Source of the DNA: Elizabethkingia sp. YR214
GTDB taxonomy: Bacteria > Bacteroidota > Bacteroidia > Flavobacteriales > Weeksellaceae
NCBI RefSeq assembly: GCF_003058195.1
Contig: NZ_QBUH01000002.1
Span: 310,001-374,000, forward strand
Direction: 5' to 3'
DNA: 64,000 bases
Made by a program: the position numbers and the translations under genes. The notes below the pieces were generated by a model. The model was not told the DNA's origin, ran no database searches, and worked only from the letters and a program-made list of their open reading frames with translations. The number at the start of each line of letters is the position of its first letter. Positions within the stretch are counted from its first letter, which is position 1. Below, piece by piece: positions 1 to 64,000 of this stretch.

Positions 1-106
1 AACAGTCCAGAATACTGGATTGTGGAATTAGTTCTTCATTTGGAAAAATTTGGGTAGCGGTTAACTGAGTAAATGAGGCTTGGGGCCCGAGGAATGCTAT
101 TTTCAT
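1..106 (-). CDS. pheA: Prephenate dehydratase, N-terminal fragment (runs off window)
   Basis: The minus strand reads from an ATG at 106 into a peptide beginning MKIAFLGPQASFTQL, the characteristic N-terminus of the prephenate dehydratase catalytic domain, which makes phenylpyruvate in phenylalanine synthesis. Only 35 codons lie inside the window, so the catalytic and ACT domains cannot be seen. The identification rests on this N-terminal motif alone. The next gene, also on the minus strand, ends at 199, leaving 92 bp between the two. Confidence 0.75.
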   Translation of the reverse strand, partial: MKIAFLGPQASFTQLTATQIFPNEELIPQSSILDC

Positions 107-198
107 AAGACAAATGTATGGATTTATCTGTTTTTTCGGAAAGTTTTAGGATAATTTATTTATCTATTTACTTTTATGTAAATCAAAATGTTTGTTTT

Positions 199-1269
199 TT
201 AATTATTTGCATCTCCTTTTTCCAGTCCTTCTTCAATTTTTTCCTGTGCTTCTGCATGATCTTCAGCATTAGCATCAAATTTTTCACTCTTATCCTGTGA
301 TCTTATGACCAAAGAAAGACTAATAGGAAAGTGATCGGAGTCAACAGATTTTTCGACTTTCATATTGACCAAACGGAAATGCGAACTTATAAAAAAATGG
401 TCAAGAGGCCATCTCAAAAACCAGTATTTTGCATGAAAAGTATTGTACATTCCACGTCCTCTGCGGGCATCTAATAATCCGCTTATTTTGAGGAATAGTT
501 TTGTAGTATGCGACCAGGCAACGTCATTCAGATCACCAAAAACAATGGCTGGTTTTGCATACTCTTTTGCCTGTTTACCTACCAGAAGAATCTCGGCATC
601 TCTTTCAGTACTTTCTTCATTTTCCTGCGGAACCGGGGGCGTGGGATGTATGCCATAAAGTCGTACAACATCGCCACTATATTCTACATCTGCAATGATC
701 GAAGGAATCTCTTTACTGACCAGATATTTGACTTCTGAATGTAATAATTTTAACTTCGAGTAAAACAATAGACCATAAGTATTATCTAGCGGTACTTCAA
801 TTTTATAGGTATATTTATCTGTAGCTTTTTTTAGGCCAGTCTTCCAGTGATTATCTGTTTCCAGAAGAAATACAATATCCGGATCTTTGGACTCTATTAG
901 TTGACAAAGTTTTGTGTGATTCGTATTGTCCTGATAGACATTACAAACTAATAAATTTAATGGTTTCTCTTCAGGCTTCGGAATTGTTCTGTTTATCATT
1001 TTCTTGCCTAAAAAGGTATAGGGAAGAATGAGATAAGCAAGATAGAGAATACATAAAATCTGAAGCCATAAAAGGATTTTCTGAAAATTATTAGGTTCCG
1101 GAAATATGAAAAACCAGGCTATTGTAAGGATAATAAGAATAACGAATTTTTGAAACCTTGGGTAATCAAAAATTCGAAATGTCCAGTAATCATTTTTAAT
1201 AAACGGAATCAGCACGCTTACAACAGCCAATACCGATAAAATTTCCAAAATTATCTGTAATATAGCCAT
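199..1269 (-). CDS. Membrane-anchored endonuclease/exonuclease/phosphatase (EEP) family protein
   Basis: This 356-residue protein has three hydrophobic segments in its first 90 residues and then an EEP-fold domain. Fold motifs in order are CNVYQDN (about 109-115), the metal-binding Glu in LLETDNHW (E137), GIHPTPP (206-212), GDLND (245-249), PLDHFF (288-293) and SDHFPI (311-316). The set of metal, Asp and His residues is complete, so a Mg-dependent phosphodiesterase or phosphatase is likely; the substrate cannot be told. The acidic tail after about residue 325 is lysine- and glutamate-rich and looks disordered. It lies 3 bp downstream of the GH43 gene and is probably cotranscribed with it. Confidence 0.8.
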   Translation of the reverse strand: MAILQIILEILSVLAVVSVLIPFIKNDYWTFRIFDYPRFQKFVILIILTIAWFFIFPEPNNFQKILLWLQILCILYLAYLILPYTFLGKKMINRTIPKPEEKPLNLLVCNVYQDNTNHTKLCQLIESKDPDIVFLLETDNHWKTGLKKATDKYTYKIEVPLDNTYGLLFYSKLKLLHSEVKYLVSKEIPSIIADVEYSGDVVRLYGIHPTPPVPQENEESTERDAEILLVGKQAKEYAKPAIVFGDLNDVAWSHTTKLFLKISGLLDARRGRGMYNTFHAKYWFLRWPLDHFFISSHFRLVNMKVEKSVDSDHFPISLSLVIRSQDKSEKFDANAEDHAEAQEKIEEGLEKGDANN

Positions 1270-1272
1270 TGT

Positions 1273-3030
1273 CTATTCCGATTTCATTACCGGTGTTCGT
1301 TCCGAAATGCCATTAGCATTAAAAGCTTCAATCTGGAAGTAATAAGCATCACTCTTATCTGCTCCGGTAAAGTAATATTCATTCTTACCATATACCATAA
1401 TGCTTCCGTATAATTTGTCGGGAGATTTACCAAAATAGATAACATAACCATCCGCCAGATCATTTTGCTTCCATTTGAACCATACACTTCTTCTGTCGGC
1501 ATTTTTTCTTGGTTCAGCACGCAGTGCAACAAAGTTTTCTACTGCTGGTGGTCTTTCTCCGGAACCTTTACCAAATACTCTGAATCCGCTTAATGCAAAC
1601 TTTCCGGTAGGCATTTTCAGATTTTCCATTTTCAGAAAACGTGCTTTCACCGGAGTTTCCAACTCAACATAATCGTGCGGTACATCTTTTTGGTTTTTGC
1701 TTTTGTCTATAATTGTTTTCCATGATTTTCCGTCATTAGAAGCGTAGATCTTATACTGGTGCATCTTATTCAGCGTTTTACCTAAAAACTCTGCATTCTG
1801 ATCGGCATAATTGATTTGTATGGCGTTGACTGTAGAAATATCACCTAAATCTGTCTGGTACCATTCTCCTGCATTTCCGGTTTTTGCACTCCAATAGGTT
1901 TTAATATCTTCATCTACTGCGAGATTTGGCTGAAATCCACCTAAAGTTGAGGAAACCTGAACGGGTTTCTGATAATTTAGCAGCATCCATCCGGCAAAAA
2001 GTCCTTTGCTGAAGTCTTTTCCCTGTGCATATTGTGGAAGGTAAGTAGGGTAGTCGCCATAAGCTGTATTGGTGTACATTACATCATCTTTGTCGAATCC
2101 GGCAGGCCAGATCCCCATTCTCCTTTCAAAGTTATTTTTGGTTGATATAACTATGGTAGAAATATGCCACCAGTTTTTGTAATTATCTTCAAATGTAGCT
2201 CCGTGCCCGGCCCCTCTGGCAAATCCGCCAGGTTTGTAAGAAAAAGGGTTATGGCTCTGGTAGGTAAAGCCTTCTAATGGTTTGTCACTTACATAAACGC
2301 CATCTCCGTAACCACTGAATTCTGTCCCCGGAGCGCCATATTGCAGGTAATACTTTCCATTATGCTTGGTCATCCATGCACCTTCAATAAAAGGCGGTAA
2401 AAAGGTATTGTCATTATATTCTCCAAATCTTTCCCAGCCATGCTCCGAAGGCTCTAATCCTAAAAGAGGTTTTACATAACCTTCAGATTGTAAGGTTTTG
2501 GTGTTAATCTCCGTTCCCAGAATAGGATAGGCATTACTGGAGCCCCAGTATAGATAAAGTTTATCTGTATCTTCATCGTAATGGAAAGCAGGATCCCATG
2601 CACCTACTTTAAATTCTTTTACAGCAATTTCCCAATTATCTTTGGTGGGATCTGTACTTTTCCAAATGGGGAAATCAGGATTGTGAGTCGAGCCAATAAC
2701 ATACATAGCATCTTTCATTACAAAGACGGCTGGTGCACACAATTCGTCAAATACTTTATGTTGTGGAAGAAGAAATTTACGGGAGACAAATTTCCAGTTC
2801 AGCATATCATCGCTCCACCAGTAACCCCATTGGTTTGTAGAAAACATGAAATATTTTCCTTTGAAAGTTACAATTACCGGATCGGCAGTAGCCCTGTGTT
2901 TTCCCTGTGTTGCAAAATTTGGAATAGGCGTATAGCCATAATCTACATTTACGGGATTGGCATAGGTTTTTTGCTGTGCCCTGGCTATAAATACTGAAAG
3001 TATTGCTGCTCCGAAAAGAATCTTCTTCAT
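1273..3030 (-). CDS. Secreted glycoside hydrolase family 43 protein with F5/8-type C and fibronectin III modules
   Basis: The start at 3030 gives a clean signal peptide (MKKILFGAAILSVFIARAQ); an upstream ATG at 3066 would add 12 residues that spoil it. The catalytic five-bladed propeller shows the GH43 triad: Asp in ATADPVI (D50), Asp in GAWDPAF (D146) and the general acid Glu in FIEGAWM (E216). A discoidin/F5/8C carbohydrate-binding region follows (roughly residues 370-490), then a fibronectin III-like domain to the C-terminus. It probably trims arabinose-, xylose- or galactose-containing polysaccharide outside the cytoplasm. No SusCD pair is nearby, so this is not a typical polysaccharide utilisation locus. 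Confidence 0.88.
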   Translation of the reverse strand: MKKILFGAAILSVFIARAQQKTYANPVNVDYGYTPIPNFATQGKHRATADPVIVTFKGKYFMFSTNQWGYWWSDDMLNWKFVSRKFLLPQHKVFDELCAPAVFVMKDAMYVIGSTHNPDFPIWKSTDPTKDNWEIAVKEFKVGAWDPAFHYDEDTDKLYLYWGSSNAYPILGTEINTKTLQSEGYVKPLLGLEPSEHGWERFGEYNDNTFLPPFIEGAWMTKHNGKYYLQYGAPGTEFSGYGDGVYVSDKPLEGFTYQSHNPFSYKPGGFARGAGHGATFEDNYKNWWHISTIVISTKNNFERRMGIWPAGFDKDDVMYTNTAYGDYPTYLPQYAQGKDFSKGLFAGWMLLNYQKPVQVSSTLGGFQPNLAVDEDIKTYWSAKTGNAGEWYQTDLGDISTVNAIQINYADQNAEFLGKTLNKMHQYKIYASNDGKSWKTIIDKSKNQKDVPHDYVELETPVKARFLKMENLKMPTGKFALSGFRVFGKGSGERPPAVENFVALRAEPRKNADRRSVWFKWKQNDLADGYVIYFGKSPDKLYGSIMVYGKNEYYFTGADKSDAYYFQIEAFNANGISERTPVMKSE

Positions 3031-3084
3031 AAACTGGTATATACAATCAAAGATAAAGGAAATCAACTAAATAAAAGGAGTTAA

Positions 3085-3112
3085 AATAAAAACCGCAGGA
3101 AAAATCCTGCGG
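3085..3112 (-). terminator. Intrinsic terminator downstream of the 3140-3505 gene
   Basis: CCGCAGGA (3093-3100) and TCCTGCGG (3105-3112) form an 8-bp perfect stem with an AAAA loop. On the minus strand a T-rich run follows, so it should stop transcription leaving the gene at 3140. Confidence 0.8.
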
Positions 3113-3139
3113 AGTAGTTCATTAAGAGTAGTAAAAAAA

Positions 3140-3505
3140 TTAAGATTTAACTTCAGATCCCATTCCTTCGCTTGAAGACTTAAACTTAAGATCTGGAAAG
3201 CTATGAATCTGATATTTATTCCTTACATCGATTTCTTTTTTCAGATTTTCATAACTTTTAGCCTCGTCAATGGTCATATTTTCAAACCAATAAACTTTTA
3301 GCACATTATTCTGATCAAAGACCAGCTTAGCTTTTTCAGCCTCACTATCGGTTTTGATCACAACGCTGGCCATATAATTAGCATTCACATCTTCGTTCAG
3401 ATATACAATATAATCTGAATTACTAAATCCGGAATTTTCCAAGTCGGTTTCCAGTTTTTTGTAGTCGCGTTGATTATTAAATAATCCGGTTATGATATTA
3501 GACAT
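3140..3505 (-). CDS. Small soluble protein of unknown function
   Basis: This 121-residue acidic protein has no signal peptide or membrane segment. It begins MSNIITGLFNNQRDYKKLE, a pattern reminiscent of small stress proteins with a repeated ferredoxin-like half-domain (ITGLFNNxxDAxxA), but the match is too loose for a family call. It lies 63 bp beyond the start codon end of the acs stop side, on the same strand, and has its own terminator, so it may be a read-through member of the acs transcript or a separate unit. Confidence 0.65.
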   Translation of the reverse strand: MSNIITGLFNNQRDYKKLETDLENSGFSNSDYIVYLNEDVNANYMASVVIKTDSEAEKAKLVFDQNNVLKVYWFENMTIDEAKSYENLKKEIDVRNKYQIHSFPDLKFKSSSEGMGSEVKS

Positions 3506-3568
3506 GGCAAAGATTTTTTTAATCCTCTATAAAGTTATTAAAAAATATTATATAATAGTAATAAAATA

Positions 3569-5482
3569 TTATTCAATACGTTCATTCTTTATTTCTTCTA
3601 CAATTTCAGGATTTAATAGTGTTGAGATATCTCCGAAATTACTGAAATCTCCTTCAGCAATCTTTCTTAAGATCCTTCTCATAATTTTTCCCGAACGGGT
3701 TTTTGGAAGTGCAGATACAAATTGAATTTTGTCCAGTTTGGCAATTGGGCCTATGCTATCGGAAATCAATAGGTTGATTTCTTTTTTCAGGTTATCCTTA
3801 TCACGATTCTCACCCGTTTCCTTAAGGATTACATAGCCGTACAGAGCATTGCCTTTAATATCATGAGGGTAACCCACAATTGCAGATTCTGCAACCGCAG
3901 GATGAAGGTTGATACTGTCTTCAATTGGAGCGGTACCCAGATTGTGGCCTGATACGATAATAACATCGTCTACACGTCCTGTAATACGATAATAGCCAAC
4001 CTCATCTCTTAATGCGCCATCACCTGTGAAATACTTACCGGGGAAAGCTGAGAAATAAGTTTCTTTATAACGTTGGTGGTCTCCCCAGATTGTACGTGCG
4101 ATTCCGGGCCAAGGGAAACGGATACAAAGGTTTCCGGTAACCTGATTCCCGGTAATCTCGTTACGCTTATCATCCATTAGTACTGGCTGAACTCCCGGAA
4201 GTGGTAAAGTTGCGTAGGTAGGCTTAGTAGGTGTAACAAATGGGATAGGGGATATAAGAATACCACCTGTCTCAGTTTGCCACCAGGTATCTACTATAGG
4301 ACATTTTTTATTTCCTACGTGGTCATTATACCAGTGCCATGCTTCATCGTTGATTGGTTCACCAACGGAACCGATAACTCTTAAGCTGCTAAGGTCATGC
4401 TTGTCCACCCATTCAGAATTTTCTTTAGCCAAAGAACGGATAGCTGTAGGTGCAGTATAAAACTGAGTCACTTTATGTTTCTCTACTACCTGCCAAAAAC
4501 GGTCTGCTTCCGGATAACTTGGTACCCCTTCGAAAATAATAGTGGTGGCACCATTACACAAAGGACCATATAATATATAAGAATGTCCTGTAATCCAGCC
4601 TATATCTGCTGTACACCAGTAAATATCATTCTCCTGATAATCGAATACATTTTTAAAAGTATAAGCCGTATATACCATGTAACCGGCACATGTATGTAAC
4701 ATGCCTTTTGGCTTACCAGTAGAACCGGATGTATAAAGTATAAATAACGGATCCTCTGCATCCATTACTTTGGTAACAAAGTCAGAAGATGCTTTTTCAT
4801 AATAATCATCCAGCCAGAAGTCTCTTCCTTCTTTCATTTTAACTTCAGTATTGGTACGTTTTACCACCAATACTTTATCAATACCTGTGTCATGATTATC
4901 CAAAGCCTCATCCACAATACCTTTAAGATCAAGAGCTTTGTTTCCTCTATAGCTACCGTCTGAACATACAATTACTTTAGCACCACAATCCTGTGCTCTG
5001 GAAGCAATTGCAGAAGAAGAGAAACCAGCAAAAATAACGGAGTGTACAGCGCCCATCTTTGCGCAAGCAAGCATTGTTACTGCCAGTTCCGGAATCATAG
5101 GTAAATATATACATACACGATCGCCTTTTTTTACTCCCAGTTCAGTTAGTATATTGGCCATTTTGCATACTCTCTCATGCAGATCTTTATAAGTGATATG
5201 TTGAGCTTCTTCTTTAGGATCGTTGGGTTCCCAGATTATAGCTGTTTTGTCTCCTCTTTCATTAAGGTGCCTGTCCAGACAGTTTTTGGTAATATTTAGT
5301 TTTGCATTTTTAAACCATTTGATGTCGGCCTCTTCCATATCGTATTCCAGAACCTTGCTCCATCTTTGGTACCATACGAAGTTTTCGTCTGCAATTTTGT
5401 CCCAGAATTTTTTAGGGTTTTTAATGGATTTTTTGTATTGCTTAAAATAATCCATTAAGTTTTCAATCTGGTAATTTCTCAT
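3569..5482 (-). CDS. acs: Acetyl-CoA synthetase (AMP-forming acetate-CoA ligase)
   Basis: This 637-residue protein activates acetate to acetyl-AMP and then acetyl-CoA in the cytoplasm. ANL-superfamily motifs are all present: the P-loop YTSGSTGKPKG, the acetate/adenylate motif DTWWQTETGG, the hinge YRITGRVDDVI, and the C-terminal PKTRSGKIMRRILR with the catalytic lysine that is usually controlled by acetylation. The length matches the family. It lies downstream of the SLC5-type sensor kinase and response regulator on the same strand. In Vibrio, kinases of that architecture (CrbS/CrbR) switch on acs, so the neighbourhood suggests the same signal-response pairing here. Confidence 0.95.
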   Translation of the reverse strand: MRNYQIENLMDYFKQYKKSIKNPKKFWDKIADENFVWYQRWSKVLEYDMEEADIKWFKNAKLNITKNCLDRHLNERGDKTAIIWEPNDPKEEAQHITYKDLHERVCKMANILTELGVKKGDRVCIYLPMIPELAVTMLACAKMGAVHSVIFAGFSSSAIASRAQDCGAKVIVCSDGSYRGNKALDLKGIVDEALDNHDTGIDKVLVVKRTNTEVKMKEGRDFWLDDYYEKASSDFVTKVMDAEDPLFILYTSGSTGKPKGMLHTCAGYMVYTAYTFKNVFDYQENDIYWCTADIGWITGHSYILYGPLCNGATTIIFEGVPSYPEADRFWQVVEKHKVTQFYTAPTAIRSLAKENSEWVDKHDLSSLRVIGSVGEPINDEAWHWYNDHVGNKKCPIVDTWWQTETGGILISPIPFVTPTKPTYATLPLPGVQPVLMDDKRNEITGNQVTGNLCIRFPWPGIARTIWGDHQRYKETYFSAFPGKYFTGDGALRDEVGYYRITGRVDDVIIVSGHNLGTAPIEDSINLHPAVAESAIVGYPHDIKGNALYGYVILKETGENRDKDNLKKEINLLISDSIGPIAKLDKIQFVSALPKTRSGKIMRRILRKIAEGDFSNFGDISTLLNPEIVEEIKNERIE

Positions 5483-5688
5483 ATCAATTTCATTTTTGAA
5501 AGTTTAAGTTTTTATAAAGTTAATGTTTTTTATTTGTTAGTCCCTACTTTCTACTTGTCACAGGTATTACTTTTACGTCTAATGGCTATGTTTTGTCATT
5601 CTGAAATAAAAAATTGAGGTGATAAATATTGACTGATTTATAATGATATGCCAACATATTATTAGTACCCCAGAGATTTGATAATCTT

Positions 5689-6051
5689 CTATTGAAACAA
5701 GTCTTCCATTTGCTGGATTAATTTTTTAATAGAATAAGGTTTCCCTACATAAGCATCTGCACCCAGAATCATTCCTTTTTCAATATCTTTCGGTGTATTT
5801 TTGGCACTTAATAAAATAATTTTAATATCACTCAGAGCTTTTTGTTGTTTTATAATTTCCAGGGTACTATACCCATCCAGATTTGGCATCATAATATCCA
5901 GTATAATAACATCAGGAGTAATGGTTTTCAGAAAATTTAGGACCTCGGTTCCATCTCTTGCAATAAACACCTCGTAACCGCTTTTTCTAAAGCTATATTC
6001 CAGAGACATCAGTATTTTGTGTTCATCATCTGCAATGATAATCTTTTTCAT
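5689..6051 (-). CDS. Single-domain response regulator (CheY-like receiver)
   Basis: The 120 residues form one receiver domain: acidic pocket DDE (8-10), phospho-acceptor Asp52 in ILDIMMPN, Ser82 in LLSAKNTP and Lys104 in GKPYSI. No DNA-binding output domain is present, so it must act by protein contact or pass phosphate on. It lies 23 bp downstream of the SLC5-type kinase gene, its likely partner. In the Vibrio acetate switch the cognate regulator CrbR has a LuxR-type output, so the lack of one here is a real difference. Confidence 0.93.
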   Translation of the reverse strand: MKKIIIADDEHKILMSLEYSFRKSGYEVFIARDGTEVLNFLKTITPDVIILDIMMPNLDGYSTLEIIKQQKALSDIKIILLSAKNTPKDIEKGMILGADAYVGKPYSIKKLIQQMEDLFQ

Positions 6052-6074
6052 ATTTTATTTTCATTTATTGTTCG

Positions 6075-8762
6075 TTATATAGTTTGTTGCTTTCTATTAT
6101 TTTCCGGAAGTATAATGGTAAAGGTAACTCCAAATTTGTTATTTTCAGCTTTTATTAATCCGCGATGTGCCTCAATAATTTTTTTTGATATTGCCAGTCC
6201 TAATCCGCTGCCCACAGGCTTTATCCTGTTCTGATTTTTGGATTGGTAGAATCTATCAAAAATATTTTCCAGATCCTCTTCCGGAATATTTTTACCTGTA
6301 TTAGATATTTCAACAATTAGCAGATGTTCTTTTTCATATAATTTACCTTGTATATTACCTTGCTCATTAGTGAATTTTAAAGCATTGCCAATAATATTTT
6401 GGAATAGCTGAATAAATTTTGCTTCATCATATTCATATAAATGCCGTTTCAGAAGATCAATTTCAGTTGAATAAACATTTTTTTGTTGTATCATATGAAG
6501 CAGCGGTTTGAGTGCCTTTCTATAAGTTTCAACAATATTATACTTCTGTATATTCAAAGGCACTTCATTATGTTCCAGTTTATCCAGGTAAAGAATATCA
6601 TTAATTATTTCACTCAATCTGTCGGATTCCGTAATAATATTATTCAGAAATTCTTTTTTAATTTCTAATGGAATATCATGATCATCTGCTAGTATTTCCC
6701 CTGCTGAACGAATCGCTGTAATAGGTGTTCTCAGCTCATGGGCTACGGTATCCAGAAAATCATTTTTTTGCTGGTCTTTCATTATCAGATTTTCATTGGC
6801 TGTTGTAAGGTTGTGGGAGAGTTGTTTAAGTTCTTCCGATTGTTCTGTAAGTTTTTTATTGAGGCTGATGTTCTCTTTGGATTCTTCTAATATTTTTAAA
6901 ACTTCTTTCAAAGAAATTTTATCTTCTTTGGTTACACCTTCAATTAAAATTTTTGCAGATGCAGTACCTATTCTGCCTGCTAAAAGGTTTTCCGAAAATT
7001 TTATAAACCTGGAATCAGTGGTTTCTGTCTGCGAGTCTATATTATATTTTAAATTGAAAATTCTTATCGCCTGTTCGGTTTTCTTTTTACCTAAAAAACG
7101 TTCTAATATATTTTTAATATCTGAAACATAAGCAGTTCCCCGCCAAATAAATGCATTTTCGTGATTCAGGATATATTTATCTATATCAATATAAAGCTCT
7201 GCAAAGTTCCTTTCGCGGTAATTCCCTTTGGTACTGGCTGAAATGATGGTGAATAAGCCTGTGTTTACTAAAAGAGACCAAAAGAAAATCTCAGAAATTT
7301 TGGATAAATAGGGAATTGTAAAGAAGTCGAAGGAATTGTACATATCTCTTAAAACTCCTTTGAATTCTTGATTGTATGAAAAATAATACTGTGGAATGAT
7401 CAATCCGAAATAACATATTGCCAATCCGGCAGTAAGACCAATTATGGTGCCTTTATAGCTTCCTCTTCTCCAGAATATAGCTCCAAAGAATGCAGGTGCT
7501 AATTGTGCAATTACCACAAATGAAATCAACCCTACGGAATCCAATGATGTCTGCAAGATGAAATATTTATAGAAAACAAATGCCATGATGATGAGGGCGA
7601 AGATGCTGAATTTTCTGATGTTGGTAATGTTTCGTGTATTCTGCTCCTCGCTTTCGGATTTGAACTTTCCAAGTAATCCATAAGGAATGATGAGGTTATT
7701 GGAAAGCATAATGGATAAAGTAATGGCGGAAATAATGATCATGGAGATGCACGAGCTCAATCCTCCAAGAAAGACCAAAACGGTAATCAAGGTATTATCA
7801 AAATACTGTGGAATCAGGATGGAGTAGAACTCTGGGTTTACTTTTTGTCCATCAAAAATCAGTCTTCCTCCCCAGGCAATCGGAAAAATGAATATTGTGA
7901 AGATCAGCAGATAAAGGGGAAAGAACCAAATAGCGGTTCTGATATGTTTTTCCTGTCTGTTTTCCACAACAGCAACATGGAACTGTCTTGGTAATATGCA
8001 GATAGCCGTTGCTGAAATCATACACAGAACCATCCAGTTCATGGCGCCTTCAATTCCATTGAAGGTATTTTTCTCCTTGAAGTCCTCAAAATGACTGGCT
8101 TTCTGATAAATATCCGCGAATCCGTCAAAGACATAGTATATCACGAAAAGACCAAGGATGATGATGAAGAAAAGCTTCAGGAAACTTTCCAATGCTATGG
8201 CGGAAATGATTCCCAAACGTTTTTCCGAAGCATCCACATATCTCGTTCCGTAATAAGAGGAAAATAAAGCAATCAATATAACGACGAATGTGGCGTTATC
8301 ACTCAAGAGATTTTTTGATATAGAGGTTTCCGTCACCAAATGAAAGGTCTCGGAGATTGCTTTGATTTGCAATCCAATGTAAGGGACGATGGCCAAAAGA
8401 CAGACAATGGTGATGATGGCGCCTAAGCTTCTGCTGTTTCCGTACCTCAGGGCAATGAAATCGGCAAGGCTGCTTATTTTGTTTACCCTTGAAATCCTTA
8501 CGATTCTTGTGTTGATATAAATCCATGCCGGAATAATCATGGCGGGACCAATGTAGATAGGTAGGTAGTCCAGCCCACTTGTAGCTGCCACACCAATACT
8601 TCCATAGTAGGTCCACGCCGAACAATACACAGCCAAAGACAACGCATAGATATAAGGATTGTTGATCCATAGTTTGCTTCTTTTCTTCTCTGCCAGATGG
8701 GCGACCAAGAACAGAAGAGCCAGGTAAAACAGAACTACGAAGAACAATGCAAAGCTATTCAT
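6075..8762 (-). CDS. SLC5 (Na+/solute symporter)-STAC-histidine kinase fusion sensor
   Basis: An 895-residue fusion. Residues 1 to about 510 are a polytopic sodium:solute symporter domain. About 520-625 looks like the STAC linker typical of these sensors, followed by a coiled coil (about 625-665). The kinase core has His675 in AHELRTPI, the N-box around NIIGNALKF (789-797), G1 at NTGKNI and G2 at GSGLGLAI (851-858). No PAS domain is evident. The architecture is that of CbrA/CrbS sensors, in which solute movement through the symporter domain is coupled to signalling. The small membrane gene upstream overlaps its start by 8 bp, so the two are translationally coupled. The ligand is inferred to be acetate or a related acid from the linked acs. 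Confidence 0.9.
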   Translation of the reverse strand: MNSFALFFVVLFYLALLFLVAHLAEKKRSKLWINNPYIYALSLAVYCSAWTYYGSIGVAATSGLDYLPIYIGPAMIIPAWIYINTRIVRISRVNKISSLADFIALRYGNSRSLGAIITIVCLLAIVPYIGLQIKAISETFHLVTETSISKNLLSDNATFVVILIALFSSYYGTRYVDASEKRLGIISAIALESFLKLFFIIILGLFVIYYVFDGFADIYQKASHFEDFKEKNTFNGIEGAMNWMVLCMISATAICILPRQFHVAVVENRQEKHIRTAIWFFPLYLLIFTIFIFPIAWGGRLIFDGQKVNPEFYSILIPQYFDNTLITVLVFLGGLSSCISMIIISAITLSIMLSNNLIIPYGLLGKFKSESEEQNTRNITNIRKFSIFALIIMAFVFYKYFILQTSLDSVGLISFVVIAQLAPAFFGAIFWRRGSYKGTIIGLTAGLAICYFGLIIPQYYFSYNQEFKGVLRDMYNSFDFFTIPYLSKISEIFFWSLLVNTGLFTIISASTKGNYRERNFAELYIDIDKYILNHENAFIWRGTAYVSDIKNILERFLGKKKTEQAIRIFNLKYNIDSQTETTDSRFIKFSENLLAGRIGTASAKILIEGVTKEDKISLKEVLKILEESKENISLNKKLTEQSEELKQLSHNLTTANENLIMKDQQKNDFLDTVAHELRTPITAIRSAGEILADDHDIPLEIKKEFLNNIITESDRLSEIINDILYLDKLEHNEVPLNIQKYNIVETYRKALKPLLHMIQQKNVYSTEIDLLKRHLYEYDEAKFIQLFQNIIGNALKFTNEQGNIQGKLYEKEHLLIVEISNTGKNIPEEDLENIFDRFYQSKNQNRIKPVGSGLGLAISKKIIEAHRGLIKAENNKFGVTFTIILPENNRKQQTI

Positions 8763-8949
8763 TGTATTTTTTAACGATTACAAAAGAAATAATGATGGAA
8801 ATCAACCAAACGACGAACAGGTAGATCAAAATCAGGGGATAACCCAAAACTTCCCGCTCACTATTGAAGAGTAGTGAGATGGGTATGCTGAAGGCAATCA
8901 TCAATCCAATGCTCAGGATAACCAGTTTTTGCTCGTGTCTTCTTTTCAT
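8755..8949 (-). CDS. Small two-helix membrane protein, candidate partner of the SLC5 sensor
   Basis: A 64-residue protein with two transmembrane helices and charged ends (MKRRHEQK at the start, KKYNE at the end). It resembles the small companion subunits (DUF4212/DUF485 type) found next to SLC5 symporters. I place the start at 8949 because the upstream in-frame ATG at 8997 adds a non-membrane stretch that does not fit such proteins. Its stop overlaps the sensor-kinase start by 8 bp, which argues for joint synthesis and probably a complex. Confidence 0.75.
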   Translation of the reverse strand: MKRRHEQKLVILSIGLMIAFSIPISLLFNSEREVLGYPLILIYLFVVWLISIIISFVIVKKYNE

Positions 8950-9017
8950 AAATGCTTTCTGAAAAGGTACTTGATGGGTAGATTGAACACCCATCAAGTA
9001 TCATGTGTCTTTTATAA

Positions 9018-9245
9018 TTATATCTTATCGTCAGAATATTCTCCTGTTAATGCATAGTAACCGAAGATGGCCATTCCGCCTGATACAATCGGCGTCAGCA
9101 CGAATAAGATGATGATTCCGAAAACCAAATCTTCCTGCTTCCCTGAGGTAATTTTTGGTATCCCCATGACGGTGATTCCGAAATACCCTACGATTAATGC
9201 TATTGCAATCCAAAGAATGCCTAATATTTTTTTTAGTCCGTTCAT
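9018..9245 (-). CDS. Small two-helix membrane protein linked to the MFS transporter
   Basis: A 75-residue protein with hydrophobic helices at about 5-28 and 42-66 and an acidic C-terminus. It sits 42 bp downstream of the MHS-family transporter gene and upstream of the kinase genes. I recall small proteins of this type beside MFS transporters in related flavobacteria, but I cannot name a function. A role as an accessory subunit of the transporter or sensor is inferred from position only. Confidence 0.7.
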   Translation of the reverse strand: MNGLKKILGILWIAIALIVGYFGITVMGIPKITSGKQEDLVFGIIILFVLTPIVSGGMAIFGYYALTGEYSDDKI

Positions 9246-9287
9246 TTTAATAGTTTTAAAATTAATGAAATTTGAGTGATTCGGTGG

Positions 9288-10868
9288 TTAATCGTGAAGA
9301 TTATTGTTTTTATTTTTAAGATAAATCAATCCAATGACCAAGCAGACTGCAGCCACTCCAATCGGATACCAAAGTCCTTCAAGATACCACGCAGTGTGAT
9401 TAGCTTCTTTTCCTGTTGTAACCAGATAGGTAGCCACTGCCGGAAGAAGTCCTCCAAAGACCCCGTTCCCAATATGATAAGGCAGGGACATTGATGTGTA
9501 GCGAATCCTCACTGGGAACATTTCTACAAGAAAGGCTGCAATAGGTCCATATACCATGGTTACGAATATAACCTGAATGAATACCAAGAATACCAGATAT
9601 AATTTTGTGTTGTCACTTACATTTACGGATTGGGAAACCTTTGGTTCCTCAATCTTTCCGTCCTTCATGACGGGGCCACTTGGAGACCAGTGAACAATGC
9701 TGTCTTTTTTGATTAATGTTCCGTCGGTAAAAAGAGTTTCCTTGTGAAAGGTAACAAGGCTGTCTGTAGTGATGTCATTGTGGATTTTTGCAATTCTTTT
9801 CTCTGTGATCCCATTGACGGCTATGGTTTTATTTTCAATGCTCACGCTTTTGAACATGCTGTCATAAATGGGTCTATAGGCTAGGATGGCTATCAGCATT
9901 CCGGTCATCATCACTGCCTTTCGTCCAATTTTGTCAGAAAGCCATCCGAAGAGCACAAAGAATGGAGTTCCTAGAAATAAAGCGGTTGCCATTAGGTAGT
10001 CTACTTGTGTGGATTCTATATTCATTACCTTTTGCATGAAGCTCATGGCATAGAACTGTCCCGTATACCAGATTACCCCTTGTCCCATGGCAGCTCCAAA
10101 AAGAGCCAATAGCACGAATTTGAAATTGTATTTGTTTCCAAAGCTTTCCTTCAGTGGGTTTTTTGATGTTTTCCCTTCACTTTTAGCCTTGGCAAAAAGA
10201 GGAGATTCCTTCATGTTCTTTCTAATGATATAAGATACTGCTACCATTAGAATGGAAATCCAGAAAGGAATCCTCCATCCCCAGTTGTCGAATTCTTCTG
10301 CTGAAAGAGTGCTTTTGGTAATCAGGATGACAATCAGTGAAATGAAAAGTCCTGCTGTTGCTGTGGTTTGGATCCATGAAGTCCAGTAGCCTCTTCGATG
10401 AGGTTGGGCATATTCCGCAACATAGGTGGCAGCACCTCCGTATTCACCTCCAAGAGCCAAACCTTGTAGTAATCTTAGAATCAGAACTAAGACAGGAGCG
10501 ATGAATCCGATGGTTTTATAACTCGGGATACATCCGATGAGGAAGGTAGAGAACCCCATGATCAGTAAAGTGACGAGGAATGTATATTTTCTTCCAATAA
10601 GGTCTCCCAGTCTTCCAAAGAATAAGGCTCCAAATGGCCTTACTACAAATCCAGCTGCAAAAGTGGCTAAGGTAGATAAAAATGCTGCGGTTGGATTGTC
10701 TGCAGGGAAGAATTTTGTGGCTAAAACGATGGCCAAACTTCCAAAGATGTAGAAGTCATACCATTCAATTAATGTTCCGAGGGATGAGGCGGTGATGACG
10801 CTCCAGATAGTGCGGTTCTTTTGCTTATCAGTCATATTCTCGTAGCTTTCATGGTGATTTTCACTCAT
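9288..10868 (-). CDS. MFS transporter of the metabolite:H+ symporter (MHS) family
   Basis: A 12-helix transporter with the MHS signature LIEWYDFYIFGSLA near its N-terminus and the loop motif FFGRLGDLIGRKY. MHS members carry small organic acids and zwitterions such as ketoglutarate, citrate, proline and betaine. An insertion of about 85 residues (roughly 340-425), hydrophilic and probably periplasmic, separates the seventh or eighth helix from the rest and is longer than usual. I prefer the ATG at 10868; one at 10916 would add 16 residues. It sits between the porin and the acetate-type sensor genes on one strand, so an organic-acid substrate is likely. Confidence 0.88.
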   Translation of the reverse strand: MSENHHESYENMTDKQKNRTIWSVITASSLGTLIEWYDFYIFGSLAIVLATKFFPADNPTAAFLSTLATFAAGFVVRPFGALFFGRLGDLIGRKYTFLVTLLIMGFSTFLIGCIPSYKTIGFIAPVLVLILRLLQGLALGGEYGGAATYVAEYAQPHRRGYWTSWIQTTATAGLFISLIVILITKSTLSAEEFDNWGWRIPFWISILMVAVSYIIRKNMKESPLFAKAKSEGKTSKNPLKESFGNKYNFKFVLLALFGAAMGQGVIWYTGQFYAMSFMQKVMNIESTQVDYLMATALFLGTPFFVLFGWLSDKIGRKAVMMTGMLIAILAYRPIYDSMFKSVSIENKTIAVNGITEKRIAKIHNDITTDSLVTFHKETLFTDGTLIKKDSIVHWSPSGPVMKDGKIEEPKVSQSVNVSDNTKLYLVFLVFIQVIFVTMVYGPIAAFLVEMFPVRIRYTSMSLPYHIGNGVFGGLLPAVATYLVTTGKEANHTAWYLEGLWYPIGVAAVCLVIGLIYLKNKNNNLHD

Positions 10869-10951
10869 ATCGATTGGTTTTGATGTTAATGGGGGAAATG
10901 ATGTTAATTCATCCAAAGTTTTTATTGGGTTGGATATGTAAGTTATTACGC

Positions 10952-12331
10952 TTATAAGTAGATCTGAAACTGTACAATGAATTCTCCTTTTGAGGAAGGG
11001 CTGTCTGATGGGGTTGTGTATACAGGTCTTGTTGAATATTGGGTGGTGATCTTCGCATGATGTCCATCTATGAACCAGTTGGCACCAATATCGAATTGTG
11101 AGGAAGATTTATCGAATGCTTCAAAGCTTTTGTGAGTGTAGGCTGCGAAGGGTTGTATTCTGATTTTTGGCTTTTCTGCTTGGCTTGGCAACAGTAAGCC
11201 TGCCTGTGCATAGATGATATTGCCTGTTCCGATGGTGGGTTGTAGATTTCCAGGGCCTGCAATCGCTTTGTTTCCGATAAAATTAGGATCCGTGGTTGCG
11301 ATATTCATGATTCCCAAATTTCTTACATAGTTGGGTCCAAAGTTATAATTATAATATCCGGCGTAAGCGGAAATAGCCATTTTATTCTTTGCTCCTCCCA
11401 AAGGAATATCTGCAAAAGCATCCACTGCAAAAAGGGTAATGTCATGCTTTTTAATATCCGAATTGACAGAAGTTTTTGTTCCGTCTGCCTGATGGTAGAA
11501 TCCTGCTCCTAGATTGAATACTTTCTTGGTTCCCAGATAAGAACCTACCTTGAAAGGTAACGTATTGGATTCCTCATCAAGGAATTGGTATTCTATGTAT
11601 CCGGCTTTTGAGAAGCTTGGGTTTCCGTTGTTGTCTATTGCTACGGCTTTTGATGGATCTGTTGCGTTGATGGGGGTAAGGTCGGTAGCAAAGGGTTTGT
11701 TCAGGCTAAAACGATATTCCAGTTTTCCATATTTACCTTTGGCGAATATTCCAAGCTGTCTTGCAAACTGATCCGAATTATCAATTAATGGCCATGTAAA
11801 AACTGGAGAATCAATAGTGAGAAAATTTAGTGTAGATGCCATGGTCATACGGGATAGCCCCATGTAATAATGTAATCCCGCTCCCAATGACAAACTAAAT
11901 TTTCCTGCTTCTCCCGGCATAATAACTGCAAATTCATTCCAGGCATCATGAAAGAATAGCTGTGTTTTCTTTCCGTTTCCATATCCTCCTGTTCCTGAAG
12001 TACCTGATGCTCCACCATTGATGAAGGTCTGGTTGTTGATTCCAAAATGCAGGAGAATCATATATCTTTTGGATATTTGTGCGTATGCTAAGGCGCGTAA
12101 CCTTCTGTTTCCTATGCTCCAGGAATTGTTGGTAGGTTCATTTCCCACCATGCTTCCAGGGTTCATTGAGGTGTTTCTCAACCAAAGTTGGTCCCACAAA
12201 ATAAATCTTACGAATTTATCTCCGTCCGGATTGAGGTTGATTTTTAATCCACTGCCGTAATCAGGAGAGCCTTGCGAATACATAGAGCTGACGATTAAGG
12301 TTAATCCAATAAATGTAAGTAATTTCTTCAT
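10952..12331 (-). CDS. Outer-membrane porin
   Basis: A 459-residue protein with a signal peptide (MKKLLTFIGLTLIVSSMYSQ) and an aromatic-rich alternating beta pattern ending in FIVQFQIYL, the terminal strand expected for an outer-membrane barrel. Its gene is the first of the putative transport/sensing operon, 83 bp upstream of the MHS transporter. Together they would move a small solute across both membranes. Specificity cannot be read from the sequence. Confidence 0.8.
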   Translation of the reverse strand: MKKLLTFIGLTLIVSSMYSQGSPDYGSGLKINLNPDGDKFVRFILWDQLWLRNTSMNPGSMVGNEPTNNSWSIGNRRLRALAYAQISKRYMILLHFGINNQTFINGGASGTSGTGGYGNGKKTQLFFHDAWNEFAVIMPGEAGKFSLSLGAGLHYYMGLSRMTMASTLNFLTIDSPVFTWPLIDNSDQFARQLGIFAKGKYGKLEYRFSLNKPFATDLTPINATDPSKAVAIDNNGNPSFSKAGYIEYQFLDEESNTLPFKVGSYLGTKKVFNLGAGFYHQADGTKTSVNSDIKKHDITLFAVDAFADIPLGGAKNKMAISAYAGYYNYNFGPNYVRNLGIMNIATTDPNFIGNKAIAGPGNLQPTIGTGNIIYAQAGLLLPSQAEKPKIRIQPFAAYTHKSFEAFDKSSSQFDIGANWFIDGHHAKITTQYSTRPVYTTPSDSPSSKGEFIVQFQIYL

Positions 12332-12452
12332 AAATTATTAATTTTTGGCATTGTTTTTTGTGAAAGCCAAATTGTAATTAATAATTTGTTTATGAAAATT
12401 TAATATATATTAGTGGTAATAGTATAGTTATTTATCTACTTGTTTAAAATTA

Positions 12453-12869
12453 TTACTGTTTAAAACGCTCCCATTTAATCAGCATATACTTGTCTGCAAA
12501 TTGGGTGATGATGATTCCTGAGTTCTTGATGTTTTCTTCCTGAGTGATATACTCAATCAACTCATTTTGTTTTAGTATCTTATATACAGGATGGAATTCT
12601 GAATGAGGTGGTCTCGTGATATTGTATTTTTTGATCCATGAGCTTATCGTAACGTGGGAAACCCCTATGATTCTCTCTATTTCACGATAGCTTAAGCCTT
12701 CCAAATATAACTGGAGTGCCTTCGTTACATAATAATCATCAATCTGCTTCCCAAGTTTCTTGACTGTGAAATAATAGTTGCAGTTCTTGCAATGAAAGCG
12801 TTGTTTTTCGTTCACGATACCACTTTTTACCACCTTGTTGCTCTTGCATTTAGGACATGTGTTTTCCAT
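12453..12869 (-). CDS. InsA-like zinc-ribbon/HTH DNA-binding protein (solitary)
   Basis: A 138-residue protein with a four-cysteine zinc ribbon (C5, C8, C27, C30) followed by a helix-turn-helix at about 55-80 (LSYREIERIIGVSHVTISSW). This pair is the N-terminal half of IS1/IS1595-type transposases (InsA). No catalytic DDE part follows, and I found no terminal inverted repeats or target duplication. The C-terminal 50 residues are unlike InsA. It therefore looks like a domesticated regulator, perhaps controlling the porin-transporter-acs unit that starts 122 bp downstream. That role is inference. Confidence 0.8.
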   Translation of the reverse strand: MENTCPKCKSNKVVKSGIVNEKQRFHCKNCNYYFTVKKLGKQIDDYYVTKALQLYLEGLSYREIERIIGVSHVTISSWIKKYNITRPPHSEFHPVYKILKQNELIEYITQEENIKNSGIIITQFADKYMLIKWERFKQ

Positions 12870-13039
12870 GGCTATATCATTTTAGCAAATATATAATAAA
12901 TTAGCAATTTTATATTTATATCTATATTGTTTAAAATAAATTATTAACAGATTTATATGGAGTATTCGTAAACATTAAACACTAATATTATATTACCACA
13001 GAATTCTTTGCTATTTTTAATTTAATTTGAAATTCTTAT

Positions 13040-13069
13040 TTTGTTGTATCATTAAATGTTGTATATTTG
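13040..13069 (+). promoter_or_regulatory. Bacteroidetes-type promoter of the pyr operon
   Basis: TTTG at 13040-13043 and TATATTTG at 13062-13069 match the -33 and -7 (TAnnTTTG) elements with an 18-bp spacer. The start point should fall about 6 nt beyond the -7 box, near 13075, only 0-2 nt before the leader ATG. Upstream, 12870-13039 holds nothing I can recognise. Confidence 0.8.
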
Positions 13070-13075
13070 CACCCA

Positions 13076-13156
13076 ATGGAAACATTGCACCCTACTATAC
13101 AAGTACAAGACGTGAAATTTGATGGCTTACCAGCCATAAAGATATTTATTTTTTAA
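13076..13156 (+). CDS. Candidate pyr leader peptide ORF (26 codons)
   Basis: An ATG at 13076 opens a 26-codon frame ending IKIFIF and a TAA at 13154-13156. It lies directly at the predicted transcript start, so translation would be nearly leaderless. Its last codons are T-rich (TATTTATTTTTTAA). The stop codon overlaps the left arm of the terminator hairpin at 13155. In enterobacterial pyrBI, low UTP makes polymerase pause in such a U-rich tract so that the ribosome catches up and blocks the terminator. The layout here is the same. That it is translated is inference. Confidence 0.6.
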   Translation: METLHPTIQVQDVKFDGLPAIKIFIF

Positions 13157-13186
13157 AACGAAGGCTTTTTGGTCTTCGTTTTTTTT
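13155..13186 (+). terminator. Attenuator terminator between leader ORF and pyrB
   Basis: AAAACGAAG (13155-13163) pairs perfectly with CTTCGTTTT (13174-13182) across a 10-nt loop and runs into a tract of T to 13186. It lies 20 bp before pyrB and after the promoter, so every pyrB transcript must read through it: an attenuator rather than the end of an upstream gene. Confidence 0.85.
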
Positions 13187-13206
13187 ATGCTTAAACTATA
13201 GATAAT

Positions 13207-14103
13207 ATGCTAACAATAACCGAACTAAGTACAGAAAAGATTGAAAAAATTCTCGAAGAAGCTGCTGAATTTGCTAATGGTAAACAAGCTAAAATTGTAG
13301 GTGATTGCTTTTGCGCAAACATGTTCTTCGAAGACAGTACCCGTACCAAAACAAGTTTTGATATGGCTGAAAGAAAACTCGGACTACAAGTAGTGCCTTT
13401 TGAAGCAATGACCAGTTCGGTTAACAAAGGAGAAAGCTTATATGATACTGTAAAAACAATAGAATCTATAGGTGTGAACATTGTTGTTATTCGTCATAAA
13501 GAAGACCACTACTTTGATCAGCTGGAAAACATTAATATTCCGATTATCAATGGAGGTGACGGTAAAGGAAACCATCCAAGCCAGTCAATGTTGGATTTGC
13601 TGACAATCAAACAAGAGTTTGGAAGCTTTGAAGGACTAAAGGTTGGTATCGTAGGCGATGTGAAGCATAGCCGTGTTGCCAACTCAAATGCTCAGGCTTT
13701 AAGAAAACTAGGTGCAAAGGTTAGTTTTTCAGGTCCATCCAAATGGTTTGATGAAGGCGCTATTATCAATGGTACTTATCAACCCCTGGACGAGCTTATA
13801 AAAGATGTAGATGTACTAATGCTTCTGAGGATCCAGCATGAAAGGCATGATGATAAGATGAGCTACACAGATGCAGAATATCACAAGAGATACGGATTGA
13901 CATTAGAGCGCGAGAAAACAATGAAATCTAATGCTATTATTATGCATCCGGCTCCAATAAACAGAGGTGTTGAAATAGATGATACTCTGGTAGAATGTAA
14001 GCGCTCAAGAATCTTCACTCAGATGAAGAACGGCGTTTTTGCAAGAATGGCTATTCTAAAAGATGAGCTTGAAGCAAAAGGCTATACATTCAAAACTATA
14101 TAA
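13207..14103 (+). CDS. pyrB: Aspartate carbamoyltransferase, catalytic subunit
   Basis: A 298-residue enzyme joining carbamoyl phosphate to aspartate, the committed step of pyrimidine synthesis. The carbamoyl-phosphate motif STRTKTSF starts at residue 44; HPSQ, and HPAPINRG near residue 245, complete the active site. No pyrI regulatory subunit is seen, so control is probably at the level of the leader/attenuator just upstream. It is followed by carA and carB on the same strand, which supply the carbamoyl phosphate. Confidence 0.96.
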
Positions 14104-14186
14104 GTAACAAACAAAAGAAGAAAGCAAATAATTTAATATAAAAATATAATGTGCAGCATTGATTGTACATTGTACAGGAAAATAAA

Positions 14187-15275
14187 ATGAAGAAAAAGCT
14201 AATATTAGAAAGCGGCGAAGTTTTCCACGGGGTGGGATTCGGTGCCAATGTAGACACAGAAGGAGAAGTGGTTTTTAATACTGGTATGTCCGGCTATCAG
14301 GAACTTATTTCAGATCCTTCATATTGTGGACAGATCGTGTGTATGACATATCCGTTAATTGGGAATTACGGTATCAACAGAGACGATTATGAGTCTATCG
14401 AACCTGCTATGAAAGGATTAATTGTGAAAGAAGTTTGTGATTTTCCTTCTAATTTCCGTAGCCAAATGGATCTGGATGAATTCTTCAAGCACAAAAACCT
14501 AAGTGGGATCTCCGGAATCGATACCAGAAAGCTAACGAGACTTATCCGTAGCAAAGGAGTTGTGAAAGGAAAAATCGTAGACGAGAATGCGGATGAACAA
14601 GTTGTTGTTGAAAAGCTAAAAGCAACAACATTCCCAACTAACCAGATTGAAGCTGTATCTACCAAAACCAATTATGCAAGCCCGGGACGCGGATTAAAAG
14701 TAGTTTTAGTAGACTTTGGAGCAAAACTGGGAATTCTTAGAGAACTAACTCAGAGAGATTGTGATGTAACAGTAGTATCTCAGGATATCACAGCTGAAGA
14801 AATCATAATGATTAACCCGGACGGGATTATGTTATCCAACGGTCCTGGTGACCCGGAAGATGTACCACATGCTCTTGAAATGATCAGAGGTCTTTTAGGA
14901 AAAGTTCCAATCTTCGGAATTTGTATGGGACATCAGCTGATAAGCTTAGCTTGTGGAGCGAAGACATTCAAATTAAAATTTGGTCACAGAGGAGGAAACC
15001 ACCCTGTATTAGACCTTAAAACAAATAAAGTAAGCATTACCTCTCAAAACCATGGTTATGCTGTAGATCAGGAATCTTTAAAGAATACTGATCTTGAAGA
15101 AACTCACATAGCACTAAATGACAGAACCAATGAAGGTGTAAAACACAAAATACACCCTTGCTTCTCAGTTCAGTATCACCCGGAAGCTAGTCCTGGTCCT
15201 GAAGATGCAAACTATCTATTTGATGAGTTTATTGATATGATGAATGAGTTTAAATCTAAAAAAGAAGTTCACTAA
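14187..15275 (+). CDS. carA: Carbamoyl-phosphate synthase small (glutamine amidotransferase) chain
   Basis: A 362-residue chain that hydrolyses glutamine and passes ammonia to CarB. The class I amidotransferase triad is present: nucleophile Cys246 in GICMGHQ, with His331 and Glu333 in QYHPEAS. I chose the ATG at 14187 because [13 protein letters not shown] matches the family start; the ATG at 14163 adds eight unconserved residues. The carB start follows its stop by one base, so the two are translationally coupled. Confidence 0.96.
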
Positions 15276-15276
15276 G

Positions 15277-18200
15277 ATGGCAAAACGTACAGATATAAAA
15301 ACTATTTTGGTAATTGGTTCCGGACCTATTATCATCGGACAGGCAGCAGAATTTGACTATGCAGGAACGCAGGCTTGTTTGGCACTAAAAGAAGAGGGAT
15401 ACCGAGTAATATTGGTGAACTCTAACCCTGCAACAATTATGACAGATGTAGAGATTGCAGATAAAGTATATATTGAGCCTATCTCTCTGGAATTTGTAAG
15501 CAGAATTATCCGTAAAGAAAGACCAGACGCTTTACTTCCTACTTTAGGAGGTCAGACAGGTCTTAACATGGCGGTAGAACTTGAAAATTCAGGAATATTA
15601 GAAGAATGCAAAGTAGAAGTTTTAGGAACTAAACTTTCAGCAATTAATCAGGCTGAAGACCGTGACTTGTTTCGCGAACTAATGAGAGAACTGAAAGAAC
15701 CAGTTCCTGAATCTGAAATTGTAACAACAATACAAGGTGCATTAGAATTTGCTCAGAATATTGGCTACCCGGTAATTGTAAGACCTGCCTTTACACTTGG
15801 TGGAACAGGTGGTGGTATTGCATCTAACGCTACAGAGCTAAAAGAAATTACAGCTAATGGTCTTAAATACAGCCCGGTTACACAGTGTCTTATCGAAAAA
15901 TCTATTGCCGGATTCAAGGAAATAGAATATGAGGTAATGCGTGATGCAAATGACAATGCCATCGTAGTTTGTAACATGGAGAATGTAGACCCGGTAGGTA
16001 TCCATACCGGAGACTCTATCGTAGTTGCACCATCTCAGACATTATCTGACAGAGAATATCAGCTTCTTAGAAATGCTTCTCTGAAAATTATCCGCGCCCT
16101 GGGAATTGAGGGTGGATGTAATGTACAGTTAGCCTTAGACCCGCATTCATTCGACTACTATATTATCGAGGTTAACCCAAGAGTTAGTCGTTCATCTGCC
16201 TTAGCTTCAAAAGCAACAGGATATCCTATCGCTAAACTTGCTGCAAAAATCGCAGTTGGTCTTACACTAGATGAAATGATGAACCCTGTTACAGGTAAAA
16301 CTTATGCTTGCTTCGAGCCAGCATTAGACTACGTGGTAACAAAGATTCCTCGCTTCCCGTTCGATAAATTCGAAACAGCAGACAGAAAGCTTTCGACACA
16401 GATGAAGGCAACAGGAGAGGTAATGGCTATCGGAAGAAACTTCGAAGAGTCTATTATGAAGGCTATCCGCTCACTGGAAACAGGAATACAGCACTTGGGT
16501 CTGAAAACTAAGGCAGCAGATGCTTTAACTCCGGCTGATATCGAAAGAAGAATCCGTGTAGCTGATGACGAGAGAATGTTCATTATAGGAGATGCTTTAA
16601 GAAGAGGTTACTCTTGGGAGCAAATCGTAGAGTGGAGTAAGATTGACAAGTTCTTTGTATGGAAATTCAAAAAGCTTGTAGACTTTGAAAAAACTATCGC
16701 TGAGAATGTTAAAAATGCTGAAGTTCTAAAAGAGGCTAAGAAGCTTGGATTCTCTGATGTGAACATCGCTCACCTTTGGAATGTAACTCAGGATGAAGTT
16801 TACAAATTCCGTAAGGAAAACGGAATTATCCCGGTATACAAAATGGTTGATACTTGTGCAGCAGAGTTTGAATCCGAAACACCATACTTCTACGGAACTT
16901 ATGAAGAGGAAAATGAAAGTGTTGTAACAGACAAGGAAAAGATCATCGTACTAGGTTCAGGACCTATCCGTATCGGACAAGGGGTTGAATTTGACTATGC
17001 AACAGTACACTCTGTATGGGCAATTAAAGAGATGGGGTACGAAGCCATTATCATCAATAACAACCCGGAAACAGTTTCTACAGACTTCTCTATCTCGGAT
17101 AAATTATACTTCGAACCATTAACGGAGGAAGATGTAATGAGCATTATCGACCTTGAGAAGCCTAAAGGAGTTGTAGTACAGTTTGGAGGTCAGACAGCGA
17201 TTAACCTTGCTGATAAATTAGCTAAACATGGTGTTCAGATTCTGGGGACTTCATTAGAAGATCTTGACAGAGCTGAAAACAGAGATAAATTCGAGCAGGC
17301 ACTTCAGGAACTTGGAATTCCACAGCCACTAGGGAAAACATGCTTCTCTAAAGAAGATGCAGTTAAGATTGCTAACGAAATCGGATATCCGGTTTTAGTA
17401 CGTCCAAGCTACGTATTAGGAGGACGGGCAATGGAAATCGTATACAAGCAAAGCGAACTGGAACATTACATGGAATTTGCTGTAGAAGCAAGCCCGGAGC
17501 AGCCAGTGCTAATCGACCGTTACTTGACAGGTAAAGAGGTTGAAGTAGATGCTATCTGTGATGGTGAAACAGTAGTGATTCCAGGGATTATGGAACATAT
17601 CGAAAGAGCCGGAGTACACTCTGGAGACTCTATCGCAGTTTACCCGCCACAAAATATCTGTCAGGAGAATCTTAATGATCTTGTAGATTATACCATCCGC
17701 CTTGCAAAAGGACTTAAAGTAATTGGATTAATGAACATCCAGTACGTACTAAGCGAAGGAAATGTATATGTAATCGAGGTTAACCCAAGATCCAGTCGTA
17801 CAGTGCCTTTCTTAAGTAAAATTACCGAAGTGCCGATGGCAAACATTGCTACAAAAGCAATCTTGGGTAAGAGTCTTAAAGAACAAGGCTATGAAAATGG
17901 TTTGGTACCAAATAAAGAAGGAATCTTCGTAAAAGTACCAGTGTTCTCTTTCAGCAAACTACACAAAGTAGATATTACTTTAGGACCTGAGATGAAGTCT
18001 ACAGGAGAGGTAATGGGGAAAGATATTACACTGGAAAAAGCATTATACAAAGGTTTGATCGCAGCAGGAAGAAAAGTGCCATTACACGGAGCTGTATTGT
18101 TCACTGTAGCTGACAAACATAAGCCTGAAGCATTAGACTTAGCTTCCAGATTTTCAAACATTGGTTATAAGATTTATGCAACGAACGGAACAGCTAAATA

Positions 18201-18462
18201 CTTCGAAGAAAATGGTGTACGTGCTGAAGTAGTAAATAAAGTAGATGATTCTGCTGAAGAAGATTTAATCGACTTGATCCAGAAAGGCGGAATTCAGTTT
18301 GTAGTAAATACGATGACTAAAGGAAAAGAGATCGAAAGAGATGGTTTCCGAATCCGTAGAGCAAGTGTTGAAAATGGTGTACCATGTCTAACATCTATGG
18401 ATACTGTAGAAGCTTTGGTAAAAGTAATAGAATCTATGACTTTCCAAATGCAGGAAATGTAA
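15277..18462 (+). CDS. carB: Carbamoyl-phosphate synthase large chain
   Basis: A 1061-residue chain with the duplicated ATP-grasp halves expected of Car[20 protein letters not shown] near the N-terminus and [19 protein letters not shown] in the second half, each followed by an ATP-grasp core ([12 protein letters not shown] and [12 protein letters not shown]). The C-terminal 130 residues are the MGS-like allosteric domain. The start at 15277 ([16 protein letters not shown]) is favoured over the ATG at 15244, which overlaps carA. It makes carbamoyl phosphate for both pyrimidines and arginine. The pyrB-carA-carB operon ends at a strong terminator. Confidence 0.97.
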
Positions 18463-18483
18463 TCAACAAATAATTGATAAATA

Positions 18484-18515
18484 AAAAAGGCCGCTAAGAA
18501 ATTAGTGGCCTTTTT
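18484..18515. terminator. Bidirectional terminator between carB and a convergent GNAT gene
   Basis: GGCCGCTAA (18489-18497) pairs with TTAGTGGCC (18502-18510), with A-tracts on the left and T-tracts on the right, so it can act for the carB transcript and for the minus-strand gene ending at 18572. Confidence 0.85.
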
Positions 18516-18571
18516 GTTTATGATATTTCGGGGTTAACTTTAAAAAGTACCGTGTCGAAATATATTTTTTC

Positions 18572-19108
18572 TTACATCGAATTTATATTATCTAAAGACC
18601 AGTAATACATCTCTTCATCCTGTTTTACCTGTGTAAATCCTACCTTTATTAATAGCTTGGCAGAAGCATGATTGTCCGTATAACTCCGTGCTGTTATTTC
18701 TTTTATAATCTCTGTTGAAAAGGCCCACTGTATAAGCTTATTAATAGCTTCTTCTGCGTAACCTTGTCTTCTTTCTTCTTTTTTTATTCCATAGCCAATA
18801 TCTGCATTTTGTTCGGAAGCATTATAGCCCTTGAAACCTGCATCACCAATCACTTCTCTGGTATCTTTTCTTATAATCATCCAGGATTCAAAACCAGTAG
18901 GCCCATCAGCTAGGGACAGGTTATTGATGATTCTTGGTAATGTTTCTGCAAAATCCTCATCAGGCCAGTTTATTCCTCTTTCTATATTCAGTTGTTCCAG
19001 ATCACTATAATTATTGTCCAGAATATTTTCACAGATTTTTATAGTAAAAGGTATCAGAATTAACCTTTCCGTTGTCAGATTTTCAATTTGTAATTTTCCT
19101 GCTTTCAT
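18572..19108 (-). CDS. GNAT-family N-acetyltransferase (RimJ/RimL type)
   Basis: A 178-residue protein starting with the RimJ/RimL hallmark LTTERLILIPF. The acetyl-CoA loop reads KKEERRQGYAEEA and the C-terminal motif is NHASAKLLIKVGF. The family acetylates amino groups of proteins or small molecules; the substrate here is unknown. It stands alone, convergent with carB. Confidence 0.85.
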   Translation of the reverse strand: MKAGKLQIENLTTERLILIPFTIKICENILDNNYSDLEQLNIERGINWPDEDFAETLPRIINNLSLADGPTGFESWMIIRKDTREVIGDAGFKGYNASEQNADIGYGIKKEERRQGYAEEAINKLIQWAFSTEIIKEITARSYTDNHASAKLLIKVGFTQVKQDEEMYYWSLDNINSM

Positions 19109-19282
19109 AAATTATCAATAAGCTTTATAAGCCCGCCCAAATCTACTAATTTCATTTTAAGAAAAATAGCAGGCTTCATTATGGTAGTATTCTGTCTAAA
19201 CTTATCATATTTAAACAAAAGAAAACCTGTTTTTATTCGGGCATTTGCAAAATGTTTTTTACTTTTAAATAAAATTTTCCTA

Positions 19283-19891
19283 ATGAAAAAATTCGCCTTT
19301 AGTTTAGCCTTATTTGCAAGTGTTCTTGCTTATTCACAGTACACTTTACCTGTTGCCAGCCCCAGAGCGGCTACAGAGCAACAATTCTCGGTTTCTAAAA
19401 TCAAAGTTGATTATGGAAGACCTTTTCTTAATGGAAGAAAAATTTTCGGTGGCTTAGAACCTTTTGACAAAGTATGGCGTTTGGGAGCTAATTCTGCAAC
19501 CTTAATTTCATTTGGGCAGGATATCTTATTTGGTGATAAATACATAAAAGCAGGTACTTATGCTTTTTATGCAATTCCCAAAGCTAAAGAATGGGTTCTT
19601 ATTCTGAATAAAGGAGTAGGTAACTGGGGGGCTTATGACTATAAAGAAGGTGATGATGTTGCAAGAGTAACGGTTCCTGTAAAAACACAGACAACTAAAA
19701 CTGAAGTTTTTACAATTAACCTTACACCAGTTAATGCTACACAGACTGATATTGAAATTTTATGGGACGATGTACAGGTAAAGCTGCCTGTAAAAGTAGC
19801 TAATGAATCGGCTGTTAATCTGATTGCTGAACAGTTGAAGAGCATTAAGAAAATTGACAGTGATGCAAGAAAAACTGCAGAGAAAAAATAA
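19283..19891 (+). CDS. Secreted DUF2911 family protein
   Basis: A 202-residue protein with a signal peptide (MKKFAFSLALFASVLAYSQ). The body matches what I recall of DUF2911, a family common in Bacteroidetes: KVDYGRPFLNGRKIFG, WRLGANSATLI and YAFYAIPKAKEWVLILN. Its biochemical function is unknown to me. I placed the start at 19283 because the longer frame from 19181 would bury the signal peptide 34 residues in. Confidence 0.82.
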   Translation: MKKFAFSLALFASVLAYSQYTLPVASPRAATEQQFSVSKIKVDYGRPFLNGRKIFGGLEPFDKVWRLGANSATLISFGQDILFGDKYIKAGTYAFYAIPKAKEWVLILNKGVGNWGAYDYKEGDDVARVTVPVKTQTTKTEVFTINLTPVNATQTDIEILWDDVQVKLPVKVANESAVNLIAEQLKSIKKIDSDARKTAEKK

Positions 19892-19898
19892 AACATGC

Positions 19899-19920
19899 AA
19901 GCGGGCGAAAGCCCGCTTTT
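19899..19920 (+). terminator. Terminator after the DUF2911 gene
   Basis: AAGCGGGC (19899-19906) and GCCCGCTT (19911-19918) enclose a stable four-base loop and end in TTTT. Confidence 0.7.
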
Positions 19921-19933
19921 AACTTTAAAAATA

Positions 19934-20479
19934 ATGACAAACCAAATGACAACTGTACCTATTCCTGAAGTTTTGGAAAATGATGATGTAAAGCTGGTTC
20001 TGGTTAAAGAATCAGACTTTGAGAAAATTTATGAAGTTGGTTCTGATCCTAAAGTATGGGAACAGCATCCAAATCCTACACGTTACCAAAAAGAGATATT
20101 CAGAACCTTTTTTCAGGGAGCTTTAGAAAGCCATGCAGCCTATCTTATCTATGATAAAAAATCAGGAGAACTGGCGGGAAGTACTCGCTTTTATGATTAT
20201 AATGAAGGCGATAACAGTATTTTTATAGGTTATACTTTTTATGCTACCAAATTCTGGGGAACAGGTATTAACCCAAAAGTAAAACATCTGATGATGGATT
20301 ATATCTTCCAGTATGTCGACAAGATCAACTTCCATGTAGGCGAAGACAATAAGCGTTCGCGTATTGCTATGGAAAGATTAGGAGCCAAGCTGAAAGAAAT
20401 TGTCAGAGTTGCCTATTTTGGAGAACCGGACCGTATTAATGCATGGTATGTAATAGACAAACCTGCAGACAATAACTAA
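19934..20479 (+). CDS. GNAT-family N-acetyltransferase
   Basis: A 181-residue protein whose middle carries a GNAT fold: AGSTRFYDYN, then IGYTFYATKFWGTGINPKVK, the acetyl-CoA-binding stretch, and NKRSRIAMERLGAKLKE. The ATG at 19934 avoids starting inside the preceding terminator hairpin, where a longer frame begins. It is unrelated at sequence level to the GNAT at 18572 beyond the shared fold. The substrate is unknown. Confidence 0.82.
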   Translation: MTNQMTTVPIPEVLENDDVKLVLVKESDFEKIYEVGSDPKVWEQHPNPTRYQKEIFRTFFQGALESHAAYLIYDKKSGELAGSTRFYDYNEGDNSIFIGYTFYATKFWGTGINPKVKHLMMDYIFQYVDKINFHVGEDNKRSRIAMERLGAKLKEIVRVAYFGEPDRINAWYVIDKPADNN

Positions 20480-20514
20480 ACACATTTTATTCCCTGTAAT
20501 TTATAATTCTAAAA

Positions 20515-21408
20515 GTGGATTTTCGTTTAAAGATATTTTGTTCAGCTGCACAGTACAACAGCTTTACTAAAGCAGCACAACTCAATTTTATCACACAGCC
20601 TGCCGTTACCAAAAACATAAAAGAACTGGAGAGCGAACTGGGTGTAAGCCTTTTCGAGCGTAAAAATGCAAGAGTAGAACTTACCGAAGCCGGAAAGGTA
20701 TACTATGAATATGCACAGCAGCTGCTGAAAGTATATGAAGAAGCTCAGTTTAAAGTAGATGAACTGAGAGGCAGCTTCAACGGAAGACTGAATATCGGAG
20801 CGAGTACCACAATAGGACAATATATACTTCCCAAGGTTCTGGCTGTTTTCAAGCAAGAGCATCCTTATATTACTATACAGATGCTGAATGCAAATACAGA
20901 AGAAATTGAAAAAGAATTGCAGGAAAATACAATAGATTTAGGTTTTATTGAAGGGCATTCCGGAAAGTCCAGCTTAAAATATGAGCCCGTAATGGATGAT
21001 GAGATTGTCGCTGTTGTACATCAGAATCATCCTTTATTTGTTCAGGAAGAAATTAATATCAGTGAACTGAAAGAACAAAATTTTGTTCTTCGTGAGAATG
21101 GCTCCGGAAGCCTCGATGTAATAGCTGATATTTTTATTAAGAATCATATACGGCTAAAAGATCTGAAAGTTGAGGCTCAGTTGGGAAGTACAGAGAGTAT
21201 TAAAACCTTTCTAGAATATAGCAATTGTATAGGCTTTTTATCAATTCATGCTCTCCGAAATGAATTGTTATCGGGTAAATTTAAAGTATTGGATATAGAG
21301 AATTTCAGTATTAAACGTCAATTTAATGCTGTCTATTCGCATGGGAACTTCGATGGTATTCCAAAATTGTTTTTAAATTTCTTTCATAACTATAAGCAAA
21401 AGTTATAG
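20515..21408 (+). CDS. LysR-family transcriptional regulator
   Basis: A 297-residue regulator starting at a GTG (20515). The winged helix-turn-helix occupies residues 1-60 (FTKAAQLNFITQPAVTKNIK) and the rest is a periplasmic-binding-like effector domain (FNGRLNIGASTTIGQYILP). It sits 68 bp upstream of a YeiH-type exporter on the same strand. LysR-YeiH pairing is common in other bacteria (for example yeiE/yeiH in Escherichia coli), so it probably controls that gene. Confidence 0.9.
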   Translation: MDFRLKIFCSAAQYNSFTKAAQLNFITQPAVTKNIKELESELGVSLFERKNARVELTEAGKVYYEYAQQLLKVYEEAQFKVDELRGSFNGRLNIGASTTIGQYILPKVLAVFKQEHPYITIQMLNANTEEIEKELQENTIDLGFIEGHSGKSSLKYEPVMDDEIVAVVHQNHPLFVQEEINISELKEQNFVLRENGSGSLDVIADIFIKNHIRLKDLKVEAQLGSTESIKTFLEYSNCIGFLSIHALRNELLSGKFKVLDIENFSIKRQFNAVYSHGNFDGIPKLFLNFFHNYKQKL

Positions 21409-21476
21409 TATATAATATTTTTTGATTAGTTTTTGGAATGTTTAATTCCGAGCTTTGCTTCATGAAATTTAAAATT

Positions 21477-22409
21477 ATGAAACAAGCAACTCTACTTCAG
21501 AAAATATTATTCTTTGTATTGCTTATCTTTTGTGTTACACCATTTGTGGAACCACCATTGGCTTTAATATTAGGATTCGTGGTAAGTTTTTTTATCGGTC
21601 ATCCTTATATAAAGCACAATTCCGTTGCTGCTAAATATCTGTTGCAATTTTCGGTTGTGGGTCTTGGTTTCGGAATGAACCTTACAGAAGCCATAAAAGT
21701 AGGGAAGGAGGGATTGATATTCACCGTAGCTTCAATATTTTTCACCCTTATAGTAGGCCTTATCATAGGAAGATATCTGGAAATTAATAAATCTACAAGT
21801 ACATTGATCTCCGGAGGTACAGCCATTTGTGGTGGTAGTGCTATTGCAGCATTGGCGCCCGTTATCAATGCCAAAGATGAGGATATTTCGGTTGCTATGG
21901 CTTGTATTTTTATTCTAAATGCACTGGCATTACTTATTTTTCCGGTTATTGGCCATCAGCTTAATATGAGCCAGGATCAGTTTGGATTATGGTCTGCTAT
22001 TGCGATACATGATACAAGCTCTGTTATTGGATCTGCTCAGAAATATGGAGAGGAGGCTTTGAAAATAGCTACTACTGTAAAACTGGAACGTGCTTTATGG
22101 ATTATCCCGGTTTCTATTTTGCTATCAGTATTGAATAATGGTTCCGTGAAAAAAATTAAAATACCTTATTTTATTCTTGGATTTATCGGAGCAATATTAC
22201 TGGCATATTATTTTCCACAGATCAAACCTTTTGGTGAAGTAATGGTTTTTACGGCTAAAAAAGCATTGAATATAACATTATTCCTAATCGCATCCGGACT
22301 AAGCATTAGCTCAATAAAAAAAGTAGGTGTAAAACCTTTGGTACAGGGTGTACTTCTCTGGATATTTATCTCAGTAGGTTCTTTGTTGGTAATAATGGAA
22401 GTGGCATAA
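21477..22409 (+). CDS. YeiH/UPF0324 family putative sulfate (anion) exporter
   Basis: A protein of about 310 residues with around ten transmembrane helices and the family motifs GFGMNL, SGGTAICGGSAIAA and IAIHDTSSVIGSA. Family members are annotated as putative sulfate exporters; direct evidence is thin. The start is uncertain between ATGs at 21438, 21462 and 21477; the last leaves the first helix intact. Its probable regulator is the LysR gene upstream. Confidence 0.88.
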   Translation: MKQATLLQKILFFVLLIFCVTPFVEPPLALILGFVVSFFIGHPYIKHNSVAAKYLLQFSVVGLGFGMNLTEAIKVGKEGLIFTVASIFFTLIVGLIIGRYLEINKSTSTLISGGTAICGGSAIAALAPVINAKDEDISVAMACIFILNALALLIFPVIGHQLNMSQDQFGLWSAIAIHDTSSVIGSAQKYGEEALKIATTVKLERALWIIPVSILLSVLNNGSVKKIKIPYFILGFIGAILLAYYFPQIKPFGEVMVFTAKKALNITLFLIASGLSISSIKKVGVKPLVQGVLLWIFISVGSLLVIMEVA

Positions 22410-22423
22410 GTTATTTTGTATAC

Positions 22424-22576
22424 CTATTTAAAGCATCCTTTCAAGGCATCAGCTCCAAAATAGAAAACCACCAGCCATACCAGCCCCTTCACTGTAAAGA
22501 AGATTAAACCTGCCCAGCCAACTCTCTTAAACCATTTTTTAAACTTCGATTGATTCTCTTGTGGTAAATTCTCCAT
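22424..22576 (-). CDS. Small single-helix membrane protein (50 aa)
   Basis: The minus strand carries a 50-codon ORF starting MENLPQENQSKFKKW, a basic amphipathic stretch, then one transmembrane helix (GLIFFTVKGLVWLVVFYF) and a short tail ending GCFK. It is convergent with the yeiH-like gene. The coding pattern looks genuine, and I believe similar short proteins occur in related genomes, but I know no function. Confidence 0.65.
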   Translation of the reverse strand: MENLPQENQSKFKKWFKRVGWAGLIFFTVKGLVWLVVFYFGADALKGCFK

Positions 22577-22894
22577 GTTAATAATACATTGAGAACAAAA
22601 ATAAGCAAATATTATAATATTTGCTTATCTTATTTGTATTAATTCTAATTAAGATAATAGGTTTAGTCTAATAAATGAAAAAGACTATTGGAAATCGCAT
22701 ATAATAGTTGTTTTAGTAACTAAATATGAAAGGATAATTAAAGTTTTAAACTGAAAATCTTTTTAGAAAATTGAAATTTATAAAGAAAATAAGATTGCTT
22801 TTTTATGACTGCAAAATATAGCCGATAATTGGGATTGTATCATTTTCTATTTCTCTTTAATATTGACACCATATGATGAATAAAATCTCGAAGT
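22577..22894. other. AT-rich intergenic region without a visible gene
   Basis: These 318 bp have no ORF with coding character and no tRNA, repeat or strong hairpin. They probably contain the divergent promoters for the small gene at 22576 and the lipoprotein at 22895, but I see no clear -7 box. Confidence 0.5.
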
Positions 22895-24376
22895 ATGAGG
22901 ACAGTAGTATTGAGAAGCTTTTTTATGTTGACTTCTTTCATAGCCTGTGCACAGGAGAAAAAAGATAACGTTTCGGTAATTTCTTCAAAAATGAAAACCA
23001 TAAATAGTGTTCCGTTCTTAACGAAGCAGAATAATTTTATCTATGTAGATAGAACGAGTTTGAAACCTGTTATTAATCAAAAATTTAGCGGGGCATCTAC
23101 ATTTACACCCACAGGTTTTGGAGTTGTCAGAAATGAAAAAGATGAATATGCTACAATAGATGAACTAGGGAAAATTGTTTTGGGTTACTCCCCTGAAAGT
23201 ATTGAGCTGGATGTTGTAAACGGGCTTACATTTTATAAAAAAGATATTGAATACAAAAAGAAAATGCCTGTATGGAAATGGGATTGGAATATCATGGGGA
23301 GCGGCATCAATAAAGAACAGACCTACCATAAATTTGAAATTGGCGTTTTGGAGACCAGGCAAGTTTTACTTAGTGTGGACATCCCGTATCTGGAAGATAG
23401 CTATTCTCTGAATTTTGTTTCTGTAGATGAAAATCATGTTTTTTGGAATGGGAGTCTTTATGAAATCAAAAAAAACCGCTTACATATAGTTGAGGACAAT
23501 ATCGCTGGTTTATTAGAAGATAAACGCTTTATCAAAGCTTCAAATTCAACTTTTTCGGTATATGGATTGAATCAGAAAAAAGCAATTCATAATAGCCTGA
23601 AAGGTACCGAAACACTGTCAATCCGGTTTGGTAAGGAAGATATAATACTAAATGAAATTAATAAGGAACGATATAAGCCGGATGTTCCCAAACTTTTATC
23701 AGATAGCAAAACCAGCGATATCTATGCCTTTCCGCAATATGATAAGATGTTTCCGAAAGAAATAACAAAGGCGACAGCTTCGCAGATTGATTTTATTAAA
23801 AAAACATCTTTGGTGTATTCTATTACCAATTCACCTTACTTTTTGTTAGGTGTTTTTAATTACGATCACGATGTTTGGGCATACGACTGGCTTTATATCG
23901 ATACCAAAGGAAATGTTACAGATAGCATCGATACTTACAACTTTAAGGTTTTGGATCAGGTCGGATATTTGGTTTGGCCAGATAGGAAAATGATATTACC
24001 CAATAAGTTCAATGACAAAAACTGGAAGTTTGGAAAAATAAGTTACTATCAGGGTATGAATGATTTATACCTTATCCGTATTGAAGACGGAAAAGAACAA
24101 AAAAGCATAGGCTTGTGGAACAGCAAGACAAAAACCTGGGAGATAAGTCCTGAATACATATACATCTCGGTTTTGGACACAGAAAAAGAAATCTACGCTC
24201 TTCAAAAAGAGAAGAATGGTTTGTATACACTTTATGATAATAAGAATAAAAAAAGTATTGGATCGAAGGCATATAAATCCATTAGTTCGGATGGATCGGT
24301 GAGTGTTAAGCTCAATTCAGAAGAGACCATTTATTACTACATCGATATTTATTCCGGAAAAGAATATAAAGAATAA
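22895..24376 (+). CDS. WG-repeat-like lipoprotein of unknown function
   Basis: A 493-residue protein with a short lipoprotein signal ending at the lipobox FIAC (C18). The body has repeated blocks of the type seen in WG-repeat proteins, for example TGFGVVRNEKDEYATIDELGKIVLGYSPES and AYDWLYIDTKGNVTDSIDTY. Expected location is the periplasm or outer-membrane face. It opens a run of same-strand genes (22.9-31.9 kb) rich in lipoproteins and immunity-type families. Function unknown. Confidence 0.75.
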   Translation: MRTVVLRSFFMLTSFIACAQEKKDNVSVISSKMKTINSVPFLTKQNNFIYVDRTSLKPVINQKFSGASTFTPTGFGVVRNEKDEYATIDELGKIVLGYSPESIELDVVNGLTFYKKDIEYKKKMPVWKWDWNIMGSGINKEQTYHKFEIGVLETRQVLLSVDIPYLEDSYSLNFVSVDENHVFWNGSLYEIKKNRLHIVEDNIAGLLEDKRFIKASNSTFSVYGLNQKKAIHNSLKGTETLSIRFGKEDIILNEINKERYKPDVPKLLSDSKTSDIYAFPQYDKMFPKEITKATASQIDFIKKTSLVYSITNSPYFLLGVFNYDHDVWAYDWLYIDTKGNVTDSIDTYNFKVLDQVGYLVWPDRKMILPNKFNDKNWKFGKISYYQGMNDLYLIRIEDGKEQKSIGLWNSKTKTWEISPEYIYISVLDTEKEIYALQKEKNGLYTLYDNKNKKSIGSKAYKSISSDGSVSVKLNSEETIYYYIDIYSGKEYKE

Positions 24377-24504
24377 TATCGTAAATGTTATTATAATGGC
24401 ATTATTGGATAAAAGATCATTTAGGCCTTATAGGTTTCTAAATAGGTTATTCGCTTTATATAAACTTTCAGAAATTCATTCTAACCTCAATATTTAATTT
24501 AAAC

Positions 24505-24738
24505 ATGTTATCATCCGCAGATTTACACCTGGAAAAAGCTTTGATTCTTACTGCTTTGGTTTTGTTTTTGGGAGCAGGAACTTCTTTTACACTTATTATT
24601 TTTATCATTAATTCTATACGAAAAAAACATAAAAAGGTGCTTTACTATGTCCTTTCGTTTCTCATTTTCGGAATTATTGTAGTAGTTTTAGCAGCATTAT
24701 ATTTCTACAACATTTTAATTGAACATCCTGGATCCTGA
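24505..24738 (+). CDS. Small two-helix membrane protein
   Basis: A 77-residue protein with two transmembrane helices (about 11-37 and 45-70) separated by the basic loop RKKHKK, which should face the cytoplasm. No family recognised. It lies in the lipoprotein/immunity-like gene run. Confidence 0.6.
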   Translation: MLSSADLHLEKALILTALVLFLGAGTSFTLIIFIINSIRKKHKKVLYYVLSFLIFGIIVVVLAALYFYNILIEHPGS

Positions 24739-24835
24739 AGCGGTTACTAAAAGTGAGATAAACCAGAATATATAAAACCAATTCAGAACAAGGATAAAAA
24801 CATAATTAAACAATACACTCAAAACAATATACACT

Positions 24836-25468
24836 ATGATTTTCAGAAAACTATTACCTGTTGTTACCTTTATGATAAGCATGTCATCTTTTGCACAGAT
24901 AAGAACAGGAGTATATTTTTCTTCAGATAAAAAATACAAAGAGATTATTGAGGAACTCGGAAATCCATTAGAAGGAAATCCGGTGATGATCGTAAAATCC
25001 TTTGTTCCTAACCATGGAAGTTATGTTTGGTATCTTAATGAAAAAAAAATTGAAAAAGGGACTTATTTCGAAGGTATTCCCAAAGATTTATATTCAGGGA
25101 TTTTTCTGGAAGACCACGGTGGATTAATTCCGCAAATAACCTTTAAAGATTTTGCAAAAGATCTGGGACAACCTATGTACCTAATTAACTATTGCGAAGT
25201 TGGCGATGCAGACAAAGATGGTTTTCCGGAGTTTTACCTTACTTATTTTGGAGAATCGGATGGATTAGATGCCAAGCCATTGAAAGTTATTGTTTATACA
25301 AAGAGAGGTCAAAAGACACTTTCAAAATCAAAAATTACAGGATGGATTCCATATCAGGAAGAAGATAAGTATCGCGAAGAAAGTGATGCAAGTTTCAAGT
25401 TATTACCAAAAGCAATAAGACTGAAAGCTGAAAAAATATTGAAAGATGCCAAGAAGGGGATACAATAG
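24836..25468 (+). CDS. Secreted protein with a calcium-loop-like motif
   Basis: A 210-residue protein with a signal peptide (MIFRKLLPVVTFMISMSSFAQ). Residues around 124-140 read GDADKDGFPEFYLTYFGE, the acidic loop pattern of FG-GAP/VCBS-like repeats, in a single copy. The C-terminus is lysine-rich. Probably periplasmic. No enzyme family recognised. Confidence 0.65.
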   Translation: MIFRKLLPVVTFMISMSSFAQIRTGVYFSSDKKYKEIIEELGNPLEGNPVMIVKSFVPNHGSYVWYLNEKKIEKGTYFEGIPKDLYSGIFLEDHGGLIPQITFKDFAKDLGQPMYLINYCEVGDADKDGFPEFYLTYFGESDGLDAKPLKVIVYTKRGQKTLSKSKITGWIPYQEEDKYREESDASFKLLPKAIRLKAEKILKDAKKGIQ

Positions 25469-25575
25469 AATATGATCATTGGTGAAATTTTATAAAAACC
25501 ACTATTATCAGGGATATTTTCATCCAATGCCTTTTTTTATCTTTAAATCAAAGATTTATCAAAAATAATGTAGTA

Positions 25576-26103
25576 GTGAAGCAACTCATAATTTTAACTT
25601 CATTTTTGACTTTGTTTGGCTGTGAAACAAATGCTCAGAAACTGAATACTACGACGATTTACTCTGAACCAAAACGGAGTACAAGAGAAGTTCCGGAAAC
25701 GGGAACTGTACATAACTATACAACGCGTAAAGAAGTTACTGAGCGTTTTAACCCCATGATTGTTATGATTTCCAAAAATGCTGAAATACTGAAATTTCAG
25801 ATACAGGGAAATATAAGTTCCGGCGGACTCAACATTAATCAGGTTAGGAAAATTCGTTTTGAAAAGGGAGAGCAGAATGGTAATAGTATGACGCTGAGAT
25901 ACTATGTAGAAATCAAAAAGATTCCCGGTAAAGAAGGCTCTGATGTAGTGGGTTATAATTATACAAAAGATGAAACTTATAAAATTCCGAGCGACGTTAA
26001 AATAATAAAAATTGAATTGTACGAAGAGCGAATCAAGGATACATCAGGTAGATCTACAAAGTTTATTACAGAAAAAACTTTTAATTTCTTTGTAAGAATA
26101 TAA
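25576..26103 (+). CDS. Lipoprotein of unknown function
   Basis: A 175-residue protein opening at a GTG (25576) with a lipoprotein signal ending LTLFGC. The remainder is mixed alpha/beta with no recognised domain. Position in the run of surface proteins suggests an envelope role only. Confidence 0.6.
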   Translation: MKQLIILTSFLTLFGCETNAQKLNTTTIYSEPKRSTREVPETGTVHNYTTRKEVTERFNPMIVMISKNAEILKFQIQGNISSGGLNINQVRKIRFEKGEQNGNSMTLRYYVEIKKIPGKEGSDVVGYNYTKDETYKIPSDVKIIKIELYEERIKDTSGRSTKFITEKTFNFFVRI

Positions 26104-26220
26104 ATAGCTAAGTACATAAACATACCGGGAGAGCCAATTGTAGAAAATAATAGCGCATTAGCCATCAACAACGAAGGCAATACGAAAGTAAAAGAACTAT
26201 TGGATACTTTCTATACTTAG
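26104..26220 (+). pseudogene. Gene-tail remnant after the 25576 gene, and cassette-like spacer
   Basis: In frame with, and directly after, the preceding stop codon, 26104-26220 stays open for 38 codons with a protein-like composition (INIPGEPIVENNSALAIN and on to KELLDTFYT) but has no usable start. It looks like the surviving tail of a lost gene. The following 120 bp (26221-26344) are GC-richer than their surroundings and contain an inverted GGGTTT/AAACCC pair about 50 bp apart, just before the DUF7660-like gene. Confidence 0.4.
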
Positions 26221-26344
26221 AACGAAATAACGTCATTTTGATGTTAACAGACATTTGCAATGAGCAGGGTTTCGCACTTCGCGGACAATTTAGGGGTAAA
26301 AATGCTGACCGACCGTAAAACCCGAAAACATTATAGCCAATTAT

Positions 26345-26602
26345 ATGAATGACACACTTAACAACTTTAAAGTTACAGACAGGCAAAGCTTCATTAGGTT
26401 TCTTGACTTATTATGTAAGGACCTTTTAGACAATCCTGAAAATTGGGAAAACAAGACATTGCCTGACTTTCTGGAAGCGTTAAGTGTATTCACCGAGGAC
26501 GTTCAGGGGTATTACAACAATATGAAACTCGATATAAATGCTGACAAGCCAGACTGGTCAACCTTTGCAGATATTTTTAAAGGTGCGAAGGTTTACGAGT
26601 AA
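26345..26602 (+). CDS. DUF7660-like small protein (immunity-type)
   Basis: An 85-residue acidic soluble protein. The sequence pattern (SFIRFLDLLCKDLLDNPENW, then FLEALSVFTEDVQGYYNN and PDWSTFADIF) fits the DUF7660 group of small proteins that often sit among toxin-immunity genes. The name is from memory and the role is inferred; no toxin gene is adjacent. Confidence 0.65.
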   Translation: MNDTLNNFKVTDRQSFIRFLDLLCKDLLDNPENWENKTLPDFLEALSVFTEDVQGYYNNMKLDINADKPDWSTFADIFKGAKVYE

Positions 26603-26703
26603 AGATGTCACCATGCTAATAAGCTGTGTTCTAATATTTTTGATCAAAAATCCACCGTTATAGTCTGGGAAATACCAGAAATATTTAGAGAAACTGTTTA
26701 AAC

Positions 26704-27414
26704 ATGCCTATGAATACTTTAGAAGACTTAGAAAAAGAATTTAACTTTACTTATCCGGAGCTTTATAAGCAATTATATGCCGATAAAATGCTCGATTGGG
26801 GTTCTGATGGAAACGGCTGGTACACTAATGTTTTTCCAACGTTAAAAGAAAATCCGCCTTTGCTTCTGTTTGGAAGTGATATCGAAATTTGGGATCCGAT
26901 TGTTTATCGCGATGGAATCGGGGAAATGATTAACCACGAAATCTACGATATAAATCCAAAATACAGGATGGTTCCCTTTGCAAAAAATGGTGCCGGAGAT
27001 TTGTATGTCTTCCAATTGGATATGGAGAATAATGGTGAAGTTCCCATTACTTTTTTCGGTCATGATTCAGATGCTGAAATTTTAGCCAAAAATCTGCAGG
27101 ATTTTATCTTCAGACAGCTTTTGGAATCTCTAACCGAAATAGATGAATACTCGATGTTCTATGAGGATTCTGAAGAGAAAATCAAACAGAACCTGCATAA
27201 TCAGCTGAAGACACACCGTAAGTATTTAAAAGCTGAACAAGTTGAAATTCTGGAGGATTTTTACCAGCGTGATATTTTTGAATATACTTACAAAACACCC
27301 AATGGCGGTGAATTTGAGGCAAAAGGTCTGCTGACTTTTGACGAGCTTGAAAAGCTTATTAATCAGGAAATGGCATTTGAAAAATTGAATATAAAATTTG
27401 ATTATTGGAAATAG
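26704..27414 (+). CDS. SMI1/KNR4 (SUKH) family protein
   Basis: A 236-residue protein whose first 140 residues show the SUKH pattern: a start with LEKEFNFTYPELYKQLY, then MVPFAKNGAGDLYVFQLD and PITFFGHDSDAEILAKNL. SUKH proteins are the commonest immunity proteins of bacterial polymorphic-toxin systems. The C-terminal 100 residues are a separate helical region. No cognate toxin lies next to it, so it may be an orphan immunity gene. Confidence 0.75.
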   Translation: MPMNTLEDLEKEFNFTYPELYKQLYADKMLDWGSDGNGWYTNVFPTLKENPPLLLFGSDIEIWDPIVYRDGIGEMINHEIYDINPKYRMVPFAKNGAGDLYVFQLDMENNGEVPITFFGHDSDAEILAKNLQDFIFRQLLESLTEIDEYSMFYEDSEEKIKQNLHNQLKTHRKYLKAEQVEILEDFYQRDIFEYTYKTPNGGEFEAKGLLTFDELEKLINQEMAFEKLNIKFDYWK

Positions 27415-27446
27415 AGTAATTGACTCAATAATTATAAAAAAACACA

Positions 27447-27908
27447 ATGATGAAAAAGAATATTGCTTTCCTGATTTTGAGTGCGCTGCTGGTTGTGTTC
27501 TACAATTGCAAAGAATCGGAAAGAAAAAAAACAATTTTTCCGAATTATCTGAAAAATACCAACTGGATTGTTAATGAAGGAGGACTTATAGCTCCGGATG
27601 GCGGGAAAACTTATTATATGTCTCCAAGAATTGACACTGCAGTTATTTTCAACTTTCATGCTGTTAACTTTTTAGATGAAGAAAAGTTCAGCAGTTATGA
27701 TAGTTGGGAATGTGGAAATGATTGTTTCACAAAAATACACGGAAGGTATTATTTTACAGAAGCTAACCAGATAAAAATGGAAGTTGACAGTATTAGCAAG
27801 TCCGATTTCTGTGACGCGGCAACACAAATTTTCAAACCATCGAAAGAAATGGTTTTCGACCTTGTAAAAGAAGGAAAGCAGTTAAAACTAATAAGAAAAG
27901 ATAAGTAG
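27447..27908 (+). CDS. Lipoprotein of unknown function
   Basis: A 153-residue protein with a lipoprotein-like signal (cysteine in VVFYNC). Two cysteines in SWECGNDCFTKIHGRYYF suggest a disulfide in the periplasm. The lipocalin-like remark NTNWIVNEGG and FTEANQIKMEVD resembles small beta-barrel lipoproteins, but I cannot assign a family. It lies 32 bp after the SUKH gene and may be cotranscribed. Confidence 0.6.
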   Translation: MMKKNIAFLILSALLVVFYNCKESERKKTIFPNYLKNTNWIVNEGGLIAPDGGKTYYMSPRIDTAVIFNFHAVNFLDEEKFSSYDSWECGNDCFTKIHGRYYFTEANQIKMEVDSISKSDFCDAATQIFKPSKEMVFDLVKEGKQLKLIRKDK

Positions 27909-27968
27909 AAGATTGTTAAATTAATGTTGAACTTCTAAAAATGGATTATAAAGCAAAGACAACAGTAA

Positions 27969-29186
27969 ATGGAGAATAAAGAAACCTGGATAGAAGGAGA
28001 TACGCTTTTTTATAAAGATCATGGCAATATTGAAAATGCAAATATTCACTCACTAAAATATGCATATGTACAGATTTTAGGAGACGTACCCTTTCTGTTT
28101 GTTTTTGCAGATCACCAACACTATATATCTACTGAACTCAATGGTTTTGTAAATGTCTATCAGGAATTGTCAGATCGGTTTCATTTTGATAATGAAACCT
28201 TTTTTGCAGTATGTAAAGCCGGAAATGAAGATGATAAAGTAAAAATTTGGGCAAAAAAAATGCCTCGGAATTATCAGGTTCTTGACGAATATCCGGATGA
28301 TGTCGATTTTGGCTACGAAGTATATGCACAGCCCCGACAGATGATGTCTTGGGATACTACTTACGAACAACTGGAAGCATCGGGTTGTGTAGAAGCTTAT
28401 TTTACCGATTTCGGAGCTAAATATTTAAGATTTAAGTATCCGGTTCGAATAGAGGGTATTCTTATAGATCAATTAGAAATATATGCAGACAATGTTAGTA
28501 CCAGTCGTCCTGTACAAGATTTCTTCGTAAGCCTGTACGAGGAAACCAATACTGATAAAAGCTATAAACAATTGCAGGGACTTTGGATTGATGACGATAT
28601 TGATATTAATCAATACGGTTATGAAAGGGAAGACCAATGTTATTTGCAATTTGTTTTGACAAACGGTATAAATGCCTCTATTTGCTATACTTATGATAAA
28701 GGTTATTCTTATGACGATGGCAGCACATCACTTCATTTCTATAACAAAAGGGAATACAAATATTTTTTAGAAAATAAAGAATACGAAGAAGTGATGGAAA
28801 TATCCGGATTAATACCATTCCATAACAGATTGGAACTTAAAGTCAATTATATAGATAATGATAGTGTTAAGCACATTCCGCTAAAGGTAAAAGAGGTATT
28901 GGGAGAGAAAAGTGGTATATGGATAGACAATACAAATCATAAAATCGGATTTGCGGGAATAGACACTGCATTGATTCTAGACCTTGAAAAAATTAAATAT
29001 TTTACTTTTCAAAATGTTCTTCCGGCAAAAGGAGCAGGGTATGCTGATCTTATTGTTCATCTTAGTACCGGAAATTATCTATACGTTTTTATAGAAGATA
29101 CTTATTTCTTCGATCAATTTGCACAGCAATTGGAGCAAATGACTAAAAAAGTGGTTGAAATTCCTGAAGCATATTATAACTGTTAA
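27969..29186 (+). CDS. Uncharacterised 405-residue soluble protein
   Basis: No signal peptide or membrane helix is visible. The protein is acidic, rich in Tyr and Asp, and has two similar-looking parts, each with a stretch about local strands (YAYVQILGDVPFLFVFADHQHYI near 31-53 and YADLIVHLSTGNYLYVFIEDTYF near 358-380). These two stretches suggest an internal duplication. I do not recognise it. Its neighbours are immunity-type genes. Confidence 0.6.
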   Translation: MENKETWIEGDTLFYKDHGNIENANIHSLKYAYVQILGDVPFLFVFADHQHYISTELNGFVNVYQELSDRFHFDNETFFAVCKAGNEDDKVKIWAKKMPRNYQVLDEYPDDVDFGYEVYAQPRQMMSWDTTYEQLEASGCVEAYFTDFGAKYLRFKYPVRIEGILIDQLEIYADNVSTSRPVQDFFVSLYEETNTDKSYKQLQGLWIDDDIDINQYGYEREDQCYLQFVLTNGINASICYTYDKGYSYDDGSTSLHFYNKREYKYFLENKEYEEVMEISGLIPFHNRLELKVNYIDNDSVKHIPLKVKEVLGEKSGIWIDNTNHKIGFAGIDTALILDLEKIKYFTFQNVLPAKGAGYADLIVHLSTGNYLYVFIEDTYFFDQFAQQLEQMTKKVVEIPEAYYNC

Positions 29187-29270
29187 AATTATGTATATTG
29201 AAGTATAGTGAAGGAATGGCCAGGTCATTTTGTTGTAATATAAATCGGAGAATTATATAATTATTTAAAG

Positions 29271-29294
29271 TCCTTCGACATGCTCAGCATGACA
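29271..29294. repeat. Dispersed palindromic repeat, single copy
   Basis: TTCGACATGCTCAGCATGACA with the core ATGCTcAGCAT is a motif I recall as a widely dispersed intergenic repeat in flavobacterial genomes. It is in the 224-bp gap between 29186 and 29411, which otherwise holds no gene. Confidence 0.5.
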
Positions 29295-29410
29295 ACGTTA
29301 AAATTGAGGTGTTAAGTATGAAGAATGTCACTCTAAGCCAATAATACAAACCTGCAAAATCACTGTAAACAGGGATGTTTTAAGATTACCGGATTTGGTA
29401 ATTTTAGCGA

Positions 29411-31876
29411 ATGGCACACCGTATTTATTTATACAACTACGATCAGAAAACAAATCAATCATTCGATACCTATTTGGGCGAATGGAACTATGAAATTCCT
29501 TTATTATTATACCCTCTCATTGCAGAAGATATAAGAGTAGAAGGTGTTGAGTTTTTCTCTGACAAAGAGCAGGGAATTGTACAGCTGCGTTACTTCTTCA
29601 ATCTACTGGCTGATACCTATCAGCTGCATTACAAAAAAGCTTACTACGAACCTGTCAACAAAATGTTTGAGTTTTTGGAAGCATTGCCTTATGATTGCTT
29701 CGTACTGAATGCGACAGATGTCTTCAATATGAGTGAAGAAAAGCACAAAGTACAGGCAAAGGAATGGCTTGTGGAGATTCAGCAAAAAAGCAAGCAGTAT
29801 AAAAAAGCGGTAGAAACCCAGAATCTTTCCTCATTAGATTCTTTGTTTTCACAATACGGTTATTCCTCATTTCTCGATATTTTACAAACCGACTGGATCA
29901 ATTACGGATTGGGATATTTTGAAGAGCTTGCTTACAAGAAAATAGCATCTTCAATATTTGAAGAGAATGGAAAATTTGGTTTGAAGAATTCAAAGGGTAA
30001 TATTTTAGCGCCGGCTATTTATGATGATATTTTTGAAGCAGATTATTATTACGGTATATCAGTAGTTCAAAAAGATGGTTTGTTCGGTTACCTTCAAAGT
30101 AACGGTAAAGAATTAGTCCCTCCGGTTTATGAAGATGCCTTTGATGTATTCGATTTTGAATCGGAACCTTTGGGCGAAATAAAAAAGAATGGGAAAACAG
30201 GAATTCTAAAAGTTTATTCGAATACTTGGGTACTTCCTCCTGATTATGACTCAACCGAAGTAATCACTTATGGCTATTTATGTGTGGAAATAGATGGGAA
30301 ATATGGAGTTTCTAATTTTGCTGAAATGATTATTCCTCTTGAAAGTGAGAACCCATACGAATATGATTATTTTCCGGAACTGTTTTTTACCAAACAAAAA
30401 GGAACCAGCAAACGCAGATATTATACAAAAGAAGGAAATTATCTGGGTGATTTTGTAGAAGAAAGCATTGTAAAAGCGGGTGCCTGTTTCTGGGTTAAAC
30501 CAAATAAGTTTGATAAAAAAGGCAGGCTGATAGATGAAAAAGGTAATCCTGTAATAGAGGAGGCGGATCAGTTGATGCTATTGGAACGTTTTGATTGTTT
30601 GGCGGTTTATAAAGATAAAAACTGGAAGATTTATAACACCCTGAAACATCAGTTTCTATTAGGAAATGAGCAGATTACAAAAGTAAACGGGAAACCGAAT
30701 ATCGAATATAAACACAATGTTTTTACACTGGAAACCCAAAACGGATTAGGTCTTTTTGATGCCGACAATGATATCTGGTTAATTGCTCCCCATTCTGAAA
30801 TTAAACAAATTCATTATTTGGAAAATGGATTTCTAGTGATTCAAAAAAAGGATGGATATCAAGTATTTGATTTCGAGAATGGTTTGTCCGAAAAGTCGTA
30901 CGACTATATTTCTAATCCTTTAAATTATAGAACAGAAGAAGGGCTGCTGTTTCTGTATTTGGGTGATAAGATGTTCAGGATGAATGAAGATAAAAGCATT
31001 CAGCCGGTAGATATATCCGAGTATGGTTCTGTTTACCTGGATCGCTATTCATTCCGGGGAAAAGATCTGGAGTACTTTATTTTATTTTATAATCGATGGA
31101 AAGACATAGCAGGTCATAATTCCGAACAATTCATGGATGTAGAAACCATCAAAAAGATGGCTTTTGATGCAAAAGAAAATGAAGATTATAAAGAAGCACT
31201 TCGCCTGTTTGGATTGTCTGCTCAAAAGAATGATCTGGATAGTTGGGTAGAAATTGGTCTGTTGCTCACTGATCCTGAAATTGAAGAATTATTTGATCCC
31301 AAGAATGGAATAGCCTATTATGAAAAAGCAGCACAACAAAATCATCCTGTAGCCTGGAATAATATTGGCGCTTTGTACCACAACGGCACCGGGTATTCAT
31401 TTAATATCAAGAAAGCAATTAAGGCTTACGAAAAAGGGGCAGAACTTGGCGACGGAATGGCGCTTACCAATTTAGGTGATCTATATTATTTTGATGAACA
31501 TGTAAAGCAGGATTATAATAAAGCTTTGGACTTTTACCAAAAGGCAGAGAAAAAGTACTATTATAACTACGATAAAATATCAGAAATATATTATCAGTTA
31601 AGTGATTATAAAAACCTTCTGGATTACCTTAAGAAAGATTATGAGCAGACTTATTCCGGTATTTATTATGGTATTCTCTATGAACAAGGTTTGGGCGTAA
31701 AAACAGATTTGAAGAAGGCTATTAAGTACTACGAACAAGCTAATGCTTACAGTGCTTACGAATATGCTACACAACGTTTGGTATACTACTATGGCGAAAG
31801 TTTGGAATTTAAAAATGAAAAGAAATACCAGAAATGGAAGTCTTTCGCTGAACAAAATGATTTCGAAATTTATTAG
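29411..31876 (+). CDS. WG-repeat and Sel1-repeat protein
   Basis: An 821-residue protein without a signal peptide. Residues of about 180-300 and 370-520 contain WG-type repeats (ENGKFGLKNSKGNILAPAIYD, then KDGLFGYLQSNGKELVPPVYE). Residues of about 575-800 contain Sel1/TPR-like repeats (AWNNIGALYHNGTGYSFNIKKAIKAYEKGAELGD and copies). Both are protein-interaction scaffolds. The job is unknown; position at the end of the immunity-like run is the only context. Confidence 0.8.
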   Translation: MAHRIYLYNYDQKTNQSFDTYLGEWNYEIPLLLYPLIAEDIRVEGVEFFSDKEQGIVQLRYFFNLLADTYQLHYKKAYYEPVNKMFEFLEALPYDCFVLNATDVFNMSEEKHKVQAKEWLVEIQQKSKQYKKAVETQNLSSLDSLFSQYGYSSFLDILQTDWINYGLGYFEELAYKKIASSIFEENGKFGLKNSKGNILAPAIYDDIFEADYYYGISVVQKDGLFGYLQSNGKELVPPVYEDAFDVFDFESEPLGEIKKNGKTGILKVYSNTWVLPPDYDSTEVITYGYLCVEIDGKYGVSNFAEMIIPLESENPYEYDYFPELFFTKQKGTSKRRYYTKEGNYLGDFVEESIVKAGACFWVKPNKFDKKGRLIDEKGNPVIEEADQLMLLERFDCLAVYKDKNWKIYNTLKHQFLLGNEQITKVNGKPNIEYKHNVFTLETQNGLGLFDADNDIWLIAPHSEIKQIHYLENGFLVIQKKDGYQVFDFENGLSEKSYDYISNPLNYRTEEGLLFLYLGDKMFRMNEDKSIQPVDISEYGSVYLDRYSFRGKDLEYFILFYNRWKDIAGHNSEQFMDVETIKKMAFDAKENEDYKEALRLFGLSAQKNDLDSWVEIGLLLTDPEIEELFDPKNGIAYYEKAAQQNHPVAWNNIGALYHNGTGYSFNIKKAIKAYEKGAELGDGMALTNLGDLYYFDEHVKQDYNKALDFYQKAEKKYYYNYDKISEIYYQLSDYKNLLDYLKKDYEQTYSGIYYGILYEQGLGVKTDLKKAIKYYEQANAYSAYEYATQRLVYYYGESLEFKNEKKYQKWKSFAEQNDFEIY

Positions 31877-31938
31877 AAAGTATTTTATCTATATTTACGT
31901 TCCTCAATATAATAAATCTTAATAGAGAGAAGGGTTTG

Positions 31939-34146
31939 ATGTACAGGTTATTACTTATATTCACTTTATTTATTTGTCCGTTTTTTGTTCAGGCACAAGA
32001 TGCTTTGAGCAAATTAGAAAAGGAATATAATAATGCTTCAGACAAGACAACGGAGCAGTTAAACATAGCTCCTAAATATGCTACTGCCTTATTTTTCCAT
32101 AACCTCAAACCGAAATCTTACCAGATTTTAGCAAATAATATTTCCATAGCAACAAAGCTGACTGATGGGAAGTATGCTACTATTTTATATGCCGTTCAGG
32201 CAATGAATTACAGACTTGATAATAAAGAAGCAGAATCTTCAAAAAGTCTGGAAATGGGAAAGGTTTATAGTTTAAAAACAAATAGTAACGAGGCAAAAGG
32301 ATATCTGGAATATGCAAGAGGTTGGATTCTCACCCGTAATAACAAAATTACTGATGCCGTGGCTGCTTACCTGAAAGCCATTAATTATTACGAAAATTCA
32401 CTAACAACTTCTACACTTTATGGAAGATACGGAAATACAGCCAAAGAACTATCCGCAATTTATGCTGACCTGAACGAATATCAGCTGGAAGAAAAATACA
32501 GCAAACAGTTTTTATTATTAGCATCCAAACAAAATGATCCCAACCTGATCTTCGATGCCTATATGAGAATGGGTTATATGTTTGAACAAAAACATGTTCA
32601 AAACCCTTCTGATAAGCAGTTTAGGAATAAAGCAGAACAATATTATGTGCAGGCAATTACGACCTTTAACAAAAATAAAGGGTCTATGCTTAATAAGAGC
32701 AATCTTTCTTATGCAGCCATTAATCTAGCCAATTTATATACTGAGTTTAATCCGGAAAAAGCCATGGAATATGCTCAATTAGCCAATAAAGTAAGCCTTG
32801 AAACGGGTGATGCTATTCATATCGCTTCTTCGTTTGGAATTTTGGCAGAGTTGGCCATACAGAATAAGCACTACGATTTAGCTAAGTCTTATTTTCTGAA
32901 AGCCTCTATGGAAATCGGAAAAAGCCCTGTCAGAAACCATAATATAGAACTATCTATTCTGGAGTCTCTATCCCGAATTAGCGAAGAGCAGGGTAATTAT
33001 AAAGAAGCACTTGTTTATTATAAAAGTTATGTTGATAAATACAAAAGTGTCTATGATCAGGAAAAACTGGATATTACCAAAAGATTGGAATCTCAGTTTG
33101 AAAAAGAAAGGCAAGAGCAGAAATATATAAAGCTACAACTGGAAAGCGATAAAAAAGCACAGGAAATCAAGTTGATAAATATACTTAGGACACAACGTGA
33201 ACAGGTCTATAACAACCTAAAACTGGTAGAGGAAAATCAGCGGGAACGATTAAAGTTTTCAGAACTAGAATCAGAGAAAAAAGAACAACAACTTCGTCTG
33301 GCAAAGTTAGAAACCAGACAGAAGAATAATGACATCAATAACTATAAGAAACTATTGGCTTTCAAAGAGAAAATCAATACCTATTATACTATTTTTATTG
33401 TCATTTTTATTGTTTTAATTCTCTTATTACTTTACGCCTATAAGCAACGTGCCAAGTCTATGAAACAAAGAGACGAACTGCATGCTCTGGCTATGGAAAA
33501 AGAGAAGCAAAATTCAAAAATATCAACACTTACAGCATTGCTGGAAGGCCAGGAGCAGGAGCGTGGTCGTTTGGCTCGTGATCTTCATGATGGTTTAGGA
33601 GGCCTGTTATCGGGTACTAAACATCAGCTTTCTTATCTAGATCCTCATCAATCCGAAAATATAGAAGAAGGCATTTCAAAATCGATTAAGCAAATTGATG
33701 GTGCTGTAGAAGAACTAAGACGTGTAGCACACAATTTAATGCCGGATTTATTGGTGAAATATGGTTTGGAAGTAGCAATCCAGGAGTTTGCTTCCCGTAT
33801 ATCCAATAATGCTTTAGATATCCATACCGAATTTATCAACTATGGTAATTCCTTGTCCGAGGAAAAGCAATTGATAATCTACAGAATCATTCAGGAATTG
33901 GTGAATAACGCCATAAAACATGCTGATGCCTCCGAAATTATTATTCAGATAAGTCAGGAAGAAAACATGCTCAATCTTACAGTAGAGGACAATGGTAAAG
34001 GTTTTGACCACAAAGGACTAAACGTAAAAAAAACAGCTGGTTTTCACAATATAGAATCAAGAGTCCAATTTTTAAAAGGAACGATGAATATCATATCCGA
34101 ATTGAATATTGGCACCAGTATAGAACTTCAAATACCTATTCATTAA
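31939..34146 (+). CDS. TPR sensor histidine kinase (HisKA_3/NarX type)
   Basis: A 735-residue kinase with a signal peptide (ending FFVQAQ), an extracytoplasmic helical TPR-like region (about 40-375), a coiled coil (375-480), one transmembrane helix (about 482-502), a HisKA_3 domain with His550 in ARDLHDGLGG, and an HATPase domain (N-box ELVNNAIKHA, then VEDNGKGFD). A TTG at 31936 precedes the ATG; I use the ATG. The NarL-type regulator gene follows by 3 bp and is its obvious partner. The signal is unknown. Confidence 0.92.
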   Translation: MYRLLLIFTLFICPFFVQAQDALSKLEKEYNNASDKTTEQLNIAPKYATALFFHNLKPKSYQILANNISIATKLTDGKYATILYAVQAMNYRLDNKEAESSKSLEMGKVYSLKTNSNEAKGYLEYARGWILTRNNKITDAVAAYLKAINYYENSLTTSTLYGRYGNTAKELSAIYADLNEYQLEEKYSKQFLLLASKQNDPNLIFDAYMRMGYMFEQKHVQNPSDKQFRNKAEQYYVQAITTFNKNKGSMLNKSNLSYAAINLANLYTEFNPEKAMEYAQLANKVSLETGDAIHIASSFGILAELAIQNKHYDLAKSYFLKASMEIGKSPVRNHNIELSILESLSRISEEQGNYKEALVYYKSYVDKYKSVYDQEKLDITKRLESQFEKERQEQKYIKLQLESDKKAQEIKLINILRTQREQVYNNLKLVEENQRERLKFSELESEKKEQQLRLAKLETRQKNNDINNYKKLLAFKEKINTYYTIFIVIFIVLILLLLYAYKQRAKSMKQRDELHALAMEKEKQNSKISTLTALLEGQEQERGRLARDLHDGLGGLLSGTKHQLSYLDPHQSENIEEGISKSIKQIDGAVEELRRVAHNLMPDLLVKYGLEVAIQEFASRISNNALDIHTEFINYGNSLSEEKQLIIYRIIQELVNNAIKHADASEIIIQISQEENMLNLTVEDNGKGFDHKGLNVKKTAGFHNIESRVQFLKGTMNIISELNIGTSIELQIPIH

Positions 34147-34149
34147 AAC

Positions 34150-34779
34150 ATGATAAAAGTAGCTATAACAGACGATCATCCACTTCTACTAGAAGGACTG
34201 AAGAATATTTTGGGAAATAGCGACACAATAGATGTTGTAGACTGTTTCCGAAACGTTTCGGAAATGAATGCAGGTCTTGCAAAACAAGCTATCGATATAT
34301 TATTACTGGACATCAATCTGGTAGATACCAACAGTATCGAACTCATAAAACCTCTAAAGAAGAAGTATGGAAATCTCCAGATTATAATACTCAGTGTTCA
34401 CAATGAGCTGCCTGTAATTAACAGTACTTTGGCTGAAGGGGCATTAGGATACATCCAGAAAAACGCTTCGGTTTCCGAAATCCTGGAAGGAATTAATACG
34501 GTATATGCGGGTAAACAATTTTTGTGTTCACAAACCAATTCTGTCCTTGAAAAGAAATCGCTGGATGGGCTAAATCAGGTTCCAAAACTAACACGAAGAG
34601 AAAAGGAAATTTTAGCCGAAGCGGCGAAAGGACTTACTACCAACCAAATGGCAGAAAAGCTTTTCATCAGTCCGCATACAGTAGAAAGTCACCGAAAGAA
34701 TCTTATCGAAAAATTTCAAACTTCCAATCTTAGTTCAGCGATTAAACTTGCGATAGAATACGGTTTGATTATTGAATAA
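34150..34779 (+). CDS. NarL/LuxR-family response regulator
   Basis: A 209-residue protein: receiver domain with phospho-acceptor Asp54 (LLLDINLVD) and acidic pocket DDH (8-10), then a LuxR-type helix-turn-helix from about 143 (LTRREKEILAEAAKGL, then SPHTVESHRKN). It lies 3 bp after the TPR sensor kinase, forming a standard two-component operon closed by a terminator. Targets are not evident. Confidence 0.94.
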   Translation: MIKVAITDDHPLLLEGLKNILGNSDTIDVVDCFRNVSEMNAGLAKQAIDILLLDINLVDTNSIELIKPLKKKYGNLQIIILSVHNELPVINSTLAEGALGYIQKNASVSEILEGINTVYAGKQFLCSQTNSVLEKKSLDGLNQVPKLTRREKEILAEAAKGLTTNQMAEKLFISPHTVESHRKNLIEKFQTSNLSSAIKLAIEYGLIIE

Positions 34780-34784
34780 AATAA

Positions 34785-34818
34785 AAAAGCCTGCTCACAT
34801 ATTGTAAGCAGGCCTTTT
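34785..34818. terminator. Terminator between the two-component operon and a convergent gene
   Basis: GCCTGCT (34789-34795) pairs with AGCAGGC (34807-34813). A-tract to the left and T-tract to the right allow use in both directions, for the gene ending at 34779 and that ending at 34850. Confidence 0.75.
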
Positions 34819-34849
34819 ATATAATCAAGTTAATTCGGTGCGTGATAAT

Positions 34850-35416
34850 TTAGTCTTTGAATTTTAACGTAGCACGAAATAGATTTTTCTTACCTATTAA
34901 ATCATATTCGTTATTATATACCGGCTCATACATTAATACGTAAGCATTTCCGTTAAAATCCTTTAAACTGATGGGCTGGTCTACCATGATATCATAAAAC
35001 CTTGTAATGGTACGTGTAGCAGTCCACTGCTTTAAATTTCCTTTAGGATTTTTGTCGAATCGGTGATCTTTAGCATCTGTATAGTACCAATATGATGGTG
35101 CAGTATCCATTAAAAACAATTCTTTGTCTTTGTTGCACAGCTCTTCTGCCATACCTGTATTCTGAAACCATGCAACCTCCGGATTGTAAGTGTCTGCAGC
35201 CACTGTGTAAATATTCTCGTCTGTAGTTGCTCCAATTAGAAAACCTTCCAGATTTGTAGAATTGATTTCAAACAAGAAAGGAGATTTTTTAAGTTCATAA
35301 ACATCATTTACAGGCTGAACTACTTTTCCGTCTTGTTTAATAACTACTTTTAAAGACTGTGCAAAAGTGATAAGGCTTAGTAAAGAAAAAAGAATTGTTA
35401 AACTTATTTTTTTCAT
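34850..35416 (-). CDS. Secreted protein of unknown function
   Basis: A 188-residue protein with a clear signal peptide (MKKISLTILFSLLSLITFAQ), then a beta-rich body with no recognised domain. Probably periplasmic. It is monocistronic, facing the two-component operon. Confidence 0.65.
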   Translation of the reverse strand: MKKISLTILFSLLSLITFAQSLKVVIKQDGKVVQPVNDVYELKKSPFLFEINSTNLEGFLIGATTDENIYTVAADTYNPEVAWFQNTGMAEELCNKDKELFLMDTAPSYWYYTDAKDHRFDKNPKGNLKQWTATRTITRFYDIMVDQPISLKDFNGNAYVLMYEPVYNNEYDLIGKKNLFRATLKFKD

Positions 35417-35620
35417 TGTATATCTTTAAATAACTGTAGCAAAGATATTGGACTTTGTTTCCATATACACTGGCTGGTTTCAGGGGTTTTTAGCTTGTTC
35501 TTATCAGTTATTTAATAATGAAAAGCATTTTTTGATACTGTTAAAATTTTAATTTAAAATGATGTTAGTCTGTCGAACTATTGAAGAGTATTAACTATAA
35601 AACTTAAAACATTCTCTTTA

Positions 35621-36682
35621 CTAAAGCAAATTAGGTTTTAACTGGATTTTTATAAATGCTGCTTTCTGCTTTTTACCTTTAGCTGATGCTGAATTTAGTG
35701 GATAGACTTCAGCATAGAAAGTATCATTTTCTGCCCAAAATGCTTTTTTTTCATCTGCTATTTTGAAGTTGGTAAAATTCACATATAAAAGATTGTCTTG
35801 TTTTTTTGTTTGTGGAAAGTATTCACCAATCACAAAATTGCTTCCTACATCATTATTGGATGAGACAAAGGAAATCCGGTTCTTAACAGGGAGAATTTGT
35901 GGATAGCCACTTGTAGCTAAATCAAACATCACTGCATCTTTTACATTGAAAAAAGAATAGTAAGGATCTGTAACTTCGTTAGAATTTCCTTTAAAAACTT
36001 CCATGTTTAAGGCTGAAGATCGTCCTATATATTCATTAGCAAGAGGTCCTGTCTCTGTAGATATATCTTTATGCTGTGTAATGATTTCTTGTTTGCCATT
36101 TTCAGTATATATCCAGTTGTTGTCTTTCAGCGTTATGTGTGGATTTTTCACCAATACTTCATCAATTCGCTTTTTTGATGCTGTTTTAAATTCCTGTTCT
36201 GACACTTCATCAATTGTACCATATTTATTAAAAGATTTATTCTTAAAGTCGTCAGATTCTTTAAACGTACTGCTTCTTATTTCATAAAGATTTACACCTT
36301 TTAAAGTTAGTTCAAATGCTGCTTTAAATTCCGATTTTAAGACAAAAGCTTCAATGCTGTTCGAAATATTATTATCAATACTGAAGTGAATAGAGTAGAA
36401 GTCATCAAATTCTTCAAACCCATAATAATTATCGAGTTTATTATTAGCTTTTTTAAGATAAGCAGCATTTTTATCAGGATATACAAAAAACTGTACAGAA
36501 TCTAGTTTGGTAAATAGCTGAAATGGTACATCCTGTATATTATCTACTCCTTTTATCTTTTTAAAATCGGCAAATGTTATGGCTTTTTGTGTGATTTGAG
36601 TTTCAGAAGTTTCATTTTTAGAATTGCATCCGACAAGAACAACCAGCGTAGAGGATATGAAAAGTTGATTGAAGATTTTCAT
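35621..36682 (-). CDS. Lipoprotein of unknown function
   Basis: A 353-residue protein. The start at 36682 yields a lipoprotein signal (MKIFNQLFISSTLVVLVGC); an upstream ATG at 36730 would add 16 residues before it. The rest is charged, with no recognisable family. Monocistronic, divergent from the lysine-degradation genes. Confidence 0.65.
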   Translation of the reverse strand: MKIFNQLFISSTLVVLVGCNSKNETSETQITQKAITFADFKKIKGVDNIQDVPFQLFTKLDSVQFFVYPDKNAAYLKKANNKLDNYYGFEEFDDFYSIHFSIDNNISNSIEAFVLKSEFKAAFELTLKGVNLYEIRSSTFKESDDFKNKSFNKYGTIDEVSEQEFKTASKKRIDEVLVKNPHITLKDNNWIYTENGKQEIITQHKDISTETGPLANEYIGRSSALNMEVFKGNSNEVTDPYYSFFNVKDAVMFDLATSGYPQILPVKNRISFVSSNNDVGSNFVIGEYFPQTKKQDNLLYVNFTNFKIADEKKAFWAENDTFYAEVYPLNSASAKGKKQKAAFIKIQLKPNLL

Positions 36683-37013
36683 TTTATATTTTTGAACAAA
36701 TGTATCAGTCTTCGTATTGGCAACCAACAAAATGGCTTTATATGGGGGATAAATGGCTGAAATCAGGGATGTTTTAGGAAAGAGATTTTAGAGAATAAAT
36801 GAATCAAAGTCTAAAAAAATTTAATTTCTGAAATTAAACTGTAAAACCTTTGTTGTAATATATTAGGGACAAAGAACAAAATTATAATATCAACCATTTT
36901 ATGTTGTAATTCTTCTGGCAAAGATGTTAAATTTAGTATAATAATCGGTAAACGACTGTTAGGAATCGCCAAAAATAGTTATATTAGTGAACGAACACTG
37001 AATTATAATTAAA
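36683..37013. other. Divergent promoter region upstream of pcd
   Basis: This 331-bp AT-rich gap separates the lipoprotein at 36682 from pcd at 37014. No ORF, tRNA or convincing hairpin is visible. It must carry both promoters, but I cannot point to a clean TAnnTTTG box. Confidence 0.5.
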
Positions 37014-38564
37014 ATGGCAAAAACCAATCAAAGCTTTAAAATCGAAAAATCTCTTCAGCATCTTGGAATCTCTAAAGACAATAAAGGTGCTTCTTCCGGG
37101 ACCAAATTTTTTGCAACCGGAAAATCTATTGACTCTTATTCGCCAGTAGATGGTAAACTAATCGCTAGCGTAAAAACAGCTTCTGGAAAAGACTATGAGA
37201 AGATTATCAAACTTGCACAGCAGGCTTCTTCTGAGTTCAGGTTAATGCCTGCACCCAAAAGAGGAGAAATCATCAGACAATTCGGATTAAAACTGAGAGA
37301 ATATAAAGAAGATCTTGGGAAGCTTGTTTCTTATGAAATGGGAAAATCTCTTCAGGAAGGCTGGGGCGAGGTACAGGAAATGATTGACATCTGCGATTTT
37401 GCAGTCGGATTATCCCGCCAATTACATGGATTCACCATGCATTCTGAACGTTCACAACACAGAATGTACGAACAATACCATCCGCTTGGAATAGTAGGGA
37501 TTATATCAGCTTTTAATTTTCCGGTAGCAGTATGGAGCTGGAATGCAGCATTGGCTCTTATATGTGGTAATGCTATTATATGGAAGCCTTCAGAAAAAAC
37601 ACCACTTTGCGCTGTCGCTTGTCAGAATATTATGGCCGAGGTTCTGAAAGAGAATAAGCTGCCGGAAGGCATTTCTAATCTTGTAATCAGCGATCATGTA
37701 ATAGGGCAGAAGATGGTGGAAAGTAAAGATGTTCAGCTGATATCATTTACTGGTTCTACTGCAGTAGGAAGAGAGGTTGCTTCTAAAGTTGCCGGACGTT
37801 TTGGTAAATCTATATTGGAATTAGGCGGTAACAACGCCATTATCATCACTGAAAATGCAGATTTGGAAATGTCCATTATCGGTGCTGTATTTGGAGCTGT
37901 AGGAACAGCCGGACAAAGATGTACTTCTACAAGACGATTGATTATCCACGAAAGCGTATATGATAAAGTTAAGACCAAGCTGGTAAAAGCTTATGGCCAA
38001 CTGAAAATAGGAAATCCATTAGATGTAGAAAATCATGTAGGTCCGTTAATCGATGATCATGCAGTAAAACAATACGAAAATTCCATTGCTAAGTGCAAAA
38101 AAGAAGGTGGGAAATTTATTGTTGAAGGCGGTCTTCTAAAAGGGAAAGAATATGCTTCAGGTTGTTATGTAAAGCCATGTATTGCAGAAGTAAAGAACGC
38201 ATACGAAATTGTACAGCATGAAACTTTTGCACCTATTCTTTATATTATGAAATATAAGACGCTTGAAGAAGCTATTGCTATGCAAAATGATGTTCCGCAG
38301 GGACTTTCTTCAGCAATTATGACTCAAAACCTGAGAGAAGCAGAGCTATTCCTTTCTCACGCAGGATCTGATTGCGGAATTGCAAATGTGAATATCGGGA
38401 CATCCGGAGCTGAGATTGGTGGAGCATTCGGTGGAGAAAAAGAAACCGGTGGCGGAAGAGAATCCGGATCGGACGCATGGAAGTATTACATGAGAAGACA
38501 AACCAATACGATTAATTATGGTAAAGATTTACCATTAGCCCAGGGAATTAAATTTAATATTTAA
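37014..38564 (+). CDS. pcd: Aldehyde dehydrogenase, piperideine-6-carboxylate/aminoadipate-semialdehyde type
   Basis: A 516-residue NAD-dependent dehydrogenase of the ALDH7 group. Visible are the substrate-entrance motif SAFNFPVAVWSWNAA, the catalytic Glu in ELGGNNA, the nucleophile Cys in GTAGQRCTSTRRL, and the ALDH7 tail GGGRESGSDAWKYYMRRQT. It oxidises 2-aminoadipate semialdehyde (as piperideine-6-carboxylate) to 2-aminoadipate. It lies 77 bp upstream of lat, which makes that semialdehyde from lysine. The same pair is known from Flavobacterium lutescens as pcd and lat. Confidence 0.88.
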   Translation: MAKTNQSFKIEKSLQHLGISKDNKGASSGTKFFATGKSIDSYSPVDGKLIASVKTASGKDYEKIIKLAQQASSEFRLMPAPKRGEIIRQFGLKLREYKEDLGKLVSYEMGKSLQEGWGEVQEMIDICDFAVGLSRQLHGFTMHSERSQHRMYEQYHPLGIVGIISAFNFPVAVWSWNAALALICGNAIIWKPSEKTPLCAVACQNIMAEVLKENKLPEGISNLVISDHVIGQKMVESKDVQLISFTGSTAVGREVASKVAGRFGKSILELGGNNAIIITENADLEMSIIGAVFGAVGTAGQRCTSTRRLIIHESVYDKVKTKLVKAYGQLKIGNPLDVENHVGPLIDDHAVKQYENSIAKCKKEGGKFIVEGGLLKGKEYASGCYVKPCIAEVKNAYEIVQHETFAPILYIMKYKTLEEAIAMQNDVPQGLSSAIMTQNLREAELFLSHAGSDCGIANVNIGTSGAEIGGAFGGEKETGGGRESGSDAWKYYMRRQTNTINYGKDLPLAQGIKFNI

Positions 38565-38641
38565 CCCTAAAGTATTACAATCACAACATTACAGATAAAA
38601 CTAAATATGTAATTAATTAACGAAAAAATAACCCAAATCAA

Positions 38642-39964
38642 ATGAACAATATTGTAGATAATAATCAGGTAAAAGAAACTTTAGGCAGACACATTCTTGC
38701 AGACGGACTGGATATGGTAATGGATTTCGAAAAGTCACACGGTTCTGTAATTGTAGATAATCTTTCAGGTAAAGAATATCTGGATATGTTTTCTATGTTT
38801 GCTTCGGCAGCTGTAGGCTACAACCATCCATATATTTTAAAGCATCAGGACTGGCTGGGGAAGCATGCTACTTATAAGCCTACACTTAGTGACGTATACC
38901 TTCAGGAATATGCTGATTTTTTGGAAGTATTTGAAAGAGTCGTTATACCAGAAGAATTACAATATTGTTTCTTTGTAGAAGGTGGTGCATTAGCAGTAGA
39001 AAATGCACTTAAAACAGCTTTTGACTGGAAGACAAGAAAGAACTGGCTGCAGGGAAGTAAAACCGAAGCTTCAATGGTCATTCATTTTCAACAGGCATTT
39101 CATGGACGTTCCGGATATACATTGTCTTTAACCAATACAGCTGACCCTAGAAAGCATCAATATTTTCCGAAATTTGACTGGCCAAGAATCATCAATCCGA
39201 AATTAACTTTTCCGGTCACAGAAGAAAATTTGGCTTATACGATTGAACAGGAAGGAAAAGCTTTATTACATATACAGGAAGCTATTCTGGCCAATCCTTA
39301 TAAGGTTGCCTGCATTATTATAGAACCTATTCAGGCTGAAGGGGGGGATAATCATTTCCGTCCGGAATTTTTCCAGGAATTAAGACGTATCTGTGATGAA
39401 AATGAAATTTTGTTAATTTTTGACGAGGTGCAAACCGGAATCGGAATTACAGGAAAGATGTTTATGTTCCAGCATATAGGTGTTGTTCCGGATATTGTTA
39501 GTTTTGGTAAGAAGACTCAGGTTTGTGGTATTCTGGCTAGTAAAGAAAAGTTGGATGAAGTAGAGCATCATGTATTCAAAGAATCTTCAAGAATCAATTC
39601 CACATTTGGTGGGAACTTTGTCGATATGCTTCGCCTGAAGCTAATGCTGGAAATCATTGAAAATGAAAATTTATTAGAGAATGTACAACAGCAGGGACTT
39701 TTTCTTATAGAGGGTCTTATTCAGTTGCAAAACCGTTATCCGGATTACCTTTCGAATGCAAGAGGAGTAGGGATTATGTGTGCAATAGATTTTCCTTCAA
39801 AAGAACTAAGAAATAAAGTTCAACAACAGTTATTTGCAGAAGAAGATATTCTGATTTTGCCATGTGGAGAAAAGTCAATACGTTTCCGTCCACATCTTAA
39901 TGTTCAACAAGCAGATTTGAATAAAGTATTATCTGCTATAAATTCTATTATTTCAAAAATTTAA
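38642..39964 (+). CDS. lat: L-lysine 6-transaminase
   Basis: A 440-residue class III PLP aminotransferase that moves the epsilon-amino group of lysine to 2-oxoglutarate. The cofactor lysine is K290 in SFGKKTQVCG, with Asp261 in IFDEVQTGIG. FHGRSGYTLSLTNT and STFGGNFVDM are typical of Lat rather than of ornithine or acetylornithine aminotransferases. Together with pcd it converts lysine to 2-aminoadipate. Confidence 0.92.
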   Translation: MNNIVDNNQVKETLGRHILADGLDMVMDFEKSHGSVIVDNLSGKEYLDMFSMFASAAVGYNHPYILKHQDWLGKHATYKPTLSDVYLQEYADFLEVFERVVIPEELQYCFFVEGGALAVENALKTAFDWKTRKNWLQGSKTEASMVIHFQQAFHGRSGYTLSLTNTADPRKHQYFPKFDWPRIINPKLTFPVTEENLAYTIEQEGKALLHIQEAILANPYKVACIIIEPIQAEGGDNHFRPEFFQELRRICDENEILLIFDEVQTGIGITGKMFMFQHIGVVPDIVSFGKKTQVCGILASKEKLDEVEHHVFKESSRINSTFGGNFVDMLRLKLMLEIIENENLLENVQQQGLFLIEGLIQLQNRYPDYLSNARGVGIMCAIDFPSKELRNKVQQQLFAEEDILILPCGEKSIRFRPHLNVQQADLNKVLSAINSIISKI

Positions 39965-40041
39965 TATTATTTTTTTTGTAAATCATTTGCATTTTTGAAA
40001 TGATTTCACTAATTTTAAACCGATTTAATAATGAAATTGAT

Positions 40042-40272
40042 ATGGATATGAATACAAAGGTGTCGGTTTTTGAAGGAGACAAACCACAAGAAGTACAGTT
40101 AATAAAATCTAAACTGGAAGAAGCAGGTATAGAAGCAGAAATTGATAATTCATATATGTCATTTCTCTCTACACCAACTGCAACAAACCTAAAAGTAAAA
40201 GTGTATCTGAAAGACGAGAAAAAGGCCTTCGATGTTATAGATGGCTATTTAAAAGAATATAATAACAATTAA
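40042..40272 (+). CDS. DUF2007-like small protein
   Basis: A protein of 76 residues (start at 40042; an ATG at 40000 or 40048 is possible). The pattern TKVSVFEGDKPQEVQLIKSKLEEAGIEAEI matches DUF2007, whose members are described as putative signal-transducing proteins resembling PII-like folds. Role unknown. It follows lat by about 80 bp and is closed by a terminator. Confidence 0.7.
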   Translation: MDMNTKVSVFEGDKPQEVQLIKSKLEEAGIEAEIDNSYMSFLSTPTATNLKVKVYLKDEKKAFDVIDGYLKEYNNN

Positions 40273-40311
40273 AACCCCTTATTCATAATTTTAAATTTTA
40301 CTTTTTTGAGG

Positions 40312-40340
40312 CCTCTGGAATTTTTTCCAGAGGTTTTTTT
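40312..40340 (+). terminator. Terminator after the DUF2007-like gene
   Basis: CCTCTGGAA (40312-40320) and TTCCAGAGG (40325-40333) form a 9-bp stem with a TTTT loop, followed by seven T. Confidence 0.88.
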
Positions 40341-40360
40341 ATTGTATATATTTAATTTTA

Positions 40361-40430
40361 TCACGTAAAAGTGAAATAATTGTTTTTTATTAGAATTGAA
40401 TTACTTAAATTTATCCTAACCAAATAAATA
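40361..40430 (+). promoter_or_regulatory. Promoter/operator of GG-peptide gene 1
   Basis: The dyad TCAC-GTAAAA-GTGA lies at 40361-40374, a -7-like box TAAATTTA at 40406-40413, and TAACCAAATAAATA at 40417-40430, where the transcript should begin. The dyad-to-box distance (31 nt) is the same as in peptide gene 2. Confidence 0.6.
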
Positions 40431-40439
40431 TATATGTAT

Positions 40440-40646
40440 ATGAAAAATTTAAAAAAGCTTTCAAGAGAAAGCCTAAAAGAAATTAGTGGTGGATATAGAA
40501 TGTGTCCCGAAGATGGAAATTGTGGTGATGGATTTTGTTGTGGACCAGGAGGCTGCAGAAGTATCGCCGGAGCGGGACCTGACACCTATTTATGTAGCCC
40601 TCCAACAAGTGGCCCAAAAATAGAGCCTTTTCCAATTGAATGGTAG
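40440..40646 (+). CDS. GG-leader cysteine-rich peptide 1 (knottin-like spacing)
   Basis: A 68-residue precursor. The leader MKNLKKLSRESLKEISGG fits the double-glycine consensus (LSxxELxxIxGG) cleaved by C39 peptidase/ABC exporters. The product after GG has six cysteines spaced C-x5-C-x4-CC-x4-C-x12-C, which falls in the inhibitor-cystine-knot range, then a proline-rich tail ending IEW. I start at 40440 rather than the ATG two codons earlier, which adds two residues to the leader. A secreted, disulfide-bonded toxin or signal is likely; no activity is demonstrated, and no exporter is nearby. Confidence 0.75.
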   Translation: MKNLKKLSRESLKEISGGYRMCPEDGNCGDGFCCGPGGCRSIAGAGPDTYLCSPPTSGPKIEPFPIEW

Positions 40647-40684
40647 TACTCTAGAGTGAAATACAGTTATAATTTGTTATAAAG

Positions 40685-40725
40685 AAACAGCAACTACTAC
40701 AGGAAAGTGAGTTGCTGTTTCATTT
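40685..40725 (+). terminator. Terminator of GG-peptide gene 1
   Basis: AAACAGCAACT (40685-40695) pairs with AGTTGCTGTTT (40710-40720). A related hairpin follows peptide gene 2. Confidence 0.75.
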
Positions 40726-40772
40726 ATGTTATAAATATTTTCATATAAGCATTTAAAAGCCATTATATAGAA

Positions 40773-40842
40773 TCACAAAAAAGTGAAATATTTATTTTTT
40801 ATTCAATTTCTATTATTTAACTTTATCCTAACCAAATAAATA
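40773..40842 (+). promoter_or_regulatory. Promoter/operator of GG-peptide gene 2
   Basis: The dyad TCAC-AAAAAA-GTGA at 40773-40786, the box TAACTTTA at 40818-40825 (31 nt after the dyad, as in gene 1), and TAACCAAATAAATA at 40829-40842. Confidence 0.6.
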
Positions 40843-40850
40843 TTAAGAAT

Positions 40851-41024
40851 ATGAAAAATTTAAAAAAAGTTTCAAGAGAGAATTTAAGAACAATTAATGG
40901 CGGGTATAGAATGTGCCCTGAAGATGGTAACTGCGGAGATGGCTTTTGCTGTGCACCAGGGGGCTGTAGAAGTATAGCCGGAGCAGGACCTAAAACATAT
41001 TTATGTTATGCTCCAATGTATTAG
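40851..41024 (+). CDS. GG-leader cysteine-rich peptide 2 (tandem copy of peptide 1)
   Basis: A 57-residue precursor starting MKNLKKVSRENLRTINGG. The product repeats peptide 1 almost residue for residue through its six cysteines (C22, C28, C33, C34, C39, C52), with Ala for Gly after the CC pair and Lys for Asp in the last loop, but stops five residues after the last cysteine and lacks the proline-rich tail. Promoter, leader and terminator are also shared, so the pair arose by duplication of a unit of about 410 bp. Confidence 0.75.
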   Translation: MKNLKKVSRENLRTINGGYRMCPEDGNCGDGFCCAPGGCRSIAGAGPKTYLCYAPMY

Positions 41025-41070
41025 TTGGGTACATAAAAGTTTATTTTAGTTATAATTTGTTATAGAAAGC

Positions 41071-41105
41071 AGCAACTACTTCAAGCAAGTAAGTTGCTTT
41101 TTTTA
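41071..41105 (+). terminator. Terminator of GG-peptide gene 2
   Basis: AGCAACT (41071-41077) and AGTTGCT (41092-41098), followed by a run of T. Confidence 0.75.
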
Positions 41106-41155
41106 TTACTACCGTGGTGTATAAGGATTTAAATATTAAGTGATTTTAACGAAAA

Positions 41156-41173
41156 GTCCCGATTGCTCGGGAC
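41156..41173. repeat. Short palindrome, REP-like
   Basis: GTCCCGA-TTGC-TCGGGAC is a perfect 7-bp inverted repeat in non-coding DNA without a T-tract on the plus strand. I recall similar GTCCCGA palindromes dispersed in related genomes; only one copy is seen here. Confidence 0.45.
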
Positions 41174-41369
41174 CCACCAAATCACATTTATTATATTATG
41201 AAAAATATAACTCTGTACTAAAGTTACGATATTTATTTACACATAATAATATTTTATTAAATTATTTTCACTGTAAATATCTATAATTACAGATTAAATT
41301 TAAGTTTCTGTTAATGAAAGTAATTAGCCAACTCATACTATGGATTCATATTGTGGTGTATATAATAAG

Positions 41370-41605
41370 GCTACGGAATAATTAAGATAGTTAAAGAAGG
41401 TGATAAGCTATACACTATTTTTCCAGCATTCCTATTTGCTTTAGAGCATGCATAATATGATTATTTCAGATTAAAGTTTACAGAAGAATTCCCAGAGCAA
41501 ATAAATCCTGATCTTAATTTTAGCTTTAGATTAAATAACAAAGGAGAGATTTCTGAATTAGAAATGAATATCCAGCAGGGAATAGTTTTCAAAAAAATAA
41601 AATAG
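41370..41605 (+). pseudogene. Decayed C-terminus of a serine hydrolase-like protein
   Basis: In one plus frame the DNA reads YGIIKIVKEGDKLYTIFP, a stop at 41453-41455, and then YDYFRLKFTEEFPEQ through DLNFSFRLNN to VFKKIK and a TAG at 41603-41605. This resembles the C-terminal (DUF3471-like) part of beta-lactamase-related serine hydrolases. It has an internal stop and no N-terminal domain, so it is a remnant. The family call is tentative. Confidence 0.55.
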
Positions 41606-41781
41606 TAACCTATTGAATAGAAAAGTGCTTTATAATAAATACAAAGCACTTCAAAGGTTGGTGTTTTAATTCTGTGTATGTTAATAAAGCAAATCCGGAA
41701 TAAGATATAAATAGGAAATATTAATTTTAAATACTTCTGCCGGAAGCTGTATTTGCCTGAATATTGATTCAGATTATTTTG

Positions 41782-41811
41782 CAAATATATAAATAAATCA
41801 CATAAATGTGA
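41782..41811 (-). promoter_or_regulatory. Orphan operator and -7 box
   Basis: A perfect TCAC-ATAAAT-GTGA dyad (41798-41811) stands 8 nt from a minus-strand TATATTTG box (41782-41789), the same arrangement as peptide genes 4 and 6. No ATG follows for 150 nt, and a hairpin (AAGTGCTTT/AAAGCACTT, 41623-41651) comes next. This could be a relic of a lost peptide gene or drive a short RNA. Confidence 0.45.
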
Positions 41812-41887
41812 AATTAGTTTTCCCAAAAACGATATTATTAATGATTTAAGTAGTAGAAGAGTGTCTCCATTAAATAGTGTTTCAAAA

Positions 41888-41912
41888 ATAAAAGCCCTCA
41901 ATCAAGAGGGCT
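41888..41912 (-). terminator. Terminator of GG-peptide gene 3
   Basis: AGCCCTC (41893-41899) and GAGGGCT (41906-41912) form a 7-bp stem; on the minus strand TTTTATTTTT follows. Confidence 0.8.
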
Positions 41913-41920
41913 CAATTATT

Positions 41921-42082
41921 TTATCCGTTTGGACAACATATTGGATATGGATCCGTTCCTCTTGGTAGGCATATGCTGGTAGGGCCATTACCATCATTGC
42001 ATACTGGGCAGAACATTCTGATACATCCGGTGCCACTACCACCGTTGATTTGTTTCAGTTCAGTCTTTGTAATTTTTCTCAT
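41921..42082 (-). CDS. GG-leader cysteine-rich peptide 3
   Basis: A 53-residue precursor beginning MRKITKTELKQINGG. After GG the six cysteines are spaced C-x4-C-x2-C-x9-C-x10-CC, and the peptide ends CCPNG. Peptide 4 has exactly the same framework, so the two are one family distinct from peptides 1 and 2. The start at 42082 follows the shared upstream motif; a longer frame from 42121 would read through that motif. Confidence 0.75.
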   Translation of the reverse strand: MRKITKTELKQINGGSGTGCIRMFCPVCNDGNGPTSICLPRGTDPYPICCPNG

Positions 42083-42090
42083 AATACTAA

Positions 42091-42138
42091 TATTTATTTG
42101 GTTAGATATAAAGATAATCATAATTCTATTAATTGTGA
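42091..42138 (-). promoter_or_regulatory. Promoter of GG-peptide gene 3
   Basis: On the minus strand: TAACCAAATAAATA (42104-42091), box TATCTTTA (42116-42109), and a weak dyad TCAC-N6-TAGA, two mismatches from the TCAC-N6-GTGA pattern (42125-42138), 8 nt upstream of the box. Confidence 0.5.
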
Positions 42139-42312
42139 TATATTTTTAATAAAAATTAAATTCTAACGTTTTCAGGTACTTATCTTTATTGCGTAAACAT
42201 TTATTAATGGTTTGGAAATATTTTTATTAAATGTCAGGCAAGGATTTAAAATTGTTGTATTTATATAAATGAGTACTCAAAGTAGAAATTTTTTAACCAA
42301 CAATTAATTCAA

Positions 42313-42906
42313 ATGAAAAAGTTCATAAATCTGAAAGCTTTTTTACAGCTTGTCATTTTATTAAGTATTCCTTTTATTCTTTCAAATTGCAGAAGCGATA
42401 ATGATAAAAGGGCAATCCCTATTCCCGGAGATCCAAAGGTTGAAGATGTTAATGGTAATTATGCCGGAAAACTAGGAATATCACAAGGTACTACTAAGAG
42501 TGAAATTAATGTGTCCTTTACAGCTCAAAAAAATATTGTTTCTTTTACCGAATTTCCGATGAAAGAGATTATTAGCTCAATAATTTCTGATCCTACTAAA
42601 GCCAATCAGGCCTTAGCTTCAATTGGTAAAGTTAAATATGAAGTTAGTTATACGGCAGTTTTGAGTAAATCAAAAAAGGAAGTAGAGCTTACCTTCTCAC
42701 CTAAAGATCTTACTTTCCAGGTTCCAATTGATGGGGTAAATAAAAAAGTAACAGTTACATTTGCCCAGATCAAACAAGGAATATTTATTAAGACTAAAAC
42801 ACAAAATCTTAATCTGGAATTAGGTGCCACTAAAATAACTGTTGAAGGAACTGCAGTTATTCCTTTTAATCAGATCGTATATAATTTTGCAATGTTGAAG
42901 AAATAA
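42313..42906 (+). CDS. DUF4840-like lipoprotein
   Basis: A 197-residue protein with a lipoprotein signal ending ILSNC. The body (VNGNYAGKLGISQGTTKSE, then FTEFPMKEIISSII) fits the DUF4840 group of Bacteroidetes surface lipoproteins as I remember it. Function unknown. It has its own terminator and stands between GG-peptide gene 3 and the ECF sigma gene. Confidence 0.65.
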   Translation: MKKFINLKAFLQLVILLSIPFILSNCRSDNDKRAIPIPGDPKVEDVNGNYAGKLGISQGTTKSEINVSFTAQKNIVSFTEFPMKEIISSIISDPTKANQALASIGKVKYEVSYTAVLSKSKKEVELTFSPKDLTFQVPIDGVNKKVTVTFAQIKQGIFIKTKTQNLNLELGATKITVEGTAVIPFNQIVYNFAMLKK

Positions 42907-42924
42907 AATAAAAAAGACTTGTTC

Positions 42925-42959
42925 GGGTGTACTTATACTAGTGTATGTACACCCTTTTT
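42925..42959 (+). terminator. Terminator after the DUF4840-like gene
   Basis: GGGTGTAC (42925-42932) and GTACACCC (42947-42954), followed by five T. Confidence 0.85.
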
Positions 42960-42986
42960 ACTCATTTAAATTTGAGAATACTATAG

Positions 42987-43556
42987 ATGCCCCAAGAAGA
43001 TAACCCAGAAATAAGGCTGGTGAAACGATTAGTTATAAAAGAGCAAATAGCATGGAAGGAATTGTATAATTCTTATTCAAGGGAGCTTACATCTGTATGC
43101 AGGAGATACCTGAAAGGGCAGGATGATATACACGATGTATTGCAAAATGGCTTTATAAAAATGTTTCACAATATAGATTCTTTTAAGTATATGGGACCAG
43201 GCTCTCTGAAAGCCTGGATAATGCGCATAATTATTAATGAGGTTTTACAATACATAAGAAAATTTTCAAAGATGGAATTTTCAACAGCTGACGAAGAGCT
43301 TACAATCTTAGAGAATGATGAAGAACCAGAGCTAACTGATTTTTCTATGGAAGATTTGCTCACAATGATAAGGTCATTACCTGATGGCTACAGAATTGTT
43401 TTTAATCTGTATGTATTTGAAAGTAAATCACACAAGGAAATTGCAGAATTACTTTCAATAAGTGAAGGATCATCGGCTTCTCAGTTACATAAAGCAAAAA
43501 GAAAGCTTGTACATCAAATTAATGCATGCAAACAATTAAAAGATAAAGGGCTATGA
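42987..43556 (+). CDS. ECF-type RNA polymerase sigma factor
   Basis: A 189-residue sigma-70 family protein: region 2 around QDDIHDVLQNGFIKMFHNI, region 4 around LPDGYRIVFNLYVFESKSHKEIAELL. Regions 1 and 3 are absent, as in ECF factors. Its last codon overlaps the start of the next gene (ATGA), which suggests that the neighbour regulates it. Its position among GG-peptide genes makes it a candidate regulator of them, but their promoters carry the ordinary -7 type box. Confidence 0.9.
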   Translation: MPQEDNPEIRLVKRLVIKEQIAWKELYNSYSRELTSVCRRYLKGQDDIHDVLQNGFIKMFHNIDSFKYMGPGSLKAWIMRIIINEVLQYIRKFSKMEFSTADEELTILENDEEPELTDFSMEDLLTMIRSLPDGYRIVFNLYVFESKSHKEIAELLSISEGSSASQLHKAKRKLVHQINACKQLKDKGL

Positions 43557-44866
43557 AAGACAAATGGTTAATAGACCTGAAGAATAAAATTGAAGGTCAT
43601 GAAGGCAATCCGCCAGAAGGATTATGGGAGAGTATTGAAAAAGAGCTCTTTCCGGATAATACAAATGATTATCATAAGCATAAGGTAAGATTAAAGTTAA
43701 GCTATATAATAAATACAATAGGTATTGCAGCAACCATTGCACTAGTGATTTCGCTAATATTTTTTTATGAGGAAAAAGAGACCACGGATAATAAAACTTT
43801 TGAAAAGCATATAAGTAATAAATCTGTAGAGCCCGATTTATTAGTACAACCTGTAAATGAAGGAATAAAGAAAAATATGCAGGATATTAATTATAAAGTA
43901 GATAATAAAGATACTCCACACATTATTGACAATAAAGTAATAAATAATCAGGTTATAATAAGTTTAAAAAAACAAAGTGAAGGTATAAAATCAACTTACA
44001 ATAACGATCATCAGTTTAATGAAGTTAAGAAAGATGGTATAAATAAATCAGAAGAATTAGTTCTGACTTCTATCATGAAAAATAAGAACGAGATTACTTC
44101 ATCAGTATCCGGGCAGCTTTCGGGAGGAGATTTTGTTCGGATTGAGAATGATGATCTAAAAAGCAGACCTATTCTCGATAGTAAATGGACATTAAATTTT
44201 ACTTCCCGGCAAACTGCATCTAATTCTTCAACTCAAAAAGGATATACTCTGATGAATGGGCCGCTTGAGACTTTACCAAATGATGGAGTAGAGGCTTCCG
44301 GAAGTCCGGTATCCGAGATACTATCTGAGAACATGAATCAGGATGTTAATACTAATATAAAGCACAGGCTTCCAATAAGAATTGGATTGTCAGTTTCTTA
44401 TCAGCTAAATGACAAATGGTCTGTTACAACCGGGCTTACATATACAAAACTTACTTCAGATCTTCTATCCGGAACTGATGCTAATCTGATTAAAAGTGAG
44501 CAGATTATAAAATACATCGGAGTTCCCGTACAGGTTAATTATAATATTTGGCAGAAAGGAAACTTAGCTGCTTATGCGGGTGCTGGTGTACAAATAGAGA
44601 AATCAATTTCCGGGCTCATGAATACCAATTATATTGTTCATCATCAGACAAAAGAAAGTACATCATCAAAAATTAGAATAAATTCGCTGCAAACCTCATT
44701 GAATATTGGGGTAGGCATGCAGTACAAAGTTTATAAAAACTTCGGTCTTTACTTAGAACCTGGTTTGCGTTATTATTTTAATGATGGTAGTGATGCTAAG
44801 ACTCTGTATAAAGATAGACCGCTAAATATGAATCTGGAATTTGGCGTGAGATATTTTATTCGATAA
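43553..44866 (+). CDS. Transmembrane protein with C-terminal outer-membrane-type beta barrel, probable anti-sigma partner
   Basis: A 437-residue protein. A cytoplasmic N-terminus of about 58 residues (start MKDKWLIDLKNKIEGHEG with GLWESIEKELF) precedes one transmembrane helix (about 59-72), a long low-complexity linker (75-260), and a C-terminal domain with strands typical of porin-family/PorT-like barrels (KWSVTTGLTYTKL, then LEFGVRYFIR). It overlaps the sigma gene by 4 bp. Such sigma-plus-barrel pairs recur in Bacteroidetes and the N-terminal part may bind sigma. That is inference. Confidence 0.75.
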   Translation: MKDKWLIDLKNKIEGHEGNPPEGLWESIEKELFPDNTNDYHKHKVRLKLSYIINTIGIAATIALVISLIFFYEEKETTDNKTFEKHISNKSVEPDLLVQPVNEGIKKNMQDINYKVDNKDTPHIIDNKVINNQVIISLKKQSEGIKSTYNNDHQFNEVKKDGINKSEELVLTSIMKNKNEITSSVSGQLSGGDFVRIENDDLKSRPILDSKWTLNFTSRQTASNSSTQKGYTLMNGPLETLPNDGVEASGSPVSEILSENMNQDVNTNIKHRLPIRIGLSVSYQLNDKWSVTTGLTYTKLTSDLLSGTDANLIKSEQIIKYIGVPVQVNYNIWQKGNLAAYAGAGVQIEKSISGLMNTNYIVHHQTKESTSSKIRINSLQTSLNIGVGMQYKVYKNFGLYLEPGLRYYFNDGSDAKTLYKDRPLNMNLEFGVRYFIR

Positions 44867-45036
44867 CTAAATTTAAACAAGTAAATGATATATGGAATAT
44901 CTATCATAAATTGTGTTTAATGGAGTAAAAAAAAATTTTGAAAGGATTATTTTGAATAGCAACAATAATAATTGTTATTAAATATAAATCATATAATATG
45001 AATTAGTATTTTTATGTCCGATCAAAATTTATAAAT

Positions 45037-45267
45037 ATGAATATTAAACTACTAATTTTTTCAATTTTTGTATTAAGCGCTAATGTTGCTTGTACAACAG
45101 ATAGAGATCAGGATTCACTAAATGCTGATGCTTCTGCTTCAATTAAAAATCTTTCTAATAAGATTAAGATAAAAAAGACACAATCTAATAAAACAGCGGA
45201 GAAAAAAATAACTCTAGCAGAGCCTGCTGAAACAATAGACCCAACAAAATCTGACAGACCGAAATAA
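45037..45267 (+). CDS. Small lipoprotein
   Basis: A 76-residue protein with a lipoprotein signal ending SANVAC and a lysine/threonine-rich, probably unstructured remainder ending KSDRPK. No family recognised. A shared terminator separates it from the convergent peptide gene 4. Confidence 0.6.
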   Translation: MNIKLLIFSIFVLSANVACTTDRDQDSLNADASASIKNLSNKIKIKKTQSNKTAEKKITLAEPAETIDPTKSDRPK

Positions 45268-45274
45268 AAAATAT

Positions 45275-45300
45275 AAGCCCTATTCCTAGGGCTTACTTTT
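45275..45300. terminator. Bidirectional terminator between the small lipoprotein and GG-peptide gene 4
   Basis: AAGCCCTA (45275-45282) and TAGGGCTT (45287-45294) with a TTCC loop, A-rich on the left and T-rich on the right. Confidence 0.8.
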
Positions 45301-45302
45301 TA

Positions 45303-45458
45303 TTATCCAAATGGGCAACATACGTCGTAGGAATTAGCTCCTATTGGAATGCATGCATAATAGGGTCCATCGTTATTATTACATTGTGGGCAAAATGCCA
45401 TATAACAAGCTTGACCGCCAGTGATTTTTCTTAAATCAGATTTCAGAATTTTTTTCAT
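45303..45458 (-). CDS. GG-leader cysteine-rich peptide 4
   Basis: A 51-residue precursor starting MKKILKSDLRKITGG. The mature part has six cysteines with the C-x4-C-x2-C-x9-C-x10-CC framework of peptide 3 and ends CCPFG. Between cysteines the residues differ widely from peptide 3, as expected for a diversifying toxin-like family. The start at 45458 is preceded by the shared TAACCAAATAAATA motif. Confidence 0.75.
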   Translation of the reverse strand: MKKILKSDLRKITGGQACYMAFCPQCNNNDGPYYACIPIGANSYDVCCPFG

Positions 45459-45463
45459 GATAA

Positions 45464-45510
45464 TATTTATTTGGTTAGATTGTAAATATATGAAAATCTC
45501 CATAAAGTGA
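45464..45510 (-). promoter_or_regulatory. Promoter/operator of GG-peptide gene 4
   Basis: On the minus strand: TAACCAAATAAATA (45477-45464), box TATATTTA (45490-45483) and, 6 nt upstream, a dyad with one mismatch (TCAC-TTTATG-GAGA, 45510-45497). Confidence 0.55.
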
Positions 45511-45601
45511 TTTAAGTTTGTGTATATAATTTAGATATACCATTTATGATAAAAAATGATTAAAAATTAAAAGATCTGTGGAAACATATAATGATAGAAA
45601 A

Positions 45602-45628
45602 TAAAAAACCCCTCAATAAAGAGGGGGG
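45602..45628 (-). terminator. Terminator of GG-peptide gene 5
   Basis: On the minus strand CCCCTC-TTTATT-GAGGGG is followed by TTTTTTATTTT. Confidence 0.85.
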
Positions 45629-45631
45629 GAT

Positions 45632-45778
45632 TTAACCGGGGCAATTAACCCATTTCCTTCCGTTCATGCAAACACCTAAACAAGAAACATAAACATATCT
45701 AGGTGGGCACACTATTTCAGTTTCACCACCATTAACTTTTTTTAAATCTTCTCTTTTTAGTTTTTTTAACTTTTTCAT
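45632..45778 (-). CDS. GG-leader cysteine-rich peptide 5
   Basis: A 48-residue precursor starting MKKLKKLKREDLKKVNGG. The mature part of about 30 residues has four cysteines spaced C-x8-C-x3-C-x8-C and ends NCPG, a third framework. A TATTTTTG box lies on the minus strand at 45812-45805, but the TAACCAAATAAATA element is only loosely matched (TAATCAAATATTA). A terminator follows within 10 bp. Confidence 0.7.
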   Translation of the reverse strand: MKKLKKLKREDLKKVNGGETEIVCPPRYVYVSCLGVCMNGRKWVNCPG

Positions 45779-45856
45779 GTTTTTAATATTTGATTATACA
45801 GGTTCAAAAATAAACATGGCAATAATTAAAAAATTGTAAAAATGGAACATCAGAAA

Positions 45857-46669
45857 TTAAGGCTTCAAATGCCAGAATGTATCTTCTTCCCCCAAAATAG
45901 TTCCTCTTGCAAAAAAAGATTTTGGAGAATTTGCAGTTAGATTTTTATATGTTTTGTTGAAATGAGATTGATCATTGAAATTAAATTCATAGGCCAATTG
46001 GGTGAAACTTTCTTTAGACTTTTCAAAAAGTTTTTTATTTATGGTTTGCCTGAAAAGTACTATTTCGTGAAGCTTTTTTACGGAAATACCTAAATGTTGC
46101 TGAAAAAGCCTATTTAAATGTTGTCTGCTGATTTGGAGCTCATTTGATAATTCTGCAACTGAAAATTCTTCATAATAGCGGAATATATATTCTATGGATT
46201 TTTCAATAATTATGTTTTCAAATTTCTCAAATCTGTTCTCTAAAAAGCTGTCCAATGAATTGGTAAGTGTATCCGTTGCACATAGTGAGAAAATTTTTCT
46301 AAGTTCAGTTTGGGTGAAAAATTCATAATCTGTGATAAACCCTGAAAAATCTAAATTCTTATAAAATTGCTGGACTCCAAGAGGGTGAAAGATAATGACG
46401 ATTCTCTCAATTTTTCCTAGTTGTTTTACATTCAGAACTGTCGTTCGAATTGGTGTGAAAATCTGAAATGGTACCGCTGCTTGATCAAAAACCATTTCTC
46501 CATCCCTTAATCGGATATGGGATTTATAAAGCGATATAGTATTGTTAAAATGAGGAAAACATTGAAATTCATTGACTTCATTGTTAGGTTTGACATCCAG
46601 GTAATAATAGTCAACATACTTTTTGACAATGGGATTTACCGGCTTGAATGTTTCAAATATTTCCTTCAT
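45857..46669 (-). CDS. AraC-family transcriptional regulator
   Basis: A 270-residue regulator. The C-terminal third has two helix-turn-helix motifs (FSVAELSNELQISRQHLNRLF and FTQLAYEFNFNDQSHFNKTYK). The N-terminal part (VNPIVKKYVDYYYLDV, then IIFHPLGVQQFYK) fits the DUF6597-like sensor domain common in Bacteroidetes AraC proteins. It sits between GG-peptide genes 5 and 6, so it is a candidate for control of the TCAC-N6-GTGA dyads. No direct evidence. Confidence 0.88.
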   Translation of the reverse strand: MKEIFETFKPVNPIVKKYVDYYYLDVKPNNEVNEFQCFPHFNNTISLYKSHIRLRDGEMVFDQAAVPFQIFTPIRTTVLNVKQLGKIERIVIIFHPLGVQQFYKNLDFSGFITDYEFFTQTELRKIFSLCATDTLTNSLDSFLENRFEKFENIIIEKSIEYIFRYYEEFSVAELSNELQISRQHLNRLFQQHLGISVKKLHEIVLFRQTINKKLFEKSKESFTQLAYEFNFNDQSHFNKTYKNLTANSPKSFFARGTILGEEDTFWHLKP

Positions 46670-46816
46670 CTTTTATTGGCAATATTTTCTAAAATAGGTT
46701 ATATTCTATCAATAGTTAAAAATACAAAAAATGCAATATCATGGACATTGATTTTTACTTGTCCTGTCTTGAAATAGCTTAATGCAAAGTTATTTTGGAA
46801 TAGGATAATTTTCATA

Positions 46817-46904
46817 GGTTCAAGATGGTCAATTTTGCAGGATTCTAGAAGCCACCGAAGCAGCAATTAAAAGGCTGTTGAAATTTACAATGAGAGGGAA
46901 ATAA
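46817..46904 (+). pseudogene. Short gene-tail remnant
   Basis: One plus frame reads QDGQFCRILEATEAAIKRLL to FTMRGK and TAA at 46902-46904, with protein-like composition but no start. It may be the tail of a lost gene. The family is unknown. Confidence 0.3.
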
Positions 46905-46931
46905 AAAAGGAGATAGAAATCCTATCTCCTT
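46903..46931 (-). terminator. Terminator of GG-peptide gene 6
   Basis: AAGGAGATAG (46907-46916) pairs with CTATCTCCTT (46922-46931); on the minus strand TTTTTTAT follows. Nearly the same hairpin follows peptide gene 7. Confidence 0.85.
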
Positions 46932-46949
46932 AATTAATTAAATAAATGA

Positions 46950-47138
46950 CTAACAAGAAGCTAAACACTCTCTAGCCCCAGCTTCATCTGCTGTAACAAA
47001 TTTTACGAATCCGAAAGGTCCAGTTCCACAATTACAAGCAACATAAGTATCTCTTGGAATTTGATACCCTCCATTAATGGCTTTCAACTGACTTCTGTTT
47101 AGTGCGCTATTAGCATTTAATTTCTTGAACTTTTTCAT
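46950..47138 (-). CDS. GG-leader cysteine-containing peptide 6
   Basis: A 62-residue precursor beginning MKKFKKLNANSALNRSQ and continuing LKAINGG, the longest leader of the set. After GG come four cysteines in the pattern C-x1-C and C-x3-C at the two ends (ACNCGTG and ECLASC), separated by about 19 residues. Promoter, upstream element and terminator match the others. Confidence 0.7.
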   Translation of the reverse strand: MKKFKKLNANSALNRSQLKAINGGYQIPRDTYVACNCGTGPFGFVKFVTADEAGARECLASC

Positions 47139-47145
47139 TATTTGA

Positions 47146-47192
47146 AATTTGTTGGTTAAGTTGTAAATATAGGTAATTTCACAATGCTGTGA
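47146..47192 (-). promoter_or_regulatory. Promoter/operator of GG-peptide gene 6
   Basis: On the minus strand: TTAACCAACAAATTT (47160-47146 region), box TATATTTA (47171-47164), and 7 nt upstream a perfect dyad TCAC-AGCATT-GTGA (47192-47179). Confidence 0.6.
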
Positions 47193-47309
47193 TTTAACAT
47201 AAAAAAATAATTAAAATTAGATAATATATCTACTGTATAAATACAAAAAGCTTTCATATAAGCTATTTATGCAGCCAAAATAAAATAGTTAAATATATAG
47301 CGATTGGAA

Positions 47310-47338
47310 ATAAAAAGGAGATAGAAACCCTATCTCCT
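47310..47338 (-). terminator. Terminator of GG-peptide gene 7
   Basis: AGGAGATAG (47316-47324) and CTATCTCCT (47330-47338), with T-rich DNA following on the minus strand. A near copy of the hairpin after gene 6. Confidence 0.8.
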
Positions 47339-47348
47339 AAATTTTAAA

Positions 47349-47530
47349 TTAACATGGAACAGCCCATGCACCAGCAACACATCGAGGTTGAGCTGGTGTA
47401 ACACAGGCGCTGCAGCCATGACTGTTACAACACATGTAGCCTTGACCTCCGCCTTCGCCAGTTCCTGCATCAGTGAGTTTAATTAGTCCTCCAATCATGT
47501 TTTTTAGTTCTTTTCTAGCTAGTTTTTCAT
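47349..47530 (-). pseudogene. GG-leader cysteine-rich peptide 7, frameshifted at codon 3
   Basis: From the ATG at 47530 the minus strand reads ATGAAAAACTAG, an immediate stop. One extra A would give KKLARKELKNMIGG, a regular double-glycine leader, followed by a mature part with six cysteines spaced CC-x4-C-x2-C-x7-C-x8-C and a stop at 47351-47349. Box TAGTTTTA (47562-47555) and a variant upstream element (TACTAAATAAATA) are present. So the gene is intact except for one missing base in an A-run: a recent inactivation, a slippage-controlled gene or a sequencing error. Confidence 0.65.
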
Positions 47531-47633
47531 AATAATATCTATTTATTTAGTAAGTAAAACTAACATTAGATTTTTTTGTTTTGATATCATAAATTGATTT
47601 TCGTTTGTGTTTATTAAATATTTGCTAAAGATT

Positions 47634-47817
47634 TTATATTGAGTTTCCTTGAACACTACCCAACATTGAAAAGTCAGATGGCAGATATTCTAAACGAAAA
47701 GTTTCAGTAAGTGATTGCCCCTTTTCATTTTTTACAAAAATTGACACATTGTGTACCCCGGCTTCCTTTCCAGCAGCAAACATAAGTACATCTACCTTTT
47801 CTTCAAAAGAAAGTAGT
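47634..47817 (-). pseudogene. Truncated gene tail
   Basis: The minus strand is open from a stop near 47817 to TAA at 47636-47634 and reads FEEKVDVLMFAAGKEAG, then HNVSIFVKNEKGQSLTE and ends LGSVQGNSI. The composition is that of a real protein, but there is no start. A short plus-strand frame ending KPEAKQK at about 47857 may belong to yet another broken gene. Families not recognised. Confidence 0.45.
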
Positions 47818-47911
47818 TATAATAAAGTTTCAACAAAGCCTGAGGCGAAACAGAAATAAGATCTCACTCAAAAAAATTATTTCGGAATAAAAAGATAATT
47901 ATAAGTTTTAT

Positions 47912-47965
47912 TAGAGGTCAACTAACGTAACGGACTTTAAAGCATGTTTCGTTAGCTGACCTCTA
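47912..47965. repeat. Long imperfect palindrome
   Basis: TAGAGGTCAACTAACG (47912-47927) pairs with CGTTAGCTGACCTCTA (47950-47965): 16-bp arms with one mismatch around a 22-nt loop. No T-tract follows, so a terminator is unlikely; it may be a fold in RNA or the end of a small mobile unit. Confidence 0.6.
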
Positions 47966-47984
47966 TACGGATAGGATTATTGTA

Positions 47985-47992
47985 TATATTTG
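47985..47992 (+). promoter_or_regulatory. -7 box of the DUF4375-like gene
   Basis: TATATTTG, 20 nt before the ATG at 48013, matches TAnnTTTG. I see no clear -33 element. Confidence 0.55.
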
Positions 47993-48012
47993 CTTACTAA
48001 AAAGTTTTACAG

Positions 48013-48618
48013 ATGATAAAATCAATGAGACGAGGAATTATTACCAATGGAATTTTAACAATAATTTTAAGTTTGTTTGGTTGTTCTGAAGGGACAAAAC
48101 AAAATAATAGCAATCAGTCAATCTACACGCCATTAACCGAACAAATTATTGACACGACTTCAGATGACATTTTATTAGAAATCATTTTTGCAAATCTATC
48201 TGATAAGCTACAATCAGGAGCTTACAATAAGCTATATGAAACGGTCACATCTTGGAACAAATCAAGACAAGCTATTTATATGACATGCCAATTAGAAGCA
48301 GAAGTAAATAATGGTGGTTATGATCAATTTTATTTCAATAATAGCGGACTATTTTATAAAGACCTACCAGGGGCTTTGAGATTAATTGGTGCAACCAAAT
48401 ATGCTGATTTAACTGAGCGTGCTAACGATACTTTTGAAAAAGAAAAATCAAAAATAGATGAAGATCCGGATGGTATAACAGAAGGTTTTAATAAATACTT
48501 AGAGAACCTCCCGTTATATAAATTTGACAAAGAATTCTACAAACTTAACAAGAATAAAAACCTGCAGCAGATTCAGGTTAACTACATCAGAAAAAACAAG
48601 AAGGAGTTTATAGACTAA
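48013..48618 (+). CDS. DUF4375-like lipoprotein
   Basis: A 201-residue protein with a lipoprotein signal ending LSLFGC (start at 48013, or the ATG four codons later). The core (QAIYMTCQLEAEVNNGGYDQFYFNNSG, then GALRLIGATKYADL) matches DUF4375, a family frequent among putative immunity proteins. A lipidated version is unusual. No toxin is next to it. Confidence 0.75.
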   Translation: MIKSMRRGIITNGILTIILSLFGCSEGTKQNNSNQSIYTPLTEQIIDTTSDDILLEIIFANLSDKLQSGAYNKLYETVTSWNKSRQAIYMTCQLEAEVNNGGYDQFYFNNSGLFYKDLPGALRLIGATKYADLTERANDTFEKEKSKIDEDPDGITEGFNKYLENLPLYKFDKEFYKLNKNKNLQQIQVNYIRKNKKEFID

Positions 48619-48865
48619 TTCTTATCCCCAAACTTCTGTGAATAATACTAAATCAGTTTTTTTATTAAAAGCTATATCCGCTGATGCATATTCTTTTACT
48701 CAAGAGATAATCAGTATAGAATCCTTTGGTCAAAAAACGCTTTAAATTAAAGAAATAGAAAAAGCTGACCTTATTTTTTTAGTCTGCATTAATTTAACAC
48801 AGGACTTGCCATTAATTTTGTGCATTACACAACAATTACTAACTTACAGTTCAAGTTTTTATATT
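48619..48865. other. Intergenic region with a possible coding relic
   Basis: This 247-bp gap has no intact gene. One plus frame (about 48663-48746) reads LLKAISADAYSFTQEIIS and ends at a stop, which may be a short relic. Confidence 0.35.
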
Positions 48866-50350
48866 ATGATGGAAAAATTACACACAGTTAGTACCCAATA
48901 TGGTGATGTTAGTGGTATTAAAACAAAGAATGGCATTCTAACATTCAAAGGGATTCCTTATGCCGCTCCACCAATTGGTGCAAATCGATTTCAGCCACCT
49001 CTTCCCCCTACACCCTGGACCGGTGTAAAGAATGCAACAGAATATGGGCCAACTCCGCCGCAAATAACTCCAAAATCCGGGCCTTTTGCAGGGTTATTAC
49101 CCAATGTTGTGATTCCAGGAGACGACTATCTGAACCTTAATATTTGGACTTCAAATACCACGGAAAAAAAGCCTGTTATGGTTTTTATTTATGGGGGAGC
49201 CTTTCTTCTTGGATCAGGTGCTGTTTCAGGTTATGATGGCAGTAATTTTGCACGGGATGGGGTTGTTTTGGTTACCATAAACTATAGGCTTGGTATTGAT
49301 GGTTTTTTATGGTTTGGTGATGGAGTACCTAATCTTGGTATACTTGATCAGATTGCTGCACTAAAATGGGTTCGGGATAATATTGCCAATTTTGGTGGTG
49401 ACCCGGATAATGTTACCATTTTTGGTGAATCTGCTGGTGGAATGAGCGTCTGCACATTACTTGCTATGAAAGAAGCACAGGGTTTGTTTCGGCGTGCAAT
49501 TGCCGAATCGGGAGCAGGGCAATCGGTAATTAGCGCTTCATCTGCAAAGCTCATTGGTACCAGGCTTGCCGAAATACTTGGTGTTGAGCCAACACGCGAG
49601 GCAATCGGAAAGGTTAGTATTGAAAAGCTTTTTGCTGCGCAGGATCAATTGGGATCCGAAATAATGGCAAAACCTTTAAAGGAATTGTGGGGTGAAGCTG
49701 CGTTCAATTTAATGCCCTTTGAGCCAGTAATTGATGGTGATTTATTAACAGCAACCCCTTTGGAGTGTATTGCCAACGGTTCTGGGAGAGATGTAGAGAT
49801 ACTTATTGGCACCAATAGTCAGGAATTTAGGTTATTCCTTGTTCCTGAGGGTATTCTTTCAAAAATTACAGATTCCGCTTTGGATACTTTAGCTTCTGGT
49901 TATGGACTGTCCACTGAGGCTATTCAAACCTACCGGAAAAACCGTCTAGATAATTCTCCCGGTGATGTATTATGCGATATTATTACAGATTGGTTTTACC
50001 GCATTCCAGCATTAAGGGTTGCAGAAAAACACGGCAATACACATGTGTATGAATTTTCATGGGGTTCTCCCGCCTATAATAATTTACTTGGTGCCTGTCA
50101 TGGGGTCGAGCTGGCCTTTGTATTTGACAATCTTACCAATGTCGGTTTTGCAGAAATGATAGGCAACCAACCTCCACAACAATTGGCAACAACTGTTCAT
50201 AAAGCATGGGTAGATTTTGCCACTCATGGTAATCCTGGCTGGGATACTTATGATATCGACAACCGCATATCTATGCGTTTTGATTTTGTTTCACAGATTA
50301 CTATTGACGATAGGGCTGATGAACGTTCTGCATGGGATGGGATCAGGTAA
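48866..50350 (+). CDS. Type B carboxylesterase
   Basis: A 494-residue alpha/beta hydrolase. The nucleophile is Ser189 in GESAGG, with Glu320 (TNSQEFRLF) and His412 (ACHGVELAF) as the other triad members. GDDYLNLNIWTSN and MVFIYGGAF (oxyanion hole) complete the family signature. No signal peptide is seen. The ATG at 48866 (or 48869) is preferred over 48806. Its codon choice looks less AT-biased than neighbouring genes, and it lies between decayed fragments and a prophage-like element, so it may be a recent arrival. Confidence 0.9.
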   Translation: MMEKLHTVSTQYGDVSGIKTKNGILTFKGIPYAAPPIGANRFQPPLPPTPWTGVKNATEYGPTPPQITPKSGPFAGLLPNVVIPGDDYLNLNIWTSNTTEKKPVMVFIYGGAFLLGSGAVSGYDGSNFARDGVVLVTINYRLGIDGFLWFGDGVPNLGILDQIAALKWVRDNIANFGGDPDNVTIFGESAGGMSVCTLLAMKEAQGLFRRAIAESGAGQSVISASSAKLIGTRLAEILGVEPTREAIGKVSIEKLFAAQDQLGSEIMAKPLKELWGEAAFNLMPFEPVIDGDLLTATPLECIANGSGRDVEILIGTNSQEFRLFLVPEGILSKITDSALDTLASGYGLSTEAIQTYRKNRLDNSPGDVLCDIITDWFYRIPALRVAEKHGNTHVYEFSWGSPAYNNLLGACHGVELAFVFDNLTNVGFAEMIGNQPPQQLATTVHKAWVDFATHGNPGWDTYDIDNRISMRFDFVSQITIDDRADERSAWDGIR

Positions 50351-50554
50351 TGCTTAAATGCTGAACGAATTTTTTTTTGAGCTTTTAAGAAATGAAAGAG
50401 TTTATAACTTTACTATGAGATAGTTCAATATTTTGAATTTTATAAAAGTTGCACTAAAGATTCTTTGAGTCTATTCATTAAAGAGTTTTGTATATTGGTA
50501 ATTAGGTACTTATGTGAAAAATAATAGTTTTATTGTAGAATAAGAAATTATAAT

Positions 50555-50595
50555 AAAAAAACAGCTATAACTGATTTAGTTATAGCTGTTTATAT
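50555..50595. terminator. Strong terminator, probably the native terminator of tRNA-Ala
   Basis: AAACAGCTATAACT (50559-50572) pairs perfectly with AGTTATAGCTGTTT (50578-50591), a 14-bp stem. Its minus-strand side runs into TTTTTTATTAT. It lies 6 bp outside the left attachment repeat, exactly where the tRNA transcript would end if the element were removed. It may also serve the esterase gene. Confidence 0.75.
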
Positions 50596-50600
50596 TCCTG

Positions 50601-50647
50601 GTGGAGAATACGGGATTCGAACCCGTGACCTTTTGACTGCCAGTCAA
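50601..50647. repeat. Left attachment site (47-bp direct repeat of tRNA-Ala 3' part)
   Basis: The 47 bp are identical to 60194-60240, which is the 3' part of tRNA-Ala(GGC) from the anticodon arm onwards. The two copies bound the element at 50.6-60.2 kb. Confidence 0.92.
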
Positions 50648-50758
50648 TATGTCTTACTTTAACAAGAATGTAAACCGTTTATTATTAAGTGTTTAAGTAT
50701 GTTGATTGTTATATGAAACAATATTTATGTTGCCGGATGTTACCGATTTTGTTACCGA

Positions 50759-51001
50759 TTATTTTTTACGGAAAACCTCATCAGATACGCCAAACAAATA
50801 GTTTGCATTTGCTCCAAAATCATTAACTGCGATTTTAATATGATGTACTGTGAAGTGAAAGCTTTCTTTTCCGCTTCTTATTTTAGATAAATTAGATTTT
50901 AATATTCCAAGCTTTTCATCAAATTCGGTATAGAACCTGATTCGCCTTGTTTGTTTTAATATGTCACGGAAATCTAACATTCTTTTATCTGTTATTGACA
51001 T
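50759..51001 (-). CDS. Small putative HTH regulator of the element
   Basis: An 80-residue protein. The middle (EFDEKLGILKSNLSKIRSGKESF) looks like a Cro/XRE-type recognition helix, and the end (FGANANYLFGVSDEVF) is typical of phage Cro/CI-like small proteins in Bacteroidetes. It lies just inside the left attachment site on the minus strand. It probably tunes element gene expression. Confidence 0.6.
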   Translation of the reverse strand: MSITDKRMLDFRDILKQTRRIRFYTEFDEKLGILKSNLSKIRSGKESFHFTVHHIKIAVNDFGANANYLFGVSDEVFRKK

Positions 51002-51034
51002 GAGTTTAATTATTAGATAGAAATATTATACTAT

Positions 51035-51205
51035 TTACTTATTTAAAAGGTGTTTGTTTAATATACTTTGTAATCCAGCAATTAACTTTAGATATTCTTC
51101 TTGCTGTTCTAAGTTCTTTTGTAAAGCACTTCTTATTGCAAATTTTATAATAAAGTACTGAGATATGATTCCAAAAAGTATCAAACTAATATATACAGTT
51201 TCCAT
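51035..51205 (-). CDS. Small single-helix protein (56 aa)
   Basis: A 56-residue minus-strand ORF with an N-terminal hydrophobic helix (VYISLILFGIISQYFII) and a charged helical tail. It is between the repressor gene and the HTH gene, on the same strand, with tight spacing, so it is probably real. Function unknown. Confidence 0.55.
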   Translation of the reverse strand: METVYISLILFGIISQYFIIKFAIRSALQKNLEQQEEYLKLIAGLQSILNKHLLNK

Positions 51206-51226
51206 ATTTACTTGATTTAATTTATT

Positions 51227-51934
51227 TTACATTACTAATCTTTCAAACTTTGCCCAAGCTATAACCTGGTAGAATCTAGCCACAAAATCCATAGGTATTT
51301 CTTCACTTTCATATCCAGCCTTGTCGTATTCAATTAAAGGACATGGTATTAATACTAGGTTATTTTTATTTTCTTTACTTCTCTTAACTAATTTTACGGT
51401 TCGTAAATCGTTTTTAGTTACTATTCCATACAACTCATTAGTTAGAAAGTAAGTTTGCCAATTAAATATCTCCTTAAATCCGACAACAGAGCCACTAGGT
51501 ATGATTTGCGAAATAGAATTTCCAGATAAATTGCACGCAAATTCAGCTCTTTCAAAGTTTGGACTTGTTATATAAAAAGAAGGAGGAGACATCGAAAATA
51601 CCTCATCGGAACGCCATCCTCCGGAAAAATCAACATCATAATAAGGTACTTTGACTTTACTTTCTGATGGAGGAAATAACTCACTTGAAATAACGCTGTT
51701 GTGTGATTCTTTAATAGAATCTATAATAAAATCACTCTTATTTAATCCAAAAGTTGTAAAAAAGTTGTCTAAAAAATCATCTGGAACAGGTTTTTTTCCT
51801 TTTAAAAAATTCGAAACATTGCTTTTGTCATAGTTCGTTTTTTCAGATATTTCCTTGTTTGGAAACCTTAAACTCAAATACTGCACTGCTTTTTGAAATA
51901 TTTCAGTGTTTCTATCTTGCTTAAAATCAGTCAT
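51227..51934 (-). CDS. CI/LexA-like phage repressor (XRE + S24 peptidase domains)
   Basis: A 235-residue protein. Residues 1-70 form an HTH (NKEISEKTNYDKSNVSNFLKG). The C-terminal half is an S24 self-cleavage/dimerisation domain with the Ser in LSGNSISQIIPSG and a Lys in TVKLVKRSK. The start at 51934 places the HTH at the usual distance; an ATG at 52006 would read through the operator region. It should hold the element silent and be cleaved on DNA damage. It is divergent from the ORF at 52082. Confidence 0.82.
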   Translation of the reverse strand: MTDFKQDRNTEIFQKAVQYLSLRFPNKEISEKTNYDKSNVSNFLKGKKPVPDDFLDNFFTTFGLNKSDFIIDSIKESHNSVISSELFPPSESKVKVPYYDVDFSGGWRSDEVFSMSPPSFYITSPNFERAEFACNLSGNSISQIIPSGSVVGFKEIFNWQTYFLTNELYGIVTKNDLRTVKLVKRSKENKNNLVLIPCPLIEYDKAGYESEEIPMDFVARFYQVIAWAKFERLVM

Positions 51935-51954
51935 GTGTGTTTTTATTGTAATAA

Positions 51955-51998
51955 AGTTGTAATAATATTTGGATAGTTGTAAATAAGTTGTATATTTG
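51955..51998. promoter_or_regulatory. Operator repeats and rightward promoter of the element
   Basis: AGTTGTA occurs three times in direct orientation (51955, 51975 and 51986), and the last runs into a TATATTTG box at 51991-51998 driving rightward transcription. This is the expected site for repressor binding between the divergent genes. Confidence 0.6.
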
Positions 51999-52081
51999 TA
52001 AAACAATTACGATACAAATGTATGAAAAAGATGGTAATTGTTAGTTACGGAATTCCGTAAAGTGATTAAAACCGAAATGAT

Positions 52082-52249
52082 ATGAGTATAAGAATAGGTG
52101 AATTAATTGACAGCGAAGTATCACAATTGCTAATTGACTTCACTGATAGAGTGGATAGAGCTGAAGCAAGTGTTTCTACTGGAGTCGGCACCTCAACGTT
52201 ACGAGATATTACATACAGAACTAATGTAGTTATCGGCATCCTAATTTAG
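52082..52249 (+). CDS. Truncated Cro-position small protein
   Basis: A 55-residue ORF starting MSIRIGELIDSEVSQLL, followed by the HTH-like SVSTGVGTSTLRDITYRT. It occupies the cro/first-early-gene place, divergent from the repressor. Coding character stops at about codon 52, where a different reading frame takes over, so its natural C-terminus is probably missing. Confidence 0.5.
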   Translation: MSIRIGELIDSEVSQLLIDFTDRVDRAEASVSTGVGTSTLRDITYRTNVVIGILI

Positions 52250-52401
52250 AAGTCGATTTGGTGAAAAGTAAAGTGAAACCATTTATTAAGTCAGATGCTA
52301 ATCAATCCGGAGACATTTCTAAGGAGGATAGACCAGGCGATACTGGACGCACCAAAGCTGATAACGGAAGCTCTGGCAGAAAGCCAATTAGTAAAGCTTA
52401 A
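52237..52401 (+). pseudogene. Orphan C-terminal fragment at a deletion junction
   Basis: In a second plus frame 52237-52401 reads HPNLEVDLVKSKVKPFIKSD to GRKPISKA and stop. It has no start and overlaps the next gene by about 107 bp, as the end of an upstream phage morphogenesis gene would. It looks like the tail of a lost gene joined to the truncated 52082 ORF. Confidence 0.45.
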
Positions 52402-52747
52402 TACTGAAAATTTACAACAGGGTCTTGATAGTGAGGGGGCTAATATGCCTCCTTACAAAGATCCGGATTATGCCAACTTTAAAGTATCAATAAACCCCCG
52501 AAATCGTGGGTTTTGGGATTTAAAAGTAATGGGGGATTACTACAGAGGTATTCGCGTAACCATTAAATCTGGGACTGTACATTTTGAACAATCCATCAAG
52601 AATGAAAAAACGCTTTGGATTGAATCTAAGACAACAGCTATGGGATTGAAGCCTTTAGGGGTGCCGGAATGGCAATTGAAAGAGGTTCAAATGAAGAACA
52701 TCCCAATAATTAAAGAGAAACTATTAAAGAAAATAAATGGCGTGTAA
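52295..52747 (+). CDS. Phage-type protein, possibly virion morphogenesis
   Basis: A 150-residue basic protein. MLINPETFLRRIDQAILDA at the start and EGANMPPYKDPDYANFK then NPRNRGFWDLKVMGDYYRG resemble phage head- or tail-completion proteins, but I cannot name a family. It overlaps the next gene by 11 bp. Confidence 0.55.
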   Translation: MLINPETFLRRIDQAILDAPKLITEALAESQLVKLNTENLQQGLDSEGANMPPYKDPDYANFKVSINPRNRGFWDLKVMGDYYRGIRVTIKSGTVHFEQSIKNEKTLWIESKTTAMGLKPLGVPEWQLKEVQMKNIPIIKEKLLKKINGV

Positions 52748-52973
52748 TTGCAGTAAGACCGTATCTGTTTCAGACTGCCAAATATTGAAGGAATTCAAGG
52801 AAGACGGCAGAATGTTCATCTATCATATTTTCGATGATAAACGAGGTTTAGAAGTGGCATATGTGCCAGAAGATAAAACGCCTAACCAAATAGCCATTGA
52901 GCGAAAGTTTTTCAATGAAAACAACATGCTTGAATGGTTTTATATATCAGAACACCCATGCCTTTATGAATGA
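52737..52973 (+). CDS. Small element protein of unknown function
   Basis: A 78-residue protein with an N-terminal CNCSK. Overlaps its neighbours on both sides (11 and 8 bp), so it belongs to a tightly packed operon. No family recognised. Confidence 0.55.
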   Translation: MACNCSKTVSVSDCQILKEFKEDGRMFIYHIFDDKRGLEVAYVPEDKTPNQIAIERKFFNENNMLEWFYISEHPCLYE

Positions 52974-53271
52974 ATTTGAAAAAGATATATTAAATCAGGT
53001 AGAACATAGATTATTATCAATTGATATCGTTTGCTATTATGTAATCAAGGGAACCTATGAGGCAAGGATAAAGGAAGTTACCACTGAAAAAAAAGACTGT
53101 GTAGATGAGAATAAATATCTCGTCTACAGTCTTCTTGAAAAGAATAATATCATTGAGAAAAAAGATCAGGCCTTGAGGGAACAAAAGGATTCTGCCAAAA
53201 TCAATGATAGCCTTGACAGTGATTACATAAAGAAAGCACAACCGCTTATCAATAAAATTCTAAAACATTAA
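52966..53271 (+). CDS. Coiled-coil element protein
   Basis: A 101-residue helical protein (start at 52966, overlapping the previous stop). Its last 16 residues (YIKKAQPLINKILKH) resemble the end of the protein at 55052-55732 (FYNKARPLVKEILKH), so the two probably share a module. Function unknown. Confidence 0.55.
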   Translation: MNEFEKDILNQVEHRLLSIDIVCYYVIKGTYEARIKEVTTEKKDCVDENKYLVYSLLEKNNIIEKKDQALREQKDSAKINDSLDSDYIKKAQPLINKILKH

Positions 53272-53275
53272 TGCA

Positions 53276-54106
53276 ATGAAAACTAAAAATACAATTATCG
53301 GAATATTGGTACTTGCATGTATTATACTAATAGCAAATACCTTTTACGGATGGTTCAATCCAACAAGTAAAGAGAAAGAGTATTCAGAGTATCTTAAACA
53401 TAAAGATATGCCTTTATCGGAAACACTGCCTAAAACTAAATTTAAAGATAAGGATAGTGTAAATCATATACAGATGCCAGAGAAGCCGTCTTTGAACTAT
53501 GAAAACACCGTTAAATCTTCTACAAAGCAGGAAATTCAGGAAAAAACTTTGAAAGCGTTAAATGCAAAATCCGAAGATTTACAAGAATTTACCAAAGTTA
53601 AAGCTGTAATCTCCGGTACTCTTCCTTCTGCAGATGTAAAGATTGACAATAAGATAGTCACTATTACATATCAGAATAAATATTTAAAAATAGTCTCAAG
53701 ACAAAACCCTGACGGGAAATCTGAGGCGGATTATCAGTATAAGGCAGAGTTCAATTATACTAAAGTTGAGAAGAAAAACAAAATATTCTTCTGGCAAAAG
53801 CCTGAAACAGTACTAGATTTCAGTAGCCCAGATCCCAACTTTACTCCTACTGATATTGAACATTTTAAAAAGTTTGTAGAACCGCAGCGGGATAGACTTC
53901 AATTAGTACTGGAAAACCAAATTCAATTCGGTATAAAAAATCCGAATATGAATAGTTTTTCTTCTGGGGTATCGCTTAGACTTAATCCAGATGGCTTTGT
54001 TAGTCCAAATGTAGGGACTGGTTTTATTTGGCAATTCAATAACGGTCAAATGATGAAATATTTCAAGGTAGGAGCTGACATAAACATCATGAGAATTAAA
54101 AAGTAA
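53276..54106 (+). CDS. Membrane-anchored element protein
   Basis: A 276-residue protein with an N-terminal transmembrane helix (IIGILVLACIILIANTFYGWF), a charged linker and a beta-rich C-terminal domain (SFSSGVSLRLNPDGFVSPN). It lies 6 bp upstream of the endolysin, where lysis-accessory or spanin-like genes occur. Function is not known. Confidence 0.6.
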   Translation: MKTKNTIIGILVLACIILIANTFYGWFNPTSKEKEYSEYLKHKDMPLSETLPKTKFKDKDSVNHIQMPEKPSLNYENTVKSSTKQEIQEKTLKALNAKSEDLQEFTKVKAVISGTLPSADVKIDNKIVTITYQNKYLKIVSRQNPDGKSEADYQYKAEFNYTKVEKKNKIFFWQKPETVLDFSSPDPNFTPTDIEHFKKFVEPQRDRLQLVLENQIQFGIKNPNMNSFSSGVSLRLNPDGFVSPNVGTGFIWQFNNGQMMKYFKVGADINIMRIKK

Positions 54107-54112
54107 GAAACC

Positions 54113-54727
54113 ATGACTAAACTAGAATTAAGAAATAAGCTGCAGAAGATAGGAGCTAATATGTCTAATGTGCCTGAGGATCTATTTGAGCAAATGGAGA
54201 AATACGGTCTTAAAACAGACGAAGATAAATTCCGGTTCCTGGCAAACTGTTTAAATGAAACAGGAGGCTTTAAAGTATTCAAAGAGAATCTATTTTATAC
54301 TACACCTTCAAGATTGGTTGCGATATTTCCGTCAGCCTTCCGTTCAAAGTATAATCCAAATGAATATCTACGGAATTCTGTAAAACTTGCTAACCTGGTA
54401 TATGACGACCGGAAATTCCCGAAAGGATTAGGTAATATCTACGACGGAGACGGATCTAAATTCATCGGCCGTGGAGCAATCCAGACAACTGGGCGCAATA
54501 ATTATACTCAGCTATCAAAAGATACCGGAATTGACTTCGTTTCGCATCCGGAATGGCTGGAAAAACCGCCGTACAATTTTATTTCTGCATTGTACTACTG
54601 GAAAAAACACAACTTATCAGCAAAGCCTTCATTGTTGACTACACGACAAGTTATTGCTGGAAATTACACTAATAATCCCTTCGGGTTTAGTGAGGTGCTC
54701 AGGTGGTATAATAAGCTGAAAGTATAA
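54113..54727 (+). CDS. GH19 family endolysin (chitinase-like lysozyme)
   Basis: A 204-residue protein without signal peptide. The GH19 core is plain: the catalytic Glu in FLANCLNETGGF, then FIGRGAIQTTGRNNYTQLS and NPFGFSEVLRWY. In phages this fold cleaves peptidoglycan for lysis. It lies in a plus-strand operon with small membrane proteins, some of which could act as holin or spanin. Confidence 0.88.
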   Translation: MTKLELRNKLQKIGANMSNVPEDLFEQMEKYGLKTDEDKFRFLANCLNETGGFKVFKENLFYTTPSRLVAIFPSAFRSKYNPNEYLRNSVKLANLVYDDRKFPKGLGNIYDGDGSKFIGRGAIQTTGRNNYTQLSKDTGIDFVSHPEWLEKPPYNFISALYYWKKHNLSAKPSLLTTRQVIAGNYTNNPFGFSEVLRWYNKLKV

Positions 54728-54777
54728 TTTTTTTTGTTTAACAAAAATTAACGTATTTTTGACGCCATTCGATAATA

Positions 54778-55071
54778 ATGGCAAGAAAGAGTAATAAGAA
54801 TAATAATACTTTTGAATTTTTCAAAATAATAGGTTCAAGTACAGGAGCTATTATTACTATTGCTACATTAATGTCAATGTGTGTTGGAGCAGGTACTTTT
54901 TTAACCAAATTAATTAAGGATCGTGAAATTTTGGAAATTAATACTAACAACTCTCTTCAGGTAATTGATAAAAGTAGGGAAATTTCAGAATTAAAGATAG
55001 AGAATAAAGAATTGAGGTATAAATTAAAAATTGATTCAATTTCATATTATAATGAGAAAAGAAAAAAATAA
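54778..55071 (+). CDS. Single-helix, coiled-coil protein, holin- or spanin-like
   Basis: A 97-residue protein with a basic N-terminus, one hydrophobic helix (about 18-42) and a coiled-coil tail. It follows the endolysin by 50 bp and its end overlaps the next gene by 20 bp. A lysis-accessory role is inferred from position and topology. Confidence 0.55.
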   Translation: MARKSNKNNNTFEFFKIIGSSTGAIITIATLMSMCVGAGTFLTKLIKDREILEINTNNSLQVIDKSREISELKIENKELRYKLKIDSISYYNEKRKK

Positions 55072-55732
55072 AAATAAAGATAAATCTTTGTCGCAAATTC
55101 TAAAGGAAATAGAATCTAATATTGATATACTGAAAGATTATCCCGATGATTCAGTTAAGAAATCTGCTGAGAACCTATCTGTGGATTTAAAAGAAGGGAG
55201 AAAGGCAGTAAGAGGATTAAATACATTCTTAGCCTTTGTAACATCTATAGCTGTTATAGCTGTTATTTTTTCCGTTATAATAAGTGCCCAATATACTAAC
55301 TTGTTAAAAGAAAGAAATGATACTCTTTTTAAAAGAGTAAAATATACTCAAGACTCCTTAAAAGATAAGTTATTAAATATTAGTAAGAATGATTCATTAT
55401 CTGAGTTTTCATATTATGTTGACGATAAAGGAAGGCCTATAACTTATGGTGCAATGGTTCGAAAAAGAGATAGTGTTATAAACATTCTATATGATAAAGA
55501 AAAAGAAATCGTTAAACTTCAAGATTCTGTTGGTGACTTTAAAATATTCAAGAAAGTATTATATGAAAATTACGGAATAATATTGAGCAAAAGGAACGAG
55601 GGTAATAGTATAATATATTCTGCAAAATCTAAAAAACTAACAAAATATATAGAGGAGAATGAATCATTTTATAATAAAGCTAGACCACTGGTAAAAGAAA
55701 TATTGAAACATGATACAGTTCGAAGAAAATAA
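55052..55732 (+). CDS. Membrane-anchored coiled-coil element protein
   Basis: A 226-residue protein (start at 55052) with a cytoplasmic helical N-terminus, one transmembrane helix (about residues 58-82) and an extracytoplasmic coiled coil. The C-terminus resembles that of the 52966-53271 product. The topology is like an inner-membrane spanin, but no lipoprotein partner is evident beside it. Confidence 0.6.
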   Translation: MRKEKNKNKDKSLSQILKEIESNIDILKDYPDDSVKKSAENLSVDLKEGRKAVRGLNTFLAFVTSIAVIAVIFSVIISAQYTNLLKERNDTLFKRVKYTQDSLKDKLLNISKNDSLSEFSYYVDDKGRPITYGAMVRKRDSVINILYDKEKEIVKLQDSVGDFKIFKKVLYENYGIILSKRNEGNSIIYSAKSKKLTKYIEENESFYNKARPLVKEILKHDTVRRK

Positions 55733-55757
55733 TTTCTAATCAAAAAATGAGATGTTT

Positions 55758-55788
55758 AAAAACCCTAGCACGAGTTGCCAGGGTTTTT
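55758..55788 (+). terminator. Terminator of the endolysin operon
   Basis: AAAAACCCT (55758-55766) and AGGGTTTTT (55780-55788) form a 9-bp stem ending in T. Confidence 0.8.
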
Positions 55789-55823
55789 AATGTAAAATAT
55801 TATAGATTTGTTTTAAAAAAAAT

Positions 55824-56417
55824 ATGCAACACATCTACACTATTCTATGTAGTACCATTATTCAAAATAAACAAGATGTATACGATTATCCGCTTATAAT
55901 TAGTATTATAGCCCTAGTATCTTCTCTTGTTTTTAATGTTATTACAGCTAGAACATCTAATAAATCATTAGATGAATTAAGAAATTCAAACAAAAGAAAC
56001 ATTAGACCTTTTTTTACTTTAGAAAACGGTTCTGAAATAAAAAATGGAGAGATAGTCCCAATTCCTAATGTTTTTATTGTAAGAGTTAAAAATGCACCCG
56101 CCAAAATTGTTTCTTTGAAATTTGAATTGGTATTAAGAAACATTGTAGATAACTCAATGTCAGATTTAGGTGAGATTCCTATGACTGGTTTATTAATTTA
56201 CTTCCCTGATGATAAGGTACTAAATAGATTAGCTTTCCATTTAGATCTTCTTAATAATTATGCTTCAAGAGGTAGAAATCAGAATTTAGATGTTTTACAT
56301 CGTTTTAATATTGAATATTCTCCAATTGATTCTAATGATATATACACTACACAAATCATTCAAAAGCTAGACTTAGAAAATATGCAATGGCTGCAGTCGT
56401 CAATATCTGCAACATAA
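55824..56417 (+). CDS. Single-helix membrane protein, probable cargo
   Basis: A 197-residue protein with one transmembrane helix near the N-terminus (YPLIISIIALVSSLVFNVI) and a soluble beta-rich domain behind it. This topology is common in proteins annotated as hypothetical in mobile elements, some of them antiphage. No family recognised. It is flanked by terminators, so it is an independent unit. Confidence 0.6.
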   Translation: MQHIYTILCSTIIQNKQDVYDYPLIISIIALVSSLVFNVITARTSNKSLDELRNSNKRNIRPFFTLENGSEIKNGEIVPIPNVFIVRVKNAPAKIVSLKFELVLRNIVDNSMSDLGEIPMTGLLIYFPDDKVLNRLAFHLDLLNNYASRGRNQNLDVLHRFNIEYSPIDSNDIYTTQIIQKLDLENMQWLQSSISAT

Positions 56418-56433
56418 CTACATATTAATAAAC

Positions 56434-56458
56434 GCCTCCCCACAGAGGCTTTTTTTTT
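56434..56458 (+). terminator. Terminator after the 55824 gene
   Basis: GCCTC (56434-56438) and GAGGC (56445-56449) followed by nine T. Confidence 0.8.
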
Positions 56459-56468
56459 CCAGAATTTG

Positions 56469-56538
56469 TAAATTTGCACCGGAAACATCATTCCATAAAT
56501 TAAAAGTTTTTTAGAGCCTCGGGAAACCGGGGCTTTTT
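56469..56538 (+). ncRNA. Candidate short RNA between a -7 box and a terminator
   Basis: A TAAATTTG box at 56469-56476 is followed within 40 nt by a 7-bp hairpin, GCCTCGG (56516-56522) with CCGGGGC (56527-56533), and TTTTT. A transcript starting near 56482 would be only about 55 nt and has no ORF. It may be a small regulatory RNA of the element; no expression evidence. Confidence 0.35.
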
Positions 56539-56965
56539 AATTTAGAATAAATGAATAATCTTCCTAGAAGGTCTGCAATCTCTATCTTGTTTTTATAAAT
56601 TACTGAATATTATAATTTTGTCAGCTTTCATTCTAGTTATTTATCGCTATGTTTGATATAGAATTAAGGCTAATTTAATTAATTCCATATGATAATATGA
56701 CTCTATGTAACTAGTCTGCAGTAATTTATATATCATTATTTTCCATGTAGTTTCAATAGGTTTTGCTAGTTTATTAGAATGTTTATTATTCATAGATTGC
56801 CCGGGGAAGAGGGATATTCTCTGGGCTTTTTCTTTGCCCAAACTTCCCAAAACAAAACTTTTTAATAGCATTACGGTTTCCCGTAAAAGAAAATAAATTA
56901 TGTTAAATAAATATGTGAAAAATTATTTTTAAGTTTAACACACCGAAAACAAAACTTTAACATAT
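56539..56965 (+). other. AT-rich gap with one more terminator-like hairpin
   Basis: No gene is supported in these 427 bp. GCCCGGGGAA (56799-56808) and TTCTCTGGGC (56817-56826) form a 10-bp stem with G-T pairs, followed by TTTTTCTTT, like the two hairpins before it. The lipoprotein gene at 56966 must have its promoter after this. Confidence 0.5.
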
Positions 56966-58432
56966 ATGACAAAAAATTTATTACGACCCTTTTTATGGGG
57001 AATTCTTTCATTTTCTGTATTATCTTCTTGTCGAACAGAAGATAATATTTCCAAACAAAATCAGGAAGACAAACGTTTTGCAACATTTACTTCTCAATCG
57101 GGGAAAACAATTAACTATGCCAATGGCTTTGCATCCCTGATGATAAAGTATGATGAATTAAACAAATCTAATTTATCAGGAATTGCAAATAAACCATTAC
57201 TAAGTGCTTCGTCTGACAAAAACGGCTCTACTGCTACAGGCTCTTATATAGAGTTTAATGTACGTTCTCAGGTTATCAAGAATTCTGATGGTAATATATG
57301 GGTTGTTTTTCCTAAAGTTGAAAATGGTACTGTAATCAGTTTAATTGTTTCATTATTGTCTGAAAAAGAAACCTATTTATCTTATTATTCAGTAGATAAG
57401 AGTGATGAGTTTTATAAAACAAATACTCCGTTATTTCAAGAAGCCTACAATAGATATAAGAAAAAAAATATGCGTTTGGCTTTGAGTGCAAGTACAAGTA
57501 TACAATTCATGGCAAATAATGACTGTGAAAATAGACCGGATGAAAGATGTAGTGAAATTGAAGAGGTGATTATTACTAACCCCAGACCTATTAAAACACC
57601 TAATAAAGATATAACTTTACCAACAGGAGACCAAACTGATAATAGCATTCCAGGAAGTGATTGCGGTACATTTGGAGACTGCTTTGGAGGAGGCGGTGGT
57701 GGAGGAACCGGTACTGGTACTCAACAACAAGATGCTTGTAGTCAAGCTTTAACTAATAATTCTATAGCTAAAAATTTATTAACTAAAGGTGAAATTTCAA
57801 GAAGTAAAACCGCCGTTACAGCAACTATAACATCTGACAAAAATGAAAAAACTTTCTCATTTGGTAAAGATAAGGATGGAAACTATAAAACAACAAGCAT
57901 TAAAGAGGGAAATGGAGGTTCAGCTCAAATGTCAGTTACTGACCCAAATCTGACTATAGAAGGGGGAGCTCATACACACACAGCAGATGTCTATAATGTA
58001 GCTTCTTCTGGTGATATTTACCAATTTTATAAAGCGCATTCAGCAAATAATAATTTTAATTATTATTATACTTTTTCTCAAGGCAATAATAATTACGTTT
58101 ATACAATAGTTAACCAAACTGCATTTGATAACTTTATTAAAAATTATCCAGAAGGTACAAATTTTGATATGACAACACAAACTTGGAATCAAAGCTCTAA
58201 AATAGGTAAGGATTATCGAAATATTATTAATAGCTTTCAAAATTCAAATATGCCTGATGATGACATCATGGATTTGGTAATGGCAGCGATGATTCGGAAA
58301 TACAATATGGGAATAGCTCTTAGTAAAGCTGATAGTAATGGTAATTTTAATGGCATTTATGCAAAGGAAATAAAGGACCCTAATGATCCATCAAAAACAA
58401 CTTATGCAATAACTCCTGACTGTAATCTTTAA
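56966..58432 (+). CDS. Secreted lipoprotein with a JAMM-like metallopeptidase motif
   Basis: A 488-residue protein with a lipoprotein signal ending VLSSC (C22), a glycine-rich linker (about 240-252) and a C-terminal domain. In it, HTH (336-338) and SSGD (347-350) give HxH-x8-SxxD, close to the JAMM/JAB zinc-peptidase motif HxH-x7-SxxD. The text GGAHTHTADV and SSGDIYQFYKAH fits JAB domains seen in Bacteroidetes secreted proteins. The activity is inferred. It is probably cargo of the element and would act outside the cytoplasm. Confidence 0.65.
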   Translation: MTKNLLRPFLWGILSFSVLSSCRTEDNISKQNQEDKRFATFTSQSGKTINYANGFASLMIKYDELNKSNLSGIANKPLLSASSDKNGSTATGSYIEFNVRSQVIKNSDGNIWVVFPKVENGTVISLIVSLLSEKETYLSYYSVDKSDEFYKTNTPLFQEAYNRYKKKNMRLALSASTSIQFMANNDCENRPDERCSEIEEVIITNPRPIKTPNKDITLPTGDQTDNSIPGSDCGTFGDCFGGGGGGGTGTGTQQQDACSQALTNNSIAKNLLTKGEISRSKTAVTATITSDKNEKTFSFGKDKDGNYKTTSIKEGNGGSAQMSVTDPNLTIEGGAHTHTADVYNVASSGDIYQFYKAHSANNNFNYYYTFSQGNNNYVYTIVNQTAFDNFIKNYPEGTNFDMTTQTWNQSSKIGKDYRNIINSFQNSNMPDDDIMDLVMAAMIRKYNMGIALSKADSNGNFNGIYAKEIKDPNDPSKTTYAITPDCNL

Positions 58433-58442
58433 AATTAATAAT

Positions 58443-58853
58443 ATGAAATATTTAAAAAATTCACTGATAATAATCTTAATATCCTTTCTATCTACTTATG
58501 TTAAAGCTCAAATGGATACTCTCAGCTATTTAAAACAATTTGAAGTAAATAAAGCAAAATATGTTGGCAAACCACTTTCAATATTACTGGGTGATATGAC
58601 TGCTATACAACCAAAGCTGGTTTTTAGTCACAGTGCTTTTACCAATAAGCATTATAGAATTTTTTCAGATTTTAAATTTGACACAAAAAATGCTTATAGT
58701 ATTAATTCTATATCACTGTTGGTATATTGGCAAGCCCCGATTCAAACAGGAGAGGCAAATCAGTATAGAGATAGAAACAAGAGTTTGTTCACTCCGGACG
58801 AAAGGTCTTTTTACGGAAATAAAATTATAAAAGATATAAAAGTTTATCGTTAA
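58443..58853 (+). CDS. Small secreted protein, partner of the JAMM-like lipoprotein
   Basis: A 136-residue protein with a signal peptide (start MKYLKNSLIIILISF, ending YVKAQ). It starts 10 bp after the lipoprotein gene, so the two form an operon. It could be an inhibitor, chaperone or immunity protein; no family recognised. Confidence 0.6.
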   Translation: MKYLKNSLIIILISFLSTYVKAQMDTLSYLKQFEVNKAKYVGKPLSILLGDMTAIQPKLVFSHSAFTNKHYRIFSDFKFDTKNAYSINSISLLVYWQAPIQTGEANQYRDRNKSLFTPDERSFYGNKIIKDIKVYR

Positions 58854-58870
58854 AGAAAACTCTTTTAATA

Positions 58871-58896
58871 AACCCCGACTAACCTCGGGGTTTTTC
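58871..58896 (+). terminator. Terminator after the 58443 gene
   Basis: AACCCCGA (58871-58878) and TCGGGGTT (58885-58892), followed by TTTCTTTT. Confidence 0.85.
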
Positions 58897-58918
58897 TTTT
58901 CCTTACAGTATTAAACCA

Positions 58919-58943
58919 AAAAAGGAGTACTTAGGTACTCCTT
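58919..58943 (-). terminator. Terminator of the integrase gene
   Basis: AAGGAGTAC (58922-58930) and GTACTCCTT (58935-58943), followed on the minus strand by TTTTT. Confidence 0.8.
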
Positions 58944-58951
58944 AATTTTTA

Positions 58952-60097
58952 TCAAATTGCAAGAGAAACATCAATTGTCTTCTGCTTTTCAAGTAATAAA
59001 TCCTCATAATCTACTGCGTATATTCTTGTAGTTGCTTCATTTGTATGTCCTGCAAGATTTTTAGCCTCTGCAATTCCGTATTTTGAGGTTACATCATTAA
59101 GATAAGTGTGTTTTAGAGCATATAAATCTGCATCAATACCAAGGCGATCTTTAGCCCATCTTTTCCATTTTCTTGTAACGTAATCTCTTTCAGTAGGTTT
59201 GTCAGAAGGGGATAGGTCATTGCCAAAAACGAATGTGCCTTTATTTTCTTGCATTATTTCAATCCATAAATTGTAAGCGTTTATATTTATAGGTTTCCAC
59301 ACCCAGTGATAGCGCTTGCCTTTCATTTCGTATATCCTGAATTTTTGCGAAGCAATGTTAATATGCTCTATTTCAATCTTAATGAACTCTTCTAACCTTG
59401 ATCCCGAATAATAAAACAACGTGCAGAATCTCCATAATTTATAATTAGTAAATCGGAGTTCTGCAAACTTTTCTTTGTCCTCTTTTCGTAAAATTTTTCT
59501 TTTTTCCGGAGTATGGACAAGCTTTTTTATTGACTTAATGAAATTAAATTCAAAGATATCCATATCTACAAAATAGTTGAAAAGAATGATTAAACAAGCT
59601 CTTACCTTATTTACTCTATCATTGGTTTTTGTTTCTGAAACCTCGTCGAGAATTATTTTTATATCTCTTTTTCTGATATGAGATATCTGTTTTAGGTTTA
59701 TATCAAATTTTAATGATGCTGCTTTCACTAATCTAATCGTATCTCCAATTAATGATTTCATCGGTTTAGAGACCTGTATCTTTTTTAGTGCAATTTCTAA
59801 GGCATTAATAAACATTGTAGTCTCAATTACTACGTTACTTGATATTTCAAATTCTTTAGTAATAGGATTATACCCGCGTGATAGATTTTCAATTTCTTGT
59901 TTTATTAAGCTATTGGTTATAAATTGCTTTTCTTCAAGGGTAGAAGCATGATTCATTCCTTTGAACCTAATAATTTTACCTGCAGGACAAGACTTATGAA
60001 AATAGGTATAACGAATTTCCCAATCTTTCTTCAAATTGGATTTGATTTTCTTTTCCCAAGTAACTGGGTAAACTTTTAATTCTGAATAGTGCGACAT
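58952..60097 (-). CDS. Tyrosine recombinase (phage-type integrase)
   Basis: A 381-residue integrase. Residues of about 80-190 are the SAM-like core-binding domain; the catalytic domain has the first Arg in YYSGSRLEEF (R234), box II as YALKHTY (326-332), GH at 350-351 and the nucleophile Tyr360 in TTRIYAVDY. The HxxR of the standard box II is YALK here, so the second Arg is Lys329. I recall LKHT as a frequent variant in Bacteroidetes elements. Its start lies 96 bp from the attachment site, as expected for an enzyme recombining this tRNA gene. Confidence 0.9.
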   Translation of the reverse strand: MSHYSELKVYPVTWEKKIKSNLKKDWEIRYTYFHKSCPAGKIIRFKGMNHASTLEEKQFITNSLIKQEIENLSRGYNPITKEFEISSNVVIETTMFINALEIALKKIQVSKPMKSLIGDTIRLVKAASLKFDINLKQISHIRKRDIKIILDEVSETKTNDRVNKVRACLIILFNYFVDMDIFEFNFIKSIKKLVHTPEKRKILRKEDKEKFAELRFTNYKLWRFCTLFYYSGSRLEEFIKIEIEHINIASQKFRIYEMKGKRYHWVWKPININAYNLWIEIMQENKGTFVFGNDLSPSDKPTERDYVTRKWKRWAKDRLGIDADLYALKHTYLNDVTSKYGIAEAKNLAGHTNEATTRIYAVDYEDLLLEKQKTIDVSLAI

Positions 60098-60193
60098 AGT
60101 TTTACACGTTTTTTTACACGTTTATAAAAATCGCACAAGAGAAAATTTAAATTAAATCACTGCAAACCATTTGTGGAAGTAGGTTTACAATTA

Positions 60194-60240
60194 GTGGAGA
60201 ATACGGGATTCGAACCCGTGACCTTTTGACTGCCAGTCAA
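60194..60240. repeat. Right attachment site (47-bp direct repeat in tRNA-Ala)
   Basis: Identical to 50601-50647. This copy is inside the complete tRNA gene and stands beside the integrase. Confidence 0.92.
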
Positions 60241-60268
60241 ACGCGCTAGCCAACTGCGCCAATCCCCC
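60195..60268 (-). tRNA. tRNA-Ala (anticodon GGC)
   Basis: The minus strand from 60268 folds as a 74-nt cloverleaf: acceptor stem GGGGGAT/ATTCTCC including the G3-U70 pair that identifies alanine tRNAs, anticodon loop CTGGCAG (anticodon GGC, reading GCC), T-arm ACGGG-TTCGAAT-CCCGT. CCA is not encoded. The gene stays complete because the element brought its own copy of the 3' part. Confidence 0.95.
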
Positions 60269-60372
60269 GATGCAGATGCAATAGTAAATATTTTTTTGGA
60301 CGTGGACAAAATTTTTTATTAAAAAATACGTTATAATCCTATGTAATCTATATTTTTCTTAATTTTAGGTCT

Positions 60373-60909
60373 ATGTTTAAAAAGATATTCTTACTCAGTA
60401 TTTTTTCATTATTCATTATTTCGTGTTCTTCTTCCAAAGTAGTTACCAAAAGACCTACTGGAGGAAAGAATTACGGTAAGAACTATACCCTAAGAAGTCT
60501 TAATTCAAATTTCAGCGGAAGCAACTCCCGCAAAGTAGATAAGCTTTTGCGTACTGCAGAAGATTATATGGGAACACCATATAAATTTGGTGGTGTAACC
60601 AGATCTGGTATGGATTGTTCCGGATTTATCACTACAGTATACGATAGTCAGGATGTAGCGCTTCCTCGCAGATCCGAAGACCAGTCTCGTGAAGGCAGAG
60701 AAATTTCCATAAAAAATGTGATACCGGGCGACCTATTATTCTTTGCAACATCAGGAGGTTCAAGGGTTTCTCACGTCGGAATTGTTCATACCATTCGTGA
60801 CGGAGAAGTTAATTTCATTCATGCTTCTACCAGTAAAGGAGTGATGATCTCTTCACTTAATGAAAAATATTGGAATAAAGCCTATTTAAGTGCCAGAAGA
60901 GTCTTATAA
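60373..60909 (+). CDS. NlpC/P60 (C40) peptidoglycan hydrolase lipoprotein
   Basis: A 178-residue lipoprotein (lipobox FIISC, C18) with a C-terminal NlpC/P60 domain: nucleophile Cys82 in MDCSGF, His134 in VSHVGI and His150 in FIHAST. It would cut peptide stems of peptidoglycan in the periplasm, like Spr/MepS. It lies 49 bp upstream of dapD, which supplies diaminopimelate or lysine precursors. Confidence 0.92.
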   Translation: MFKKIFLLSIFSLFIISCSSSKVVTKRPTGGKNYGKNYTLRSLNSNFSGSNSRKVDKLLRTAEDYMGTPYKFGGVTRSGMDCSGFITTVYDSQDVALPRRSEDQSREGREISIKNVIPGDLLFFATSGGSRVSHVGIVHTIRDGEVNFIHASTSKGVMISSLNEKYWNKAYLSARRVL

Positions 60910-60957
60910 TTTTATTAAATTTGTCACTTTAAATTCACTAAAACTATACTAAGCATT

Positions 60958-61770
60958 ATGAGTTTGCAAGAGACAATTGAGAAAATCTGGGATAATAGAG
61001 ATTTGCTACAAGATAAAGATAATCAGGAAATCATTCGTGATGTAATTATGAAGTTGGATTTAGGTGAGCTACGTGTAGCTGAACCTACTGAAAACGGATG
61101 GCAAGTGAACGAATGGGTAAAGAAAGCGGTAGTAATGTATTTCCCTATTCAGAAGATGTCGACTATTGAGGTTGGTCCTTTTGAATTTCATGATAAAATC
61201 CCGTTAAAGAAAAACTACGCAGAAAAAGGAGTAAGAGTTGTACCTCATGCAATTGCAAGACACGGAAGTTTTGTAGCTCCGGGTGTTATTATGATGCCTT
61301 CTTATGTAAATATCGGTGCTTACGTAGATAGTGGTACAATGGTAGATACATGGGCGACAGTAGGAAGCTGCGCACAAATTGGTAAGAATGTTCACCTTAG
61401 TGGTGGTGTTGGTATCGGTGGTGTACTAGAACCATTACAAGCTGCTCCTGTTATTATTGAAGATGATTGTTTCGTTGGTTCCCGTTGTATTGTTGTAGAA
61501 GGTGTTCATGTAGAAAAAGAAGCTGTATTAGGTGCTAATGTTGTACTAACAGCGTCTACAAAGATTATTGATGTAACTGGTGACGAGCCTGTAGAAATAA
61601 AAGGCAGAGTTCCTGCAAGAAGTGTGGTTATTCCGGGAAGTTATACAAAGAAATTTCCGGCTGGGGAATTCCAGGTTCCTTGTGCCCTTATCATAGGTAA
61701 AAGAAAAGAATCTACAGATCTTAAAACGTCATTGAACGACGCTTTAAGAGAGCATAATGTAGCGGTATAG
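60958..61770 (+). CDS. dapD: Tetrahydrodipicolinate N-succinyltransferase
   Basis: A 270-residue left-handed beta-helix (hexapeptide) acyltransferase of the succinylase lysine/diaminopimelate pathway. The N-terminal helical part (MSLQETIEKIWDNRD) is DapD-specific and the hexapeptide region has MVDTWATVGSCAQIGKNVHL and GGVLEPLQAAPVIIEDDC. Length fits the family. The product is needed for cell-wall diaminopimelate and lysine. Confidence 0.95.
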   Translation: MSLQETIEKIWDNRDLLQDKDNQEIIRDVIMKLDLGELRVAEPTENGWQVNEWVKKAVVMYFPIQKMSTIEVGPFEFHDKIPLKKNYAEKGVRVVPHAIARHGSFVAPGVIMMPSYVNIGAYVDSGTMVDTWATVGSCAQIGKNVHLSGGVGIGGVLEPLQAAPVIIEDDCFVGSRCIVVEGVHVEKEAVLGANVVLTASTKIIDVTGDEPVEIKGRVPARSVVIPGSYTKKFPAGEFQVPCALIIGKRKESTDLKTSLNDALREHNVAV

Positions 61771-61780
61771 ATTTCTTTAC

Positions 61781-62974
61781 ATGATACGAAATACTGTTTT
61801 TAGACTTTGGTCTAAATACGGAAAATTCATAGAGCAACCGAAATATATTTTTAGTATTTATATTTTGGTTGCTGTATTTTCTGCTATTGCCAAATACAGG
61901 GGAGGTCCGTCTAAATACAACAACTATCTGATCTTTAAAAATGTTTTCAGAAATACTCTCCTTCAACAAAATCTTTATGTAGAATATCCACTTCTGCATT
62001 TTGATAAAAATCATTACGGAATAATATTCAGTGCACTTATTGCTCCGTTTACTATTTTACCGGACTGGTTAGGAATGATTTTATGGAATATTGCCAATGT
62101 AGGTTTATTTATCTACGCAGTAAAGCAATTACCATTTTCCGAAAAAATGAAATCTTTTTTTGCATGGCTATGTTTTCAGGAGCTTATTACAGCTATGGTA
62201 AGTTTCCAGTTCAATGTTGCACTAACAGGACTTATTATATTGTCTGCCTGTTTTATTTACCAAAGGAAAGAAAGCCAGTCAGCTATTGCCATTCTTTTAG
62301 GAACTTTTGTCAAAATCTATGGTATAGTAGGGCTTAGCTCATTCTTCTTTGTTCAGAATAAAAAGAAATTTATTGCAACGTTAATTATCGGTGCAGTCGC
62401 ATTCTTAGCTATCCCTATGCTTTATTCATCCGTACATTTCGGACTGCAGTCCTATACAGACTGGTATGTAGAGTTGGTAAAGAAAAACAACGACAATCAG
62501 GTTCTGGGGAATATGCAGGATATATCTTTAATGGGAATTGTAAGAAGAGTTTTGGGAGATGCAGGTATTTCCAATTTATGGTTTCTGGCAATCGGATTAC
62601 CATTGTTTGGACTACCATATCTTAGAATCAAGCAGTATAAAAATTTGGCTTTTCAGCTGATGATATTAGCTTCTACTTTGCTTTTTACAGTTTTATTTAG
62701 CTCAGGATCCGAATCTCCGACTTATATTATTGCAGTTGCCGGAGTTATGATCTGGTATCTTATTCAGAAAGATAAAAACAAGCTTGTTAATGGCCTTATG
62801 TTGTTTGTACTAATTCTGACTTGTTTCGGTATGTCGGATTTATTCCCTAAATATGTGAAACAAAACTACATCATAAAATACTCATTAAAGGCACTCCCTT
62901 GTTGTATTGTATGGTTTAGAATTACATATGAACTGCTAACAAAAGATTTTAATAAAAACTATCAATTACAATAA
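61781..62974 (+). CDS. GT87-like polytopic glycosyltransferase
   Basis: A 397-residue membrane protein with around ten helices. An early acidic/extracytoplasmic loop (YRGGPSKYNNYLIFKN) and the FVKIYG motif after the sixth helix fit GT87/DUF2029 polyprenyl-phosphate-sugar-using mannosyltransferases. It lies 1 bp upstream of a GT2 that makes such lipid-linked sugars. Acceptor unknown. Confidence 0.78.
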   Translation: MIRNTVFRLWSKYGKFIEQPKYIFSIYILVAVFSAIAKYRGGPSKYNNYLIFKNVFRNTLLQQNLYVEYPLLHFDKNHYGIIFSALIAPFTILPDWLGMILWNIANVGLFIYAVKQLPFSEKMKSFFAWLCFQELITAMVSFQFNVALTGLIILSACFIYQRKESQSAIAILLGTFVKIYGIVGLSSFFFVQNKKKFIATLIIGAVAFLAIPMLYSSVHFGLQSYTDWYVELVKKNNDNQVLGNMQDISLMGIVRRVLGDAGISNLWFLAIGLPLFGLPYLRIKQYKNLAFQLMILASTLLFTVLFSSGSESPTYIIAVAGVMIWYLIQKDKNKLVNGLMLFVLILTCFGMSDLFPKYVKQNYIIKYSLKALPCCIVWFRITYELLTKDFNKNYQLQ

Positions 62975-62975
62975 A

Positions 62976-63902
62976 ATGAAGAAAATTAATATTGTAATAC
63001 CAGCTCATAATGAGGAAAAAAATGTTCCTATAATGAGGGAGCGTATCGCTGCTGTATTTTCTTCATTAAGTGATTATACCTATGAAATTATTTTTGTAAA
63101 TGATGGCAGTCGCGATACTACGCAGCAGGTTCTTGAAGATCTTGCTGATAAACACCCAGAGGTTAGGTATATAGAGCTTTCCCGTAATTTTGGACATCAG
63201 GCTGCATTAAAGGCTGGTTTGGATAATGCTGATGGAAATGCTGTGATTTCTATGGATGGAGATTTGCAACATCCACCGGAGTTGATTCCACAACTTATTA
63301 AAGAATGGGAAAACGGGAACGATATCGTATATACTATCAGAAGATATAACGAGAATATTTCTTTAAGCAAAAAATTGACTTCAGATATCTATTATAGAAT
63401 AATCTCTTCAATGTCCGATTTTACAATTGAAAAAGGAGCTGGTGCAGATTTTAGATTATTAGATGCCAAAGTTGTTGAAGAAATAAAGCAAAACCATGAA
63501 TCGGACCTTTTCATACGTGGACTAGTCAGATGGGTAGGATATAAGCAAAAAGGAATAAAGTTTGTCGCTGCGGATCGTGAAAACGGAATTAGTCAGTATA
63601 CAATAAACAAGATGTTTAAGCTGGCATTAACGGGTGTAACATCTTTTAGTGTAAAGCCATTGTATTTTGCAGCTTATCTAGGTTTTTTCTTTTCTGCTTT
63701 ATCACTACTATATGTGCCTTATGTTATCTATTCATTTATGAATGGAAGTGAAATATCCGGATGGGCATCTCTGATCATGACAGTAGTTTTCTTCGGGGGA
63801 CTACAATTGGTAATGCTTGGGATTATAGGTATTTATCTTGGTAAGGTATTCAAACAGGTTAAAGACAGACCTCTATTTATTATAAGATCAAAAAATTTCT
63901 AA
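62976..63902 (+). CDS. GT2 glycosyltransferase, polyprenyl-phosphate sugar synthase type (DPM1/GtrB-like)
   Basis: A 308-residue protein. The GT-A domain has VIPAHNEEKNVP, VNDGSRD and the metal-binding MDGDLQHPPEL; two transmembrane helices at the C-terminus (about 228-250 and 262-288) match the GtrB/DPM1 layout. It would transfer a sugar from a nucleotide to polyprenyl phosphate on the cytoplasmic side, for use by the GT87-like enzyme encoded just upstream. Confidence 0.9.
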   Translation: MKKINIVIPAHNEEKNVPIMRERIAAVFSSLSDYTYEIIFVNDGSRDTTQQVLEDLADKHPEVRYIELSRNFGHQAALKAGLDNADGNAVISMDGDLQHPPELIPQLIKEWENGNDIVYTIRRYNENISLSKKLTSDIYYRIISSMSDFTIEKGAGADFRLLDAKVVEEIKQNHESDLFIRGLVRWVGYKQKGIKFVAADRENGISQYTINKMFKLALTGVTSFSVKPLYFAAYLGFFFSALSLLYVPYVIYSFMNGSEISGWASLIMTVVFFGGLQLVMLGIIGIYLGKVFKQVKDRPLFIIRSKNF

Positions 63903-64000
63903 ATGATTCTATTAAGTTTTGATATAGAAGAATTTGACATGCCTCTGGAATATGAAGGAACAATTCCGTTTGAAGAGCAATTACAAGTCTCCAGAAATGG
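63903..64000 (+). CDS. Polysaccharide deacetylase family protein, N-terminal fragment (runs off window)
   Basis: Starting at 63903, immediately after the GT2 stop, the peptide reads MILLSFDIEEFDMPLEYEG, with FDIEEFD as the metal-binding N-terminal motif of NodB-type polysaccharide deacetylases. Only 32 codons are visible. Its place in the operon suggests modification of the same glycan. Confidence 0.75.
   Translation, partial: MILLSFDIEEFDMPLEYEGTIPFEEQLQVSRN

What the first reader, a model, noticed from the sequence alone, without database searches (positions are those of the whole stretch)
40440..47530. A seven-gene array of GG-leader, cysteine-rich peptides
Seven tiny genes (40440, 40851, 42082-, 45458-, 45778-, 47138-, 47530-; minus-strand starts marked with -) encode double-glycine leaders matching LSxxELxxIxGG and short products with four or six cysteines. 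Cys frameworks differ: C-x5-C-x4-CC-x4-C-x12-C (twice), C-x4-C-x2-C-x9-C-x10-CC (twice), C-x8-C-x3-C-x8-C, CxC...CxxxC, and CC-x4-C-x2-C-x7-C-x8-C. Even cysteine counts suggest disulfides. No modification enzyme, C39 peptidase or immunity gene is present. The leader is known biology; an arsenal of folded, disulfide-rich bacteriocin- or signal-like peptides in a flavobacterium is the inference. At 48-68 residues these genes are easily missed by gene callers.
Basis: partly seen in the sequence, partly recalled or inferred. Interest (0 to 1): 0.88.

Follow-up and report, generated by a model that had tools for sequence, protein, structure and literature searches.

The report
Disulfide-rich peptides sharing one export operon
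A cluster of tiny genes in an Elizabethkingia genome makes exported peptides with even numbers of cysteines; they are part of a set of about forty such genes scattered over the genome that probably share a single operon which cuts, exports and disulfide-bonds them.

Summary
Observation largely right. Six of the seven reported genes are open, with a double-glycine leader and even cysteines; 100 random windows of like dinucleotide make-up give 0.03 such ORFs on average. The seventh (47530) is broken: its ATG is out of frame with its leader; an intact relative exists. The leader is already catalogued (NCBIfam NF047798).
'No C39 peptidase' holds for the window only. The genome (Elizabethkingia) has three C39 domains and at least 40 such precursors. 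One C39-ABC exporter lies in an operon with HlyD, a VKOR-thioredoxin protein and six GG/Cys precursors. Similar loci recur in other genera; in four genomes of one of them a homologue of window genes 1 and 2 lies between VKOR and exporter. Leader and VKOR co-occur (34 of 158 genomes have both, 3 and 7 only one). Cores evolve under purifying selection (pN/pS 0.07).
Best reading: dispersed precursors served by one cut-export-oxidise hub, like bacteroidetocin systems but with many substrates. Activity is untested; antagonism is plausible, not shown.

The parts
40440..40646 (+). g1: GG-leader precursor, 68 aa; leader 40440-40493, mature 40494-40643; Cys spacing 5-4-0-4-12. An upstream in-frame ATG lies at 40434
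   Evidence: (NF047798 36.6 bits, cut-off 23.5); relatives in L104, L105, L106
40851..41024 (+). g2: GG-leader precursor, 57 aa; mature 40905-41021; same Cys spacing as g1
   Evidence: (37.7 bits); a profile of g1/g2 cores finds homologues inside the hub locus of four genomes of another genus
41921..42082 (-). g3: GG-leader precursor, 53 aa; Cys spacing 4-2-9-10-0
   Evidence: NF047798 18.3 bits, under the cut-off 23.5
45303..45458 (-). g4: GG-leader precursor, 51 aa; paralogue of g3, Cys spacing 4-2-9-10-0
   Evidence: no NCBIfam hit
45632..45778 (-). g5: GG-leader precursor, 48 aa; Cys spacing 8-3-8
   Evidence: (28.8 bits); relative in L104 with spacing 6-3-8
46950..47138 (-). g6: GG-leader precursor, 62 aa; Cys spacing 1-20-3; also at the cut-off of TIGR04149 (25.1 against 25)
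   Evidence: relative in L104
47349..47531 (-). g7: broken precursor; open frame with GG leader and six Cys, not in frame with the ATG at 47530
   Evidence: relative with an ATG in frame in L107; no NCBIfam hit
40419..40427 (+). shared upstream motif ACCAAATAA ahead of g1
   Evidence: (13 of 32 precursor upstreams, 2 of 177 other ORF upstreams)
40831..40839 (+). shared upstream motif ACCAAATAA ahead of g2
42094..42102 (-). shared upstream motif ACCAAATAA ahead of g3
45467..45475 (-). shared upstream motif ACCAAATAA ahead of g4

Best explanation
The window genes are precursors of exported, disulfide-bonded mini-proteins. They are part of a dispersed set of at least 40 precursor genes in this Elizabethkingia genome that share one hub operon elsewhere on the chromosome (own contig C6). 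Proposed order: (1) the GG leader brings each precursor to the C39-ABC exporter, which cuts after the double glycine and passes the core through the HlyD adaptor (and an outer-membrane channel encoded elsewhere, not searched for); (2) the VKOR-thioredoxin fusion beside it oxidises the cysteines to disulfides. Its N-terminus, which resembles C39 in more distant relatives and has no conserved cysteine, may hold the leader. Shown here: operon content, conserved active-site cysteines, even-cysteine rule, co-occurrence, linkage of g1/g2-type peptides to the hub in another genus, purifying selection. Inferred: that this hub handles the window peptides, the order of steps, the disulfide bonds themselves. 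Most likely role: antagonism of related bacteria, like bacteroidetocins (about 0.5); the activity is untested.
For: Own hub L043, on one strand: GG peptide, C39-ABC, five GG peptides, HlyD, VKOR-Trx; domains VKOR 9e-12, Thioredoxin_4 5.2e-6, C39 1.7e-31. Six Cys of VKOR-Trx invariant in 22 of 22 proteins aligned. I fetched 20 of the 26 hub loci outside the genus with a VKOR match under 1e-100: a C39-ABC match in 19 (one a fragment at the stretch's edge), HlyD in 18, at least one GG/Cys ORF in 17; 41 of the 43 such ORFs have even Cys (the pattern asked for at least 3 Cys). Own genome 35 of 35 even; three relatives, best 30 loci of each, 29 of 29, 29 of 30 and 28 of 28 after dropping one enzyme-like ORF and the hits without ATG; control 62 of 106 proteins even. 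Leader in 37 of 158 genomes, VKOR in 41 of 158, both in 34 (Fisher p 3.5e-24, which ignores relatedness). All four genomes outside the genus with a homologue of the g1/g2 core have it between VKOR and C39-ABC. Core pN/pS 0.073. Cys 12.0% of own mature residues against 0.59% in ORFs of 100 aa or more. C39-like N-terminus in 9 of 9 more distant VKOR relatives at E<=0.1, best 1.3e-12, two over Pfam's cut-off.
Against: The hub is not in the window, and nothing tests directly that it handles these six peptides. The genome has a second C39-ABC with a radical SAM protein (L044), which could handle some, g6 above all. Three of the 20 fetched hub loci (L219, L220, L229) show no GG/Cys ORF by my pattern, and in L223, L224 and L229 VKOR and exporter lie 3 to 8 kb apart. 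The four outside homologues of g1/g2 come from one genus and three of them are near-identical. This family's own VKOR N-terminus has no C39 match at E<=0.01, and its profile comparison with the exporter's C39 domain was not significant (hhalign probability 0.4%, E 0.14). Mature peptides are net acidic (K+R 6.7%, D+E 10.4%), and in the comparisons made their cores are more conserved than the leaders, unlike fast-evolving toxins. Three leader genomes lack the VKOR protein and seven VKOR genomes lack the leader; some weak VKOR matches are fragments with stops. The genomes are related, so co-occurrence is not independent evidence. AlphaFold models were weak (pLDDT 61.9 and 79.1).
Confidence: 0.74

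Rival explanations
1. The peptides are signals (pheromones) or other conserved extracellular mini-proteins, such as protease inhibitors or metal binders, exported by the same hub; they do not kill.
For: In the pairs compared the cores are nearly unchanged while synonymous sites differ (core pN/pS 0.073; the three g1 and g2 comparisons show no amino-acid change in the core); cores net acidic; no immunity gene recognised in the own hub, where the spaces between C39-ABC and HlyD hold precursors.
Against: The G005 relatives of g1 and g2, not used, do differ in the core. About forty different cores per genome are many for signals; I saw no receptor partner beside them, but did not search for one. 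The bacteroidetocin producers studied also seem to lack immunity genes (PMC6671954, passages).
Confidence: 0.35
2. Some of the window peptides, g6 first, are precursors of a radical-SAM-modified RiPP, handled by the second C39-ABC/radical SAM pair (own contig C13), not plain disulfide peptides.
For: g6 passes the TIGR04149 cut-off by 0.1 bit and has a Pfam Bacteroid_pep trace (E 0.0019, 18.9 bits against 25); L044 holds C39-ABC next to radical SAM/SPASM.
Against: That radical SAM protein fits no NCBIfam maturase over its cut-off among the best 25 shown (best 165.3 against 600). Two leader scans found no GG precursor beside it, though the scan also missed g3 and g4 and so is not complete. Five of the six open window genes show no TIGR04149 match.
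Confidence: 0.12
3. The window array is a decaying remnant: precursors without use, carried along near a mobile element.
For: g7 is broken; an integrase lies about 11 kb away, with phage-like genes from about 4 kb.
Against: Purifying selection on the cores and matching blocks in three other Elizabethkingia genomes.
Confidence: 0.05

Closest known systems
Bacteroidetocins (class IIf bacteriocins), PMC6671954 (passages read)
   Same: Bacteroidota; GG leader of 15 aa, mature core of 42 aa with four cysteines (A and B); C39-type ABC exporter and a thiol oxidoreductase in the locus; no immunity gene found
   Different: There one peptide per four-gene locus with a five-TM protein; here about 40 precursors spread over the genome, 4 to 8 Cys, many frameworks, a VKOR-thioredoxin fusion and HlyD in the hub, and no five-TM gene seen inside the own hub. 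Killing shown there, untested here. Homology of the two oxidoreductases was not tested
NCBIfam NF047798 leader_Chryseo ('bacteriocin-like protein') and NF047792 CCPGW family
   Same: g1, g2 and g5 pass the NF047798 cut-off, so the leader family is already catalogued
   Different: The model covers the 18-residue leader only; cores, hub operon and VKOR link are not part of it. No window peptide passes the CCPGW cut-off (best 24.4 against 80)
Class II microcins / peptidase-containing ABC transporter (PCAT) substrates
   Same: GG leader, C39-ABC plus HlyD export from a Gram-negative cell (recalled; papers seen as listings)
   Different: A VKOR-thioredoxin gene in the operon and many dispersed substrates
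Graspetide precursors of Chryseobacterium ('chryseoviridins'), PMC8939145 (passages)
   Same: Small precursors, some with GG motifs and cysteines, in the same part of the tree
   Different: Those lie in ATP-grasp loci; no ATP-grasp enzyme was among the hub genes scanned
Inhibitor cystine knot (knottin) peptides
   Same: Eight of 35 own peptides (g1 and g2 among them) have the order C-C-CC-C-C; its link to knottins is recalled
   Different: No structural support: AlphaFold pLDDT 61.9 for g2, no Foldseek match with E<=0.001, no knottin among the six weak PDB sequence matches of g1

Membership tests
NCBIfam NF047798 leader family | score over the curated cut-off 23.5 bits | tested here: met
   g1, g2, g5 over it; g3 and g6 matched below it; g4 and the open frame of g7 without a hit. 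Genome: 14 matches over it, 36 with E<=1
Bacteroidetocins (class IIf) | GG leader and short core with an even number of Cys | tested here: met
Bacteroidetocins (class IIf) | C39-ABC exporter and thiol oxidoreductase beside the peptide gene | tested here: not met
   Not beside the window genes; met for other precursors of the same genome in L043, and for g1/g2 homologues in four genomes of another genus
Bacteroidetocins (class IIf) | five-TM protein gene in the locus | tested here: inconclusive
   Between C39-ABC and HlyD of the own hub the other ORFs of 40 aa or more lie on the opposite strand and overlap precursors or hub genes; TM numbers of flanking genes were not computed
Bacteroidetocins (class IIf) | sequence similarity to bacteroidetocins A-D | not tested
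   no bacteroidetocin sequence was fetched
Bacteroidetocins (class IIf) | kills Bacteroidales | not testable with these tools
   needs bench work
VKOR family (hub oxidase, not in the window) | VKOR domain, loop Cys pair, CxxC and thioredoxin CxxC | tested here: met
   PF07884 9e-12, PF13462 5.2e-6; Cys 178, 192, 259, 262, 371, 374 in 22 of 22; their roles are recalled
C39 peptidase exporter (hub) | catalytic Cys, His and Asp of the C39 domain, ABC domains | tested here: met
   domains; DCGPTC, HFVV and SDP present in all 19 aligned C39 domains; their roles are recalled
Inhibitor cystine knot | knotted I-IV, II-V, III-VI fold | tested here: inconclusive
   order C-C-CC-C-C in 8 of 35; model confidence too low
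TIGR04149 rSAM-modified RiPP | score over the cut-off and a partner radical SAM gene nearby | tested here: inconclusive
   g6 25.1 against 25; no such gene among the window ORFs whose families were scanned; other window ORFs were judged by reading only

The most novel reading that the evidence does not exclude
A one-hub, many-substrates disulfide peptide system: one operon (C39-ABC, HlyD, and a VKOR-thioredoxin with a degenerate C39-like leader-docking domain) cuts, exports and oxidises some forty unlike mini-proteins, several with knottin-like cysteine order, encoded in scattered patches. It would be a bacterial analogue of a venom-type peptide library built on a constant leader and variable cores.
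Probability: 0.5. Interest if true: 0.8.

Novelty: new variant of a known kind. Interest (0 to 1): 0.63.

Why it matters
If right, it names the exporter and the disulfide-forming enzyme for a large class of tiny genes now labelled only 'bacteriocin-like protein', turns an unexplained array into a testable pathway (two gene removals should abolish the whole peptide set), and points to a large natural set of folded disulfide mini-proteins in this bacterial family. The proposed leader-docking domain on a VKOR enzyme would explain how one oxidase chooses its substrates.

Tried and rejected

First extraction of relatives' peptides ignored strand and gave wrong frames; replaced. Left out of the parity count: three hits without ATG (own_L011 with six Cys, G005_L134 very short, G001_L177 with four Cys) and, by hand, G001_L192 (264-aa enzyme-like ORF, no Cys, which the script counted as even). 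The one odd case, G004_L144, looks by eye like a homologue of own_L007 with a different C-terminus. The 36th own hit (in an 828-aa ORF) was dropped. Searches gave 37, 50 and 42 matches; peptides were read for the best 30 of each. One search used nine pairs chosen by me; g5 (unequal length), the G001 relative of g4 and the G005 relatives of g1 and g2 were not compared.

Knottin fold: not supported. Foldseek of the g3 model: no match with E<=0.001. The second structural aligner was unavailable.

C39-like nature of the VKOR N-terminus by hhalign against the exporter's C39 domain: not significant; weak to good Pfam matches in more distant relatives. The hub VKOR protein has no PDB sequence match at E<=0.01.

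DUF805b RNA as a specific switch of this system: rejected. In eight hub loci, picked because I had seen a repeated upstream sequence there, all 15 matches sit just ahead of GG/Cys genes. But the RNA occurs in 116 of 158 genomes. Ahead of the 30 loci taken, my filter flagged 9 GG/Cys ORFs; by eye four of these are signal-peptide proteins and one more GG-like ORF was missed. The own genome has none at E<=0.01.

Inverted repeat TCAC-N4-8-GTGA as operator: 4 of 32 precursor upstreams against 0 of 177, too few to claim. The 32 leave out four of 36 leader hits for which that script found no ATG.

Papers: among the titles and abstract starts listed (20 of 77; 15 of 70; 15 of 18; 2; 15 of 230; 10; 12 of 571) I saw none on this system in Elizabethkingia or Chryseobacterium; two searches gave no paper. 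PMC6671954 and PMC8939145 were seen as passages only; the rest as listings.


Full report
What is in the window. Six small ORFs at 40440+, 40851+, 42082-, 45458-, 45778- and 47138- have a basic leader ending in GG and a core with four or six cysteines. A pattern for such ORFs, drawn up with them in view, finds exactly these six in 64 kb, and a mean of 0.03 in 100 random sequences of like dinucleotide make-up. The seventh reported gene is broken: its ATG is out of frame with the leader-and-core frame, while a relative in G005 has an ATG in frame. The leaders of g1, g2 and g5 pass the NCBIfam model NF047798, 'bacteriocin-like protein', so the leader type is known. I found no C39 exporter in the window, but the rest of the genome has them.

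They look like real genes. Relatives of g1, g3 and g4 lie in matching blocks of three other genomes of the genus; g2 is near-identical in one (G001), with a diverged second copy in the other two; g5 and g6 were found in one (G004). In nine comparisons covering five genes the cores carry 71 synonymous and 19 non-synonymous differences (pN/pS 0.073), and the leaders 23.5 and 20.5 (0.217). The pairs share window genes and are not independent, and the more diverged G005 copies of g1 and g2 were not among them. The genus rests on two named records, E. occulta G4070 and E. miricola GTC_862, whose hub VKOR is 98% and 96% identical to the one here.

They are part of a genome-wide set. The leader model has 36 matches with E<=1 in this genome, 14 over its cut-off. 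Reading out the ORFs gave 35 with an ATG (g4 added by hand); five more were seen by pattern, so at least 40. All 35 have an even number of core cysteines (16 with four, 18 with six, one with eight). In three relatives, from the best 30 loci of each, it is 29 of 29, 29 of 30 and 28 of 28 after dropping an enzyme-like ORF. Among 106 longer proteins of these loci with two or more Cys, 62 are even. Paralogues and orthologues are not independent, but there are many different spacings. Cys makes up 12.0% of core residues against 0.59% in longer ORFs.

The hub. The genome has three C39 domains. One belongs to an operon in L043 that reads, in the direction of transcription: GG/Cys peptide, C39-ABC, five GG/Cys peptides, HlyD, VKOR-thioredoxin. 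Pfam gives C39 1.7e-31, HlyD_3 2.2e-14, VKOR 9e-12 and Thioredoxin_4 5.2e-6. Between C39-ABC and HlyD the precursors fill most of the space; other ORFs of 40 aa or more there lie on the opposite strand and overlap them or the hub genes. The second C39-ABC stands beside a radical SAM/SPASM gene (L044) and the third is a 274-aa piece (L045).

The hub is conserved and tied to these peptides. I fetched 20 of the 26 loci outside the genus with a VKOR match under 1e-100. C39-ABC (79-91% identical) was found in 19, one of them a fragment at the edge; HlyD in 18; at least one GG/Cys ORF in 17 (none in L219, L220 and L229). Of 43 such ORFs 41 have even Cys (the pattern itself asked for at least three Cys). 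The gene order differs from the own hub: VKOR comes first there, and in three loci (L223, L224, L229) it lies 3 to 8 kb from the exporter. The six VKOR/thioredoxin cysteines are invariant in 22 of 22 proteins and are the only columns with Cys in half or more. Among 158 genomes of the family, 37 have the leader (E<=0.01), 41 have the VKOR protein (E<=1e-5, some as fragments) and 34 have both. All 30 genomes with a VKOR match under 1e-100 have the leader. Relatedness inflates this; in the own genus four genomes have both and two have neither. A profile of the g1/g2 core finds homologues in eight of 158 genomes, four outside the genus, all of one genus. In all four the gene lies between VKOR and C39-ABC; three of the four are near-identical. 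This is the most direct link between the window's peptides and the hub. More distant VKOR relatives occur in 40 of 395 genomes of the phylum sampled (E<=1e-20).

How it probably works. The leader brings the precursor to the C39-ABC protein, which cuts after GG and exports the core with HlyD; the VKOR-thioredoxin protein oxidises the cysteines. The VKOR protein's N-terminus resembles C39 in 9 of 9 more distant relatives (best 1.3e-12, two over the cut-off, five only at 0.001 to 0.05) and has no conserved cysteine in the hub family. It may dock leaders. Against that, the own protein has no C39 match at E<=0.01 and the direct profile comparison was not significant. Shown: gene content, conservation, linkage, even cysteines, selection. 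Inferred: steps, substrates, disulfides, activity.

Function. The nearest tested systems are bacteroidetocins (PMC6671954, passages): GG leader, four Cys, C39-type ABC exporter, thiol oxidoreductase, no immunity gene found, and killing of Bacteroidales. The likeness supports antagonism. Net acidic, conserved cores leave room for signals or other extracellular roles. I hold antagonism at about one half. Membership in class IIf is not claimed: the locus layout differs, and neither sequence similarity nor killing was tested.

Other signals. ACCAAATAA lies in the 90 bases ahead of 13 of 32 precursors and 2 of 177 other ORFs, which suggests a shared upstream leader; in the window it occurs seven times, four of them ahead of g1-g4. 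Three of four precursors with a TCAC-GTGA inverted repeat upstream are in this window. Structure models were weak and gave no structural relative; a knottin-like fold is only a possibility drawn from cysteine order in 8 of 35 peptides.

Verdict. A correct and valuable observation with one broken gene, a known leader family, and a system-level link to a VKOR-containing export hub that I did not see among the papers listed by my searches (several lists were capped). New variant of a known kind.

Noticed in passing
L222, L231, L226, L218, L217, L221, L215, L223: All 15 matches to Rfam DUF805b RNA (RF02914) in these eight chosen hub loci lie about 20 nt ahead of a GG/Cys precursor start, yet the RNA is general in the family (116 of 158 genomes) and precedes other genes too. 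Among 37 leader genomes its copy number follows the leader count (Spearman 0.65).
   Followed up: partly
L044:2006-5498: A second C39-ABC exporter next to a radical SAM/SPASM protein that fits no named maturase over its cut-off among the best 25 shown; no GG precursor seen beside it.
   Followed up: partly
L045:9272-10096: A 274-aa piece of a third C39-ABC protein: peptidase and start of the membrane domain only.
   Followed up: no
window 51227-60268: Probable integrated element: phage-type integrase (58952-60097) beside tRNA-Ala (60194), a regulator with a weak S24 trace below the cut-off (51227-52006) and a GH19-like lysin (54113-54727).
   Followed up: no
window 50610-50664: Marginal tRNA-like match, 29.7 bits against 29, E 0.077; perhaps a tRNA remnant near the element's left end.
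   Followed up: no
L043:509-1399: A Rce1-like (CPBP) membrane protease gene, a family that includes bacteriocin self-immunity proteins (recalled), lies 370 bp ahead of a GG/Cys precursor.
   Followed up: no
window 42987-44866: An ECF sigma factor followed by an outer-membrane beta-barrel protein lies inside the peptide array; whether it regulates the peptides is unknown.
   Followed up: no
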